Of a stretch of DNA of 64,000 nt, positions 1 through 64,000 are shown piece after piece. Position 1 is the stretch's first letter; every line of letters begins with the position of its first letter. This DNA is from Odiellus spinosus (Eukaryota > Arthropoda > Arachnida > Opiliones > Phalangiidae): positions 11,906,501 through 11,970,500 of the forward strand of contig OY987226.1 of assembly GCA_963920705.1 (NCBI GenBank), read 5' to 3'. Position numbers and translations under genes: made by a program. The notes beneath the pieces were generated by a model. It ran no database searches. It was given only the letters and a program-made list of their open reading frames with translations, and was not told where the DNA came from.

Positions 1-1215
1 TTTTATGATCATAATTTGTAAACCGTTGTAAACCATAAGAATAGTTGTTTTTCTCAGAAAAGGATAGTTATAGCCATCGCGTATGAATATCTAGTCTTCC
101 TTTTAAAAAGAGTGAGGTATATGACGTAAATTTCGTCATTTAGTGAAAACTGTCATTTCAATTTAATTTATTAGTTTTCTTTATTGAAATACTAGAGGTC
201 CGGGATTGAAATTATCCACGAGAAGTATATGATAAATCAAATGTAATCGAAATATTTAACTGATAATTTAACGGATAATCCAAATATTTGTGGATTACGT
301 TGTACAAACCCCTAGCTCTATGACATACGTATGAGAAATATTAGCTGCGTTCATACTATGCATTGGAATCGATTTAAACAGTTTAAAAACGTTTCGCTAG
401 AGTCGTCTGAACGGGAAACCGTCTTTTTTCGAATAGATTTGATTCGATTTCTCGAAACTGCTTCGAGAACCAATTTCGTACCGATTCGGTTTCAACAACC
501 GATAGATGAAAGTATGATAAATCGATTTATAAAGATAATGCGTGAACGCTTGACGCTTAAAACGATTCCTGGCGATTCGAATATCGGTTTGATTTTACCG
601 TTTCAAATCGATTAATAAATGCTAGTGTGACCGTAGCTTATGTTACCTATGCTGATAACTAGTAATGTAGGGATTTCTTTTGACATTGAAAACCATCATT
701 ATTTAATCCCAGAAAACCTTTTATCGATTCTTACAGTGTTTATTTCTATAATAAACTTAGAGACGCTCTCTCATAACGATGGTTGAGGCACTAAATTCAA
801 TATAAATATATAGATATATTCTAACAGCTCTCAAGGTTAGTTTTTCCTTTTCTCTTCTTTGGCGGAGAAGGCAGTGATTCGGCGATCTATCCAATTCGGA
901 AAAAGAAGTTAGAGGCCATGGGGTTCGACATTGAAAAACTTGAAACCTGACGGAGACTCACTTCGTATACACGAGTGGCAAAACCAAAATTAGAAAGTGC
1001 TCGGTCGTTAGAGAATTAAGACAAGAGGTTTTCCGGTCGATCGCTTCCGATTTCAATATCAAATAAAATCAACAAAACAGTTTTGTTTTTTTGTTTTTTT
1101 TTCAAAAGAAGAAAAGTTAATATTTTCAACCTCATTTTATGTATAATCTATATTCTCGAATTCGGAGTGATCTATCAATTTTAAAAGCGTTAACCTTTTT
1201 TGACGTGGACTCAAA
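1..1215. other. Non-coding flank with dispersed repeat fragments
   Basis: No gene is recognised here. An open frame at 331-615 has no recognisable domain, and part of it (CTCGAAACTG near 449-480) recurs at about 2255-2300, so it is best read as repeat. Positions 230-320 resemble the end of the AGAGCTC-ended repeat family described at 10430-10925. A T-rich run lies at 1080-1102. Confidence 0.5.
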
Positions 1216-1486
1216 ATGACCGTTAGGGTCGTGTTAGCGTTTTCTCTGTTACTGTGTCCGATCATAGCGAGTACTTTGGATGCCTATGACGTGGATCCGA
1301 TATCATTGTCCGAAGCGGCCCAAATAATCGAAGAGAGGTTGAAGGAGACTGTTGAATTAATAATTAAAAAACTATTGCCTTCTTTGGTTCGTTCAAGCGG
1401 GGACATTGAATTGTCACCGGAATGTCAAGGCGCAGTTTTTCAAGTAATCGCGGGAATTAAAGATTTGAAGCCATGGGCCATGAATC
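1216..1486 (+). CDS. First coding exon of NRF-6-like (nose resistant to fluoxetine) acyltransferase family protein
   Basis: The exon encodes 90 residues plus one base and ends at a consensus donor (GTAAGT from 1487). It begins with a hydrophobic signal peptide (about residues 1-19, MTVRVVLAFSLLLCPIIAS). An acidic and amphipathic stretch follows, then ELSPECQGAVFQVIAGIKDL and KPWAMN near the end. The spacing of the Cys and the PWA motif is that of the NRF domain, the extracellular N-terminal region of NRF-6 family membrane acyltransferases, where PWAL is normally followed by a DASGK block. That block and the acyltransferase membrane domain would be in later exons, and none was found in this window. 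The start is the only ATG before the signal peptide. NRF proteins are known from C. elegans and insects as gut lipid or drug uptake factors; the function here is inferred from family only. Confidence 0.55.
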
Positions 1487-1764
1487 GTAAGTTAATCTTT
1501 TTAAAGTAAACTTATACTAGTTTAGGGTATGTGGGGATATAGACATTTAAGGGATAGCTAAAAGATCAGATAAGTTTTTTTTTTATTTTGAGCTTCGATA
1601 CCTTACTAATAATTAACTAAATCCCATTTCAACAAATACCTTTTTCAAAGCAAGATATCAATTTTTATCGAAAAATTCAGATTAATCTCCATAACCAATC
1701 ACAACGTTTTGATAATTCGCGCGCTTTAAAAAAATCTCGGTGCACGAGATAGATATAATATTAA

Positions 1765-1903
1765 ATGGACTATATGCGATTTTTGAAGCCTCTCTAAAGT
1801 CGCCTTCTTTCATTGCTAAGCAGACGACGTTTACCATAACAAATTGTACAGTAATCATGAGAAGATGATTTTGAAGGGGGAAATTCTAGATCAGACAGGG
1901 TCT
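1765..1903 (+). mobile_element. Short TTAA-flanked MITE (family 2)
   Basis: This copy is about 139 bp and is flanked by TTAA at 1761-1764 and 1904-1907. It begins with an AGGGACTATCTGCGA-like end and ends in a GATAGGGCCT-like end, both diverged. Its interior (GCAGACGACGTT, then AAATTGTACAGT) matches copies at 53944-54411 and 61775-61928. The TTAA target is typical of piggyBac-type transposition. It has no coding capacity. Confidence 0.65.
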
Positions 1904-2348
1904 TTAATTGGACTAAATAAACTAAACTCTACATCGTGCAAAAAACGTCAGAATTGAAAAATATTTTCTCGCGCGCATGCTCGCCTTTCAATGTATAAAG
2001 CTCAAGCCCTTGGCGCGTAAATTTGTACAGTAGAAGGCAGGGATAAATAAATTTATTTTATTTTGTTGTATTAATTAATGGGCTTGATACACTATGATTT
2101 CACTACTTCGTACACCACGGGATTCTTCTCAAAAAATAGCGCGAGAGGTATCGATAAAAACTACGTAATTGGTTGAATCTTAATTCTTAACGCGGAGTAA
2201 TATTTTTAAGGCCAATTAACTTTTGTTACCTATCACATTTTCCAAATTTTCTTGAATCGATTTCTCGAAACTGGTTCGGGAACCAGTTTGAAAAACAGAT
2301 TCTAGAACTCTTCTCGAACAGTTCTAGTCACGTGTGTCAGAGCCATAA

Positions 2349-2700
2349 AAATAAGAAATTATTATAATTATATATAGTAAATATCAGTTTTCATTTTGAG
2401 CACGTAGGAAACTACAGCGGATGTATCTCTAATAACTATACCGTATATAGAGAAAAGTAGTACCTGAAAACTTATTAAAGTGTTTTTTACTATAATTTAT
2501 ATATCTTGTTTCCAATTGGATAGATATATCTTGTTTCCAATTGGATAGATAGTCACGCCGTCACTCACGCGTAAGAGACCAAGAAAACAAGAAATAAATT
2601 ATAGTAAAAATCAGTTTAAATTTTGAGTACGTAGAAAACATTCGGTGGAGGAATATAAACCTACTAAATCCCGTATAGCGAACCGTATATTGTAGATAAA
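2349..2700. repeat. Local direct duplication
   Basis: A segment reading ATTATA...AGTAAATATCAGTTTTCATTTTGAGCACGTAG (2349-2410) recurs as ATTATAGTAAAAATCAG...TTTGAGTACGTAG (about 2588-2635). Between them TATATCTTGTTTCCAATTGG is doubled at 2500-2545. This is an old local duplication with no coding content. Confidence 0.5.
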
Positions 2701-2933
2701 ACTATATGTGTTATCCTTTTGTAGAAAGTATCTTTTTAAGAATAAGAAACAACTTATTTTTATAAAGCCTTATCACCAAGCTGTTTTCGCAGCGTAAAAC
2801 ATTCCCTCCCGCCCTCAGACTGAAAATTTATATAGTTAATGTGCTCCTTAACCTTACTTAACGTAAATTTAACTCTAACCTACTACTATTAACAATGCAA
2901 ACCTATCTTACTAGATGAATAACAAAATATTGT

Positions 2934-3078
2934 GTTCATAAGCGCCCTCTAACTGCAAACAGTGGCAAAAGTAGGAACTAACAACACGGTGTTCGCATCT
3001 GTTTTTTCTTTATCAAGCACGATGAACCGTTAGTTACCACTTTTGTCACTGTTTTGCAGTTAGAGAGCGCTTTTGAAC
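2934..3078. mobile_element. Palindromic foldback MITE, about 145 bp
   Basis: The two ends are inverted repeats of about 50 bp with few mismatches. The left end is GTTCATAAGCGCCCTCTAAC, continuing into CTGCAAACAGTGGC. The right end is the complement of GTTCAAAAGCGCTCTCTAAC. The spacer is about 45 bp. No transposase is present. The superfamily is not assigned because no clear target duplication was seen. Confidence 0.65.
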
Positions 3079-4914
3079 GCCAGGTTTGGTTTAAGATGAG
3101 TGTCCATTGTTTAATAGTAATTACTCTAACTATGAACAAGGTTTTATTAGCGGTTGTATAGTGATACAACTTGAATACCAGAGAGTTGTTTAAAAATCTT
3201 GACCGAAAATTATTTTACTCTCCGCTTTTGCCATAAGTGAAAATTATTCATAAAAGTATCCGGGTTGTAGAAAAAATTAATTGCATGTTTCTTACACTGA
3301 CGTACGTCATAAGGGTTAAGTTTATTAAAAAAAAAACCTATTTGATTGACGTTTACAGGAAAATTCTTGTAAATAATTTTGACAGTATATATAATGGAAT
3401 ATAACCATTTTTTTTTTTTTTTTTTTTTTAATTAAAGTAAATCATTCATCAACCTATGATACCCTATAAATCTATGGAAGAAAAGGGTTTTGCCTTACTT
3501 TGTATTTACTGAAATTTGAAAATTACTTGACTATTTAGGGACTGGGCGTTATAGGCGAAATATTTGAGACCGCCCATTTAAAATTCCAAGGACATATCAA
3601 ATGAGAGATATCAAATGATCTTTCAAATTAACATTTAAATTTAATGACAGATCTTAATTAAAATTCAGGTTTTTGGTTTCCTTGATATTAAAAATTCATG
3701 TTTTTCGCTTAGAAAGATTTTAAAATTCACGTTTTTGGCTTACAAAGATATTAAAATATTAACGTATTGAATTTAGTTTTTAAAAGCAATATTATTAATT
3801 TGAATATTATTGTCACTTGTGATAAATTCATAGCGTGGAATGAAGGTTACCTTTGATATATCGACCACATGATGTTAATTCATTTAAAAATAGTTTAATT
3901 CACGAAACTAATCTTACTCAACTTAAAAACGCTTACAAAAGTCTGAATCATATTAAGCATAAATTAAATTCAAAATTTAATTTAAAGCGACTATAATATA
4001 GTCGTGTCTAAGGGGAGTTTGCCTGGGCTGAGTTTTCCCCAATGAAGTTTAACATTATGTATCAATTCGCTTCAACTTTTTCTTCTTTTGATAACGTCGC
4101 GTATAAGCTTTAGCGTTCCTTAACGACAGACAGACGTAAATTGATAAATTTATATTTTTATAATTATATTGATAATCGTCGAAAATATTTTTATATTCCC
4201 TAATTAAAGCAATTAAAGTTACTGTCATTTATTGATAATTATTTTTTATGGACTAATAGGACTAATAGGTCTAATATTGGTATAAATTCTCCCTAGTTAT
4301 TCACTCGATGATAAATATATATATATAAAATTAAATGCTGGATATATTAAGTAACTAATATTTTAGTTTTTGCCTTTGGCCTTCAAAATAATATCATAAA
4401 ACCAAAACAATGTCCTAAATACTAATCACCATTGAGTTAAGTAATCCCGACTGGAAATTCACAATATACTTATCTATCGTAATAGTGCAAGCTTATAATT
4501 TAAGCTTTTCAAAATTGTAAAATTGCGTAAAATGGGTTTTACAAAATTATTATCCCATATGCACCCTTAATAAAACTCGGTATCCTTAGTTTCAAAACTA
4601 CGTATCTTCCATACTTCGAACTAGGTTTAGATACGTTAATTTGGAACGAAAATGATATTAACGAAATAAATCAACACGAAATGTAAAAGAAAGAAAAGAA
4701 ATACATGCAAGATATCATTATTTAGAGCCCTTTAGCTACCGATACTTAAAAAAAATTAATAAAAAATATATTTCTGGGTCATTTTCCTCATCGCCCAGCT
4801 TCGCAATAGGGCAAGGTCACTTTCTAACGCAACCCCCCACCCCTCACAAAACGACAATTTATTTGAAAATTAACTTTAAAGGGTTATTGACTCGATTTTT
4901 TCCTTAAATTTTGG

Positions 4915-5220
4915 AAAATCTTTGTGGAAAAACCTGGAAATTTCCGGGAAATATTTGTGGAAAAACCTAGAAATTTCAGAGAAATATTTGTGGAAAAACC
5001 TGGAAATTTCAAGGAAATATCTGTGGAAGAACCTGAAATTTCAAGGAAATATCTGTGGAAAACCTTCAAATTTCAGGGAAATATTTGTGGAAAAACCTGG
5101 AAATTTCTATGATATATTTGTGGGAAAAAACCTAGAAATTTCGGGGAAATATTTGTGTAAAAAAACCTGGAAATTTCGGGTAAATATTTTTGAAGAAAAA
5201 CCTGGAAATTTCAGGGAGAT
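4915..5220. repeat. Minisatellite, about 33-bp unit, about 9 copies
   Basis: Tandem units of the form TTTGTGGAAAAACCTGGAAA followed by TTTCAGGGAAATA repeat about nine times with drift and small length changes. Because the period is close to a multiple of three, both strands show open frames; these are artefacts of the repeat. Confidence 0.85.
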
Positions 5221-5566
5221 CGGTTTTGAAAGGGCAATTATATAGGATATGAGCTATATATCGAACAGCTCTTGAATTTTTGAATCTGCACACAAAATTA
5301 TGAATATAATAATAATATTTAATGAAATGGTTATGATTCATTTAAATTCGGAAGTTGGGTTAGGTTTGAATTTCCGCGGAGCAATCATATTATTTCAGCC
5401 GTCGACAGCGATATAGTGATTAAAATTCATAAAACGGTCTCGATCCATATCGTCTTGATCAGTAAAAAGTATTTGTATCGATACAAACGAGAAAATTCCA
5501 TTTTAATATTTTTTCTTCTGAAAAACATTCAGGAAAAAGTGGTTTTTGCTTAAAAGATCTATAATC

Positions 5567-5766
5567 NNNNNNNNNNNNNNNNNNNNNNNNNNNNNNNNNN
5601 NNNNNNNNNNNNNNNNNNNNNNNNNNNNNNNNNNNNNNNNNNNNNNNNNNNNNNNNNNNNNNNNNNNNNNNNNNNNNNNNNNNNNNNNNNNNNNNNNNNN
5701 NNNNNNNNNNNNNNNNNNNNNNNNNNNNNNNNNNNNNNNNNNNNNNNNNNNNNNNNNNNNNNNNNN
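5567..5766. other. Assembly gap (200 N)
   Basis: Exactly 200 undetermined bases, a conventional placeholder length, so the true distance across the gap is unknown. Any open frame crossing it is meaningless. Confidence 0.98.
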
Positions 5767-6014
5767 TTTGACTTATATTTCTTTTATTTCACACACGAAT
5801 TCTAAGAAATGTGAATTTTCCCAACGTCCAATTTACCCGTTCTTCGGGGCTAGATCGACTCTGACCACTACCCCGAGATTTCTTTAATCCCTAACGAGCA
5901 CTAGTTTCAAGGCATGCACTTGACGAAGAAAAAAATTACAAAAATGTTTGATGTAGGCTACTCAATTCAAATGTATAAAATCCCATTTGATAATGTTTGA
6001 GTAGTTCCCATTGG

Positions 6015-6170
6015 CTTTTGCGCAGTTTTCCATTTCCGCAGATTTCATTTAGGCTAGGTTAGTGGCAACCAATAAATGAATGGTAAACTGCGCAAACGGT
6101 AAATTGCGAAAAAAAAACAAAAAAAACTGGGCAAAAGAAAATGTGTAAAATGGGAAACTGCGCGTGTGAA
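6015..6170. repeat. Foldback with GCGCAGTTTTCCATTT ends
   Basis: GCGCAGTTTTCCATTT (about 6020) and its complement AAATGGGAAACTGCGC (about 6147) flank a region with two more copies of the AAACTGCGCAAA/AAATTGCG motif. It looks like a small degraded foldback element. Confidence 0.45.
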
Positions 6171-6847
6171 CCCAAATCTTTCATTTCCGGGCTAGCGAAT
6201 TTTTACTACCGAAGATACCAGGAATTCATAAATAAATATAGAAGGAATATTGTACCTCTCAAAACTTTATGGATCTCTTTAATTGGCGTTGCTAACATGA
6301 GTGACAAAAAGTGTATATTAGGTTGCCCTGGTTACGACCCAGTTTCGCCTAAGGAAAATAAGACAAACCTCGTTCTTTCCAATCCCTCAAATAGAAGGGG
6401 GTTCGTGAACTCGCTAAAACTAGACAAATATTCCGAATAACGTGGGGTGAGGATGAATCAAAGCAATAAAAGAAAGGCTCTCTATAATTAACAAGATAAA
6501 TTCTTCCTTTTCAGTTTCCCTTGAAGAGAACATCAATCTCGCTCCTATAATGCTTTCAGGGTAATCACAGTTTGTCCGCGAATACGGATTTAAGAAGCGG
6601 AGAAAGCGAGAGTGCATGGAGTGCGCTTATTATTATTGCATCGAGCGAGACAGAGCTGGTGCACCCTCGCTGATAACGGTGTACCCTGCATGACGGCGAC
6701 GCGCGCCCAATCTAATAAGAAACAAATTTCTACCCCCTTTGCTTACCCAACTGTGTAATAGCCGTAATGAGTGGAGGTTTACGGCGGAGAAGGTGTTGGA
6801 AAAATGAAGTTAAGGATTCGACGAGAATAAACTCGGACGATCTTTAA

Positions 6848-7308
6848 GGGAGAATGCAACCTAACAACAATAAGTCTCTTCAGACGTGACGTAATTAGCC
6901 GGTTTAATCAGATTTAAATGAGGTTTTCGTAGCCTTCTCAGTTCTATAAACCTCGGTTAAATCAGATTAAACCGGGCTAATTACTCCTCGTCTGAAGAGG
7001 GTTTTATTGTTTTAATAGGCCTAATCCACCAATAAAAAAATTACAAACAAATATTAAACTAGAAATAAATTTAAAACTTACCATAAAATAGGCTTAGCTG
7101 GATTCATGGAGATCCTGAACTGCCAATATAATGACTAGCGACCAATGACATTGATCGGTGCCTTTATATGGTGAATGCAGAATCTCCATAAATTCCGTTT
7201 AAGTCCGGGTAAGTTTTAAATTTATATTTTTTCACTAGTGGATTAGGCCTACTTAAACAATAAGGCATCGATAAATAAAAACACTTGTTGTTAGGTTGCA
7301 TTCTCCCT
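6848..7308 (+). mobile_element. TTAA-flanked MITE (family 1) with a nested foldback
   Basis: This copy is flanked by TTAA at 6844-6847 and 7309-7312. The ends are AGGGAGAATGCAACCT (first base ambiguous with the target) and its complement AGGTTGCATTCTCCCT. The inverted repeats extend about 150 bp inward, through GGCCTAATCCACCA and AAACTAGAAATAAATTTAAA. Positions 6876-6999 are a separate palindrome (CTCTTCAGACG to CGTCTGAAGAG) interrupting the left inverted repeat, so one element inserted into another. It has no coding capacity. Confidence 0.8.
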
Positions 7309-8528
7309 TTAATGATATCCGATTGTTTTTGACAAAACGAATCAATACAATTCATTAAATTAAAGGGGAATCTTAATCTGACGAAATGACTGGGGCGAAC
7401 TTTCAAATATTAATAAAGATGAAAGCCTAAAACTGAAATTGAAAATGACACCGATTTTAAATAAATACATTGAAGCATTTTCAATCGTAGAAAGGAGCGA
7501 CTTTTAATAAAAAAAAAAAACGTGTTTTTTCTTTAGAATTTAAATCTCTTTTAAGCCTGAAAATATTGATATAATTCATCTTTAGAAGCCGGTATAAAAG
7601 GTAAGCTAAAAGGGGGTCGTTTTCGCTCCGCAGACTCCCTAATGGTTCCAACTTTTCAAGAATCTTTCTTTCATTGCTTTTCATTCTCGCAAACCCGTTT
7701 CTATTAAGATATTATACTTTTAAAAGGATTTTCGAGATTAAATAATTTGCTCAATTACATCGGCACATATTTCTTAGATTTCAATGAGAAAAGTATCCGA
7801 ATTTTTTATGAACTAATTTATTTGATGCACTCTCTATCTCGAAGATAAAAAACCATAACTTAACCAAGTCCATTTTTTAAGAGAGTAAACGTGAAAATAA
7901 AATGGGGTAGGATGAAGGATTGGTTGAGACCACAAGCGGCTATATTCAAATAATTCAAAGGTAGTTGTGAAAGACTACTTTTTTTCCAATGAAGTTTAAC
8001 ATTATGTATCAATCCGTATCAGCTTTCCCTTCATTGAGCTAATACCTCTCGTTTCACTCCCCATTTTCCATCGTAATAAAGTCAAGCTAATACAAATTTT
8101 TGATCAGGAAAAAATTAAAGTAAGGATGTCACCATTTTTATTTCCAAAGACTGGAAAATATTTTTGGATTTTTATACCTTTTTTTTTTTTTTTTTTTTTT
8201 TTTCAATGTTTAACAGTCGATTTAAGTTAAAGAATATTAGTTTCGTGAATTAAATTATCTTTAAGTGAAGGAAAGCATCGTTTGTAACTACAGAGTCTGT
8301 GGTCGCTATCAAATGTAATTTTGTAAAGTACCGAATCAAAGTGGAACTTTAGTAATTATAATATATGACGTACATGATTACAATACAAAACTAATTAATA
8401 AATCGTCCGTCATTTGTTATAATTTTTAAAACCCTTAATTTTTGACTGGTAATATATTTATTCGTATTTTAAAGATTTTTCCGAAAAGTTATGAAAATTA
8501 CGTGATAGTCTCACTTTAACATTCTTAA

Positions 8529-8675
8529 AGGGACAATGCAACCAAACAAAAAGTGCTTTTTTTTTTCGATTCCTTATTGTTTAAATAGGCCTAATCCACT
8601 AGTGAAAAAATTGACGAACAAATATCAAACTAGAAATAAATTTAAAACTTAGCCGGAAAATAGGCTAGCCCTAGT
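8529..8675 (+). mobile_element. Family 1 MITE, left end only
   Basis: TTAA at 8525-8528 is followed by AGGGACAATGCAACC and the family 1 left inverted repeat up to CGGAAAATAGGCTAG. The matching right end was not found nearby, so this is a partial copy or one interrupted by the foldback that follows. Confidence 0.65.
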
Positions 8676-8678
8676 GTC

Positions 8679-9270
8679 TTAACTTGGTAATGAGGTATAT
8701 AACAAGGAGTGGCATCTAACTTGGGAAACACGCGTTAAAATATACGTAAAACTCCCAAAATTCGCAAAAGGAACCACTTCCGCACCTGGAATCTAGAAAT
8801 AAGAATCCCCAATGGATTCTTTGTCCGAATTTATTGATGCAAAGGACGAATTAGCGCGCACCAGATTTGAATTTGCGAAGTTATGCGCGATTTAAAAATT
8901 TAGCATTGCTTAACGATAACTTCCATCTATCCCTCGGTAAATTTGGTCAAGGAATCCATTGGTGACACTAGTTTCTCGATTCGAGTTGTGAAAGTGGTTC
9001 ATTTCACGATTTTTGGGAGTTTACCATACATTATTTCGCACTGTGCCAAAGCAAGAGATCCCGTACAGGTAATTTGAAATTTACCTTACGCAATGAATTC
9101 TAAACTAATTTCAGATTTTGAGATGCGCATTTTGTAGCGGTGAACCTGGACTTTCCGTATAAGTATGTTACTTAAACGCGGGATTTTGCTTAAGTCCGTA
9201 CAACCTGATTTCCTAAAGCTATGAATTTTTAAAGAAAAGTGTACCAAGTTAGATGCTTACCAAGTTAGGA
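8679..9270. repeat. Large foldback-like segment
   Basis: CTTAACTTGGTAA (about 8679) pairs with TTACCAAGTTAGG (about 9258). GCATCTAACTTGG (about 8711) pairs with CCAAGTTAGATGC (about 9245). ACTCCCAAAA (about 8751) pairs with TTTTGGGAGT (about 9012). The nested order of the pairs suggests a degenerate foldback of about 590 bp inserted in, or next to, the family 1 fragment. Confidence 0.4.
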
Positions 9271-9511
9271 TGTCCTACCATAAGTCAAATTTAAGAATTT
9301 CGATTCGATGGATTAATGCTACGACTGTTAATAGATAAAGCTGAACAGAAAACCTATTAGCGTCCTGGCAAAAGTAGGTGTCCATTGTTAATAATAATAA
9401 ATTAATGAATGAAAGTTTGTATATCGAAATATATGTCCTACATAGCCAGAAAAAAATCATTGAGGTAATGCAAAACGAGGATTTATGTTTTGTCTCCCAC
9501 CAGTGGCTACG

Positions 9512-9655
9512 AGCCTGTTTTGTGGCAAGTTTTTGGTTAGGTTTTCGGCAGGTTGTGTAGGACGTTTTGTGACGGATTCTTTGGTGGGTTTTGTTGCAAA
9601 TTTTGTAGCAAGTTGGGTGTCAGATTGTAAGGCAAGTTGTGTGGCAGGTTGAGAA
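9512..9655. repeat. Degenerate GTTTTGTGGCAAG-type tandem repeat
   Basis: Irregular units related to GTTTTGTGGCAAG, GTTGTGTAGGACG and GTTGTGTGGCAGG follow one another for about 140 bp. No gene was seen. Confidence 0.45.
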
Positions 9656-10429
9656 CGTAATTAACGGTACTTTTCATACGAAAGTTAAGACCACCGAGAT
9701 TAATTTTTTTACGAAAAAGACCGCGCGAAGGCGACCTTATCACGGGCCAAAACGCGCGAGAATCAACGTAGGTATGTTGGGGCATTCATATTTTAAAAAT
9801 ATCGTAAATGGCGAACGTGAAATATTTATTTTATTTCCGAAAATGATACTCGCTTTCAATTTGGAGTTCATGACGTATCCTTGACAGCCTCACTTTAATA
9901 TTTATACGAATTATACTTTCCTAAATCCTAAAACTAAGAACTTTACATAATCTTATATACTTAATACGTATACATATTTTAGTATACGAGTTAAAAGATG
10001 GGAGTCTGCAATTTTTCAGTTCGAAAATTTTCCAACACGTTTCTCCTCCTACTGGCGGTTGCGGGGAGGGGAAAAATATAATCAAAATTTTTCGGGATGG
10101 CTAGAAGCGAGTGAGAGACGGACGGGGATTAATTTTATCCATAGATAAGGAGAAGACGGGCCTGAGAAAGCCGAGCCGAGACTCTATGCCCAAAACTACC
10201 AGAAACGAGCTTCTTCTAATCTAAAGTCTAGTATACCTTTTTAAGAAGAAGAAAAAAATTAGAAAGAGGCGGTAGGGAGATAGGGAAAGTAAGAAAAAAA
10301 TAGGCGGACAGACGGTAGCGAGAGTATTACGGAATGTCCATGTTAAAAGGACAGGTAAATGCGCCTAGACTTACGGGGCTTAAAGGGCCAGTCTCGCTTA
10401 AGATTGCGATTTTACTAATCAGGTATAGA

Positions 10430-10925
10430 CCAACGTGAATATCACTCAGATATACGCGGTCGCAAAAAAATATCCATTTCTTATTCGAGTTAACGTATCA
10501 GAATGAAAGGCAAAGTTTTTATTCGTATTCATTGTTATAGGAAATTGATACGGTGTACGAGTAATTCATTCGCCGAGAAGAAAACTTGAAACTCAAGTTT
10601 TTTCGCGGATTTTAGCCAAAATTGAGATCTCGAAGCTAGAATGTAGTCGATTCCTTTCAATTTAGATTAAAATCTAAGTATTATATTTCATTATACACGG
10701 ATTTCGAGAAACGTTGTATTTTTATCCGTTTGAATAAACGCGTAATTTGTTTATTAATCAAGCTTAAATTTTTTATCTCCGGATAATTCGTATTCATTTG
10801 ATACGCGTCTGTTTACATAATTTGTGGTTTTATATTAACGAACAATTTATCCGTAATTAAAATTTATTAAAAAAGTCTAGGTATCAATGGATATCCGAAA
10901 TTATTCATTATCCGATTCCGAGCTC
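10430..10925. repeat. AGAGCTC-ended dispersed repeat, copy 1
   Basis: This copy ends in GATTCCGAGCTCTAATC. It contains TATCTCCGGATAATTCGTAT and TTCAATTTAGATTAAAAT, both of which occur inverted in the copy at 18760-19285. It is rich in ATCCG/CGGAT motifs. There is no coding capacity and no superfamily call. Confidence 0.45.
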
Positions 10926-11082
10926 TAATCAGGCAGATCTCAATGTAAGAGCTTAGAATTAAAATAGAACAAAAATAATGCAGTTAGGCCTATAATATTT
11001 TAAATCTCACCAAACCGTCGATGAAACAGCGTCGGAATTGGCAAGCCTAAGAATATTTAAATAATAATAAAAGTAGGGTTAA

Positions 11083-11400
11083 AGAGAGAATACAACCTAA
11101 CAACAAGTGTTCTTTTTACCTATTCCATGCCGTTTAAAATAGGCCTAATACACCAGTAAAAAATAAATAAATTGCAAACAAATATTAAACTATAGAGATA
11201 TCGCCTTAACGATGGGACCCTTGCTCATTGGTGGATGACCCTTCAATACTAAGAAATTCAGGATCTCCATTAATCCAACTAAGCCTAATTTTAAGTGTAA
11301 ATTTTAAATTTATTTCTAGTTTAATATTTGTTTGCATTTTTTTTTACTGCAGGATTAGAAATTGATAAAACACCATTTGTTTTTAAGTTGCATTCTCCCT
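11083..11400 (+). mobile_element. TTAA-flanked MITE (family 1), 318 bp
   Basis: TTAA is present at 11079-11082 and 11401-11404. The left end is AGAGAGAATACAACCT and the right end is AAGTTGCATTCTCCCT. The subterminal block AAACTATAGAGA matches poorly, while the right side (TTTAAATTTATTTCTAGTTT) matches the family well. It is a diverged copy with no coding capacity. Confidence 0.75.
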
Positions 11401-12382
11401 TTAAAGGATAGATGAAGTGGAAAATCATTTTTTTTATATTTCGGTGGTTGAAAGGCTTTCAGTGATTTTGGTAGTGTTTCTCTAAGAGTGTTCTTTGTCC
11501 AGCTATCTACACTTAAACCATCTTGCCTATTATTGGTAAAGAGATACCCATAAGGAATTTTATCTAAGGAATCGTTTAAGAGCAATACTTTATCATAGTA
11601 GCAATAAAGTAAATTTTTAATCCAGCAGCAATAGCCAATTATTAATTAATTTTTACCAATTAGTAAAAATTACACAAACTTCGAAAACTTGAATTTACAC
11701 GAGACTATTCCTTGAACTCTACAAAAACTGAATGAAGATTAAGGAATGGATATCTTATCTCCCTATTGGTAAGTCTCAGTGCTTCATCCGATCCTGGCAT
11801 AACATCATTCTATTCGCTATTGTTTAGTGAACGCGATATAAGAGAGGGGTTTAAGGGGGAATACCTTAAAGACAAACGAGTCTATCCCTTATTCCTTACA
11901 AAAGAAGCTTCAGGTAAGGATAGATCTTTTTTTATATAGGTATATATAGTTATTTGAAAGAAAAGAGGGCCAAATGAAAAAGTTCTTTCGCGTCTCATTC
12001 TATATCTTTCTCGTCTCTCTCTCGCTATATATCTCGCCCATTCGGTAGCACTAGCTATCCATCCATTATAAACTTGACAAGGAGTAAGTGAAAATTGCCC
12101 GAGGATATCACGACTGTTTTATAGCTCGAGCCTTGAAAAATACTCATTTTCTTTTTTTTTTTTAGGTTCCCCACTCGCTGGCGATCAAGCTATAGGTAAG
12201 GTAAGTCAATGCAAGCCCGAATACAACTAAAACGGAAACTATGGAATTTAAATTAATTTTATCAAGAAGTATAATAGGGTTCGTGACCACAACAAAAACA
12301 TTAGAGGAAAAATTATAAGAAATTTTCCATCGATTTATAGGAAATTATTGGGAATATTACTTGTAAAAATATAGGTTAATTA

Positions 12383-13335
12383 GAGCTCGTAATTTGTTAA
12401 ACTTTTATTAATTGGATAGATCTACTGAATTAAATTCGGATATTATCCGTTTGGTTAAAACAGACTATTTATCCAAAGATAAAATAAGAAATATCCGAAA
12501 ACTACAGCGTATCCTAGAATATTATCCGACGTATATAATTCGGATAAGAACAGACTAAAAATTTACATTTTCTACAAAAATAATATAATTAAAACCTAAA
12601 AGTTTAGTTTTATTGTTTTCAGGGTGACCACTGAAAATTTGAAAATCTTATATAGGAAATATAGAAAAATTTCTTTGCGAACTATAGGAAAATATAGGAA
12701 GAATTTTATGTAAAATATAGGATAAAATAGGAAGAAAGAAGTGTAAAATATATTATAAAATAGGAAAATAATTAAAAGTAGGAACCATGCTTATTATTGC
12801 ATCACAACTCTCGCCACCGGTTCAAACATGGTATTAATATGATCCAATTGTTTAAATAGTATGGAATTTTACAGACTACTTTAAATGTAAAATGTACAGT
12901 TAAGCTAAAATAATCTAATACAGCCACAGCTGACAGTATGATTTAGAACTTTACCCTTAACTAGAGATTTTGAGTAGAAATATAGGAGATTATAGGAATT
13001 GCCATTAAATTATAGGAGAAAATAGGAAGGTGGTGAAAATATAGGAAAAAATAGGAAATATAGGAAAAGTGGTCACCCTGTGTTTTATTTATTTTCTTTG
13101 AATTGTAAGTAAATTTTCCACGAATTCTGAAAATGCGAATTTTCTTATCCATCGTTATACGTTTTAATTCGAGTAACTTGTTAATTAATAAAGCGATTAT
13201 CTTCGGTTAAACCCTACCCATTTAACTTATAACTGAATTTACGACTCGCATTTGATGATTCACAAACAATTAATCCGGAAAAAAAATATCTGAAAAAATA
13301 TGAATAACAAAAGATCGGATTCCGAGCTCTGAAAT
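12383..13335. repeat. AGAGCTC-ended dispersed repeat, copy 2, split by a hAT-like element
   Basis: The left end is TTAGAGCTCGTAATTTG and the right end GATTCCGAGCTCTGAA, an inverted AGAGCTCG pair. The interior resembles copy 1 (ATCCGAAA, ATCCGTTTGG, CATCGTTATACGTTTTAATT). The hAT-like element at 12620-13080 lies inside it. Confidence 0.5.
12620..13080. mobile_element. hAT-like non-autonomous element A, 461 bp
   Basis: Perfect 13-bp terminal inverted repeats, CAGGGTGACCACT, are flanked on both sides by TGTTTT (12614-12619 and 13081-13086), a 6-bp target duplication. CAGGG ends are typical of hAT elements; 8-bp duplications are usual, so 6 bp is off-type. The interior is studded with TATAGGAAA motifs near both ends, like subterminal transposase sites. 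No transposase frame is present. Confidence 0.75.
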
Positions 13336-13489
13336 TCCTATATTCTTAAAAGTGTTATTACGTCTCAATCTGGTTACAAAGTGGTTTGTTTATTAGCGTA
13401 AGAAATACGTTGAGTTGATCGTTTCCCTTTACGATTTCGGAAACAAGGGGGGATCAGTACCTGAGGCTAAGAAACATTCGGTTCTCTAA

Positions 13490-14110
13490 TATACCTTAGC
13501 TAATATAATAGGGATTGCTGGCCCGGGCCGGAGTATAAAATGTTTTAAAAACCCTAGCTATAGAGCTCGGGCCGTTGATAATAGCTGGCGAAGAGAGGTG
13601 GCACGATAGCTTCGATATTAAAAAGAAAAGAGAGGGGGATTTTAAAAAGGCCCCGCCTCGTAAGACGCGAATGGGATGGAATCTTATTGCCGGATCGAGT
13701 CGAGAGCTAGCTACCGGACAGGTGCGCCCACTGGTGCCGCCGTATCGACGTTATTAAGGGTCTAGATGCCGGTGCGTCTATGTTTAGGGGAAAGACTCGG
13801 GGGAAAGCCAAAAGAACCGAAAAATATTCAACCTGTTGTTCTTTCCCCGGCGCGCTAATGGATGGAGTTCGCTGGAGAGTAGCTACTCTCGGGCAATTCT
13901 CGAACTGAGTACCTTTCTTTCTCTTTGCCGACGATGACGCGATAGAGACGGGCTCTTTCTTATAGTTCGGTACAAACCAGAACATCGCCCGTCGTACGCC
14001 GCGCGCGATAAGTGACTGCTCTATACACTCCGTTATTCGAGATTGTGGCTTCAAAATCCTCTTCATCTCTCGGGTCATAAAATAAGTTTATCTCCGCTCC
14101 TCGCGACATT
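13490..14110. other. GC-richer island, no gene recognised
   Basis: This stretch is clearly richer in G and C than its surroundings and has many CG dinucleotides (GGCCCGGGCCGG, GTGCCGCCGTATCGACG). Open frames exist on both strands but match no known domain. It could be a promoter or non-coding first exon of a host gene: ACAGGTGCG near 13720 is a weak donor-like site. It could also be an old insertion. Confidence 0.35.
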
Positions 14111-14561
14111 CTAACAGTTAATAACGAACGGGACTGAACATAAAATGACAAATATCGCCGTCTCGACGTCAATTAAAAGGAATTCTAAAGGGTGTGTCCG
14201 CTAACTTAAGGAGAGGTACGTAAAATTAAAAAAAACATTAGTTTTTATCAATTAGAAGGAATTTTTGGGGAAAAATACGATGAAGTTAGAACGCGGGTAC
14301 GATTATAATTTAGCGAACGACGGATACAGTTTGTTATTTATCTAGACTTATTTCGGTGAAAATTTATAGTAGCTACGATTAAGACAGATTTAATTGGGTT
14401 AATTTTGAACACGAAACCATATTTTTGAATCAGTCATATTTTTGGGTAATAATATACAAAAATAAAAAAATCATTTCCTGAAATACAGTATTCCAAGCTC
14501 GAGTTTTGAAATGATTTAAAATTAATTTAATGAGTTGAATCATCATCATGATTATCATTTA

Positions 14562-15017
14562 ACGACGAGTTGAATCATCACCATGATCGTCCTTTAACGA
14601 CAAGTTGAATCATCACCATGATCATCATTCAACGAGTTGAATCATCACCATGATCATCATTCAACGAGTTGAATCATCACCATGATCATCATTCAACGAG
14701 TTGAATCATCACCATGATCATCATTCAACGAGTTGAATCATCACCATGATCATCATTCAACGACGAGTTGAATCATCACCATGATCATCATTCAACGACG
14801 AGTTGAATCATCACCATGATCATCATTCAACGACGAGTTGAATCATCACCATGATCATCATTCAACGACGAGTTGAATCATCACCATGATCATCATTCAA
14901 CGACGAGTTGAATCATCACCATGATCATCATTCAACGACGAGTTGAATCATCACCATGATCATCATTCAACGACGAGTTGAATCATCACCATGATCATCA
15001 TTCAACGACGAGTTGAA
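14562..15017. repeat. 35/32-bp minisatellite, about 13 copies
   Basis: Tandem units contain GAGTTGAATCATCACCATGA followed by TCATCATTCAACGAC. Units of 32 bp lack the GAC triplet. Copies are nearly identical in the second half, implying recent expansion. It passes without a gap into the 21-bp array that follows. Confidence 0.9.
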
Positions 15018-15952
15018 TCAACTCGATCCTCGTTCGAATCAACTCGATCCTCGTTCGAATCAACTCGATCCTCGCTCGAATCAACTTAATCCTCGCTCGA
15101 ATCAACTTAATCCTCGCTCGAATCAACTTAATCCTCGCCTGAATCAACTTAATCCTCGCCTGAATCAACTTAATCCTCGCCTGAATCAACTTAATCCTCG
15201 CCTGAATCAACTTAATCCTCGCCTGAATCAACTTAATCCTCGCCTTAATCAACTTAATCCTCGCCTGAATCAACTTAATCCTCGCCTGAATCAACTTAAT
15301 CCTCGCCTGAATCAACTTAATCCTCGCCTGAATCAACTTAATCCTCGCCTGAATCAACTTAATCCTCGCCTGAATCAACTTAATCCTCGCCTGAATCAAC
15401 TTAATCCTCGCCTGAATCAACTTAATCCTCGCCTGAATCAACTTAATCCTCGCCTGAATCAACTTAATCCTCGCCTGAATCAACTTAATCCTCGCCTGAA
15501 TCAACTTAATCCTCGCCTGAATCAACTTAATCCTCGCCTGAATCAACTTAATCCTCGCCTGAATCAACTTAATCCTCGCCTGAATCAACTTAATCCTCGC
15601 CTGAATCAACTTAATCCTCGCCTGAATCAACTTAATCCTCGCCTGAATCAACTTAATCCTCGCCTGAATCAACTTAATCCTCGCCTGAATCAACTTAATC
15701 CTCGCCTGAATCAACTTAATCCTCGTTTGAATCAACTTAATCCTCGTTTGAATCAACTTAATCCTCGTTTGAATCAACTTAATCCTCGTTTGAATCAACT
15801 TAATCCTCGTTTGAATCAACTTAATCCTCGTTTGAATCAACTTAATCCTCGTTTGAATCAACTTAATCCTCGTTTGAATCAACTTAATCCTCGTTTGAAT
15901 CAACTTAATCCTCGTTAGAATCAACTTAATCCTCGTTTGAATCAACTTCATC
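15018..15952. repeat. 21-bp minisatellite, about 44 copies
   Basis: The unit is AATCAACTTAATCCTCGCCT plus G. The first three units read AATCAACTCGATCCTCGTTC, the middle ones CGCCTG, and the last third CGTTTG, so variants are grouped in blocks. As 21 is a multiple of three, 300-residue open frames appear on both strands (NQLNPRL or IKLIQAR repeats). No start context, splice site or flanking domain supports a protein. Confidence 0.92.
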
Positions 15953-16090
15953 ATTTATTCACTTCAGTCATGCATGATTTGCATTATTCAGATCAATCAT
16001 AATTTAATCACTGTTAATCAAGATAGAAAATGAAAATCTTTAGTACTTTCACGATTTAATCGACAAATTCGCGGTCTAATATTATTTACA

Positions 16091-16355
16091 GATGAGTGGT
16101 TTAGATAAAAAAACTCAATGGCTTCTATGATAGAGGGAAAAATTAATACTGCGCGTGTGCTAAAGGCATATTTACCCAAATTCGTTTGCTCAAAATTCTC
16201 ACGCGCGAGTTTGAAGAAAATTTATTCACTTAGCACACGCTCAATGTCAAATTTATCCCTCCATCACAAAAATATTGATTTTTTTTTTCATCTAATCTAA
16301 ACCATCCCTCCATCACAAAAATATTGAGTTTTTTTCATCTAATATAAACCAACCC
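16091..16355. repeat. Foldback with a duplicated right arm
   Basis: GGTTTAGATAAAAAAACTCA (about 16098) pairs with TTTTTTCATCTAATCTAAACC (about 16283). The sequence CCATCCCTCCATCACAAAAA is then repeated directly, with a second copy of the arm ending in AATATAAACC. The arms also contain an inner pair, GCGCGTGTGCTAA and TTAGCACACGC. It is a small foldback element with one arm doubled. Confidence 0.6.
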
Positions 16356-16402
16356 TTACGCACTTCTAAACGGCTTATTTACAAATCAAGAATCTTCAAT
16401 AT

Positions 16403-16927
16403 CAGGGCTCCCAGACCACCTATAATACCTATAATTACCTATAATTCTGAAGTGATCCTATAAAAACCTATAATTTCATTTTTTAACCTATAATACCTAT
16501 TTTTTTGGGGAATTTCTTCAATTTCGGTGATAAAATTCGAAAGGAATGAACTATATAACTATAAAAATTATACTTTTGCTTGAAAAAGTACAAATGATTG
16601 CAAAAAACCAAGTTGTAGCAGAAAGGTTTCCTCTCCTAGGTCACTGGTAATTATTACTCAATTTTTTTAGAGGTTAGGTAGACTGTCGAGAGGGGCATGA
16701 GTAGCTAGTAGTGCCAAAGAAAGGCAGAGGGACAGGCCTAGAGGCTATAGAACATATATTGCATTACATTTCAGCGAAACCTATCTATAAAACCCCTATT
16801 TTTCAAAACTAAAAACTATAAAAGGTCCTATAAATTGATATTTTTGGACCTATAAATTACCTATATTTTTGGCTTTTAAAACCTATAATACCTATAAATT
16901 TTTCTGGGCTATGCGCTGGGAGCCCTG
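16403..16927. mobile_element. hAT-like non-autonomous element B, 525 bp
   Basis: Perfect 12-bp terminal inverted repeats, CAGGGCTCCCAG, are flanked by CAATAT on both sides (16397-16402 and 16928-16933), a 6-bp target duplication. Inside both ends ACCTATAATACCTATAAT runs repeat TATAGG in the complementary sense, the same subterminal motif as element A. There is no coding capacity. Confidence 0.75.
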
Positions 16928-18380
16928 CAATATTCTAACGGCATGAACTACATGGTCGCGTGATTGGTAACAGTTGTTGATTTGCGTTTATTCTCACTGG
17001 ATATGGTATTGCTTTCGCGCGATCTCTTTCGTGAAAGTCCTACCATTCATTATAAAACTAAAATAGGAATAAAAGTGGTATGGGACTGCGTGCGTAGAAT
17101 TGGTGACCAAATGATTGATACATTATAATAACCAATTACTTGCAATGACGGACTTTTCATTTAATTATACTTAATTATAATTTATTTAATTCGTAGCTAT
17201 TTATTAAAATTATCATTCGCGTTAAAATAACCCTCCTTATTACCTAGTTCATCCCGACAATAAGATATTTTATCAAAGGGGTAGGGTAATTAGATTAGAG
17301 CTATACATTGAATGGTACGAAATGAATAGTTCTAACAGGTATATCCCGCGAATGGCAACGTGATATCTTAATCGCAACTAGAAGCGATATTACGATTCTC
17401 CGCGCCTCAACAAGGATTAAAGATGCGTTTTCATACAATATTGTTTTGGCCAAGTATCGAGTTTTTGCGTCAAATTAAGGTGAATTTTAAATCAAGTTTT
17501 TCGTTTAACCAACTTCGAGTGATGAAGAAATGAATTTGATATAAGCTTCGCTTGAAAAAGAAAAAGCTTCAAAAACGTGTCTTCAGGAGAGAAAGGAATG
17601 AGCTTCAGCTGCTTAATATGTTGATGAGAGGCGCGATACAAGTTGGACTAGGAAGAAACCTAAAAACTATAACCATATCGTATAAAGCCGCACTTTTCCC
17701 TCTAGCCAAAGCCTCGGTTTCGATCAAAATTTTCAACCTTTTGCTTTTCCAAGAGATTAAAATTATATTCATGAAATTCGTTTATATATCCGCTTCTCTG
17801 TCAGTTAACGCGAGTTAATATAAAAAGCTTGATTTAAGCTTCACCTTCGTTTTGAAGAAAAAGCCGCGATTCTTGGTAATAAAATTGATTAAAAATGGGC
17901 CTTTAATTCATACATTGTAAATTTCTAGCTTTTCGCTCTTTCGCGAAGGAATTGTCTTTAGCTAACAGAATAGATTCCCATTTAGCCCGAACGTGGCAAG
18001 GATGTGGCGATAGTTCTATTGTCTGGTGACATATATCGAGGTTTTGTTTCTCGAGAGTCTTTAAATACCATCGTTTTTCTTTCAGCTCTACGCTGCATGT
18101 CCTAATATTGACCGGTCATTGGCGGAACGATCAGAAGTCTATAGAGAAGTTAAACTCGTACGGAAGAACTGGTATCACTCGCGCAATTAGGAAAAAAGAA
18201 AAAAGGTCGAAAGAAAGGTCGAAAAAAACTAGCCTATTATAGTTTATGTCTACAACTCTCGGCTGAAATTGGAGACGTAGAGAAAGTGACGTGATCGTGA
18301 TATCATCCGCGGCAACATTCGGGTTACGTCAGCTAGAAAAGTTATCGCGCGGGCGTCCGCGTGGTAAGTGGCCCAAAAAG

Positions 18381-18662
18381 ATGGAAACGTACGTTTTAAT
18401 TCCGGCGGAGTTAAGCCTGGTGAGTTCGTTGTCCGTGACCCGTGACTCTAATCCCGGGAAACAGACTACTCGCGCCTCGTCTTCGTCTTTGATCGGCGCC
18501 CAGCGCGAACTGATATTACAGAGAAGGGTAATTGAAGGAGACGGAGCCGGAGCCCGAGTTTACGCTAACCAGAGATTACCCAGAGGAAAACGCTTCTTAC
18601 CCTTCGAGGGTACCGTGCGAATTGATAAACTGGACATTTTTCCCTTCTTGGACGAAGATGAT
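18381..18662 (+). CDS. Probable PR/SET-domain (PRDM-type) exon
   Basis: The exon reads from an ATG in good context (AAAAAGATGG) for 94 codons and stops in phase 0 at a strong donor (GTAAGT from 18663). Residues from about 50 onward read QRELILQRRVIEGDGAGARV, then YANQRLPRGKRFLPFEGTVR. This matches the start of a PR/SET fold: a G.G.GV(Y/F)A strand, then LP+G.RF.P(F/Y)EG, as in PRDM histone methyltransferase-like zinc-finger regulators. The rest of the PR domain and any zinc fingers would be in later exons and were not found in the window. The frame stays open upstream to 18291 without an ATG, so the exon could begin further upstream. Which PRDM member this is cannot be decided. Confidence 0.5.
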
Positions 18663-18759
18663 GTAAGTATATATGTTCACATCTTATTTTTTTTTTTAAA
18701 AAAGTCTAGCGAGATGTATTAACACGGACATCTTAATGTTTCTCGGAGGAGTTTTGTAG

Positions 18760-19285
18760 ATCAAATTTGTAACCGCAACCTCTTTCAGCACGTTATTAAT
18801 CTCGGATAAATTGTTTCTTAATATAAAACCGCAAATTATAAACAGACGCGTATTAAGTGGATACGAATTATCCGGAGATAAAATTTTAAGCTTGCTTCAT
18901 TAATAAATAAATTAAATTATGGTTTTTTTCAAACTGATAACGCGAAGATAAATATATAACGTTTCTCGAAATCAGTGTCGAATGAAATATAGGCCCTAAT
19001 AATTATATTTTAATCTAAATTGAAAGGAACAGCGACTAAATTATTCCATCCTAGTATCCAGATATCAATTTGGGTTAAAATCCGAGAGGAAACTTTTGTT
19101 TCAAATTTTCTTATCGGCTAATGAATAACTCGTATAACGTACGAATAAAAAATTTGCCTTACATTCAGGTATGCGTAATAACTCGAATAAGAAATGTATG
19201 TTTTCGCGAACGGATAATATCTGATTGACATTCACGATGGTCTTATTCAATTACCAAAGGTTATACGAATTCCGAGCTCTATGGG
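18760..19285. repeat. AGAGCTC-ended dispersed repeat, copy 3 (inverted)
   Basis: ATACGAATTATCCGGAGATA and ATTTTAATCTAAATTGAAAG are complements of blocks in copy 1, in reversed order. One end reads AATTCCGAGCTCTATGG. Copies 1 and 3 therefore lie in opposite orientation. Confidence 0.45.
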
Positions 19286-20048
19286 CGGACAACCTTGGCT
19301 TTTATGATTTGTACCGTAACCCTTTAAAAAAAAATATTCCGCCAACTCCGGTAGGTGTAAGATAAGAAATAAAATAGATTTAGGCTTTATTCAGCCCATA
19401 ATTTAGCTAAACTCTTGACAGGTAGTGTCCATTTTTAAGTATAATCAATGACTTTCTCGGGACCTGTCCGCGTGGACTTTTAAATTAAAACCACACGCCA
19501 AGGGTCCATTAAGACGAGGTAGGTCGTGTTTTGGCTTTCAAAAATAACATTTTTCTGGACCATTCTTTTAAAAATAGTTTGAGAGAATGTACAGCTATAT
19601 AGATGACCCGAAAATGCGTGGGATATTAATTCATTCCCTTGTTAAAGGGCAGATGACACAGATTTGAATTATTTCCTGTCTCGTTTAATAGCGTGTATCG
19701 AACAGTTTTATCTTTTACCGTCACGCCAACTCCTCTTGAAGAATTAAAGAGTTTTTGATAGCGACCAAAATTACTCTCACTTATACAAGTAAATCAAAAA
19801 GTTTAATTTCTATAACCATGCTAAAGTGTTTATAGTAACCCTATATTGATTGTTAAACACAGAAAATAGCGTTGGAAAATACGTAACGTATTCTTTTTCA
19901 ACTAATTAAGTGAAGGTGGGTCATTCCATGTGGTTTCATCTTGGCATGTATATCATTATGAAATTTGGTGCATTTGTTGGTGAGCTTAAAAAAACTGAAA
20001 ATATGAATATTTGGCAAGGATTTGAGTAAACCCCCACCATTTGATTTG

Positions 20049-20532
20049 GGTCCACTTGATCGACTCCCAAATGATCGACAAGAGGTCCACTTGATCGACA
20101 CCCAAATGATCGACTCACAATTGATCGACAAAAGGTCCACTTGATCGACTCCCAAACGATCGACAAAGGGATCAAATGATTGATGCCTAATCCTAAATTA
20201 CCGACAACAAAGGGTGCATTTGATCGTTTCCCAATTGGTCAACTTCGTAATAACGATTATAAATAGATTAACCAACCTAACCCTAACCTAACCTAACCTA
20301 ACCTAACCTAAATCTAACATAACCTAAAATATTACAAGAGTGACGGGTCGTAAGTAATTTAACCTTTAATAGTTTCTTGCAAAAAACTTTGTCCTATACT
20401 CCTTACTCGCTAAAAAACTGGGCTGTCGATCAATTGGAATGGCTTGTCGATCAAATGGGAGTCGATCAAATGGGAGTCGATCAAACGGTAGTCGATCAAA
20501 CGGACTCCTTGTCGATCAATTGGAAGTCGAGC
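20049..20532. repeat. Foldback built of GTCGATCA repeats
   Basis: The left arm (20049-20165) repeats TTGATCGACTCCCAAATGAT with variants. The right arm (20426-20532) repeats GTCGATCAAATGGGAGTCGA, its complement. The arms are therefore inverted arrays of an 18-19 bp unit around a spacer of about 260 bp that contains a (CCTAA)n run. Confidence 0.7.
20275..20311. repeat. Interstitial telomere-motif run (CCTAA)n
   Basis: About seven CCTAA units, one expanded to CCCTAA. TTAGG is the ancestral arthropod telomere repeat. The run is short and internal, so it is not a telomere. Confidence 0.8.
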
Positions 20533-20612
20533 AAATGAACCTAAGCCCACCATTTCAATACTCGAAATATTTTTCAGCCTTGACAAAAATAACAAAAACT
20601 CGCTTCCTTTAA

Positions 20613-21045
20613 AGGGAGAATGCAACCTAATTACAAGTGATTTTTTATCGATTCCTTATCGTTTAAATAGACCTAATCCACCGATAAAAAGTTTACAATA
20701 CAAATATTAAACTAGAAATAAATTTAAAACTTACCCGGAAAATAGGCTTAGCGAGATTCATGGAGATCCTGAATTGCGTCCGTGTAAGGTCTAGCGGCCA
20801 ATGAGCAAAGGCCCGTCGTTCACGCGAGATCTCCACGAGAATTACGTCGCGTGCGATTGGTCGCTAGACCTTACAAGTGAGGAAATCAGGAGCTCCATGA
20901 ATTCCATTAAGCCTATTTTCAGGGAAAGTTTTAAATTTATTTCTAGTTTAATATTTGTTTGTAAATATTTTCAGTAGTGGATTAGGCCTATTTAATCAAT
21001 AAGGAATCGATAAAAATTCACTTGTTGTTAGGTTGCATTCTCCCT
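20613..21045 (+). mobile_element. TTAA-flanked MITE (family 1), best full-length copy, 433 bp
   Basis: TTAA occurs at 20609-20612 and 21046-21049. The ends are AGGGAGAATGCAACCTAA and TTAGGTTGCATTCTCCCT. The inverted repeats run about 190 bp through CCTAATCCACCGATAAAAA, AAACTAGAAATAAATTTAAA, CCGGAAAATAGGCTTA and ATTCATGGAGATCCTGA. The centre holds an inner pair around GGTCTAGCGGCCAATG and CGATTGGTCGCTAGACC. It has no coding capacity; a piggyBac-type source is inferred from TTAA. Confidence 0.85.
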
Positions 21046-21771
21046 TTAATGGGTATTATCGTGAAATTTTCCACATTTATGCGGTAAATGTCGAGGAATT
21101 CGACCGTCATCTCGAAAAATGTCCATCTCTTTCAGATCATTCGATAAAATGAAATAAATTTACCGGGGATCCCACACCAAATTTATTGTTGTGAATTTAG
21201 AGCCATGGTCAAACCATGGCCAAACCATAGTCAAACCAGGATTTGACCATAATCATAATAAAATAATAAAACAATCATAAAGAACATGAAAGATATGCCC
21301 TTGGGCAATTTGAAAAAAAAAAATAATAATAATAATAAAAAAAAATTAAAAATTGGGCCACTCGTCGTTACGCGTCATGGTTTATATTTCCCGCTAAATA
21401 TTAATTAATTTATAACGAATGATCTGAAAAAGATATACATTTTTCGAGATGTCGGTCTGATTAATCGTCTTTTACAACATGCATGTAGAAAATTTGACGA
21501 GAATACCCATCAGAGGAAGCGAGTTATTATTATTTTTGTTAGGGCTGAGTAATATTTCGAGGACAATATTGAAATCGTGGGGGGTTTACTCGAAACCTTG
21601 CCAAACATTTCCTTTTTATTATTCTCACGTGAAAATCTGGAAATCGTAGCTTTTTAAGAAAACCAACAAGTGCGCCAAATTTTATAATGATCTGTCGACC
21701 CATGGTGGTATGCCTAAGGTACACCTCATGCATCGTTCAAATAAGAACTAGGCATAGACCTCGGCTTCCAG

Positions 21772-21840
21772 AAAAACGCCTTCTTAAAGACACGTGATAT
21801 AGCTAGCCAATAAAAATCCATTTCGATGAGTTAATCTTTC
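21772..21840. repeat. Dispersed repeat, forward copy
   Basis: AAAGACACGTGATATAGCTA followed by GCCAATAAAAATCCATTTCG recurs in the opposite orientation at about 27395-27450. The family is unknown. Confidence 0.6.
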
Positions 21841-23617
21841 CTTGAAACATCTCGAGGCCGAAGGCTAACTCCTATTTCGACAATGGAGGTTGAAATTAAG
21901 AGGCAGTTGCAAATTGAATCCATTAAAATTCTACTGCAGGACAGTGTAGGTCGAACTTTGGAAACCAACTCAAAAAACTGCTTTCCCCCCTTCGAGTTTT
22001 CTCCACAAAAGCCGTCGAAAACAATTAAAATTTGGGTCGGATACCGCCCGCGCCCATAGTGAAGCCAACTTATTGTTAGCTTGTGGTGAGGGGACACTGG
22101 GCAGGCACTTGAGAACTGGTGAATACAAAATTTATGCTCGGAGTACCTACATAAGAGTTCTAACTCAAAGCGCTGTCAAAGCTGACATATGTGAACCCAA
22201 GTGTACAGCAAATTCAATAAAAGTATGGCTATGTCTTACAAGTTAGTGGATGGTCTTTATATTATATTTTTCAAGGTTAAATTTTCGAAAACTGAATACA
22301 TAAAAATTTAGCATAGGCGGGGCAACCGCGGCAGCTACCACCCCTTGCTCATTTTTTACTTTTACCACCTTGTCACGCCTCTGAAATATAACTATATAAT
22401 GCGAGAAGCCGAGATCAGCCCCATTAAATTATACTAAATCCGAATGAATGCTTATAAATTCAAATTGGTTTCACGTAAAAACTTATCGAAATAAATAATA
22501 CTCATTTTTAAAATAAGCATGGATTCCATAATATTTTTTCTGTTATCTACAGAAAAATAACAACTCCGACGGCAACAATAAACCCTTGATGCGATTCAAC
22601 ACCTTTCACCCTCCCGCCATTTTTACCCTTAAGCCCAACGGCCGCTTGTACCGCATTCAAAAGTTAAGCCTAACGTCCCATTTCCAAAAATCATCATTTT
22701 AAATAAACTTACGTTAATACTTTTCGTCCCAAATCGTTCGAATTCTATCCACGCATATTCTAGACGTTGTTCGATCACAAATTTCACATTTTTAATAACA
22801 AATGCACAGTTTTGTCGTGACTTTGAAAATTACCGAAAAATTCGCGGCCGGCCTATTTTTAGTCAACGCGTATACTGACGGCGTAGGAGTCTTGGAGAGG
22901 AAGAAGGGGGCGGGAGTGAAGATGGGGGTGGGAGTGAAAATGGGGAAACCCTACCGTTGCAGGAGCGTCTTGGGCCATGTTTTCGTGTAATTGTATTTTA
23001 TTATTGAAATTGAGATTTTAAGTGTTTTGATCGTGCAATTTAATTTCCGCTACTAAAATAAAGTTAATATCGCCGGGGCAATATGGGTAAAATTTCGAAT
23101 TTGGGTTATTCTCGAAAATCATACACTCATTGTAGAGTTACGACGTTATGGTGTGAATATTTAAATGACAAATGAAAGAGTTAGAAGGGCGAGCCGCGAG
23201 TCAAATAAAATTCAACAATTGATGTCTTAACTACCTCGAGAAATTAATATGCGCGTTGAGGAGTTAAACCAGGTACTGAAATTGAATTAAGGCAATAAAG
23301 TGTACATTTAATTTGAGAAATATGGGAAAAATATTCTTTATTATTTTGCGCGAGCCAAATTTATATCTCGCTTAATTAATTACGCCCCCCAAATAATTTT
23401 AAGGCCTCACTCGAAATAATATAGTAACTATAAGGGCTGTACGAGTCCCTTTTTTTGGGTTGCGAGTCGAGTCCCGAAAACTAGACTCGACCGAGTACTC
23501 GTAGAAACAAATAAATAAATAATGATTAACCTGCCAGAAAGCGCCAACCAGATCGTTTACCGAAAACCGTAAACATGGGTAAAGCTATATTCGAATAATC
23601 CATTTTAATGAAAAGTC

Positions 23618-23920
23618 AGATTCGATTTGTCGAGTCGAATAATCGATTAAAAAAACGAATATTATTCGAAAATTAGGTTACTCGCGCAACCCCGTACTAC
23701 AAATAGATCCACTCGAATGAAAATTAAAGGCCTATAAAATATACGAAAAAATCTGATTCGTCAAATTATAATATATATATTTTTTTTCTTTCTTAAATCT
23801 AAGATTCGATTTGTCGAATCGAACAATCGATAACAAAACTAATATTATTCGAAAATTGAGTTATTCGCCCAACCCTACTACAAATAAATCTCTTCGAATA
23901 AAAACTATGCCTACAAATAA
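23618..23920. repeat. Direct duplication of about 115 bp
   Basis: The segment at 23618-23732 (AGATTCGATTTGTCGAGTCG, then AATATTATTCGAAAATTAGG) recurs at 23806-23920 with about 85% identity, separated by a short AT-rich spacer. Confidence 0.65.
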
Positions 23921-25103
23921 ACAGTGTATAGGTATAAATTGAACAAGAGAATGGAAGTTCAAACGTTTTTTCGTTTTTTATCTTCGTTTGAAATATCATC
24001 CAATTTCTTCTCGACCTTACGGAGTCTTTTTTTATACATATATATATATATTTTTTTTTTCGAAGGCGAGTGGCTGAGACCCCTTAATTGAATTTTAACA
24101 CCCCAAAACAAATTAGGCATATTTCGCTTGTCTTCTTTTTAAGCTCCCCAAGATTATTCGCGTTGGGTTCAAGCCCCCCCTGGAAGCTAGCGAACTAGGC
24201 ATTATTAGTCTCGGGGACGCACTACCACCACCAATTCTTTTTTTATCTCCACTTACAAAATTATACAAAAAACAAGGGCTCAACTTCTTTAAAATAACGA
24301 GAAGAAAAAAATTTAGGAAAGAGACTTGACACGAGATAATTGATAATCTTATTTCGCCAAAGGTCAACCGCTGAGTGACTCACCCGGCCATTTAATACCG
24401 CCTCGGAACGAAAAAGAACTAGACACGTTGGACGGCAAAATTTATACCCTGTAACTTAAGCGTCTAACGTCGTAATTTAAAAACGGATTTTAATAATTAT
24501 TTAAATGGGGTTTGAATTAAATGAAAGGGCGTCACCAAAGTTACACGCAACTTGACTCGATTCGCCAAGCTCGCGAGTTTAATAACAAGATATTTAAAAA
24601 AATTATCGAGGCTGTTTTTTTCATACTCGTGACGTCGGTTTTACTTTTCATATCCATGTGCCACCGTAGAATAACGCGAGAAATCAACTTACCCAATGAG
24701 GAAAATCTTCTAATTTGGCTTAAATGATCCAAATTCCAACAGAATTCGACCAAATAGACCAAATTAAATAACCTGAATTCAACAATAAACCACCAAAATT
24801 AAAAATGTCTTTGCTTTACATTTATCTCAATTTGGGTTATTTGTTTTTGGTCTATTTGGTCGAACTAAATTTGTATCATTTTTGACCAAATTAGAAAATT
24901 GTTCCTGAGGTTGATTGTGTACATTTGGCTTGATAAACATACCCGCGACACCCGCAACGACACGCTCTAGCCTCATTTACGCGCGTTCACACTAGGCACT
25001 TTAAAACCGTTTTTAACAGGTCAAATAGAAAAATTAGGTGTCAACTGTAGAGATCGTGAGTCATAAAATGGAATTCTTTAGTTCAAAAGTTAATTTGAAC
25101 ATT

Positions 25104-25268
25104 CAATTCAGGATCTCCACGAATCTCGCTAAGCCTATTTTTCGGGTATTTTTTAAATTGATTTCTAGATTAATATTTGTTTAGTAAACTTTTTATTTGT
25201 GGATTATGCCTATTTAAACGATAAGGAATCGATAAAAAAATCATTTGTTATTAGGTTGCATTCTCCCT
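25104..25268 (-). mobile_element. Family 1 MITE, one end only
   Basis: It contains CAGGATCTCCACGAATCTCG, CTAAGCCTATTTTTCGGG, a TTTAAATTGATTTCTAGA-like block and the terminal AGGTTGCATTCTCCCT, followed by TTAA at 25269-25272. The partner end is missing. Confidence 0.7.
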
Positions 25269-25690
25269 TTAATGCCTGGAGCAAACGCGTCTTTTAAGCA
25301 TGCGAAATAATATTTAATTCTGCGAATAAAAAATACGGTATGTCACTGATTTTAAGGAGAGACGCGCTAATGGTATTTTCGAGTTAATCAATCTTTTCTT
25401 ACGTAACTTAGAAAATTCCCCGAGTTTCGGGAAAAAAAAAAAATATTGAATAATGCAAGACGAGAATCACCGGTTCCTCTATTGTATAATCGGTTCACCC
25501 GGCAATTTTTAATTAAGTTATAAGAAAAAGAAGATAGTAAAACTTGAAGGCATAGTACCACCGTCTACTTCTTCAAAAAGTTTAATACACCGTGGAAAGA
25601 ACCTTTAATTACTCAAATCGTAATATCATAAGTAAATTAAACCTCTAAGTATCCAAATGGGCCCAAGGTTAGTAAAGAGACTGGTTAAGT

Positions 25691-25881
25691 AGACTCCGCA
25701 AAGTCACGTGACTGTTTGGAATTCCGTTTGATTTCCAGATCACGTCGTTGTTTTAATTCCTACCTGACAAGTACAGATAGATGGCCGCACCTTCCATACT
25801 TCTCCTGGCGCCATATATCCAGATGTCAGTAGAAATTAAAATAGTAGCGTAGGAATTCCAAACATATCACGTGGCTTGAAG
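25691..25881. mobile_element. Palindromic MITE, about 190 bp
   Basis: AAGTCACGTGACTGTTTGGA at the left pairs with TCCAAACATATCACGTGGCT at the right. The pairing continues inward through GTTTTAATTCCTACCTGACA and TGTCAGTAGAAATTAAAATA, and GATGGCCGC pairs with GGCGCCAT near the centre. Ends CACGTGAC/TCACGTGG surround most of the length. No target duplication was assigned. Confidence 0.6.
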
Positions 25882-27363
25882 ATAAAAAGGGAACAGCTTT
25901 TGAATTTATTTTCGTAATCTGGGTGGCAAAAAACGTATTCCAGAATTTTCAAAACAATTATTACACACGTTTTTGGTGTTTAAATTAAACACTAATTACT
26001 TAGTTTGAATAAAAATAAATATAAATTCGGGGACAATTATATTATTTCATATTTCAACAGCGCTTGTAATGTCAAATCGTTGAAAAAAAAGGCCGGCGTT
26101 TGATGCCCAAGACCTTGCGCGTCAAATGACGGCCAATTCTTTTAATGTTAGGACATTGCAAGAATAATGATGGGTATTTTCAAAAATTTCAAAGATGACT
26201 ATTATGAAATATTTATTTTTACTGTCGAGGTGTTTTTGTCAATTTGGTATACATGTAGATATATTTAAAATTGTTTCTTAACAACCATTTCAAAAATGCT
26301 ACTCAAAAATGCTACTAAAAATGATTACGAAATCTTCCAGTACTAGCTAGCTTTTGGATAGTCAAATTCGGGGAAATTAAAAATACTTTTTGTCAAAACA
26401 ACCGGTCGTGACAGAATTAGGCTGTATTCTCCCTTCAAGTACAAAATTCATCTTATCTTACTTTTTTCGACTCCATTCGGTTTATCTCCGTGGATATTTA
26501 TTTATAATAAGCGTGAGAAAACTGTTGGGAAAAAGCGATTTCGATACCGAAAATGTTTCTGAGCGATCGTGTTCACGTTGTTAATTCGCCGCTTAATCTT
26601 TAAACGGGCGACAAATACCTAAATCCCCGTGGGACATAATCAATCTAAGAGCGGGCTACAACCGAAGGCAGGTTCTATACGCTCTTCAAATCAATACTAA
26701 TTAACCTTTTACCCAATATCGTATCGAAATGATAAGCGTCGTATATAGCTTTTAATCTCGTATGAGCGTGGCGTACTAGCAACCAAAATGTTATAATTTA
26801 TAATTTCCCCGGTGGTTATATGGGAAACGATTGGTTTTATATTAAAGGAAGAGTCTCATTTACCTTAGAAGCTCGGATACCAAAATAATTCGTACCAAGC
26901 GATTCATTGGTGGACCGTTTTTTATCTATAGAGTTGCGCATAATCGGCGAAAATGATATTTAAGTGGTATTATGGCATTTTAAATTTTTAAAGTAAGGCT
27001 GTCACAGATTTTGCATGAACTCCAAATGAAAATTGAATAGCATTTTCGGAAAGATCGTTCAGATATCACTGTTCTTTAAAATTGATCCCCTCCAACCAAT
27101 AGCGTAACGCCTTGTCTTCCAGTGAACAAAATACTCTTGGCACTCCGTAACTCATATTCAAATATACGCTTCTTTATCTCTTTATGTTATACTTATAATG
27201 GTTTAATAAATTAATGTAACCGTAATTTCAGTTAAATATTGTTACATAGAGAATTTTCCAAAATAGAAGAAAGTTTAGGGCAGGGCCATCGAGGAGGAAC
27301 GGAACATTGGGCTGCAAAATAGTCAGCGAGAAGAGAGATAGTTTTTTCTCGCTCTGCCTACGC

Positions 27364-27450
27364 TAGACCGAGATATTCCCGGGGAGAAGATTACCTCGTC
27401 GAAATGGATTTTTATTGGCTGGCTATATCACGTGTCTTAAAAAATAAGGT
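27364..27450. repeat. Dispersed repeat, inverted copy
   Basis: CGAAATGGATTTTTATTGGC followed by TGGCTATATCACGTGTCTTA is the complement of the copy at 21772-21840. Confidence 0.6.
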
Positions 27451-28588
27451 TTCTATGAGCACGTCTAGTTGTAGAATTTTTTAAATGTATTTTTTGAATT
27501 TCTAATTTTGATTTTGGTGGGTTTGGATTTATTTTCAAGTTTTCAATATCTTGGGAACAAAAAATGTGAATGAGACAGGTCCTTTAAAATTGATATGATA
27601 CGGAATAACTAAAAAAAAAAATGACTATATTATTTCGTAAATGATCAAGCTAGCTCGAAGCGTTTCATTAATTATGTATTTTATTTTTTATTTTCCCGGG
27701 GTATATTGAGCAGGGGAATATTGAATAGGGTGGAGGGGAAACTGTTTCATTCCATTTATGCATTAGCACGAGGGCTGATAATAAAACTAGCCAAAAAATG
27801 TAAATTTAAGGATTAACGGAGATGTAAGGCACTCGCATTCGATAATATCAACTATAAACGAACAATTAAGAGAAAAACAAGGTGGCTAATTAAGGTAGTA
27901 ATACTATATCACCCATAATTAGTGTTCAAAGGAGGGTTTCAACGGCTTCTGATAAGAGTAATAAGAAAAACGTAAAATCTAGAAAGTGATACATCAGCTT
28001 TCATTTAATACCCTTTAACGTACACGAGTGTAAAATAATATGAAATTTTCTTTCATTTTTAACTCCTATTTATACCGATATTAAACTATCAGAAAGTTTA
28101 AACTCAACAAAGATTATTATAAAATATTAATTTCCCCGAATAGAATTTGAGGGATGGAGTTAAAAAAAGGCAGAGAAATTATCTCGCGCGCTATCGTTCG
28201 CCGTATAAAATTAAACCATCATTAATATGCAAAGGAGTCCCGAAAAGAAACGACATCTCTCATTAGCACCCTGGACGCCTTTCCTCAACGTTTTCCCTTC
28301 CCCCTTTTTCTCGTTCTCTCTTCCGTCTTTATTTAAACGGCTCCCCCCTCCCTTCCTAGCGGCATTTTTCCAATTAATTACAATTACATTTATTATAAGC
28401 GAATTAATTAAGCTAATCTAAAGACCCACTTTTCTCTCTTTCGGCTGTTTTTCACGGAAAGTCGGTTTCTCTTTTCTCGTTTTCGCGCCAAAAGTTCGCG
28501 GTAGTAGTATGAAAATGAGCGTTTAAGCACAGGAGGTGCCAAGAGGTGCCGGAGGTGCCGGAGGTGCCAAGAGGTGCCGGAGGTGCCC

Positions 28589-28690
28589 AATTTTTTTTTT
28601 TTTTTTTTTTCAAAATTTTTTCATCCGGGTTTCGAACCCGGTACCTCATGTATGTGGGGATGACGTTTCACACCACTACACTACGTCTTC
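28589..28690 (-). mobile_element. tRNA-Val-derived SINE in the left Polinton arm
   Basis: Read on the minus strand, an A-box-like CGTAGTGTAGTGG is followed about 40 bp later by a B-box GGTTCGAAACC inside a perfect 5-bp T-stem, CCGGG/CCCGG. An oligo-A tail follows (poly-T at 28589-28610 on the plus strand). The D-arm and T-arm resemble tRNA-Val, and the loop region reads CCACA. The acceptor stem no longer pairs, so this is a retroposed tRNA-like element and not a functional tRNA gene. Confidence 0.6.
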
Positions 28691-29159
28691 TTATCAACTT
28701 TTAAACTATTTTCCATCCTTATCTATATTCTCGGTTCTTATCTCTATGTTCAGATATCACGTGATTGAAAGTTTAAATTTTAAGGCGCGAAGATATGGGA
28801 AAATCAGTTAGCTTTGGTATCTCTACCATTTACAAAATACCATATGAAGATAGGGTTAACCACGAATTTCGTCAATTATGTATGTTTAGAATGCGTATTA
28901 AATGCGTGTACGAACCAATATTAAAACCAATACTGCAACTTAAACAAATGAAATATGAGTGATATGGGAAAACCCAAAACGTCATTATATCAAAGGTCGC
29001 GTATTTTCATGGTAAAACATCTAGCTCCATCGTATAGATAAAGTCATTTTACGAAACTCCTGATACTCATCTAGACCTGCACTCTTCTGGTAAGTATTTT
29101 TTTAAGATCTTAAAGTCATATATATTCGATGATACTCCAATATTCTCTCATTTATCGAT

Positions 29160-29795
29160 ATGGATTTAAGTCTGCAACACCCTTTTAACGGACTGGTGGC
29201 TGGAGTAACAGGATGTGGAAAAAGCGTCTTTGTTGCGAAATTAATTGAACACAAGGAAATTAGAATTTCGCCCCCACCCGAACGGATAATATGGTGTTAT
29301 ACTGAATACCAAGACAAACTATTTAATTCCATATCGAGCCATACCCCAAGCGTGGAATTTCACGAAGGTCTATTGGATGTAGGCACTTTAAACGCCAACG
29401 TTAGAAACTTTGTTATATTAGACGATCTTTTATGCGAAATCGCTAATAACAAGGAAGTTACCAACTTATTTATTCGAGGATCCCATCATCGGAATACCTC
29501 AGTATTAATTTTAATGCAAAACCTCTACTACCCAGGAAAGGAAATTCGAACATTGAATCTCAACGCTCATTATCTGATAATCTTTAAAACACCGAGAGAC
29601 CAATCTGCGATCCTACATTTGGCGAAACAGATATCTCCAGTCAACAGTAAATACGTTGTGGACGCGTTTAGACAAGCCACAGCTATCAGTTACGGATATC
29701 TATTCGTAGACCTCAAAGCTACGACCCCGGAAGATAGAAGACTAAAGACCGGGATTTTACCAGGAGAACAAGCCGCCATTTTTCTACCAAAATGA
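29160..29795 (+). CDS. Polinton packaging ATPase (left arm)
   Basis: The frame encodes 211 residues with Walker A GVTGCGKS at about 15-22 and a Walker B-like block ending VILDDLL at about 84-90. This fits the A32/FtsK-HerA type genome-packaging ATPases of Polintons and related viruses, which drive DNA into capsids. The stop overlaps the next start in an ATGA. A near-identical copy lies in the right arm. It is part of a fossil element. Confidence 0.85.
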   Translation: MDLSLQHPFNGLVAGVTGCGKSVFVAKLIEHKEIRISPPPERIIWCYTEYQDKLFNSISSHTPSVEFHEGLLDVGTLNANVRNFVILDDLLCEIANNKEVTNLFIRGSHHRNTSVLILMQNLYYPGKEIRTLNLNAHYLIIFKTPRDQSAILHLAKQISPVNSKYVVDAFRQATAISYGYLFVDLKATTPEDRRLKTGILPGEQAAIFLPK

Positions 29796-30271
29796 CCGGA
29801 ATAATCGAAGCAAACTTCTTCAGAGTTCAAGACCAATGGATCGTGAAAGAAATAACACTATTCGTGAAGGAGACGGGCGAACACGAGGTATGGATCTTTA
29901 AAGCGCCATTCCCATTCACGGACTTATCGTCTAAGGATAAAAGACAATGTCAATGGCTGACGAGGAACAGTTGCGACTTACGCTGGGACGAAGGAGATCA
30001 TCCATTCGAAGCTCAGACTGAAATTGCCAAAATCATACGAGAGAAAGCCATTACTTTTATAACCAAAGGCTTAGAAAAATCTATCGTGTTATCAAGGTTT
30101 TTGAAGACTGAAGTCGCTAACGCCGAAGATTTGGGCTGCCCAAGACTAGTAACTATAATTTGTGGAACGCCCAGAAGTTGTACGTTTCACCGAGACGAAA
30201 ACAATTGTACGCTCGTGAAAGCTGCCCGATTAGCTACATGGCTCCGCCGAAGAGAGTACACGAGCACTTAG
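29792..30271 (+). CDS. Conserved Polinton protein of unknown function, 159 aa (left arm)
   Basis: This frame overlaps the ATPase stop by 4 bases. It has an N-terminal sheet-like region (ITLFVKETGEHEVWIFKAPF). A later KGLEKSIVLSRFL block and a Cys/His set (GCPRL, ...CTFHRDENNCTL) could bind metal. Proteins of this layout recur beside Polinton ATPases, but I do not recognise a biochemical function. A copy is in the right arm. Confidence 0.6.
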   Translation: MTGIIEANFFRVQDQWIVKEITLFVKETGEHEVWIFKAPFPFTDLSSKDKRQCQWLTRNSCDLRWDEGDHPFEAQTEIAKIIREKAITFITKGLEKSIVLSRFLKTEVANAEDLGCPRLVTIICGTPRSCTFHRDENNCTLVKAARLATWLRRREYTST

Positions 30272-30576
30272 ACTTTCTAAAATATCTGAGTTCGTGTAAC
30301 GCGTGTCAACGAAACGCCGCCATTAAATACGCGAGTAAAGAAGAATTAAAAACCATCGCCGAATGTTGTATAAATATACTGCAGGGTAACGTTTCTCTCA
30401 CAGATGACGAGAAGAAACGACTGAAGAAGCATTGCAATTCCATACGTCGCGTGGCCAAGAAAAATACTCCTGCTAAACGAAGACAAATTTTAATTCAAAA
30501 AGGTGGATTTCTCCCAATATTACTTCCGATAATCAGTTCGATAGCAGGAGCTATCCTATCTAAAGTTATCAATTAA
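30238..30576 (+). CDS. Small conserved Polinton protein, 112 aa (left arm)
   Basis: I start it at the ATG giving MAPPKRVHEHLDFLKYL. The frame is open further upstream only through the preceding gene. A helical, Cys-containing N-terminal half is followed by LTDDEKKRLKKH and a C-terminal QKGGFLPILLPIISSIAGAI hydrophobic segment. A QKGGF plus hydrophobic tail is common in small Polinton virion-like proteins; the role is unknown. The start overlaps the previous frame. Confidence 0.55.
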   Translation: MAPPKRVHEHLDFLKYLSSCNACQRNAAIKYASKEELKTIAECCINILQGNVSLTDDEKKRLKKHCNSIRRVAKKNTPAKRRQILIQKGGFLPILLPIISSIAGAILSKVIN

Positions 30577-30578
30577 AG

Positions 30579-31199
30579 ATGGCGAAAAAAATGCTATTAA
30601 TTTCCGAGGAGACGTTCCAAAGACTTAATTCGGAGAAAGACCTCAAAGTGGATAAAACTTTGGAATTGGAAAAGGTCGATAAAATTAAAGACATTCTCGA
30701 TGATCCCAATTTGAACAACACGGACAAAATTAATCGCTATAATCACGTGCTCTCGAGGGTTATTAATAAAAGATCGAAGAAAAAAGTTAAAAAACCGAAA
30801 ATACAAAATTGGAGTGCGGAGATTGCTTCCGGCGTGCCGTCATATATGACCTCGGAGTGTTTAGATTTATACAAGTGGTTAGAGTTATCATTGAAAATTA
30901 AATGGACTGACGCCGGGGAGTTGATTTACAACAAGCGTAGAGTCGTAGGATCGAACATCGTCGATCTCCTAGCTTATTCAGTATCAAAATCCAAGAAAAA
31001 AATCGCCGTCACGGGCTCGAAAGAGTTCTACGAATTGTTGTATAAAGTGAACGCGCCAAGATCTCTAATAAAAATCCGCAAACGTGACGTCATCCCACCC
31101 GAGAAGAGGGAATATAAAGATGAAACGGAAGATGAGTATTATTCTGACGATAGCGGACCAATGAAGGGTCGCGGTTTCTGTAATTGGATTTCATTGTAA
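30579..31199 (+). CDS. Conserved Polinton protein, 206 aa (left arm)
   Basis: It begins 3 bases after the previous stop. The N-terminal half is charged and helical (about residues 1-75), with a basic linker KRSKKKVKKPKIQ. A second domain is followed by an acidic tail, EYKDETEDEYYSDDSG. It resembles accessory structural proteins in other Polintons, but no function is recognised. Confidence 0.5.
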   Translation: MAKKMLLISEETFQRLNSEKDLKVDKTLELEKVDKIKDILDDPNLNNTDKINRYNHVLSRVINKRSKKKVKKPKIQNWSAEIASGVPSYMTSECLDLYKWLELSLKIKWTDAGELIYNKRRVVGSNIVDLLAYSVSKSKKKIAVTGSKEFYELLYKVNAPRSLIKIRKRDVIPPEKREYKDETEDEYYSDDSGPMKGRGFCNWISL

Positions 31200-31263
31200 T
31201 ATTTATACCAATAAAATACACTCGAATATATCTTCTCGATTCATTTATTAATTAGGCTTTGAC

Positions 31264-31452
31264 ATGGAGAGTGGTAATGTCGAGGTTGTCTCTGTAGGAC
31301 TTTTAGCGTCTCTATTCGAGTCATTTATAAATTCTCCCAAGTTATTAACTGCAGTTTTAATTGTATTTATAATAATAATTATAGAAGTTAGCGATTTTGT
31401 ATTCTGGCATTATAGTACTTCGAACAACTGTTCATTCAATGGAAGAACTTAA
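31264..31452 (+). CDS. Small single-pass membrane protein, 62 aa (left arm)
   Basis: It contains one strongly hydrophobic segment, LLTAVLIVFIIIIIEV, at about residues 28-43 and no known domain. Its 3' end slightly overlaps the integrase start. Presence in both arms follows from the arm duplication and is not independent support. Confidence 0.4.
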   Translation: MESGNVEVVSVGLLASLFESFINSPKLLTAVLIVFIIIIIEVSDFVFWHYSTSNNCSFNGRT

Positions 31453-32509
31453 AAAAATATATAATAAGGTTTCGGATCCGGGCTCTTACGGTAGTGTTGA
31501 CGGCTTATACCGAGCGGCTAAAGACCGAGGATTAAAGGTTACTGTCAGAGAAATAAGCGATTTCTTGAAAACCCAAGATACTTATACGCTTCACAGGAGT
31601 GCGAGGAAACACTTCACTAGAAATGAAACTATAGTCTACGGAATCGACGAACAGTGGCAAATCGACTTGGCTGATTTGAAAAGCATTACCAGATATAATA
31701 ATGGTTTCCGTTATCTATTATGCTGTATCGACGTCTTCAGTAAGTTTGCCTTCGTGGTTGCGATCAAGGACAAGAAAGGAAAGACTATTCTCGGAGCGTT
31801 AAACGGCATTTTAGATTCCGGTCGTTCGCCGAAACGAATCCAATCGGATCACGGTAATGAGTTTGTATGCAAGGAAGTACAAAACGAGTTGAAACGTAGA
31901 GGGATAAAGTTTTTCGCCCCTGAATCGGAACTGAAAGCGACGATAGTGGAGAGATTTAATCGGACTTTGAAGACTCGAATGTACCGTTATTTTACGGAAA
32001 ATAATACCTTCAAATATATCAATGTTCTAAAAGAGATGGTGAAAGCTTATAATCATAGTTATCATCGATCTATAAAGTGTAAACCCGTCGATGTCACGCC
32101 AGCTACATCTAAACGTGTTTGGGAAAATCTATATGGTGACGTCGATTTCTCGACTCCGCTTTCTTTCCCCTTTGATGTTGGTGACGTAGTTCGTATAAGT
32201 AAACACAAGAATCTCTTCGATAAGGGATACATACCCACATGGTCGGAAGAACTTTTCAAAATTTCCGAGAGATTAGCTCGTAGTCCTCCTGTATATAAGA
32301 TACGCGACTTGAAAGAAGAGCTCATTACCGGGATTTTTTACCGAGAGCAACTACAGAAAATTGGCAAGGACCTGAGTAACAGCGCTTTTAAAATCGAAAA
32401 AGTGTTGAAAAAACGACGCAAGGCTGACGGAAGTATCGAGAGATTCGTCCGCTGGAAAGGATACCCGCCATCATTCGACAGTTGGGTGCAGGAAATTGAC
32501 CTTGCATGA
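31439..32509 (+). CDS. Polinton integrase with chromodomain (left arm)
   Basis: From the first ATG (MEELKKIYNKV) this is a 356-residue DDE-type retroviral-like integrase. It has an N-terminal DNA-binding region, a catalytic core starting near YGIDEQWQIDLADL with FRYLLCCIDVFSKFAF and RIQSDHGNEF, and a conserved ERFNRTLK block. It ends in a chromodomain (FKIEKVLKKRR to RWKGYPPSFDSWVQ). It is of the C. elegans F54H12.3 type. Its known role is inserting element DNA into the host genome. It overlaps the minor capsid start. Part of a fossil element. Confidence 0.9.
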   Translation: MEELKKIYNKVSDPGSYGSVDGLYRAAKDRGLKVTVREISDFLKTQDTYTLHRSARKHFTRNETIVYGIDEQWQIDLADLKSITRYNNGFRYLLCCIDVFSKFAFVVAIKDKKGKTILGALNGILDSGRSPKRIQSDHGNEFVCKEVQNELKRRGIKFFAPESELKATIVERFNRTLKTRMYRYFTENNTFKYINVLKEMVKAYNHSYHRSIKCKPVDVTPATSKRVWENLYGDVDFSTPLSFPFDVGDVVRISKHKNLFDKGYIPTWSEELFKISERLARSPPVYKIRDLKEELITGIFYREQLQKIGKDLSNSAFKIEKVLKKRRKADGSIERFVRWKGYPPSFDSWVQEIDLA

Positions 32510-33777
32510 TGACGTTCTACATAACCCTACCGTCAGACAGTTCTATGAGTTACTTCCCAGGGAATACAATCAGTAAATTTCGAACACATTTACCGGAATC
32601 GGTTAAATTACAAGGTCCGTACGAAGTTGCTTTGGTGGAATTCAGTTATCCCCACACATGGAGCAATATGAGATCGTCGTGCTGGATATCGTTAACTAAC
32701 CACGGGGAAAATAGAAATAGCACGAGTCATTCTAGAGCGGTAGAACTCCCCGCGGGCTACTACGGAAATATAGAAGACCTATTGGAGCAACTCAATTACG
32801 ACGAAGATGATATCTCGAACGTGACTATACTGAAAAAGGAGACGCCAGTCGAAGGTGATATGTTTGAGTCGGAGACGACGACGAATGTTAAATACACGTT
32901 TAGTTATATCGCGCGATTAAGACGTGTTGAAGTTTCCGTAAAACCGGATCACTCGTTAACTATACCGGGAGAGTTGGCGGTCATGTTGGGATTTACGAAA
33001 GACCATACAAAAACTACGACGATCGTCCACGCGAGAATAGCCAGTTATCCGGTGGATTTAAACGCTGGTCTTCATTCACTCTTCATATATTCCGATATCG
33101 TTGAAAGTAGGGCTGTAGGTGACGTTCATGTTCCGCTTCTACGAATAACGAGCGTTCAAGGGAATGACGGGGATACGATAGACAGAGAATTTTCTCGTCC
33201 TCATTACCTCCCAGTTTCCTGCAATTCCTTTCAATCTATCGATCGTTTCCATTACGATAAAATTCGAGCGCAGTATGGAGATGCCGCCAAACTTTTATTT
33301 ACGGACACAGACTCCCTGACGTACCACATCGAAACGGACGATCTATACAAAGATTTTGCCGCTAATAGCGACGCCTACGACTTCTCAGGGTGTCCGAAAG
33401 ATCACCCACTTTACAGTGAAACCAACAAGAAAGTTCTCGGCAAATTTAAAGACGAATTAGATGGGACTCCAGTTCAGGAATTTTGCGGACTTCGTCCCAA
33501 AATGTATTCTATGATATCGGCCAAGGATGAGAAGAAGACCGCAAAGGGCATTTGCCGCCGCGTCGTTAAAAAAAACGTTCGCCATGCTCAGTATCGCGAA
33601 TGTCTTCTTAAACGAAAGCTTACGGTCGCGTCTATGAAGCGCATCGTTAGCAAGAAGCACGAACTTTTCACGGTAAAACAAACCAAACTTTGTCTCAATC
33701 CATGTGACGACAAGCGATACATTCTAGACGGTGTTTCAACTCTCGCACATGGACATTTTAAAATTCCAAAGGAATAG
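32506..33777 (+). CDS. Composite frame: minor capsid protein part and polymerase B remnant
   Basis: The first part, inside the arm, is the penton-like minor capsid protein that begins MMTFYITLPSDSSMSYFPGN. The second part, from about 33243 in the unique centre, is a C-terminal piece of protein-primed DNA polymerase B, recognised by LLFTDTDSLTYHIET. The two do not belong to one natural protein. Their contact marks where the arm meets the unique centre. Confidence 0.75.
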   Translation: MMTFYITLPSDSSMSYFPGNTISKFRTHLPESVKLQGPYEVALVEFSYPHTWSNMRSSCWISLTNHGENRNSTSHSRAVELPAGYYGNIEDLLEQLNYDEDDISNVTILKKETPVEGDMFESETTTNVKYTFSYIARLRRVEVSVKPDHSLTIPGELAVMLGFTKDHTKTTTIVHARIASYPVDLNAGLHSLFIYSDIVESRAVGDVHVPLLRITSVQGNDGDTIDREFSRPHYLPVSCNSFQSIDRFHYDKIRAQYGDAAKLLFTDTDSLTYHIETDDLYKDFAANSDAYDFSGCPKDHPLYSETNKKVLGKFKDELDGTPVQEFCGLRPKMYSMISAKDEKKTAKGICRRVVKKNVRHAQYRECLLKRKLTVASMKRIVSKKHELFTVKQTKLCLNPCDDKRYILDGVSTLAHGHFKIPKE

Positions 33778-33805
33778 TTTTTATAAAAATATCTTGTATT
33801 TTTTT

Positions 33806-33840
<35 letters not shown>

Positions 33841-34164
33841 TATTTTTTTTTCATTCAACTGTTATTTTTTTCTTTAACTGAATATATATTCAATAATAAA
33901 TATATAGTGCAAAATCAAACTTGGAAATTATTTATACTTAAGCTTATTATTCATACTTAAGTCTAAACCAGAGGTCAGGGTGGAGGGGTTGCCCCGCGCC
34001 TACCGCGCAGCGACGCGTTTCAAAATTAACCGCACGCGTTTGAAATTTGAATCGCGCGCGCGCCCGCGACTTCCGCGCACTGCCGCCCTCCCGTCAATTA
34101 TATGTGTGAAACTTAAATTATGTTAGGTTAGGTTAGGTTAGATAAAAAAACACAAGTATTTTTC
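33778..34164. other. Polinton central spacer between convergent genes
   Basis: It contains an (ATTT)n run at about 33800-33840, a very GC-rich patch at about 33985-34090 (GCGCGCGCGCCCGCGACTTC) unlike the rest of the element, and (TTAGG)n at 34123-34141. No gene was seen. The position is between the ends of the polymerase remnant and the protease, where termination would be expected. Confidence 0.6.
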
Positions 34165-34629
34165 TTAAAAAAAGTTTATTGAAAATCTCTTATACATAAA
34201 TTCAGAAATCATTTTATCATTAACATTTTTATCTTTTTTAAATCTTGCACATATATTAAACAATTTAACACCTCTGCATCTATACAATGCAAAATAAACA
34301 CAATATCCGCCACAAGTCATACTAAAGTTCCCTTGTAATTGCTTGGAATTAAATGTAACAGTTATACTGTTTCTTTCCACAAAATCGTTAAATTTAAACA
34401 TGTCGGGAGGGTTACCGAAACTGTCAAAGAACTCTGTATTCTTATTACTAGAAAAATAGATAGCCGTCCAATGTTCGCCATCGGTATGTGATAATCCCGT
34501 ATTTACAATATAGAGTGAAGGAAAGGTTTTAACAGTTTTGGGTAAATTATCGGCTGCGAAAATACCTCGAAACAGACCTTTAGTGAACGAATCTTTTTCC
34601 ATTATTTTAGCTAACTGCTGAGACTCCAT
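34165..34629 (-). CDS. Polinton maturation protease (adenovirus/Ulp1-type)
   Basis: The frame encodes 154 residues. GEHWTAIYF (His region), TEFFDSFGNPP (acidic and substrate region) and SMTCGGYCVYFALY (Cys nucleophile region) occur in the order of adenovirus C5 and Ulp1-like cysteine proteases. The family role is cleavage of capsid precursors. It lies 3 bases after the major capsid stop on the same strand. Part of a fossil element. Confidence 0.85.
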   Translation of the reverse strand: MESQQLAKIMEKDSFTKGLFRGIFAADNLPKTVKTFPSLYIVNTGLSHTDGEHWTAIYFSSNKNTEFFDSFGNPPDMFKFNDFVERNSITVTFNSKQLQGNFSMTCGGYCVYFALYRCRGVKLFNICARFKKDKNVNDKMISEFMYKRFSINFF

Positions 34630-34632
34630 TTT

Positions 34633-35979
34633 CTAATTGGTATAATCGTAAATAACGTTCCTGTTTTTGTCAATTTCAATTAAATTTTGAAATTCGGCGT
34701 AGTATAATACGCTAACAGTCTTCGGCAAATCCCTGGCGAACTTTAATTCTAATCGCAAATTACCATTCTTTATCAACTGAAATTGCGAAGCTGAACAACT
34801 GAGGTCAGCACTCAAATCAAATACGAAAATACAGTTCCCACCAGGAAACTCTTCGCGTGAGATAAAGTTCCCTTCGTCTATGAGCCATTGGGATGTTTGA
34901 GTGAAAAGATTAGTGTACGATCTCATGTACTGATGTCCCTCGAAATTAGGGGTTAAAGGCTTGTGAGGAACGCTAGTTCCGTCGAGGTAGAGAGCGATAT
35001 GATTTAGATCAAAGTGTTGGAAATTAAAGGGTGACTGGGCATAATCACCTAGATACGCGTTCTGTTCTACCAGAGCGAAAAGGACACGTTTGGGTAACTG
35101 TCCCATAAAGAGATTATCTCTAACGCAAATTTTAGTTCCGCTATTTATGGAAAAAGAGTTACACTCCGTTCGAGTTATTGGATATTTCATGGTAGCTAGT
35201 TCGAGACATTTGGCGTGGGCAATTGTAATCTCGGGAGTTAATTTTACTTTTCTGATATACAGGGAAGCGAGTTCGTATTGTACCTTCCATCTAACGCCAC
35301 CCGCTAAGGTTTGAATACAAAATTCGTTGGAGCTTTTAATAAATTTAAATTTCAAGTCAATCATGTTCGGAATAAAACGAGACTGTTGACACAAATCCGT
35401 GTGAACCGCGCCAATCATATCAATGGTCCCTTGTTTAGCGAAACTTGCTCTTTTCTTGAAACCTTCATTGTCCGACGGGGTGTTGAATTTTCCGGCAGTA
35501 TCCTTGTAGTACATGGCAGCCGTTAGAAAACTCGTTTTCGCAGGTCCACCAAAAGTGACGGTAGTTTGAAACATGGCCTTGTAGGCATAGTTCGGCGGCG
35601 ATGGTGTTACCGATCTATCGCCCAAGGAAACGTGTACCTCGCTAAAAAGGCTCGAATGAAACAGATTCACGGGCGCTACCACATCCGCCGGTGTGGTGAT
35701 TACCCCAGCCGCATCGATTACTGCCGCCGCTGGAATTGTTCTCCCGTCCGCTGGGTCGACGAGTCTAACTTGTAGATGTAACAAAGTTTTGGACAAATCA
35801 ATGTACGTATCGGAGTTTCCGGCCACGGCGAAGGTTAGAGTTGAATTTTCGTTAATGTTCGAGATGGGACTATACTCAACCCATTCTCCACTCACAATAC
35901 TAGCGTTTGTGAGCGGAACGTTGAAAAGTTCGACTTCGGAACTAACCGAACCTTGGGAATCGGGATGGATATGAGCCAT
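34633..35979 (-). CDS. Polinton major capsid protein
   Basis: The frame encodes 448 residues beginning MAHIHPDSQGSVSSEVELFN and containing GNSDTYIDLSKTLLHLQVRL. This resembles the F54H12.2-type family found next to Polinton integrases, taken to be the double jelly-roll major capsid protein. Length fits. It sits between the pVI-like gene and the protease, the usual Polinton morphogenesis block. Confidence 0.75.
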   Translation of the reverse strand: MAHIHPDSQGSVSSEVELFNVPLTNASIVSGEWVEYSPISNINENSTLTFAVAGNSDTYIDLSKTLLHLQVRLVDPADGRTIPAAAVIDAAGVITTPADVVAPVNLFHSSLFSEVHVSLGDRSVTPSPPNYAYKAMFQTTVTFGGPAKTSFLTAAMYYKDTAGKFNTPSDNEGFKKRASFAKQGTIDMIGAVHTDLCQQSRFIPNMIDLKFKFIKSSNEFCIQTLAGGVRWKVQYELASLYIRKVKLTPEITIAHAKCLELATMKYPITRTECNSFSINSGTKICVRDNLFMGQLPKRVLFALVEQNAYLGDYAQSPFNFQHFDLNHIALYLDGTSVPHKPLTPNFEGHQYMRSYTNLFTQTSQWLIDEGNFISREEFPGGNCIFVFDLSADLSCSASQFQLIKNGNLRLELKFARDLPKTVSVLYYAEFQNLIEIDKNRNVIYDYTN

Positions 35980-36464
35980 TATATTGTAGAAAATATATCG
36001 GAGGGTTTTAAGAACGGTCTTCTCTTCTTCCTGTTCGTCGTTGAACTGACTAGCCTTCGACGCTTACACTTTCTTTTATGCCCATTTCCAGTCATTCTAG
36101 CGATTTCGTCCGCGGCACTGATTACGACATCTCTCGCGGCGTCTTTACCTCGAGATTTAGCCGCGGATTTTACGGGAATTCCACTAGCTACATCAGTAAC
36201 GATTTTAGATCCAGTATTTAACAGTTTTTTCCCAAGATACATGGCTCCCTTCTTCAAAAGTGGTACGGCTCGACGGAAGGCCGAGGCGATAAAGTTTCCT
36301 AGACCGTATCCTTGTTGAACAGGAAGACCATGGTATACGGGTATCGAACCCTTTCCTATTTGACTTTGGAAATATTTTGCGTAGTCAACCTTAATCCCGT
36401 GTCCAATTTGATTTAAAAAGTGACGATCGTAGTCCGACTGAGTGGAGGACAGTTTTTGCTTCAT
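35979..36464 (-). CDS. Small basic pVI/core-like Polinton protein
   Basis: The frame encodes 161 residues. A Gly-rich amphipathic segment, GYGLGNFIASAFRRAVPLLK, is followed by a strongly basic tail (GHKRKCKRRR, NRKKRRPF). This resembles the adenovirus pVI/pX-like proteins that accompany Polinton capsid genes and are proposed to bind DNA or membranes. It abuts the major capsid start. Confidence 0.6.
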   Translation of the reverse strand: MKQKLSSTQSDYDRHFLNQIGHGIKVDYAKYFQSQIGKGSIPVYHGLPVQQGYGLGNFIASAFRRAVPLLKKGAMYLGKKLLNTGSKIVTDVASGIPVKSAAKSRGKDAARDVVISAADEIARMTGNGHKRKCKRRRLVSSTTNRKKRRPFLKPSDIFSTI

Positions 36465-36524
36465 GATGCGTCTCGTTTAACTATCTCGATAAGAATGGCG
36501 AGCGCGTCCATACTGCCGGCTTAT

Positions 36525-37364
36525 TTATAAGGGCGACCACATTCTTCGAGGTCTAAAATGTAGAGTCGCGTGAACTTTACCTCTTTCGAACTTGACGGGT
36601 ACTCCCATTTCACTCATAACGTTAATTTCGATAGATTGAAAGGAATTGCAGGAAACTGGGAGGTAATGAGGACGAGAAAATTCTCTGTCTATCGTATCCC
36701 CGTCATTCCCTTGAACGCTCGTTATTCGTAGAAGCGGAACATGAACGTCACCTACAGCCCTACTTTCAACGATATCGGAATATATGAAGAGTGAATGAAG
36801 ACCAGCGTTTAAATCCACCGGATAACTGGCTATTCTCGCGTGGACGATCGTCGTAGTTTTTGTATGGTCTTTCGTAAATCCCAACATGACCGCCAACTCT
36901 CCCGGTATAGTTAACGAGTGATCCGGTTTTACGGAAACTTCAACACGTCTTAATCGCGCGATATAACTAAACGTGTATTTAACATTCGTCGTCGTCTCCG
37001 ACTCAAACATATCACCTTCGACTGGCGTCTCCTTTTTCAGTATAGTCACGTTCGAGATATCATCTTCGTCGTAATTGAGTTGCTCCAATAGGTCTTCTAT
37101 ATTTCCGTAGTAGCCCGCGGGGAGTTCTACCGCTCTAGAATGACTCGTGCTATTTCTATTTTCCCCGTGGTTAGTTAACGATATCCAGCACGACGATCTC
37201 ATATTGCTCCATGTGTGGGGATAACTGAATTCCACCAAAGCAACTTCGTACGGACCTTGTAATTTAACCGATTCCGGTAAATGTGTTCGAAATTTACTGA
37301 TTGTATTCCCTGGGAAGTAACTCATAGAACTGTCTGACGGTAGGGTTATGTAGAACGTCATCAT
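36525..37364 (-). CDS. Polinton minor capsid (penton-like) protein
   Basis: The frame encodes 279 residues. The start MMTFYITLPSDSSMSYFPGN is followed by a LQGPYEVALVEFSYPHTWSN block, characteristic of the small penton-like protein in Polintons. Residues before about 245 are shared with the left arm; the rest lies in unique sequence. The start overlaps the integrase stop. Confidence 0.75.
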   Translation of the reverse strand: MMTFYITLPSDSSMSYFPGNTISKFRTHLPESVKLQGPYEVALVEFSYPHTWSNMRSSCWISLTNHGENRNSTSHSRAVELPAGYYGNIEDLLEQLNYDEDDISNVTILKKETPVEGDMFESETTTNVKYTFSYIARLRRVEVSVKPDHSLTIPGELAVMLGFTKDHTKTTTIVHARIASYPVDLNAGLHSLFIYSDIVESRAVGDVHVPLLRITSVQGNDGDTIDREFSRPHYLPVSCNSFQSIEINVMSEMGVPVKFERGKVHATLHFRPRRMWSPL

Positions 37365-38431
37365 GCAAGGTCAATTTCCTGCACCCAACTGTCGAATGAT
37401 GGCGGGTATCCTTTCCAGCGGACGAATCTCTCGATACTTCCGTCAGCCTTGCGTCGTTTTTTCAACACTTTTTCGATTTTAAAAGCGCTGTTACTCAGGT
37501 CCTTGCCAATTTTCTGTAGTTGCTCTCGGTAAAAAATCCCGGTAATGAGCTCTTCTTTCAAGTCGCGTATCTTATATACAGGAGGACTACGAGCTAATCT
37601 CTCGGAAATTTTGAAAAGTTCTTCCGACCATGTGGGTATGTATCCCTTATCGAAGAGATTCTTGTGTTTACTTATACGAACTACGTCACCAACATCAAAG
37701 GGGAAAGAAAGCGGAGTCGAGAAATCGACGTCACCATATAGATTTTCCCAAACACGTTTAGATGTAGCTGGCGTGACATCGACGGGTTTACACTTTATAG
37801 ATCGATGATAACTATGATTATAAGCTTTCACCATCTCTTTTAGAACATTGATATATTTGAAGGTATTATTTTCCGTAAAATAACGGTACATTCGAGTCTT
37901 CAAAGTCCGATTAAATCTCTCCACTATCGTCGCTTTCAGTTCCGATTCAGGGGCGAAAAACTTTATCCCTCTACGTTTCAACTCGTTTTGTACTTCCTTG
38001 CATACAAACTCATTACCGTGATCCGATTGGATTCGTTTCGGCGAACGACCGGAATCTAAAATGCCGTTTAACGCTCCGAGAATAGTCTTTCCTTTCTTGT
38101 CCTTGATCGCAACCACGAAGGCAAACTTACTGAAGACGTCGATACAGCATAATAGATAACGGAAACCATTATTATATCTGGTAATGCTTTTCAAATCAGC
38201 CAAGTCGATTTGCCACTGTTCGTCGATTCCGTAGACTATAGTTTCATTTCTAGTGAAGTGTTTCCTCGCACTCCTGTGAAGCGTATAAGTATCTTGGGTT
38301 TTCAAGAAATCGCTTATTTCTCTGACAGTAACCTTTAATCCTCGGTCTTTAGCCGCTCGGTATAAGCCGTCAACACTACCGTAAGAGCCCGGATCCGAAA
38401 CCTTATTATATATTTTTTTAAGTTCTTCCAT
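37361..38431 (-). CDS. Polinton integrase with chromodomain (right arm)
   Basis: The same 356-residue protein as in the left arm, identical as far as can be read: DDE-type core with YGIDEQWQIDLADL, then a C-terminal chromodomain (RWKGYPPSFDSWVQ). It overlaps the minor capsid start by 4 bases, as in the left arm. Confidence 0.9.
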   Translation of the reverse strand: MEELKKIYNKVSDPGSYGSVDGLYRAAKDRGLKVTVREISDFLKTQDTYTLHRSARKHFTRNETIVYGIDEQWQIDLADLKSITRYNNGFRYLLCCIDVFSKFAFVVAIKDKKGKTILGALNGILDSGRSPKRIQSDHGNEFVCKEVQNELKRRGIKFFAPESELKATIVERFNRTLKTRMYRYFTENNTFKYINVLKEMVKAYNHSYHRSIKCKPVDVTPATSKRVWENLYGDVDFSTPLSFPFDVGDVVRISKHKNLFDKGYIPTWSEELFKISERLARSPPVYKIRDLKEELITGIFYREQLQKIGKDLSNSAFKIEKVLKKRRKADGSIERFVRWKGYPPSFDSWVQEIDLA

Positions 38432-38606
38432 TGAATGAACAGTTGTTCGAAGTACTATAATGCCAGAATACAAAATCGCTAACTTCTATAATTATTATTA
38501 TAAATACAATTAAAACTGCAGTTAATAACTTGGGAGAATTTATAAATGACTCGAATAGAGACGCTAAAAGTCCTACAGAGACAACCTCGACATTACCACT
38601 CTCCAT
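38418..38606 (-). CDS. Small single-pass membrane protein, 62 aa (right arm)
   Basis: The mirror copy of 31264-31452 with the same hydrophobic segment. Function unknown. Confidence 0.4.
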   Translation of the reverse strand: MESGNVEVVSVGLLASLFESFINSPKLLTAVLIVFIIIIIEVSDFVFWHYSTSNNCSFNGRT

Positions 38607-38670
38607 GTCAAAGCCTAATTAATAAATGAATCGAGAAGATATATTCGAGTGTATTTTATTGGTATAAATA

Positions 38671-39291
38671 TTACAATGAAATCCAATTACAGAAACCGCG
38701 ACCCTTCATTGGTCCGCTATCGTCAGAATAATACTCATCTTCCGTTTCATCTTTATATTCCCTCTTCTCGGGTGGGATGACGTCACGTTTGCGGATTTTT
38801 ATTAGAGATCTTGGCGCGTTCACTTTATACAACAATTCGTAGAACTCTTTCGAGCCCGTGACGGCGATTTTTTTCTTGGATTTTGATACTGAATAAGCTA
38901 GGAGATCGACGATGTTCGATCCTACGACTCTACGCTTGTTGTAAATCAACTCCCCGGCGTCAGTCCATTTAATTTTCAATGATAACTCTAACCACTTGTA
39001 TAAATCTAAACACTCCGAGGTCATATATGACGGCACGCCGGAAGCAATCTCCGCACTCCAATTTTGTATTTTCGGTTTTTTAACTTTTTTCTTCGATCTT
39101 TTATTAATAACCCTCGAGAGCACGTGATTATAGCGATTAATTTTGTCCGTGTTGTTCAAATTGGGATCATCGAGAATGTCTTTAATTTTATCGACCTTTT
39201 CCAATTCCAAAGTTTTATCCACTTTGAGGTCTTTCTCCGAATTAAGTCTTTGGAACGTCTCCTCGGAAATTAATAGCATTTTTTTCGCCAT
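38671..39291 (-). CDS. Conserved Polinton protein, 206 aa (right arm)
   Basis: The mirror copy of 30579-31199, same length, with the basic linker and the acidic tail. No function is recognised. Confidence 0.5.
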   Translation of the reverse strand: MAKKMLLISEETFQRLNSEKDLKVDKTLELEKVDKIKDILDDPNLNNTDKINRYNHVLSRVINKRSKKKVKKPKIQNWSAEIASGVPSYMTSECLDLYKWLELSLKIKWTDAGELIYNKRRVVGSNIVDLLAYSVSKSKKKIAVTGSKEFYELLYKVNAPRSLIKIRKRDVIPPEKREYKDETEDEYYSDDSGPMKGRGFCNWISL

Positions 39292-39293
39292 CT

Positions 39294-39632
39294 TTAATTG
39301 ATAACTTTAGATAGGATAGCTCCTGCTATCGAACTGATTATCGGAAGTAATATTGGGAGAAATCCACCTTTTTGAATTAAAATTTGTCTTCGTTTAGCAG
39401 GAGTATTTTTCTTGGCCACGCGACGTATGGAATTGCAATGCTTCTTCAGTCGTTTCTTCTCGTCATCTGTGAGAGAAACGTTACCCTGCAGTATATTTAT
39501 ACAACATTCGGCGATGGTTTTTAATTCTTCTTTACTCGCGTATTTAATGGCGGCGTTTCGTTGACACGCGTTACACGAACTCAGATATTTTAGAAAGTCT
39601 AAGTGCTCGTGTACTCTCTTCGGCGGAGCCAT
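39294..39632 (-). CDS. Small conserved Polinton protein, 112 aa (right arm)
   Basis: The mirror copy of 30238-30576, starting MAPPKRV and ending in the QKGGF hydrophobic tail. Confidence 0.55.
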   Translation of the reverse strand: MAPPKRVHEHLDFLKYLSSCNACQRNAAIKYASKEELKTIAECCINILQGNVSLTDDEKKRLKKHCNSIRRVAKKNTPAKRRQILIQKGGFLPILLPIISSIAGAILSKVIN

Positions 39633-40078
39633 GTAGCTAATCGGGCAGCTTTCACGAGCGTACAATTGTTTTCGTCTCGGTGAAACGTACAACTTCTTGG
39701 CGTTCCACAAATTATAGTTACTAGTCTTGGGCAGCCCAAATCTTCGGCGTTAGCGACTTCAGTCTTCAAAAACCTTGATAACACGATAGATTTTTCTAAG
39801 CCTTTGGTTATAAAAGTAATGGCTTTCTCTCGTATGATTTTGGCAATTTCAGTCTGAGCTTCGAATGGATGATCTCCTTCGTCCCAGCGTAAGTCGCAAC
39901 TGTTCCTCGTCAGCCATTGACATTGTCTTTTATCCTTAGACGATAAGTCCGTGAATGGGAATGGCGCTTTAAAGATCCATACCTCGTGTTCGCCCGTCTC
40001 CTTCACGAATAGTGTTATTTCTTTCACGATCCATTGGTCTTGAACTCTGAAGAAGTTTGCTTCGATTATTCCGGTCAT
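39599..40078 (-). CDS. Conserved Polinton protein of unknown function, 159 aa (right arm)
   Basis: The mirror copy of 29792-30271. The ATGA overlap with the ATPase is kept. Confidence 0.6.
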   Translation of the reverse strand: MTGIIEANFFRVQDQWIVKEITLFVKETGEHEVWIFKAPFPFTDLSSKDKRQCQWLTRNSCDLRWDEGDHPFEAQTEIAKIIREKAITFITKGLEKSIVLSRFLKTEVANAEDLGCPRLVTIICGTPRSCTFHRDENNCTLVKAARLATWLRRREYTST

Positions 40079-40710
40079 TTTGGTAGAAAAATGGCGGCTT
40101 GTTCTCCTGGTAAAATCCCGGTCTTTAGTCTTCTATCTTCCGGGGTCGTAGCTTTGAGGTCTACGAATAGATATTCGTAACTTATAGCTGTGGCTTGTCT
40201 AAACGCGTCCACAACGTATTTACTGTTGACTGGAGATATCTGTTTCGCCAAATGTAGGATCGCAGATTGGTCTCTCGGTGTTTTAAAGATTATCAGATAA
40301 TGAGCGTTGAGATTCAATGTTCGAATTTCCTTTCCTGGGTAGTAGAGGTTTTGCATTAAAATTAATACTGAGGTATTCCGATGATGGGATCCTCGAATAA
40401 ATAAGTTGGTAACTTCCTTGTTATTAGCGATTTCGCATAAAAGATCGTCTAATATAACAAAGTTTCTAACGTTGGCGTTTAAAGTGCCTACATCCAATAG
40501 ACCTTCGTGAAATTCCACGCTTGGGGTATGGCTCGATATGGAATTAAATAGTTTGTCTTGGTATTCAGTATAACACCATATTATCCGTTCGGGTGGGGGC
40601 GAAATTCTAATTTCCTTGTGTTCAATTAATTTCGCAACAAAGACGCTTTTTCCACATCCTGTTACTCCAGCCACCAGTCCGTTAAAAGGGTGTTGCAGAC
40701 TTAAATCCAT
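40075..40710 (-). CDS. Polinton packaging ATPase (right arm)
   Basis: The mirror copy of 29160-29795, with the same Walker A GVTGCGKS and Walker B-like VILDDLL. It is nearly identical to the left copy. Confidence 0.85.
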   Translation of the reverse strand: MDLSLQHPFNGLVAGVTGCGKSVFVAKLIEHKEIRISPPPERIIWCYTEYQDKLFNSISSHTPSVEFHEGLLDVGTLNANVRNFVILDDLLCEIANNKEVTNLFIRGSHHRNTSVLILMQNLYYPGKEIRTLNLNAHYLIIFKTPRDQSAILHLAKQISPVNSKYVVDAFRQATAISYEYLFVDLKATTPEDRRLKTGILPGEQAAIFLPK

Positions 40711-41189
40711 ATCGATAAATGAGAGAATATTGGAGTATCATCGAATATATATGACTTTAAGATCTTAAAAAAATACTTACCAGAAGAGTGCAGGTCTAGA
40801 TGAGTATCAGGAGTTTCGTAAAATGACTTTATCTATACGATGGAGCTAGATGTTTTACCATGAAAATACGCGACCTTTGATATAATGACGTGTTGGGTTT
40901 TCCCATATCACTCATATTTCATTTGTTTAAGTTGCAGTATTGGTTTTAATATTGGTTCGTACACGCATTTAATACGCATTCTAAACATACATAATTGACG
41001 AAATTCGTGGTTAACCCTATCTTCATATGGTATTTTGTAAATGGTAGAGATACCAAAGCTAACTGATTTTCCCATATCTTCGCGCCTTAAAATTTAAACT
41101 TTCAATCACGTGATATCTGAACATAGAGATAAGAACCGAGAATATAGATAAGGATGGAAAATAGTTTAAAAGTTGATAAGAAGACGTAG

Positions 41190-41278
41190 TGTAGTGGTGT
41201 GAAACGTCATCCCCACATACATGAGGTACCGGGTTCGAAACCCGGATGAAAAAATTTTGAAAAAAAAAAAAAAAAAAT
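41190..41278 (+). mobile_element. tRNA-Val-derived SINE in the right Polinton arm
   Basis: CGTAGTGTAGTGG (A-box) and GGTTCGAAACC (B-box) precede an oligo-A tail at about 41260-41278. It mirrors 28589-28690, so it was in the arm before the arm was copied. Confidence 0.6.
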
Positions 41279-41334
41279 TGGGCACCTCCGGCACCTCTTG
41301 GCACCTCCGGCACCTCCGGCACCTCCTGTGCTTA
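41279..41334. repeat. GGCACCTCC short tandem repeat in the Polinton tip
   Basis: About five 9-10 bp units (GGCACCTCC/TTGGCACCTCC). The left arm carries one more unit at 28532-28588. This is the largest difference seen between the arms. Confidence 0.8.
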
Positions 41335-41355
41335 AACGCTCATTTTCATACTACT

Positions 41356-42796
41356 CTTGTGACACCACGCATTAGCAGCCCAGCCATCTAACCACACCCG
41401 AGTTAACATACCCTGGATGAAACTTGTATCATCCGCGCTCTCTGCATGAGATTCAGTAAGGATCGAAATCCCTCAGCCTCATCCTAGAGGCAGGATGTAA
41501 CTAATCGTGTTAGAGGATTAAGAGACTTGGAGAAAATACGCGGGAATTTGCGATAAGGGAAGGATTCAATAAAGTATAGGAGCAACGAAAACTATAAACC
41601 ACCGTATGAAACCATAATTTTGGTTTGCGCGTAGGTGTAGTGTAAAAAATCGATGGATTTTTGCTCTAGAAAACCACTCCAAACGGCTTAGGTAGGGTTG
41701 TCTCTGTAAAAGTGTTCTAGCCTTATGGCCGGGTGCGCAAGTTCATAACTTATCTTCTATAAGTATGCCACTTCTATTTATTCTGTCGAATAAATCGGCG
41801 TTAAGTTACAATTTACGATAAACAGTAGTAAAACACGAATCACATTGCCAATTTCCGATAGACGAATGTTTTTAAAAAGGTTTCACGTGGATGAAATTGA
41901 AACATTGTATCACAGGCATTTTTTTTTTGCTCCTGGTGATTGACGAGCTAGGACATGTAGCCATTCAGCTCCAAAAATTTGACAAATTAAATAAAAAAGT
42001 ATGAAAAACTATACAATTTAAGAGCTGGACCACCACAATTAAATTAAATATTAGACAAGTTGATTAATTTTAGATTATTAAAGTTAAGTTAAGTTATATT
42101 TAAGGTTAGATTGATAAAATTTAAAAAATGAAAGTTAATTGAAGGTTAATTTAGTTAAACTTGTAACAAAAGCCAAAAAAAAAAATCACTCTAAAGTTTC
42201 AGCGGGAGTTAAATTAATTCGCCCCTCTATCTCTTAACATATCATAGAGATAAAAAACTAAATTTGGTGCAAATTTACATTTATTTGAAGTATATTATAT
42301 AAAACCGTGACATTTGGAGGTTGAAATAATCACCCCGCGGTGGGACTATAGATCCTATTGAATTATGCCTATATTGTCAGCCGATTTTAATCTGATCATA
42401 AGTCAGATGCCCTTACAGAAATAACGTTGGCACGTGTCTCCACCAACCTTTCCACCCCTTACCCTCCACACAGTGATTAGAGCGTTGTCTACGTTAATTA
42501 ACGCTTAGAGCCATTCATAGCGAAGAAATATTATCATTTTGTTGACCCCTCCATGTGCAGAAACCACAATTCCCCTAGCAATTTTAAATTCTAAAGAACA
42601 AAGAAGTTATGACTCTATGGAAGTTTCAATTAAAAACAATTTTTAAGAAGAACAATATCAAAGTTACATCAATTTAGCATTAAGTAAATTTTCTCAATTA
42701 AAATAAAATTTGCTTTTGGAGGTTCATTTCAAAGGCAATTTGATACGTTTGCATTATACGTGGTGTGGCTTTCCTATGGGCTTGATCATCTTGTTA
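41356..42796. other. Non-coding interval right of the Polinton
   Basis: No gene was seen. Positions 42415-42640 are a diverged copy of about 43895-44110 (CACTTGTCTCCACC-type start, AGAACAAAGAAGTTATGACT at the end), showing that part of the duplicated unit lies outside unit A as well. Confidence 0.55.
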
Positions 42797-44640
42797 AACC
42801 TAGTATTCTTTAGATAAATAGCTGTTTATTTGCGAAATGTATATTATGATATGGTATAGTTTTGTTTATTTCCTAAATGAAATCAATCAATCAAGTAATA
42901 GGGGATCGATTTCTCCGTTTCAAAAAATGATTTCAACTGGTGTAATAATGACATCACTGTGTGGTGAGAAAAATGTCACCATTTTATCGTTTGTTTTGAA
43001 TTTTTATTGTCGGATTTCTTTCGTATTTATTTCACAACCAAGGTTGTAGGGTTACCACAGAGCCATAGCCTATTCTGGGGTTACCAGGACAAACACAATT
43101 ATGCACAGTCAAAGCGAGGCTGTGCGTTAGGGAAGATGATTTTAAAGGAGCTAATTTTAAAGCAGATAGGGGCCTTTCAAAAGAGTAGAAATTTAAACAA
43201 AAATGATACGATAATACGCGCGGCATCTTGTTTCCTAACTAACTTGCACCGATTTTGGATAACATTTGTTATTTTATACTAGTTTGTTAACTTCTTGGCA
43301 CCAACTTTACAAGTTTCGAAATACATGTTTTGTCAAAATCCTAGGGTTCATTTTTAGTAATTTGACAAATCCAACGTGAAAAAATTCGGATTATAGAAAT
43401 TCGAAAAGATGTAAATTTAGGGATCAAATTGCAATTTTAAAATTGGACCACCCACTTTGGTACGGAATCAGTTGGACAATATATTGTAAATCCCACGAGT
43501 GACTGAATTTACAGTTCGGCCATGAATAATTAGGTTTAGTAATTATAATTGTAAGTTATCCTTTACGGAAGATTATTTTACACGGTGAATAACTTAAAAT
43601 AATATTGCAAACGTTGAAACTGCATTCACATCTATATACCTAACAAAAATATTTTTGTTTGTTAGATTGGAGATGGTGGTAAAATATCACCATCGAATAT
43701 ATAATATAACCGCTCGTAAATATAAAAATAAAACACCAGAGATAATGTTTTGTTTATTTTAGTTTTTCAAATGAAAAAACCATGAAAATTATCAAAATTT
43801 TTTTTTATATGTATATAAATATTGAGGGACCCCCAAATAAGGAATATATTAAAGATTTGTATTTTCTTTTTCCACATTTTTTTACGCGAAAACGTCGGCA
43901 CTTGTCTCCACCCTCTTTTCCATCCCCTAACCCTCAAGTGTGATTAGGGCATTGCCTACGTTAAATAGCGTAGGCAACGATTAGGGTCATTCATAGAGGA
44001 GAAATATCATAATTTTGTTGACCATTCTATGAGCAGAAACGAAAATTCCCCTAGCAATTTTAACTTCTAAAGAACAAAGAAGTTATGACTCTAAGAAAGT
44101 TTCAAGGGGCATCTCTTGATTCTATGCTAAGTTCGTTAGAAAAGGGAAGAGCTTAACTCTGATAGAACCGGACTGAAACATGCCGCGAGAGAGTGTTGAG
44201 GGGTAAATTGGGGCCAACTGGAGCTCGCGAAGTTTTTAATCGATTTTCACATATCTAACTTCTTTAGAGTAGAGGAAAACTAATGACAAATTAAGGAGTG
44301 GGATGCAAAATTATTGTTGGTTCAAGTTTGGGTTTTGGTTCATGGCTAATTCCACGCCTCGTGCTTTCTGTTCCTTCAAACTCTTTGAACAGACTGGGTG
44401 TACAATTGTTTTTCAGCTAATTAACAAATGGAGTAGAAAATGATGGTACAGTTGAATTTTAACAACGCTATAAGGGATAATAACGACGCAATTTTAAGTC
44501 GACTTTTAACATAAAAAACTCGTATAATTAAAGTGCCGTTAGCCGTTAGATTTAAAGGTTCTAAAATTAATTTCAAGACACCTTTAAAAGTAACGTTATC
44601 CGCTCTCGCCACGGGGAGGCCGCACTTAGAAAGAGCATTT

Positions 44641-44704
44641 GAATATATTTTAAATCCACTTCCCTCACTCAGAGTCATGAGAGAAGTGGTTTTAAAATAT
44701 ATTC
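44641..44704. repeat. 27-bp hairpin beside the array (unit A)
   Basis: GAATATATTTTAAATCCACT with TCCCTCA pairs with TGAGAGAAGTGGTTTTAAAA with TATATTC, around a 10-base loop. It is kept in unit B at 49882-49945. It could be a small MITE or a structured RNA or DNA end; it does not end a recognised gene. Confidence 0.6.
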
Positions 44705-44854
44705 TTATTTTTTTTTTATCATTTTTCTTTATTTTTATCGTTTTTTTTTTTATTTTTATATATTTTTTAATTTTTTTAATTATTATTTTTTTTTTCGATG
44801 AACTTTTTCAAAAACGCCCATACCTAGAATAAAAATTTCAAACACTTTTTTAGA

Positions 44855-47075
44855 GGTCCAAAAGGGGAAATCCTAGCGGGTCCAAGGGGGGAAATCCTAG
44901 CGGGTCCAAGGGGGGAAATCCTAGCGGGTCCAAGGGGGGAAATCCTAGCGGGTCCAAGGGGGGAAATCCTAGCGGGTCCAAGGGGGGAAATCCTAGCGGG
45001 TCCAAGGGGGGAAATCCTAGCGGGTCCAAGGGGGGAAATCCTAGCGGGTCCAAGGGGGGAAATCCTAGGGGGGCCAAGGGGGGAAATCCTAGCGGGTCCA
45101 AGGGGGGAAATCCTAGCGGGTCCAAGGGGGGAAATCCTAGCGGGTCCAAGGGGGGAAATCCTAGCGGGTCCAAGGGGGGAAATCCTAGCGGGTCCAAGGG
45201 GGGAAATCCTAGCGGGTCCAAGGGGGGAAATCCTAGCGGGTCCAAGGGGGGAAATCCTAGCGGGTCCAAGGGGGGAAATCCTAGCGGGTCCAAGGGGGGA
45301 AATCCTAGCGGGTCCAAGGGGGGAAATCCTAGCGGGTCCAAGGGGGGAAATCCTAGCGGGTCCAAGGGGGGAAATCCTAGCGGGTCCAAGGGGGGAAATC
45401 CTAGCGGGTCCAAAGGGGGAAATCCTAGCGGGTCCAAAGGGGGAAATCCTTCCGGGGTCAAAGGGGGAAATCCTTCCGGGGTCAAAGGGGGAAACCCTTC
45501 CCATGTCAAATGGGGAACCCTTCCCAGGTCAAAGGGGGGAACCCTTCCCAGGTCAAAAGGGGAAACCCTTCCCAGGTCAAAGGGGGAGACCTTCCCAGGT
45601 CAAAGGGGGAGACCCTTCCCAGGTCAAAGGGGGAAACCCTTCCCAGGTCAAAGGGGGAAACCCTTCCCAGGTCAAAGGGGGAAACCCTTCCCAGGTCAAA
45701 GGGGGAAACCCTTCCCAGGTCAAAGGGGGAAACCCTTCCCAGGTCAAAGGGGGAAACCCTTCCCAGGTCAAAGGGGGAAACCCTTCCCAGGTCAAAGGGA
45801 GAAAACCTTCCGGGGTCAAAGGAGGAAACCCTTCCGGGTCAAAAACGGGGAAGACTTCCGGGTTAAAAACGGGGAAGCCTTCCGGGTTAAAAACGGGGAA
45901 GCCTTCCGGGTTAAAAACGGGGAAGCCTTCCGGGTTAAAAACGGGGAAGCCTTCCGGGTTAAAAACGGGGAAGCCTTCCGGGTTAAAAACGGGGAAGCCT
46001 TCCGGGTTAAAAACGGGGAACCCGGGCGGGTCAAAAACGGGGAACCCGGGCGGGTCAAAAACGGGGAACCCGGGCGGGTCAAAAACGGGGAACCCGGGCG
46101 GGTCAAAAACGGGGAACCCGGGCGGGTCAAAAACGGGGAACCCGGGCGGGGCAAAAACGGGGAACCCGGGCGGGGCAAAAACGGGGAACCCGGGCGGGGC
46201 AAAAACGGGGAACCCGGGCGGGTCGAAAACGGGGAACCCGGGCGGGTCGAAAACGGGGAACCCGGGCGGGTCGAAAACGGGGAACCCAGGCGGGTCGAAA
46301 ACGGGGAACCCAGGCGGGTCGAAAACGGGGAACCCAGGCGGGTCGAAAACGGGGAACCCAGGCGGGTCGAAAACGGGGAACCCAGGCGGGTCAAAAACGG
46401 GGAACCCGGGCGGGTCAAAAACGGGGAACCCGGGCGGGTCAAAAACGGGGAACCCGGGCGGGGCAAAAACGGGGAACCCGGGCGGGGCAAAAACGGGGAA
46501 CCCGGGCGGGGCAAAAACGGGGAACCCGGGCGGGTCGAAAACGGGGATCCCGGGCTGGTCGAAAACGGGGAACCTAGGCGGGTCGAAAACGGGGAACCCA
46601 GGCGGGTCGAAAACGGGGAACCCAGGCGGGTCGAAAACGGGGAACCCAGGCGGGTCGAAAACGGGGAACCCAGGCGGGTCGAAAACGGGGAACGCAGGCG
46701 GGTCGAAAACGGGGAACGCAGGCGGGTCGAAAACTGGGAACACAGGCGGGTCGTAAACTGGGAACCCAGGCGGGTCGAAAACTGGGAACCCAGGCGGGTC
46801 GAAAACTGGGAACCCAGGCGGGTCTAAAACTGGGAACCCAGGCGGGTCGAAAACTGGGAACCCAGGCGGGCTAAAGAAGGGAAACCCTGGCGGGCTAAAA
46901 AAAGGAAACCCTGGATGGCTAAAAAAAGGAACCCCAGGCGGGCTAAAAAAAGGAAACCCTGGGTGGCTAAAAAAAGGAACCCCAGGCGGGCTAAAAAAAG
47001 GAAACCCTGGGTGGCTAAAAAAAGAAAACCCTGGCGGGCTAAAAAAAGGAAACCCTGGCGAACTAAACAGGGGAA
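44855..47075. repeat. 24-bp minisatellite array A, about 92 copies
   Basis: The period is 24 bp throughout, but the unit changes in ordered blocks. AATCCTAGCGGGTCCAAGGG gives way to AACCCTTCCCAGGTCAAAGG, then AAGCCTTCCGGGTTAAAAAC, then AACCCGGGCGGGTCAAAAAC, then AACCCAGGCGGGTCGAAAAC, and finally GAAACCCTGGGTGGCTAAAA. Since 24 is a multiple of three, several frames on both strands stay open for hundreds of codons. Confidence 0.95.
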
Positions 47076-47112
47076 ATGACCCAGCATAAGTTAGATCAAA
47101 AAAGTCACTTAC

Positions 47113-47151
47113 GTTAGGATTCACGCATAGAGGACATAGCTTTAAATCCAT
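47113..47151 (-). CDS. Candidate first coding exon, CPLC protein, copy A
   Basis: The minus strand shows a 5' exon ending at 47267 with donor GTAAGT, a 70-bp intron ending TTTATTTTTCCAG, and an exon 47113-47196 with ATG at 47149-47151. The reading is MDLKLCPLCVNPN up to a second strong donor, GTAAGT at 47112. Read on through that donor, it continues VSDFFDLTYAGS and then hundreds of FPVFDPPG-like repeats from the array. CxxC followed by N..SDFFDL is reminiscent of the start of a ZAD zinc-finger-associated domain, but this is weak. Either the array lies in intron 2, or it codes a repeat protein. Copy B keeps the same splice sites and reading frame. No later exon was identified. Confidence 0.4.
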
Positions 47152-47267
47152 GTTGGAAGACGAACAGTTTGCAAATATTCCGTTATTCAAGACAGTCTGG
47201 AAAAATAAAAGAAAATTCAGAGTTAGTTTTACGGTTATTGTATAACACTAAAATTTCAAAACTTACC

Positions 47268-47345
47268 GAGCTAAAACGAGAGCTGGTCAGAGTAAAGGTT
47301 TAAACTTCAAAATGGCGCCTGCGCGTGAATTTTAAAATAACGGTT
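47268..47345 (-). promoter_or_regulatory. Candidate promoter and 5' exon region, copy A
   Basis: The plus strand shows TTCAAAATGGCGCCTGCGCG, then TGAATTTTAAAATAACGG. Unit B keeps the same order near 52783-52817. AAAATGGCG (minus-strand CGCCATTTT) matches the core of the YY1/Pho binding motif common in promoters. It lies just upstream of the first donor at 47267. Confidence 0.35.
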
Positions 47346-47728
47346 GGAAAATTCGCGAGCGCGTGATCGAGGCTATGACTCATGCAACTTGGCTCAATTC
47401 GGACTTCGTCTCGCGCCAAGCATTATTTGTAAATTTGTAATACCTCTACACTGTGCAGTCGTAAAATACATGCTAATTTTCTTTTCAAGAATTGAAAAAA
47501 ATCCCGAAGCTGTCGGCGCGCGCGTGACGTCAGTTTTACGATTGAATTTACTTTCGCCATAGAAAATAATGCTAAAAAGTCCGATTTGATTCGCGGTTCC
47601 TGGTAAAAATTTAAACGAAATCGTTTCGTGGTAATTTTATTAATATTAAATATATCTTTAATTATAATATTATCTAATATGAAAGGTGTTAAAAACAATA
47701 ATGACTGAAATACAGCCCTATACCGAGC

Positions 47729-47860
47729 CGGATTAAGCGATTTGGCACCCGGGGCAAAAATTATACACGCTAGGATTTATCACCTGATTTCTTGGGCGCC
47801 AATTTTTGGCTAGCGCACGGGGGCAGGTGCCCCCTCTGCCCCCCTTAATTCGGCCCTAGT
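47729..47860. mobile_element. hAT-like fragment or mini-element
   Basis: GAGCCGGATTAAGCGATTTG at the left and the complement of GGGCCGAATTAAGGGGGGCA at the right form diverged inverted ends around a GC-rich core (GGCACCCGGGGC, GGGGGCAGGTGCCCCC). GGGCC(G)GATTAAG ends are common in hAT-related elements. There is no coding capacity and no target duplication was assigned. Confidence 0.45.
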
Positions 47861-49881
47861 CGTATATATTGCTAAGTAGATTAGTATTCTTTTTGGATGT
47901 AAACTAAGGTTTTTAAACCTAGTATTATTTAGATAAACAGCTGTTTATGTGGGAATTTTAGACCAATGCCTACAGGAAAGCTATGACAAAGCTTGATCGA
48001 GATCCTTATTTTAAGAAAGAATCAGAGACGTCGACTATAAACTAGGCGTTGCCAAGTTGATGGTTTCTCTTTAAACATTTGCAAGGTGTAAATTATGATA
48101 TGGTATATTTTTGTTTGTTTTTTAAAATCAATCAAGTAATAAGGGATAGATTTCTCCGTTTCAAAAAATGATTTCAACTGGTGTAATAATGACATCACTG
48201 TGTTTTGAGAAAAATTTCACCATTTTATCGTTTGTTTTGAATTTTTATTGTCGGATTTCTTTCGTATTTATTTCACAACCAAGGTTGTAGGGTTACCACA
48301 GAGCCATAGCCTATTCTGGGGTTACCAGGACAAACACAATTATGCACAGTCAAAGCGAGGCTGTGCGTTAGGGAAGATGATTTTAAAGGAGCTAATTTTA
48401 AAGCAGATAGGGGCCTTTCAAAAGAGTAGAAATTTAAACAAAAATGATACGATAATACGCGCGGCATCTTGTTTCCTAACTAACTTGCACCGATTTTGGA
48501 TAACATTTGTTATTTTATACTAGTTTGTTAACTTCTTGGCACCAACTTTACAAGTTTCGAAATACATGTTTTGTCAAAATCCTAGGGTTCATTTTTAGTA
48601 ATTTGACAAATCCAACGTGAAAAAATTCGGATTATAGAAATTCGAAAAGATGTAAATTTAGGGATCAAATTGCAATTTTAAAATTGGACCACCCACTTTG
48701 GTACGGAATCAGTTGGACAATATATTGTAAATCCCACGAGTGACTGAATTTACAGTTCGGCCATGAATAATTAGGTTTAGTAATTATAATTGTAAGTTAT
48801 CCTTTACGGAAGATTATTTTACACGGTGAATAACTTAAAATAATATTGCAAACGTTGAAACTGCATTCACATCTATATACCTAACAAAAATATTTTTGTT
48901 TGTTAGATTGGAGATGGTGGTAAAATATCACCATCGAATATCTAATATAACCGCTCGTAAATATATTAATAAAACACCAGAGATAATGTTTTGTTTATTT
49001 TAGTTTTTCAAATGAAAAAACCATGAAAATTATCAAAATTTTTTTTTATATGTATATAAATATTGAGGGACCCCCAAATAAGGAATATATTAAAGATTTG
49101 TATTTTCTTTTTCCACATTTTTTTACGCGAAAACGTCGGCACTTGTCTCCACCCTCTTTTCCAGCCCCTAACCCTCAAGTGTGATTAGGGCATTGCCTAC
49201 GTTAAATAGCGTAGGCAACGATTAGGGTCATTCATAGAGGAGAAATATCATAATTTTGTTGACCATTCTATGAGCAGAAACGAAAATTCCCCTAGCAATT
49301 TTAACTTCTAAAGAACAAAGAAGTTATGACTCTAAGAAAGTTTCAAGGGGCATCTCTTGATTCTATGCTAAGTTCGTTAGAAAAGGGAAGAGCTTAACTC
49401 TGATAGAACCGGACTGAAACATGCCGCGAGAGAGTGTTGAGGGGTAAATTGGGGCCAACTGGAGCTCGCGAAGTTTTTAATCGATTTTCACATATTTAAC
49501 TTCTTTAGAGTAGAGGAAAACTAATGACAAATTAAGGAGTGGGATGCAAAATTATTGTTGGTTCAAGTTTGGGTTTTGGTTCATGGCTAATTCCACGCCT
49601 CGTGCTTTCTGTTCCTTCAAACTCTTTGAACAGACTGGGTGTACAATTGTTTTTCAGCTAATTAACAAATGGAGTAGAAAATGATGGTACAGTTGAATTT
49701 TAACAACGCTATAAGGGATAATAACGACGCAATTTTAAGTCGACTTTTAACATAAAAAACTCGTATAATTAAAGTGCCGTTAGCCGTTAGATTTAAAGGT
49801 TCTAAAATTAATTTCAAGACACCTTTAAAAGTAACGTTATCCGCTCTCGCCACGGGGAGGCCGCACTTAGAGAGAGCATTT

Positions 49882-49945
49882 GAATATATTTTAAATCCAC
49901 TTCCCTCACTCAGAGTCATGAGAGAAGTGGTTTTAAAATATATTC
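49882..49945. repeat. 27-bp hairpin beside the array (unit B)
   Basis: The same hairpin as 44641-44704, at the constant offset. Confidence 0.6.
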
Positions 49946-50094
49946 TTATTTTTTTTTTATCATTTTTCTTTATTTTTATCGTTTTTTTTTATTTTTATAT
50001 ATTTTTTAATTTTTTTAATTATTATTTTTTTTTTTCGATGAACTTTTTCAAAAACGCCCATACCTAGAATAAAAATTTCAAACACTTTTTTAGA

Positions 50095-52520
50095 GGTCCA
50101 AAAGGGGAAATCCTAGCGGGTCCAAGGGGGGAAATCCTAGCGGGTCCAAGGGGGGAAATCCTAGCGGGTCCAAGGGGGGAAATCCTAGGGGGGCCAAGGG
50201 GGGAAATCCTAGCGGGTCCAAGGGGGGAAATCCTAGCGGGTCCAAGGGGGGAAATCCTAGCGGGTCCAAGGGGGGAAATCCTAGCGGGTCCAAGGGGGGA
50301 AATCCTAGCGGGTCCAAGGGGGGAAATCCTAGCGGGTCCAAGGGGGGAAATCCTAGCGGGTCCAAGGGGGGAAATCCTAGCGGGTCCAAGGGGGGAAATC
50401 CTAGCGGGTCCAAGGGGGAAATCCTAGCGGGTCCAAGGGGGGAAATCCTAGCGGGTCCAAGGGGGGAAATCCTAGCGGGTCCAAGGGGGGAAATCCTAGC
50501 GGGTCCAAGGGGGGAAATCCTAGCGGGTCAAAGGGGGGAAATCCTAGCCTGTCCAAGGGGGGAAATCCTAGCGGGTCAAAGGGGGGAAATCCTAGCGGGT
50601 CAAAGGGGGGAAATCCTAGCGGGTCCAAAGGGGGAAATCCTTCCCAGGTCAAAGGGGGAAATCCTTCCGGGGTCAAAGGGGGAAACCCTTCCCATGTCAA
50701 AGGGGGAAACCCTTCCCAGGTCAAATGGGGAACCCTTCCCAGGTCAAAGGGGGGAACCCTTCCCAGGTCAAAGGGGGGAACCCTTCCCAGGTCAAAAGGG
50801 GAAACCCTTCCCAGGTCAAAGGGGGAGACCCTTCCCAGGTCAAAGGGGGAGACCCTTCCCAGGTCAAAGGGGGAGACCCTTCCCAGGTCAAAGGGGGAAA
50901 CCCTTCCCAGGTCAAAGGGGGAAACCCTTCCCAGGTCAAAGGGGGAAACCCTTCCCAGGTCAAAGGGGGAAACCCTACCCAGGTCAAAGGGGGAAACCCT
51001 TCCCAGGTCAAAGGGGGAAACCCTTCCCAGGTCAAAGGGGGAAACCCTTCCCAGGTCAAAGGGGGAAACCCTTCCCAGGTCAAAGGGGGAAACCCTTCCC
51101 AGGTCAAAGGGGGAAACCCTTCCGGGGTCAAAGGGGGAAACCCTTCCTGGGCCAAAGGAGGAAACTCTTCCGGGGCCAAAGGAGGAAACTCTTCCGGTGC
51201 CAAAGGAAGAAACCCTTCCGGGTCAAAAACGGGGAACCCTGGCGGGTCAAAAACTGGGAACCCTGGCGGGTCAAAAACTGGGAACCCTGGCGGGTCAAAA
51301 ACTGGGAACCCTGGCTGGTCAAAAACTGGGAACCCTGGCGGGCCAAAATCTGGGAACCCTGGCGGGCCAAAATCTGGGAACCCTGGCGGGTCAAAAACTG
51401 GGAGCCCAGGCGGGTCAAAAACTGGGAATCCTGGCGGGTCAAAAACTGGGAACCCTGGCGGGTCAAAAACTGGGAACCCTGGCGGGTCAAAAACTGGGAA
51501 CCCTGGCGGGTCAAAAACTGGGAACCCAGGCGGGTCAAAAACTGGGAACCCTGGCGGGTCAAAAACTGGGAACCCTGGCGGGTCAAAAACTGGGAACCCT
51601 GGCGGGTCAAAAACTGGGAACCCTGGCGGGTCTAAAACTGGGAACCCTGGCGGGTCAAAAACTGGGAACCCTGGCGGGTCAAAAACTGGGAACCCTGGCG
51701 GGTCAAAAACTGGGAACCCTGGCGGGTCAAAAACTGGGAACCCTGGCGGGTCAAAAACTTGGAACCCTGGAGGGTCAAAAACTGGGAACCCTGGAGGGTC
51801 AAAAACTGGGAACCCTGGAGGGTCAAAAACTGGGAACCCTGGAGGGTCAAAAACTGGGAACCCTGGAGGGTCAAAAACTGGGAACCCTGGAGGGTCAAAA
51901 ACTGGGAACCCTGGAGGGTCAAAAACTGGGAACCCTGGAGGGTCAAAAACTGGGAACCCTGGAGGGTCAAAAACTGGGAACCCTGGAGGGTCAAAAACTG
52001 GGAACCCTGGAGGGTCAAAAACTGGGAACCCTGGAGGGTCAAAAACTGGGAACCCTGGAGGGTCAATAACTGGGAACCCTGGAGGGTCAAAAACTGGGAA
52101 CCCTGGAGGGTCAAAAACTGGGAACCCTGGAGGGTCAAAAACTGGGAACCCTGGAGGGTCAAAAACTGGGAACCCTGGAGGGTCAAAAACTGGGAACCCT
52201 GGAGGGTCAAAAACTGGGAACCCTGGAGGGTCAAAAACTGGGAACCCTGGAGGGTCAAAAACTGGGAACCCTGGAGGGTCAAAAACTGGGAACCCTGGCG
52301 GGCTAAAGAGGGGAAACCCCGGCGGGCTAAAAAAAGGAAACCCTGGGTGGCTAAAAAAAGGAAACCCTGGGTGGCTAAAAAAAGGAAACCCTGGGTGGCT
52401 AAAAAAAGGAAACCCTGGCTGGCTAAAAAAAGAAAACCCTGGCTGGCTAAACAGGGGAAACCCTGGCTGGCTAAATAGGGGAAACCCTGGCTGGCTAAAC
52501 AGGGGAAACCCTAGCTGGTC
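50095..52520. repeat. 24-bp minisatellite array B, about 101 copies
   Basis: The same 24-bp period and the same order of block types as array A, but block sizes differ: the AACCCTGGAGGGTCAAAAAC and AACCCTGGCGGGTCAAAAAC blocks have grown to over 40 units and the GCCTTCCGGG block is nearly absent. The long open frames (over 600 codons) come from the period. Confidence 0.95.
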
Positions 52521-52571
52521 GAAACCATTATTCAATGACCCAGAATTAGTTAAATCAAAAAAGTCACTTAC

Positions 52572-52610
52572 ATTAGGATTGGCGCATAGAGGACATAGTC
52601 TTAAATCCAT
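52572..52610 (-). CDS. Candidate first coding exon, CPLC protein, copy B
   Basis: It reads MDLRLCPLCANPN from ATG at 52608-52610 to a donor GTAAGT at 52571. The exon starts at 52655 after acceptor CTTTTCCAG; the upstream exon ends at 52729 with donor GTTAGT. Compared with copy A, two of 13 residues differ, both conservative or semi-conservative (K/R, V/A). Reading through gives VSDFFDLTNSGS. Confidence 0.4.
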
Positions 52611-52729
52611 TTTGGAAGATTGGTCAGTTTGCAAATTTCCGTTATTCAAGTCAGTCTGGAAAAGGAAAAGAAAATTCAGAGTTAGTCTTAGGGTTATTTT
52701 ATAACACTAAACAAATTTCAAAACTAACC

Positions 52730-52820
52730 GAGCTTTAACGAGGCTTAAACGATGTTGTTCACGATAGAGGTTTGAACTTTCAAAATGGCGCTGGCGCGTG
52801 AATTCCAAAATAACGGTTGA
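52730..52820 (-). promoter_or_regulatory. Candidate promoter and 5' exon region, copy B
   Basis: TTTCAAAATGGCGCTGGCGC, then GTGAATTCCAAAATAACGG, matches the block upstream of copy A. The YY1/Pho-like core AAAATGGCG is identical in both copies. Confidence 0.35.
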
Positions 52821-53943
52821 AATTATGAAAAAACATGACGTATTTTGGTTGATCGAGATCCTTATTTTAAGAACCAATCAGAGACGTCGACTATAAACTC
52901 GGTGTTACCAAGCAGATGGTAAAATAATGGTGAGAAAAATTTCACCATTTTGATTAAGCCTTTGTTTGGATTTTTTAATTCTTAAAGCCCCGTTTTCATG
53001 GTCGCGTGGAGAAATTGCTATCGTATTTTTTTCGCTCGTAATTTAGCAGCGCTCGAAGCTATGGCGTGCGCGTGAAATATCTGTTTCGTTTAGATATTCG
53101 CGTGTAGCGTGTAAAAATTTAGCTTACAAGCGACCATGAAAATAAGGCCTACTGTTAGATTTCATTGATCAAGAAGGATCCTTCTTGATTTCACTCTATT
53201 TCACAATCAAGGTTGTAGGGCTACCACAAAGCCATAGCCTATTCTGGGTGGTTGCCGGGACAAATGCAAAACAAACAAAATAAGGTATATGAATTTAATT
53301 GAAAGTTAATAGTTGAACAAACTTTTCGAAGACTTTGATAGAGATCATGACCTGACAACATCATTAGGGAGAGAATTCCACAATGGTATAGGGAGACTGC
53401 ATACAGCCAAGGGGGAAAGGAAGCTTGACGTCATGTAACCCCCTTACCGAGGGAGGGTTTGTAGGGAAGAATACTAACTCCTTCACTTAGGGGGTTGACA
53501 CGGAGGTGAGAGATAGATACCTATGACGTTTCAATATCTTTCTTGCCGACTCCCTATTTGCTATGTAAATAATGTAACTTATTTTTATTTATCAACTTCG
53601 TAAGTCCTTATCAAAATCCTGCAGCCCCATGCCTCCGCTTCTTACTCTTCCTTCGTCTCCGTCAGTAGTGCCCCGCGCCTTCTACACACGCTTTCGGGAT
53701 CATTCATATGGGTTATGATAAAATAGGTCATCCATAAAGGTTGTGATGCAATACACTATTGTTTCTGAATATTAAAGGCGATTGCAAGTTCCTAAGAGTT
53801 TCCGAGCATTGGTTCGTTTAAGAGCATAAGTCTGTGTAGGATTAATGAGAATACTACTAAATGATTTGATGAACTGTTTTTTTCTATCATGAAGTAGCAG
53901 TAGCTATTCACCATTGTAAATAATTAGTTGGCATTCTGTTTAA

Positions 53944-54411
53944 AGGGACAATCTGCGATTTTTAAAGCCTCTTTAAAGGCCCTATCTGCTCTGAAGCTTG
54001 CTCCTTCAAAATGCTCTTCCCTTACGCACGCAGCCTAGCTTTGACTGTACAATTTGTTTTGTACAACGTCGTCTGCTAAGTTAGGAAAGAAGGCGACTTT
54101 AAAGGAGGTTTGAAAATCGCAGATAATCCCTTTAAAGTCGATTTCTTTTCTGGCTTAGCTGACGACGTTGACCATAATAAATTGTACAGTTAAAGCAAGG
54201 CCACGCACATAAGGGAAGATGATTTTAAAGGGGCAAATTTCACAGCAGATAAGGCCTTTAAAGGGACTATCTGCGATTTTCAAATCCTCTTTAAAGTCGC
54301 CTTCTTTTCTAGCTTAGCAGACGACGTTGTACAAAATAAATTGTACAGTCAAAGCTAGGCTGCGTGGGTAAGAGCATTTTAAAGGGGCAAGCTTCAGAGC
54401 AGATAGGGCCT
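53944..54411. mobile_element. Cluster of family 2 MITEs separated by TTAA
   Basis: TTAA occurs at 53940-53943, 53973-53976, 54132-54135, 54258-54261 and 54412-54415. Between them lie an end fragment, a full copy in reverse (53977-54131, 155 bp), a copy shortened at an internal TTTAAAG (54136-54257) and a full forward copy (54262-54411, 150 bp). Ends are AGGGACTATCTGCGATTTT and AGGCCCTATCTGCTCTGA. It has no coding capacity. Confidence 0.75.
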
Positions 54412-54607
54412 TTAAAAAGAGTTTAAATCAAAACGAAAAATGGTTCGTTAACATGTGGGACATCTTGTTTCCTAACAAACTTTACTGATTTTAGAAAACA
54501 TAGTTCTTGAACCAACTTTCGAAATAGATGCTGCTTCCAAATCCTAGGGTTATTTTTGTCTTGAAAAAACTCCACTCATTTGATGAATTTTAATATTTTA
54601 ATCAAAC

Positions 54608-54911
54608 CAAGAAGGATCAGATAAGGAGAGGAAAAGTGGGGACGGCGCGGTTCCTACTGCGTCGGCCTAAACTCCCACTCTGGGAGAACGGGGGACAGAC
54701 GGGGGTAGAGATGTTTCGTGGTAAAATGTTGTCACGTGGGTAAAACGGATCCTTTATCAGCTTCGTAGTAGCCAACGACGCTAGTGACCACGTGACAACA
54801 GTTTACCTCGAGAATTTCCTATCCCCCCCTTTCCACCCGAGTGGGAGGTTGGCTCTTCTCTCTCTAACTCAACGCAGCCCCACTTTTCCTCTCCTTATCT
54901 GATCCTTCTTG
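54608..54911. mobile_element. Palindromic MITE with 34-bp perfect ends, 304 bp
   Basis: The ends begin CAAGAAGGATCAGATAAGGA and continue GAGGAAAAGTGGGG; the right end is the exact complement. ATCAAAC flanks both sides (54601-54607 and 54912-54918), a 7-bp duplication. Inner blocks (CCCACTCTGGGAGAAC, TTGTCACGTGG/CCACGTGACAA) are also partly inverted. No transposase is present and the superfamily is uncertain. Confidence 0.8.
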
Positions 54912-54966
54912 ATCAAACCAAAGGGGAAAATTTCAGGTTATTGAAATCAAATATAAAATTTAGAAG

Positions 54967-55004
<38 letters not shown>

Positions 55005-55720
55005 GATTATAGAAATTCGAAATGATGTAAATTTACGAATCAAATTGCAATTTTTAAATTGGGCCACCCACTTTGGTACGGAATTAGATGGACAATATAT
55101 TGTAAATCCCACGAATCACTGAAATTACAGCTCCACCATGAATAATTAGGTTTAGTAATTATAATTGAAAGTTATCCTTTATGGAAGATTTATTTTATAC
55201 AGTGAATAACTGCAAATAATTTTGCGAAAGTTGAAATGTCATACCCATCTACATGACTAAGAAAACTTACCTATTTTCGTCTACTGAATATAGTCACCTT
55301 GCTTAAGTAGCAGAATCTTAGACCAAAAAACTTGTTAAAGAAACTTTTCAAAATTTAATGATTTTTTTTTTTTTTTTTTTTTGACACAATGGCGCTGTGC
55401 TAAAATAACAAATATTTTTTCGATGATAATTTGATTAATTTCTTAAATGTTTTTGTTTGTTTGTTAGATTGGAGATGGTGGTAAAATATCACCAGCGAAT
55501 ATTTACTATAACCGCTCGTAAATATAATAAAAAAAACACCGGAGATAATGGGTCATGTTTTGTTGATTTTAGTTTTTCAAATAAAAAAACCATGAAAATT
55601 ATCACAATATTTTTTTTTTATATATAAATATTGAGGGACCCCCAAACAAAGGAATATATTAAAGATTTGTATTTCTTTTTTCACATTTTCTTCTTTAATT
55701 TATTGATTTAATTTTATTTC

Positions 55721-56982
55721 ATTAAAATTGTCTCAACTTTCCCTTCCCAAAAATAAATAAACAAATGCGATCGATTGCAAAAGCGCAAATCATGTCTAAC
55801 GCTAAAATCTGCAATAGGTAGATTTGAAACTGAAAGAAAATTGAATTCAATTTTACTTGGGTATATACCTTAGCGTAAGTTTATTATTATCTCTAAGTAG
55901 CCAGTTGACAATGATATCTATGGTCTGGGTAAGACCAACACCATGTATCACGTTGACTTAAAAATTCTTATCTCTTATAGTACGCCTGAATACCAATAAA
56001 ACAGGTAATCTTCTTTTCACTTCAAAGAATCTGTCTGTCAATACTCTATACAAGGGGCTAAATCCCAAACCTTTTCCCATTCTAAGAAGAATTATATACT
56101 TTAAAATCACTTTAGCCTTAAATTACGTACAAATCTATTCCGCTGTCTCTCTTGCAGAAACCAAATTACGGAGTTAGAGGTGGATAATTTAAATTAACAT
56201 TGGACATAACGTTCTGAAATCAGGAACTGGGGGGTCTGATAGAAGAGGTAGCTGGGTTAGAGAAAAATTCAAATGCGCGATCTATCCCTGGCAAAAGGTT
56301 TCATTGGTATAAATATCCAGCGAATACATAGTTTTCACTAAAGGGGGTAAGTGCCGTTCCCCCCGTGTTGCCAAGCAATTGTGAGTGCAGAGGGAAAGGC
56401 TAGAGTTCAGTTTTGAAACTGATTTGTTCTGAACTGAACTCACAAGCTCCTGACAACCTGGCAATGAAAGCAAAGCTGGGTAAGAGGGGTGGAATTTTCT
56501 TTTGCCCCTTTACTGAAAACTATGTTATGTCTTAGATGGGTACTTAGACATAATAATAGACTTATGACCTTGGATATTCATTTATTTTTAGAGATAAGTA
56601 ATTTGTGTTAATATTTTGGCCTATTTTTACATTTTTGACCTTATATCAAAAGGGGATAGACTTAATTTCTATCCCCTTTTGCTTATATTGTAATTTGTTC
56701 TTTACAAAATAAATTTGACCTATTTAACCATTTCCATGACTCTATACAATAATTTTGCAAGATTCTATGGTACATATATGGCCTATTTTCCTTGACTAGT
56801 CAAATTTCGGCTTATTTTACAATCTCCCTAACACAAAACTATAATTTTTGCCTAATTTACCATTTCCCTTGCCGTATATATTGTCAGTTTGAATTATTTT
56901 CCTGACTGTAATTATTTCCCAAAAACTAAACTATTCACCTTTCATTTATACGATAATACTTAAAGAAAAGTAAATTACTTAC
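55721..56982. other. Interval downstream of ATP13A1
   Basis: No gene was recognised. It should hold the final exon and 3' UTR of ATP13A1, but no hydrophobic terminal exon was found. A local inverted pair, AAAAGGGGATAGACTTAATT and ATTTCTATCCCCTTTT, lies at about 56648-56680. Short motifs of the type TTGACCTATTT and TTGGCCTATTTT recur at 56615-56860. Confidence 0.5.
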
Positions 56983-59900
56983 GTCACTAGTGAACTCAAC
57001 GATTTCAAACTGGTTAGAAATTTCAGGAACCACGTTCGTAACGAGCATGACGATTCCTCCGCCAGAAATTAGCAAGCTGTATAACAGAGGCCGGTTTTCA
57101 ATCAAACTTTCCATAAAAGGGTGGCCCTTAAAAATTAAAGAAAATTGTTAATAGCGAGAATATAAATACGTTTATAGGCTCCAAAAACAAATTACAATAT
57201 TTAAATAGTTACCCTATAATTTACAACAAAGGTTGAAACTTGCAAAGCCATGGAAATTATGTAAACGGTGCTATTTAGTATCGTTGGCTTGAATGACGCA
57301 TCGAGGTTGACAAATTTCTGCTCTCTACCAGAAAAAGAAATATCATCATTAATTGTCATTCGTAGTAAGTAGCTAGGTATAAAAACCAGCCAGTAGCTAA
57401 GCCTAAATACTGACGAGAAGTTTTTAAAAGTGTTGAATAGTCAGTTGAGTTTTTATCAAAATTATCAAGTAGTAGGTCGAGGCAGAACGAATAACGAATC
57501 GAGAATCCTAGTAATTATAAAAAAAATAAAAATTTACCTCGGAGGTGAACGATCAATGGCTTCTCTGACGAGGAAAACTAGGGCCGTAAAATGAATGGCA
57601 AATTGAAGAATCACAGTCAAAATAGTGTAGATGTTGAATATATTGGGTAATGGCCGCTGTTTCGAGAGTGTTTTTAAGGGTTTCGAGCGCGAGATGAAAA
57701 GGAAACAACCAGCCAAAAGGAGACCTTGCAGCGTGGCTTGGGTGTCGCTGAATTTAATACCTTCTAGATAAAGAACGCTTTGACTATAAGCCAAGATCAA
57801 CGCATTCAGCGCTAAGATTTTGAACATTTGTAATGTGGTAACGAGTGTACAGCGGCCTTGTTTGATTATGTGGCAAACTGGAGAGAAAAAAATGACAAAA
57901 CTCAGATTTAATGTTGGGCCAAAACTGATATCATGGCCATATTGGTATTGGCTTCTAAATTACCGATACCAATATTTTATAAACCGATTCCGTATTTGGA
58001 GTACGGCATTTTTTCCAAGCTACTTTTCAACATTAGAGGTTTTTAAAGTTTTAAAGTAAAAAATAAAAAATCTGCATTGGTTTTACATCTTAAAATTTGC
58101 CATATCCGCATATCGGTATCAGTTAAACTTTGGATACCTGTATAGTATAATTTAAAATTAAGATATTGGCCAGCACTACTCAGAATATTTAGGTAATTCA
58201 CATTTGAAAAGGAAACCACGTCCCAATTACCAACTTACCACACTGAATAGACGAGAGTTTGGAGGTGAAAGGCGCCGCGATACTGGCATCCCCTAACTTA
58301 ACAACTTGAGCCTGATCTAGCTCTTCCAATTCCTTCATCAACTTGTTGAGTTGCTTTTGAGCGTCGTTTATTTTCTCTTGCTTGCTTTGGGATCGTCCTT
58401 TTTCCGGTCGTCTTCCCACTTTCCCCTTAGCGGCCATTGCTTCCAATTTGTTCGAAGTCGAAGCCTCAGCCCCGTCAAGCGCTTCTTGTTGTTGCTGCCT
58501 TTCGGCTTCTCTCTTCTTTCGATTTAAAATGAAATCGGGAATGCTCGATAAGATGGCTACGCCTATTTGGGCGTGTTTTAAGGCTCCGACATCATTCGTA
58601 CCGTCTCCGCACATTAACGTCGTGAAACCTAGACTTTTTAAGGCAGTTATGACTTGTTCCTAATTGAGAGTAGGTTGTATTATTAATTTACAAAAGGAAA
58701 GTTTCTAGATGGAAACGTATGATTTTTTTATGAATAGAACATCAAACCTTTTGTTTCGGCGCAACTCTGGCAAAAACTCTGATGTGGGGGAGAAGTCGGT
58801 TTAGTAACATCGGGCTAATTGATTGCAAATAGATCATACCCTAAAAATAGAAATTATAATCATTAACTATATTAAAAGAAATTATAACTACTGTATTAAC
58901 TAAATTAAAAATTACTGTTTACTCTTTTAACTAAATTAAAAATTACTGTTTACTCTTTTAACTAAATTAAAAATTACTGTTTACTCTTTTAACTAAATTA
59001 AAAATTACTGTTTACTCTTTTAACTAAATTAAAAATTACTGTTTACTCTTTTAACTAAATTAAAAATTACTGTTTACTCTTTTAACTAAATTAAAAAATT
59101 CCTCATTAACTAAATAAAAAATCATCATTAAGTAAAAAAAAAAGATCATCATTAACTAAATTAAAAATTCATCATTAACTAAATTAAAAATTCATCATTA
59201 ACTAAATTAAAAAGATGATAAAATATTACCTCTCCTGTCAAACAGAGATCGTATTTAGTAACCATGGAATGAAATCCTTCCTTAGGCACTGCTGGTAGCA
59301 TAACTGTCTCGTCAATTGAGATCCAGTGCCACGTTTCGCCTTAAACATTTTAACTAGGATTAAACTAGATATGGCCTAAAAAATAAATTAACCGTTAACT
59401 CTTACTGGGTTCTATCGGAGCTGTTAAAATCAGCGTATAATCTTTTCGGGTAAATCTGAGTTCTTTGGCCACGTGACAAGCCGTTAAAGGGGCGTCTCCC
59501 GTTATCATCGCCACATGGTGGCTAGCGTTCTGAATTTCTCTGATAACTGCCTTTGAATCGGCTTTAAGGGGACAAGAGATGACGACGAATCCCACAAATT
59601 CTAGGTTCTTTTCAATCGTGTCTCTGGTGAAATCTCGAACTTCCTTGTGATTTAAGAGACCCAGATGTTTTCGACCCAGGGCCAAAACTCGAGCCCCCCG
59701 ACGAGACATTTCTAAGTAAACATCGTCGTAATCGTCAGGTACGTGAGCAAACTGTTGAGAAAAATATGCTTGTTAGAGTTTCTCAATTTTAAAAAATTAT
59801 AAAAATTTTGTTGTTTATAGTCACAAGAGATGGGTCAGTAATTTTACTAATTTTAAAAGGTGTGCGAGAATCAGAAAAAAATTAGTACTCGGTCGTAAGT

Positions 59901-62900
59901 CCAAGCGACTCGCAACCATTTTTTCCAGGACGCTAACAAGTTCCTGAGTTTTGATCCAAGCCCCAAAAAATAGGTTTAGTTTCACAAATTTTTATATAAA
60001 TCTCAAAGAAAAAAACGTCTAAAAACTTAAAAAAACAAAAAACACCAAAATCCAAAAAAAAAAAAAAATATGGCCTCTAGGGGTATTGCTTCTCTTATGG
60101 ACTTAACCATGATTGTAAACAGATTTTCCAGATTACCAATAAGCAGGACCCCGCTTAAATTCCCCGTACATTTCACATCTCTAATCATTCCATTAGAAAA
60201 ATAAGTTTACGAACCATTTCTTTCAGAGTTTCTGGAGCTCCTTTAACGGTTGCGATGTAAATAGTATCGGATGAACCAGGAGGGCTATATCCGGCTATGA
60301 CCGACATTCGTTTTAATGCGCTCGAGAAATGAAATCTCTGGAATATTTTCATGGCGGGAGCTTTGCCTCGTTTGGGGATGACAGCTTCCCCTTTAGTGAG
60401 ATTCCATTCGATTGCAGTTAAAGTGGCTTTTTCCAAAGGATCACCCACCATTCCGTCCTCTAATTGCACCAACGAATGACACGTAGCCAATACTTGGACC
60501 GTGTCTGTTGGTAAATCAGTCACGGGACAAACACTATCTTTATGCTTTAACCCGGCGACTCCTTCCACCACCAAATTATCGCTGGTTAAAGTTCCAGTTT
60601 TGTCAAAACAACAAATTTCCACTTTGCCAGCAAAGGGAATACGGAATGGTTCAGTGCAAAATACAGCTACAAATCAAAAATGAAGAGGTTTCAATTTAAA
60701 CATACTAGCCAAACTTTTCTCTTTGAAATTGGGGTCAGCTTACAAAGTTTAGATAGAGCTAACAATGAAGAATTAACAGCCAATGATAACTCAATCGGCA
60801 ATTCTGGTGGCACAACTGACGTTAGAATCAAGGCACATTCCAAGAATAACTTGTAACGATTTCTAGATGGATCCTCAGATCCTTAAGAAATTTCAAAATT
60901 ACTTAATGTCTAAAGTTTATAAAAACTATTAAAAGTTCTTTGGCGGAAGGAAACCTCCATTTCTCTTAATGTTTCAAAAAGAGGAACAGCCACTTCATAA
61001 TTGTCCAAAGAACGAGCAATTTTAGCTTTACAGATTGAACCGTCGAACACCTCCCTCCAAAAGGGAGGTTTAATACATTACTCCCACTAATACGAATAAA
61101 ATTAAAGTTACCCTTGATCCAAACGTAAGACGCAGCTGCGATGGCGAACACCAACAAAAACAAAATAAATGCGAAAGTCTCCAAATTATTCGCAGTAACT
61201 CTTTTAACTCCGAACAGAATCGTTCGCAACAGCTTCCCTTGAGACGTTGTGAAACTTGTTCTCAAAACGTAAGCAACACAACCATTATCCGTAGCTAAAG
61301 AACAGAAAGGCATTTTTTTTTAAATATTATTTCAAAATTTCCCTATAAAGCCTCAGAATCTTTGCTTAAATTCTCGAAATTTAGTATTGTCTTCTTTAAA
61401 ATCCAGAAATCTCAGTTAAAGTAGACTAGACACGCAACCTAACAGGGCTTGTCAGTTTGATCTCGAGCCAAGATCACTTATTTAATTTTTAGAAATTCTA
61501 AACAAAACATTTCTAAAGTAGATACTGCAACTTCGGTTTTACTTTTAATTTCAATATGCTTCCATAAAATAGAGAAAGAAATCGGCTTAACCAATAAGGA
61601 AAAAAAGGGCTTTTTCAATTTTAGTTCAGGTTTTTTCATTTGCTCGATGGCTTCTATGGCAGTAAAACCGACATGTATATAAAAACAGACGAGCGGATAT
61701 TTCAATTTTTAAATTTTGAATTCGAGAGCTTGGCTCGATATCAATTTGACCAGACAGGTGGTTGTCTAATTTAAAGGACCTATCTGCTCTAGAATCTGCC
61801 CATGAAAAATATCTTCCCTTACGCATACAGCCTAGCTTTGACTGTATGGTCAAATCTGTCTGCTAAGCAAGAAAGAAAAGGTACTTTAAAAGGTCTCTAC
61901 AAATTGTAGACACTGCCAGACAGTCCCTTTAAAATCTTGTAGATTTTTTAAAATTTTTTTGAAATGAGTCCAAATCTTAAAAATTTAAGTATCAAAATAT
62001 AAAGCTTGTAAGATTTTCTAATTCAGTCGAAATTTAAAGAAAAATTTTAAAATTCAGTCAAAATCTTAGTTACACAAAAGATAATTAGCTACATTTGCAC
62101 TTGGAACTTCCAAACCATTTTCAAACAATTTTAAAGGGTCAAATCCACTTCTGTTCATTGAGAAAAGAACTCTACAGTTGACCCCAAAATTTCATAATTT
62201 GACCTTTCTATAACGGTTAAAATTGTTTCAAAGTCATGGTGTGAATGCTAAATATGCAATATTTTGAAAGATTTGGTAGATTTCAAATTTGTGGGTCAAC
62301 AGTGTAAATCTCACCTTTTAATCCGGGGCTAGTTTTACTGGGTGGGGTATGTTGCACCACCTTGGTTCCACCGTACAAAATATGCAAGCGTCCATGAGCT
62401 TCCAAATCTAATACATTATCAGAATCAAAGGCTTCGATGGGTTCTTTCATTTGTGGAACAGATTCACCGGTCAACATAGATTCGTCGATAATACAAGGTC
62501 CTCTTAGTAATAGCAAGTCGCAGGGTACAATATTATCATTTTGAGATCTGCCGATGGAGACGATATCTCCAGGAACAAGATCACTACTTAAAATTGGTCT
62601 CCACTTTCTATTTCTATAAACCTAAGAGTGGACAAAACTATTGAATACAAATAAATATTGCTACGAGGAAATCGATTAAAAGACTATCTATTACCTGAAT
62701 CAAGTAAGGTTTGTTCCCCATTTTACGAATTTCGGACAAATTCCTTAGTTGCTGCTGAACCAAAGTGCATTCGAAGGCGATCAGCATTGCTAAAGTGAAA
62801 ACGCTATAATACCAGAATTCGTCCAGACACCAAAGTCCGACGCAAAACACTTGGAAAACGAAAAAAGGAGCCGTGGCTCTTTCTTTGAAAAGATCGACGA

Positions 62901-63795
62901 ATTCAGGCACCACCATTTCAAGACTAAACAAGTATAAAATTGTCCAAACCTGGCCTCAAAGAATGGAAATAATTATATAATCCATGAAAACAAACACTAA
63001 CTCATTTTTCCCGTAATGTTTTTCAGCGGCTTCGAGTTCCGTATCTTCTTGGTAACCTTTCCACTCTTGATAAAACTTGAAGGAATGTTGAGTTGGAAAT
63101 TGTAACCCTTCAAAAGTTTTTCGGTCGAGGTTGTAAACGTACTTCGTTTTTTGAAAAACGAACCAAATACTCGTTTCCCCATTAATCTAAAGTTGAATTA
63201 TGTTAATTAGTAGCGAGGTTTAAAGATTAATAAAATGGGTTTTCTTACCTTCGCTTTGAACAAGCGTACAACTTCGGCTGATCCGCTGTTTGGGGTGGGG
63301 ACTACTTTGACTAGCGAAGCGTTATGAGCGTTGGATTCCTGTTAATGTTTCTTATTATTTAAAGTCGGTTTAGGATTAAAATCAATGAACCCCAATTTAA
63401 TTTACTTTAGTATAGGATAGTAGACATCGAATGTGCACAGACCAATGGCAGAACAAGCAAGTCAGTATCTGCAGTATGCCAAGGATGGCTAGCGCTATCA
63501 AACCGGCTTCGAAATACTGAGAGATACCGTATATAAAGGCCCAAAAATAAAACCATACGGAATATAATATAACAAATGGTCCGATGTAACCGTGTAAAAT
63601 TAAAGGTCTAGATTTATATAAACTAAAAGATTGAACCAATTCATCCACGCTCGGTGGCAAGTACGCTGCCATATTTCCGGAAGAAGAAATCTCGATTTGT
63701 GTCATAGAAGCCGCTACATGTGCGAGTACGTCATGGGGCGGGGTTAACTGAAATAAAGAAAGCGAAGAAGCGGGTTTTTTGAATACCGATTCCAT
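56983..63795 (-). CDS. ATP13A1: P5A-type ATPase ATP13A1 (ER membrane helix dislocase), 15 exons, 3' end not found
   Basis: This is the P5A ATPase (yeast Spf1), an ER membrane pump that removes mis-inserted transmembrane helices and affects Mn and Ca balance. Exons, from the start: 63406-63795, 63249-63338, 63002-63186, 62695-62923, 62315-62621, 61112-61294, 60744-60881, 60215-60666, 59406-59751, 59230-59339, 58748-58840, 58239-58659, 57538-57877, 57213-57324, 56983-57126. All introns are GT-AG and all phases agree, giving about 1180 residues; human ATP13A1 has 1204. Motifs: [24 protein letters not shown] (349-352), the P5A signature PPELP (486-490), DKTGT with catalytic Asp 529, KGAPETL, MITGD (740-744), GDGTND (859-864), [21 protein letters not shown] charged insert rich in Gln, Glu and Lys follows GDGTND (about 885-945). 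Some donors are weak (GTTCGT, GTTTGA, GTTAGT). The last 20-30 residues are missing. The largest intron (61295-62314) carries a MITE. Confidence 0.95.
58893..59215. repeat. 31-bp intronic minisatellite in ATP13A1
   Basis: About six copies of CTGTTTACTCTTTTAACTAA followed by ATTAAAAATTA are nearly identical. They pass into a shorter AACTAAATTAAAAATTCATC unit of about 22 bp. The array lies wholly within the intron 58841-59229. Confidence 0.9.
61775..61928 (-). mobile_element. Family 2 MITE in an ATP13A1 intron, 154 bp
   Basis: TTAA occurs at 61771-61774 and 61929-61932. It begins AGGACCTATCTGCTCTAGAA and ends CAGTCCCT. The interior GCATACAGCCTAGCTTTGAC matches 53977-54131. It lies in the intron 61295-62314. 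Confidence 0.75.
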
Positions 63796-63805
63796 GTAGT
63801 TTAAT

Positions 63806-64000
63806 CTATAAAATCTTTAGGGAAACTATCTCAAAATTCTTTAGGGAAACTCTCCCATTAAATCTTTATGGAAACTCTCCTATTAAATCTTTATGGAAAC
63901 TCTCCCATTAAATCTTTAGGGAAACTCTCCCATTAAATCTTTAGGGAAACTCTCCCATAAAATCTTTAGGGAAACTCTCCCATTAAATCTTTAGGAAACT
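63806..64000. repeat. 25-bp minisatellite just upstream of the ATP13A1 start
   Basis: About 7.5 units of AAATCTTTAGGGAAACTCTC followed by CCATT begin about 10 bp upstream of the ATG and run off the window edge. One variant has TTTATGG. The array occupies the position of the 5' UTR or promoter. Confidence 0.9.

What the first reader, a model, noticed from the sequence alone, without database searches (positions are those of the whole stretch)
28503..41355. Polinton whose terminal inverted repeats have grown to about 4.7 kb and carry six or seven genes
Each arm holds the ATPase, four small proteins, the integrase and most of the minor capsid gene; the coordinate sum 69870 is constant over the arm. 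In the right half all genes run in one continuous orientation through to the protease, with the polymerase remnant converging on them as in ordinary Polintons. The left arm therefore looks like a copy of the right arm laid over the left end. Expansion of inverted terminal repeats is known in poxviruses and seen in adenoviruses. A similar event during protein-primed, panhandle-type replication would explain this, but that mechanism is my inference.
Basis: partly seen in the sequence, partly recalled or inferred. Interest (0 to 1): 0.85.

Follow-up and report, generated by a model that had tools for sequence, protein, structure and literature searches.

The report
Polinton with two copied right ends
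A virus-like jumping element, probably in an animal genome, has lost its left end and most of its DNA-copying gene and carries there a mirrored copy of its right end with about six genes; the missing insertion footprint suggests that pieces of two elements were joined rather than one element growing longer ends.

Summary
The element spans 28503-41355, with Maverick-type ends AGTAGT/ACTACT. Its inverted arms are 28503-33242 (4740 nt) and 36628-41355 (4728 nt); they differ by 4 substitutions and 12 gap columns. Each arm holds ATPase, three or four small genes, integrase and most of the minor capsid gene, which is complete only on the right. The single-copy centre holds a PW-like protein, a double-jelly-roll major capsid protein, a protease and the last 177 codons of a PolB. 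At 33242/33243 the left minor capsid frame runs straight into PolB.

The proposed mechanism is weaker. Both termini are exact, yet there is no 6-bp target duplication (CGCGGT versus CTTGTG). A genome that grew its repeats while free and was then integrated normally should have one. Two ends from two integration events, joined between oppositely oriented near-identical copies, explain the main features; an assembly join is not excluded, and the genome could not be searched. TIRs lengthened by internal sequence, and unmatched flanks, are known from the transposon Galileo. New variant of a known kind; moderate interest.

The parts
28503..33242 (+). left arm (inverted copy of the right arm, ending inside the minor capsid gene)
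36628..41355 (-). right arm (undisturbed end)
28503..28592 (+). left terminus: AGTAGT end motif, GAGGTGCC minisatellite, poly-T
41278..41355 (-). right terminus with the same motif, one 10-base minisatellite unit and two T fewer
29160..29795 (+). ATPase, 211 aa (five weak Pfam matches, best Adeno_IVa2 E 2.3e-4; also FtsK, Pox_A32, Viral_helicase1, NPHP3_N; all below curated cut-off)
29792..30271 (+). small protein, 159 aa
   Evidence: no Pfam match
30160..30576 (+). small protein, 138 aa from TTG, weak Adeno_PX match (below cut-off)
30579..31199 (+). small protein, 206 aa
   Evidence: no Pfam match
31264..31452 (+). possible 62-aa hydrophobic protein
   Evidence: ORF only
31397..32509 (+). integrase (rve + chromodomain, both above cut-off), 370 aa from TTG
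32506..33777 (+). chimeric frame, 423 aa: minor capsid residues 1-245, a codon across the junction, then in frame the PolB C-terminus
33242..33243 (.). junction: last base shared with the right arm / first base that differs
33244..33777 (+). PolB remnant with the sequence FTDTDSL, 177 codons and stop
34165..34629 (-). adenain-like protease, 154 aa (Peptidase_C5 E 7e-4, 19.7 bits, cut-off 21.3)
34633..35979 (-). major capsid protein, 448 aa, double-jelly-roll fold
35979..36464 (-). 161-aa protein in the place of Maverick PW
   Evidence: name by position only, no Pfam match
36525..37364 (-). complete minor capsid protein, 279 aa; its last 103 bases lie beyond the right arm
37361..38473 (-). integrase, right copy
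40075..40710 (-). ATPase, right copy (residue 179: Gly left, Glu right)
28497..28502 (+). left flanking hexamer CGCGGT, not matched on the right
41356..41361 (+). right flanking hexamer CTTGTG

Best explanation
A rearranged Polinton with two right ends. Two nearly identical young copies of one family, integrated at different sites in opposite orientations, were joined by a non-homologous break-and-join (deletion between neighbours, or a larger rearrangement). The join runs from within the minor capsid gene of one copy to within the PolB gene of the other. The result keeps the outer, right-type end of each copy, so each terminus is exact but the flanking hexamers differ. Shown: the arms, the exact termini, the absent duplication, the mCP/PolB junction, the complete right minor capsid gene, the loss of most of PolB. 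Inferred: the two parental copies, their orientation, and joining in the chromosome. The result has no complete polymerase gene; if anything still moves it, another Polinton must supply PolB (inference).
For: No target duplication at exact termini: 2 of 6 positions match, and no shared 5-mer within the 33 bases left and 45 bases right that were compared. The junction is non-homologous by protein: both minor capsid homologues tested end at 33243 on the left; of five PolB homologues tested four begin at 33244-33247 and one, P0185, at 33190. The right minor capsid gene is complete: 32 of 33 homologues cover 94% or more of it, and P0241-P0244 share its C-terminus. The core frames other than PolB are open in both copies, so the element looks young and a 6-bp duplication should not have decayed (inference). 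Precedent: 12 chimeric Galileo copies with unmatched 7-bp flanks, which the authors explain by ectopic recombination and conversion, while allowing for assembly by-products (PMC3573991, passages).
Against: No second copy or sibling product was found: no further piece of the family in the flanks of this window, and the genome could not be searched. It needs two near-identical copies. The four substitutions all lie in the outer 35% of the arm (chance about 0.015, looked at after the fact), whereas two independent copies should differ evenly. Duplications are often not found in related elements (in the best cryptophyte host 34% of PLVs have conserved ones; PMC12220804, passages), so a missing one is not proof.
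Confidence: 0.48

Rival explanations
1. Terminal-repeat expansion in a free linear genome: during protein-primed replication or repair of a broken end, the right end was copied onto the PolB-side end, giving a genome with two right ends and two origins, replicated with PolB from a helper, and then integrated.
For: One-step replacement of one end by the other is the geometry seen. Precedents: Streptomyces, TIRs of 210 kb enlarged to about 829 kb by arm replacement (PMC5869714, passages); a proposed ITR recombination in a poxvirus strain that duplicated genes (PMC7198643, passages). Ends are exact, as those of a free linear genome would be.
Against: Integration by the element's own integrase should leave a 6-bp duplication; none is there. 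The Streptomyces case is homologous recombination between duplicated loci; here no shared protein sequence is seen at the junction.
Confidence: 0.22
2. Assembly artefact: the assembler joined two loci inside the near-identical arm sequence, or mixed haplotypes; the mCP/PolB join itself may or may not be real.
For: A missing target duplication is what a join of two loci inside a repeat would give. The window contains a 200-base run of N at 5567-5766, so it is probably a scaffold. Arms of 4.7 kb with 4 substitutions are hard to tell apart with short reads.
Against: A simple mirrored copy should be identical; here 4 substitutions, one 10-base repeat unit and two T differ, though read errors could give some of that. 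An assembler joins at identical sequence and would not by itself create an in-frame mCP/PolB junction (inference).
Confidence: 0.25
3. Break repair in place: the left end of an integrated copy broke in PolB and was repaired by copying the right arm, from the same or a free copy, ending at the terminus and sealed to the left flank.
For: Gives the observed arms and can lose the left duplication (inference).
Against: Copying from the integrated right arm should run on into the right flank; left and right flanks cease to match at the terminus. It needs a free linear template to stop exactly there.
Confidence: 0.05

Closest known systems
Polinton/Maverick elements of animals
   Same: AGTAGT//ACTACT ends, rve integrase with chromodomain, DJR major capsid protein, minor capsid protein, adenain-like protease, ATPase, convergent PolB
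   Different: TIR 4.7 kb with genes against 46-1447 bp in the intact vertebrate Mavericks (134 elements; PMC8097293, passages and section 7); PolB reduced to 177 codons; no 6-bp duplication; ATPase lies outboard of the integrase on the capsid strand, whereas in vertebrate Mavericks it is in the PolB module
Galileo (P-superfamily transposon of Drosophila), extended-TIR and chimeric copies
   Same: TIRs lengthened by inverted recruitment of internal sequence; chimeric copies bounded by unmatched flanks (PMC3573991, passages)
   Different: unrelated element; its chimeric copies were seen by divergent TIRs, whereas the arms here are nearly identical
Poxvirus ITR recombination (MVA-CR19)
   Same: a proposed recombination that changed the left end and duplicated genes into the ITR (PMC7198643, passages)
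   Different: free virus genome, not integrated
Streptomyces chromosomal arm replacement
   Same: one end replaces the other and the TIR grows (PMC5869714, passages)
   Different: bacterial chromosome, homologous recombination between duplicated loci
Polinton-like viruses
   Same: long TIRs: many PLV contigs (PMC4642659, passages); in cryptophytes hundreds to thousands of bases, with TIRs of 100 bp to 8 kb kept by the authors' filter (PMC12220804, passages)
   Different: protist or metagenome elements; whether genes lie inside their longest TIRs was not checked

Membership tests
Polinton/Maverick (intact element) | terminal inverted repeats with the (AGT)2//(ACT)2 end motif | tested here: met
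   AGTAGT at 28503, ACTACT ending 41355; motif from PMC8097293
Polinton/Maverick (intact element) | retroviral-type integrase | tested here: met
   rve 44.2 bits (cut-off 32.6) and Chromo 26.1 (cut-off 25.1)
Polinton/Maverick (intact element) | double-jelly-roll major capsid protein | tested here: met
Polinton/Maverick (intact element) | minor capsid protein | tested here: inconclusive
   right copy complete, 33 homologues, but none carries a name or Pfam domain; one chance-level Pfam match; identity rests on recall and gene position next to integrase and MCP
Polinton/Maverick (intact element) | adenovirus-type protease and packaging ATPase | tested here: inconclusive
   Peptidase_C5 E 7e-4 and Adeno_IVa2 E 2.3e-4, both just below curated cut-offs
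Polinton/Maverick (intact element) | complete protein-primed PolB | tested here: not met
   only the C-terminal 177 codons; two IMG/VR relatives have frames of 1286 and 1313 aa
Polinton/Maverick (intact element) | 6-bp target site duplication | tested here: not met
   CGCGGT versus CTTGTG, 2 of 6; best with either end shifted by up to 9 bases is 4 of 6
Linear genome with expanded gene-bearing ITRs (poxvirus-like) | whole genes inside both ITRs | tested here: met
   ATPase to integrase frames complete in both arms
Linear genome with expanded gene-bearing ITRs (poxvirus-like) | replicates or spreads as a unit in this form | not testable with these tools
   The genome search gave no answer

The most novel reading that the evidence does not exclude
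A two-right-ended, polymerase-deficient Polinton genome arose by end replacement during protein-primed replication, was replicated and packaged with PolB from a helper Polinton (like a defective interfering virus), and was then integrated here by an event that left no duplication.
Probability: 0.2. Interest if true: 0.7.

Novelty: new variant of a known kind. Interest (0 to 1): 0.42.

Why it matters
Polintons are held to replicate as linear, protein-primed genomes (recalled), but Maverick particles had not been observed (PMC8097293, abstract as listed). A genome with two right ends occurring at several loci with proper target duplications would be a fossil of such replication and of helper-dependent spread. 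If it is a single chromosomal join, it shows how Polinton copies can rearrange, and how gene-bearing inverted repeats can arise without any replication mechanism.

Tried and rejected
Own-genome search for siblings, the same junction and short-arm copies: the genome search was asked nine times with the same request and never answered. Viral contigs: integrase, none of 9 matched stretches; MCP alignment, none of 55; the 28-base terminus, none; PolB alignment, 2 of 101. These two (L001, L002; 14493 of 17398 and 12565 of 15128 bases held) are distant: apart from PolB only the integrase has a match at E 1e-3, in L001 (24.9% identity, E 5e-13), and none of the window's capsid proteins or protease does. 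PDB by sequence with the chimeric frame and with the P5A-ATPase exon: nothing. Pfam with the PolB remnant and with P0121 and P0125: nothing at E 0.01. tRNA and Rfam scans show no gene in the termini. Chance palindrome: rejected by length. A simple mirrored assembly copy: disfavoured by the differences between arms; a join of two loci is kept as a rival. Microhomology at the junction: the strands part after CTATCGA; the parental PolB DNA is unknown, so no conclusion. Earlier reports: ten paper searches. Polinton + inverted terminal repeat + protein-primed + duplicated gave 0 papers; the 7 papers and the 4 show no Polinton case of this kind in title or start of abstract. So I found no earlier report, within the open-access library and these terms. 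A paper on a PolB fusion in Polinton-like viruses (PMC12721341) was seen in the listing only. Adenovirus precedents of end duplication are recalled; one search did not list them. PMC8363768 (passages) gave nothing used.
Full report
What is there. The window holds an inverted repeat of 4650 nt (28593-33242 and 36628-41277, 3385 nt apart). In the register sum 69870 it has four mismatches. Taken to the termini, the arms are 28503-33242 (4740 nt) and 36628-41355 (4728 nt), with 4 substitutions and 12 gap columns, the gaps all in the terminal minisatellite and poly-T. The outer ends are AGTAGTATGAAAATG on both sides; the 38-base terminus occurs nowhere else in the window, even with up to 9 substitutions. 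This is the (AGT)2//(ACT)2 motif reported for vertebrate Mavericks (PMC8097293, section 7).

The junction. The 423-aa left frame is the minor capsid protein for 245 residues; codon 246 spans the junction, and the rest is the C-terminus of a PolB in the same frame. Searching residues 240-423 gave 580 homologues, 120 listed; the best is 81% identical, four of the 120 carry PF03175 and some are named DNA-directed DNA polymerase. Aligned back to the window, minor capsid homologues P0241 and P0244 end at 33243 on the left but run to 36528 on the right; of five PolB homologues four begin at 33244-33247, and one, P0185, at 33190. The right minor capsid gene is complete: 32 of 33 homologues cover 94% or more of it, one covers 75%. 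I aligned 6 of the 33: P0241-P0244 share its C-terminus, P0245 and P0246 end a little earlier. Two IMG/VR relatives have PolB frames of 1286 and 1313 aa and the remnant matches their last part, so roughly 1100 residues are gone (inference). The Pfam scan of the remnant alone gave nothing. The right half is therefore undisturbed, and the left arm is a copy of the right arm laid over the PolB side.

The flanks. Maverick integration leaves a 6-bp duplication (PMC8097293, passages; PMC12220804, passages). Here the left hexamer is CGCGGT and the right one CTTGTG, 2 of 6 alike; no 5-mer is shared within 33 bases left and 45 right, and shifting either end by up to 9 bases gives at best 4 of 6. The core frames other than PolB are open, so the element looks young and a duplication should still be readable (inference). 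Left and right flanks cease to match at the terminus. The right flank carries host DNA: a P5A-ATPase exon at 63397-63795 (PF23143, 102.6 bits, cut-off 27).

What this says about origin. A genome whose repeats grew while it was free should have been integrated with a duplication. Copying in place from the right arm should have run on into the right flank. Two exact ends without a duplication are most simply two ends made by two integration events. A deletion from the minor capsid gene of one copy to the PolB gene of a second, inverted copy gives the arms, the junction and the flanks. Exchanges between copies are recorded for Galileo, where 12 chimeric copies have unmatched 7-bp flanks and where longer TIRs were built from inverted internal sequence (PMC3573991, passages).

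Results against my reading. No second copy was seen: tblastn of ten window proteins and eight homologues found no further Polinton piece in the flanks, only two chance matches at E 0.70 and 0.75, and the genome search did not complete. All four substitutions lie in the outer 35% of the arm (about 0.015 by chance, looked at after the fact), which does not fit two independent copies well and might reflect conversion between the arms. Missing duplications are common in some related elements (in the best cryptophyte host 34% of PLVs have conserved ones). The window has a 200-N gap elsewhere, and without reads a join of two loci inside the arms cannot be ruled out.

Place among known things. It derives from a Polinton but fails two tested features of an intact one (full PolB, 6-bp duplication). 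Its repeats are longer than the 46-1447 bp of intact vertebrate Mavericks, but cryptophyte workers kept TIRs up to 8 kb in their filter, so length alone is not unheard of. The ATPase outboard of the integrase on the capsid strand differs from the vertebrate layout. The host species was not identified; the named capsid homologues among the 120 listed come from Araneus, Leptosia, Melitaea, Parnassius, Planococcus, Acanthaster and Dendronephthya, so an animal host is inferred.

Noticed in passing
28628-28683 (-) and 41187-41242 (+): Exact matches to A-box and B-box consensus of a Pol III promoter (consensus recalled), followed by an A-rich run, just inside both termini; ARAGORN and Rfam see no tRNA. 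It could be a tRNA-derived SINE insert or a promoter of the element.
   Followed up: partly
32506-33777: The rearrangement leaves one open chimeric frame, minor capsid residues 1-245 fused in frame to the PolB C-terminus (423 aa in all).
   Followed up: yes
28503-33242 versus 36628-41355: All four substitutions and all gaps between the arms lie in the outer 35%; the inner 3.07 kb is identical (chance about 0.015 for the substitutions, post hoc).
   Followed up: partly
42828-47076 and 48077-52316: Tandem duplication of about 4.2 kb, 92.9% identical, each copy with a large G+C-rich 24-base minisatellite array; begins 1.5 kb right of the element.
   Followed up: no
14532-15952: Two adjoining arrays of 35-base and 21-base units with frames of 318 and 301 aa on opposite strands and strong GC skew.
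   Followed up: no
6877-6996: Hairpin-forming stretch of 116-120 bases, perhaps a MITE; it gives sub-threshold plant microRNA matches on both strands in Rfam.
   Followed up: no
60185-63795 (-): Exons of a host P-type ATPase, P5A type (PF23143 102.6 bits, PF13246 29.9 bits, both above cut-off).
   Followed up: partly
29695 and 30172 (40175 and 39698): Two of the four arm differences change a residue: ATPase residue 179 (Gly left, Glu right) and residue 5 of the 138-aa frame (Gln left, Lys right; silent in the overlapping 159-aa frame).
   Followed up: no
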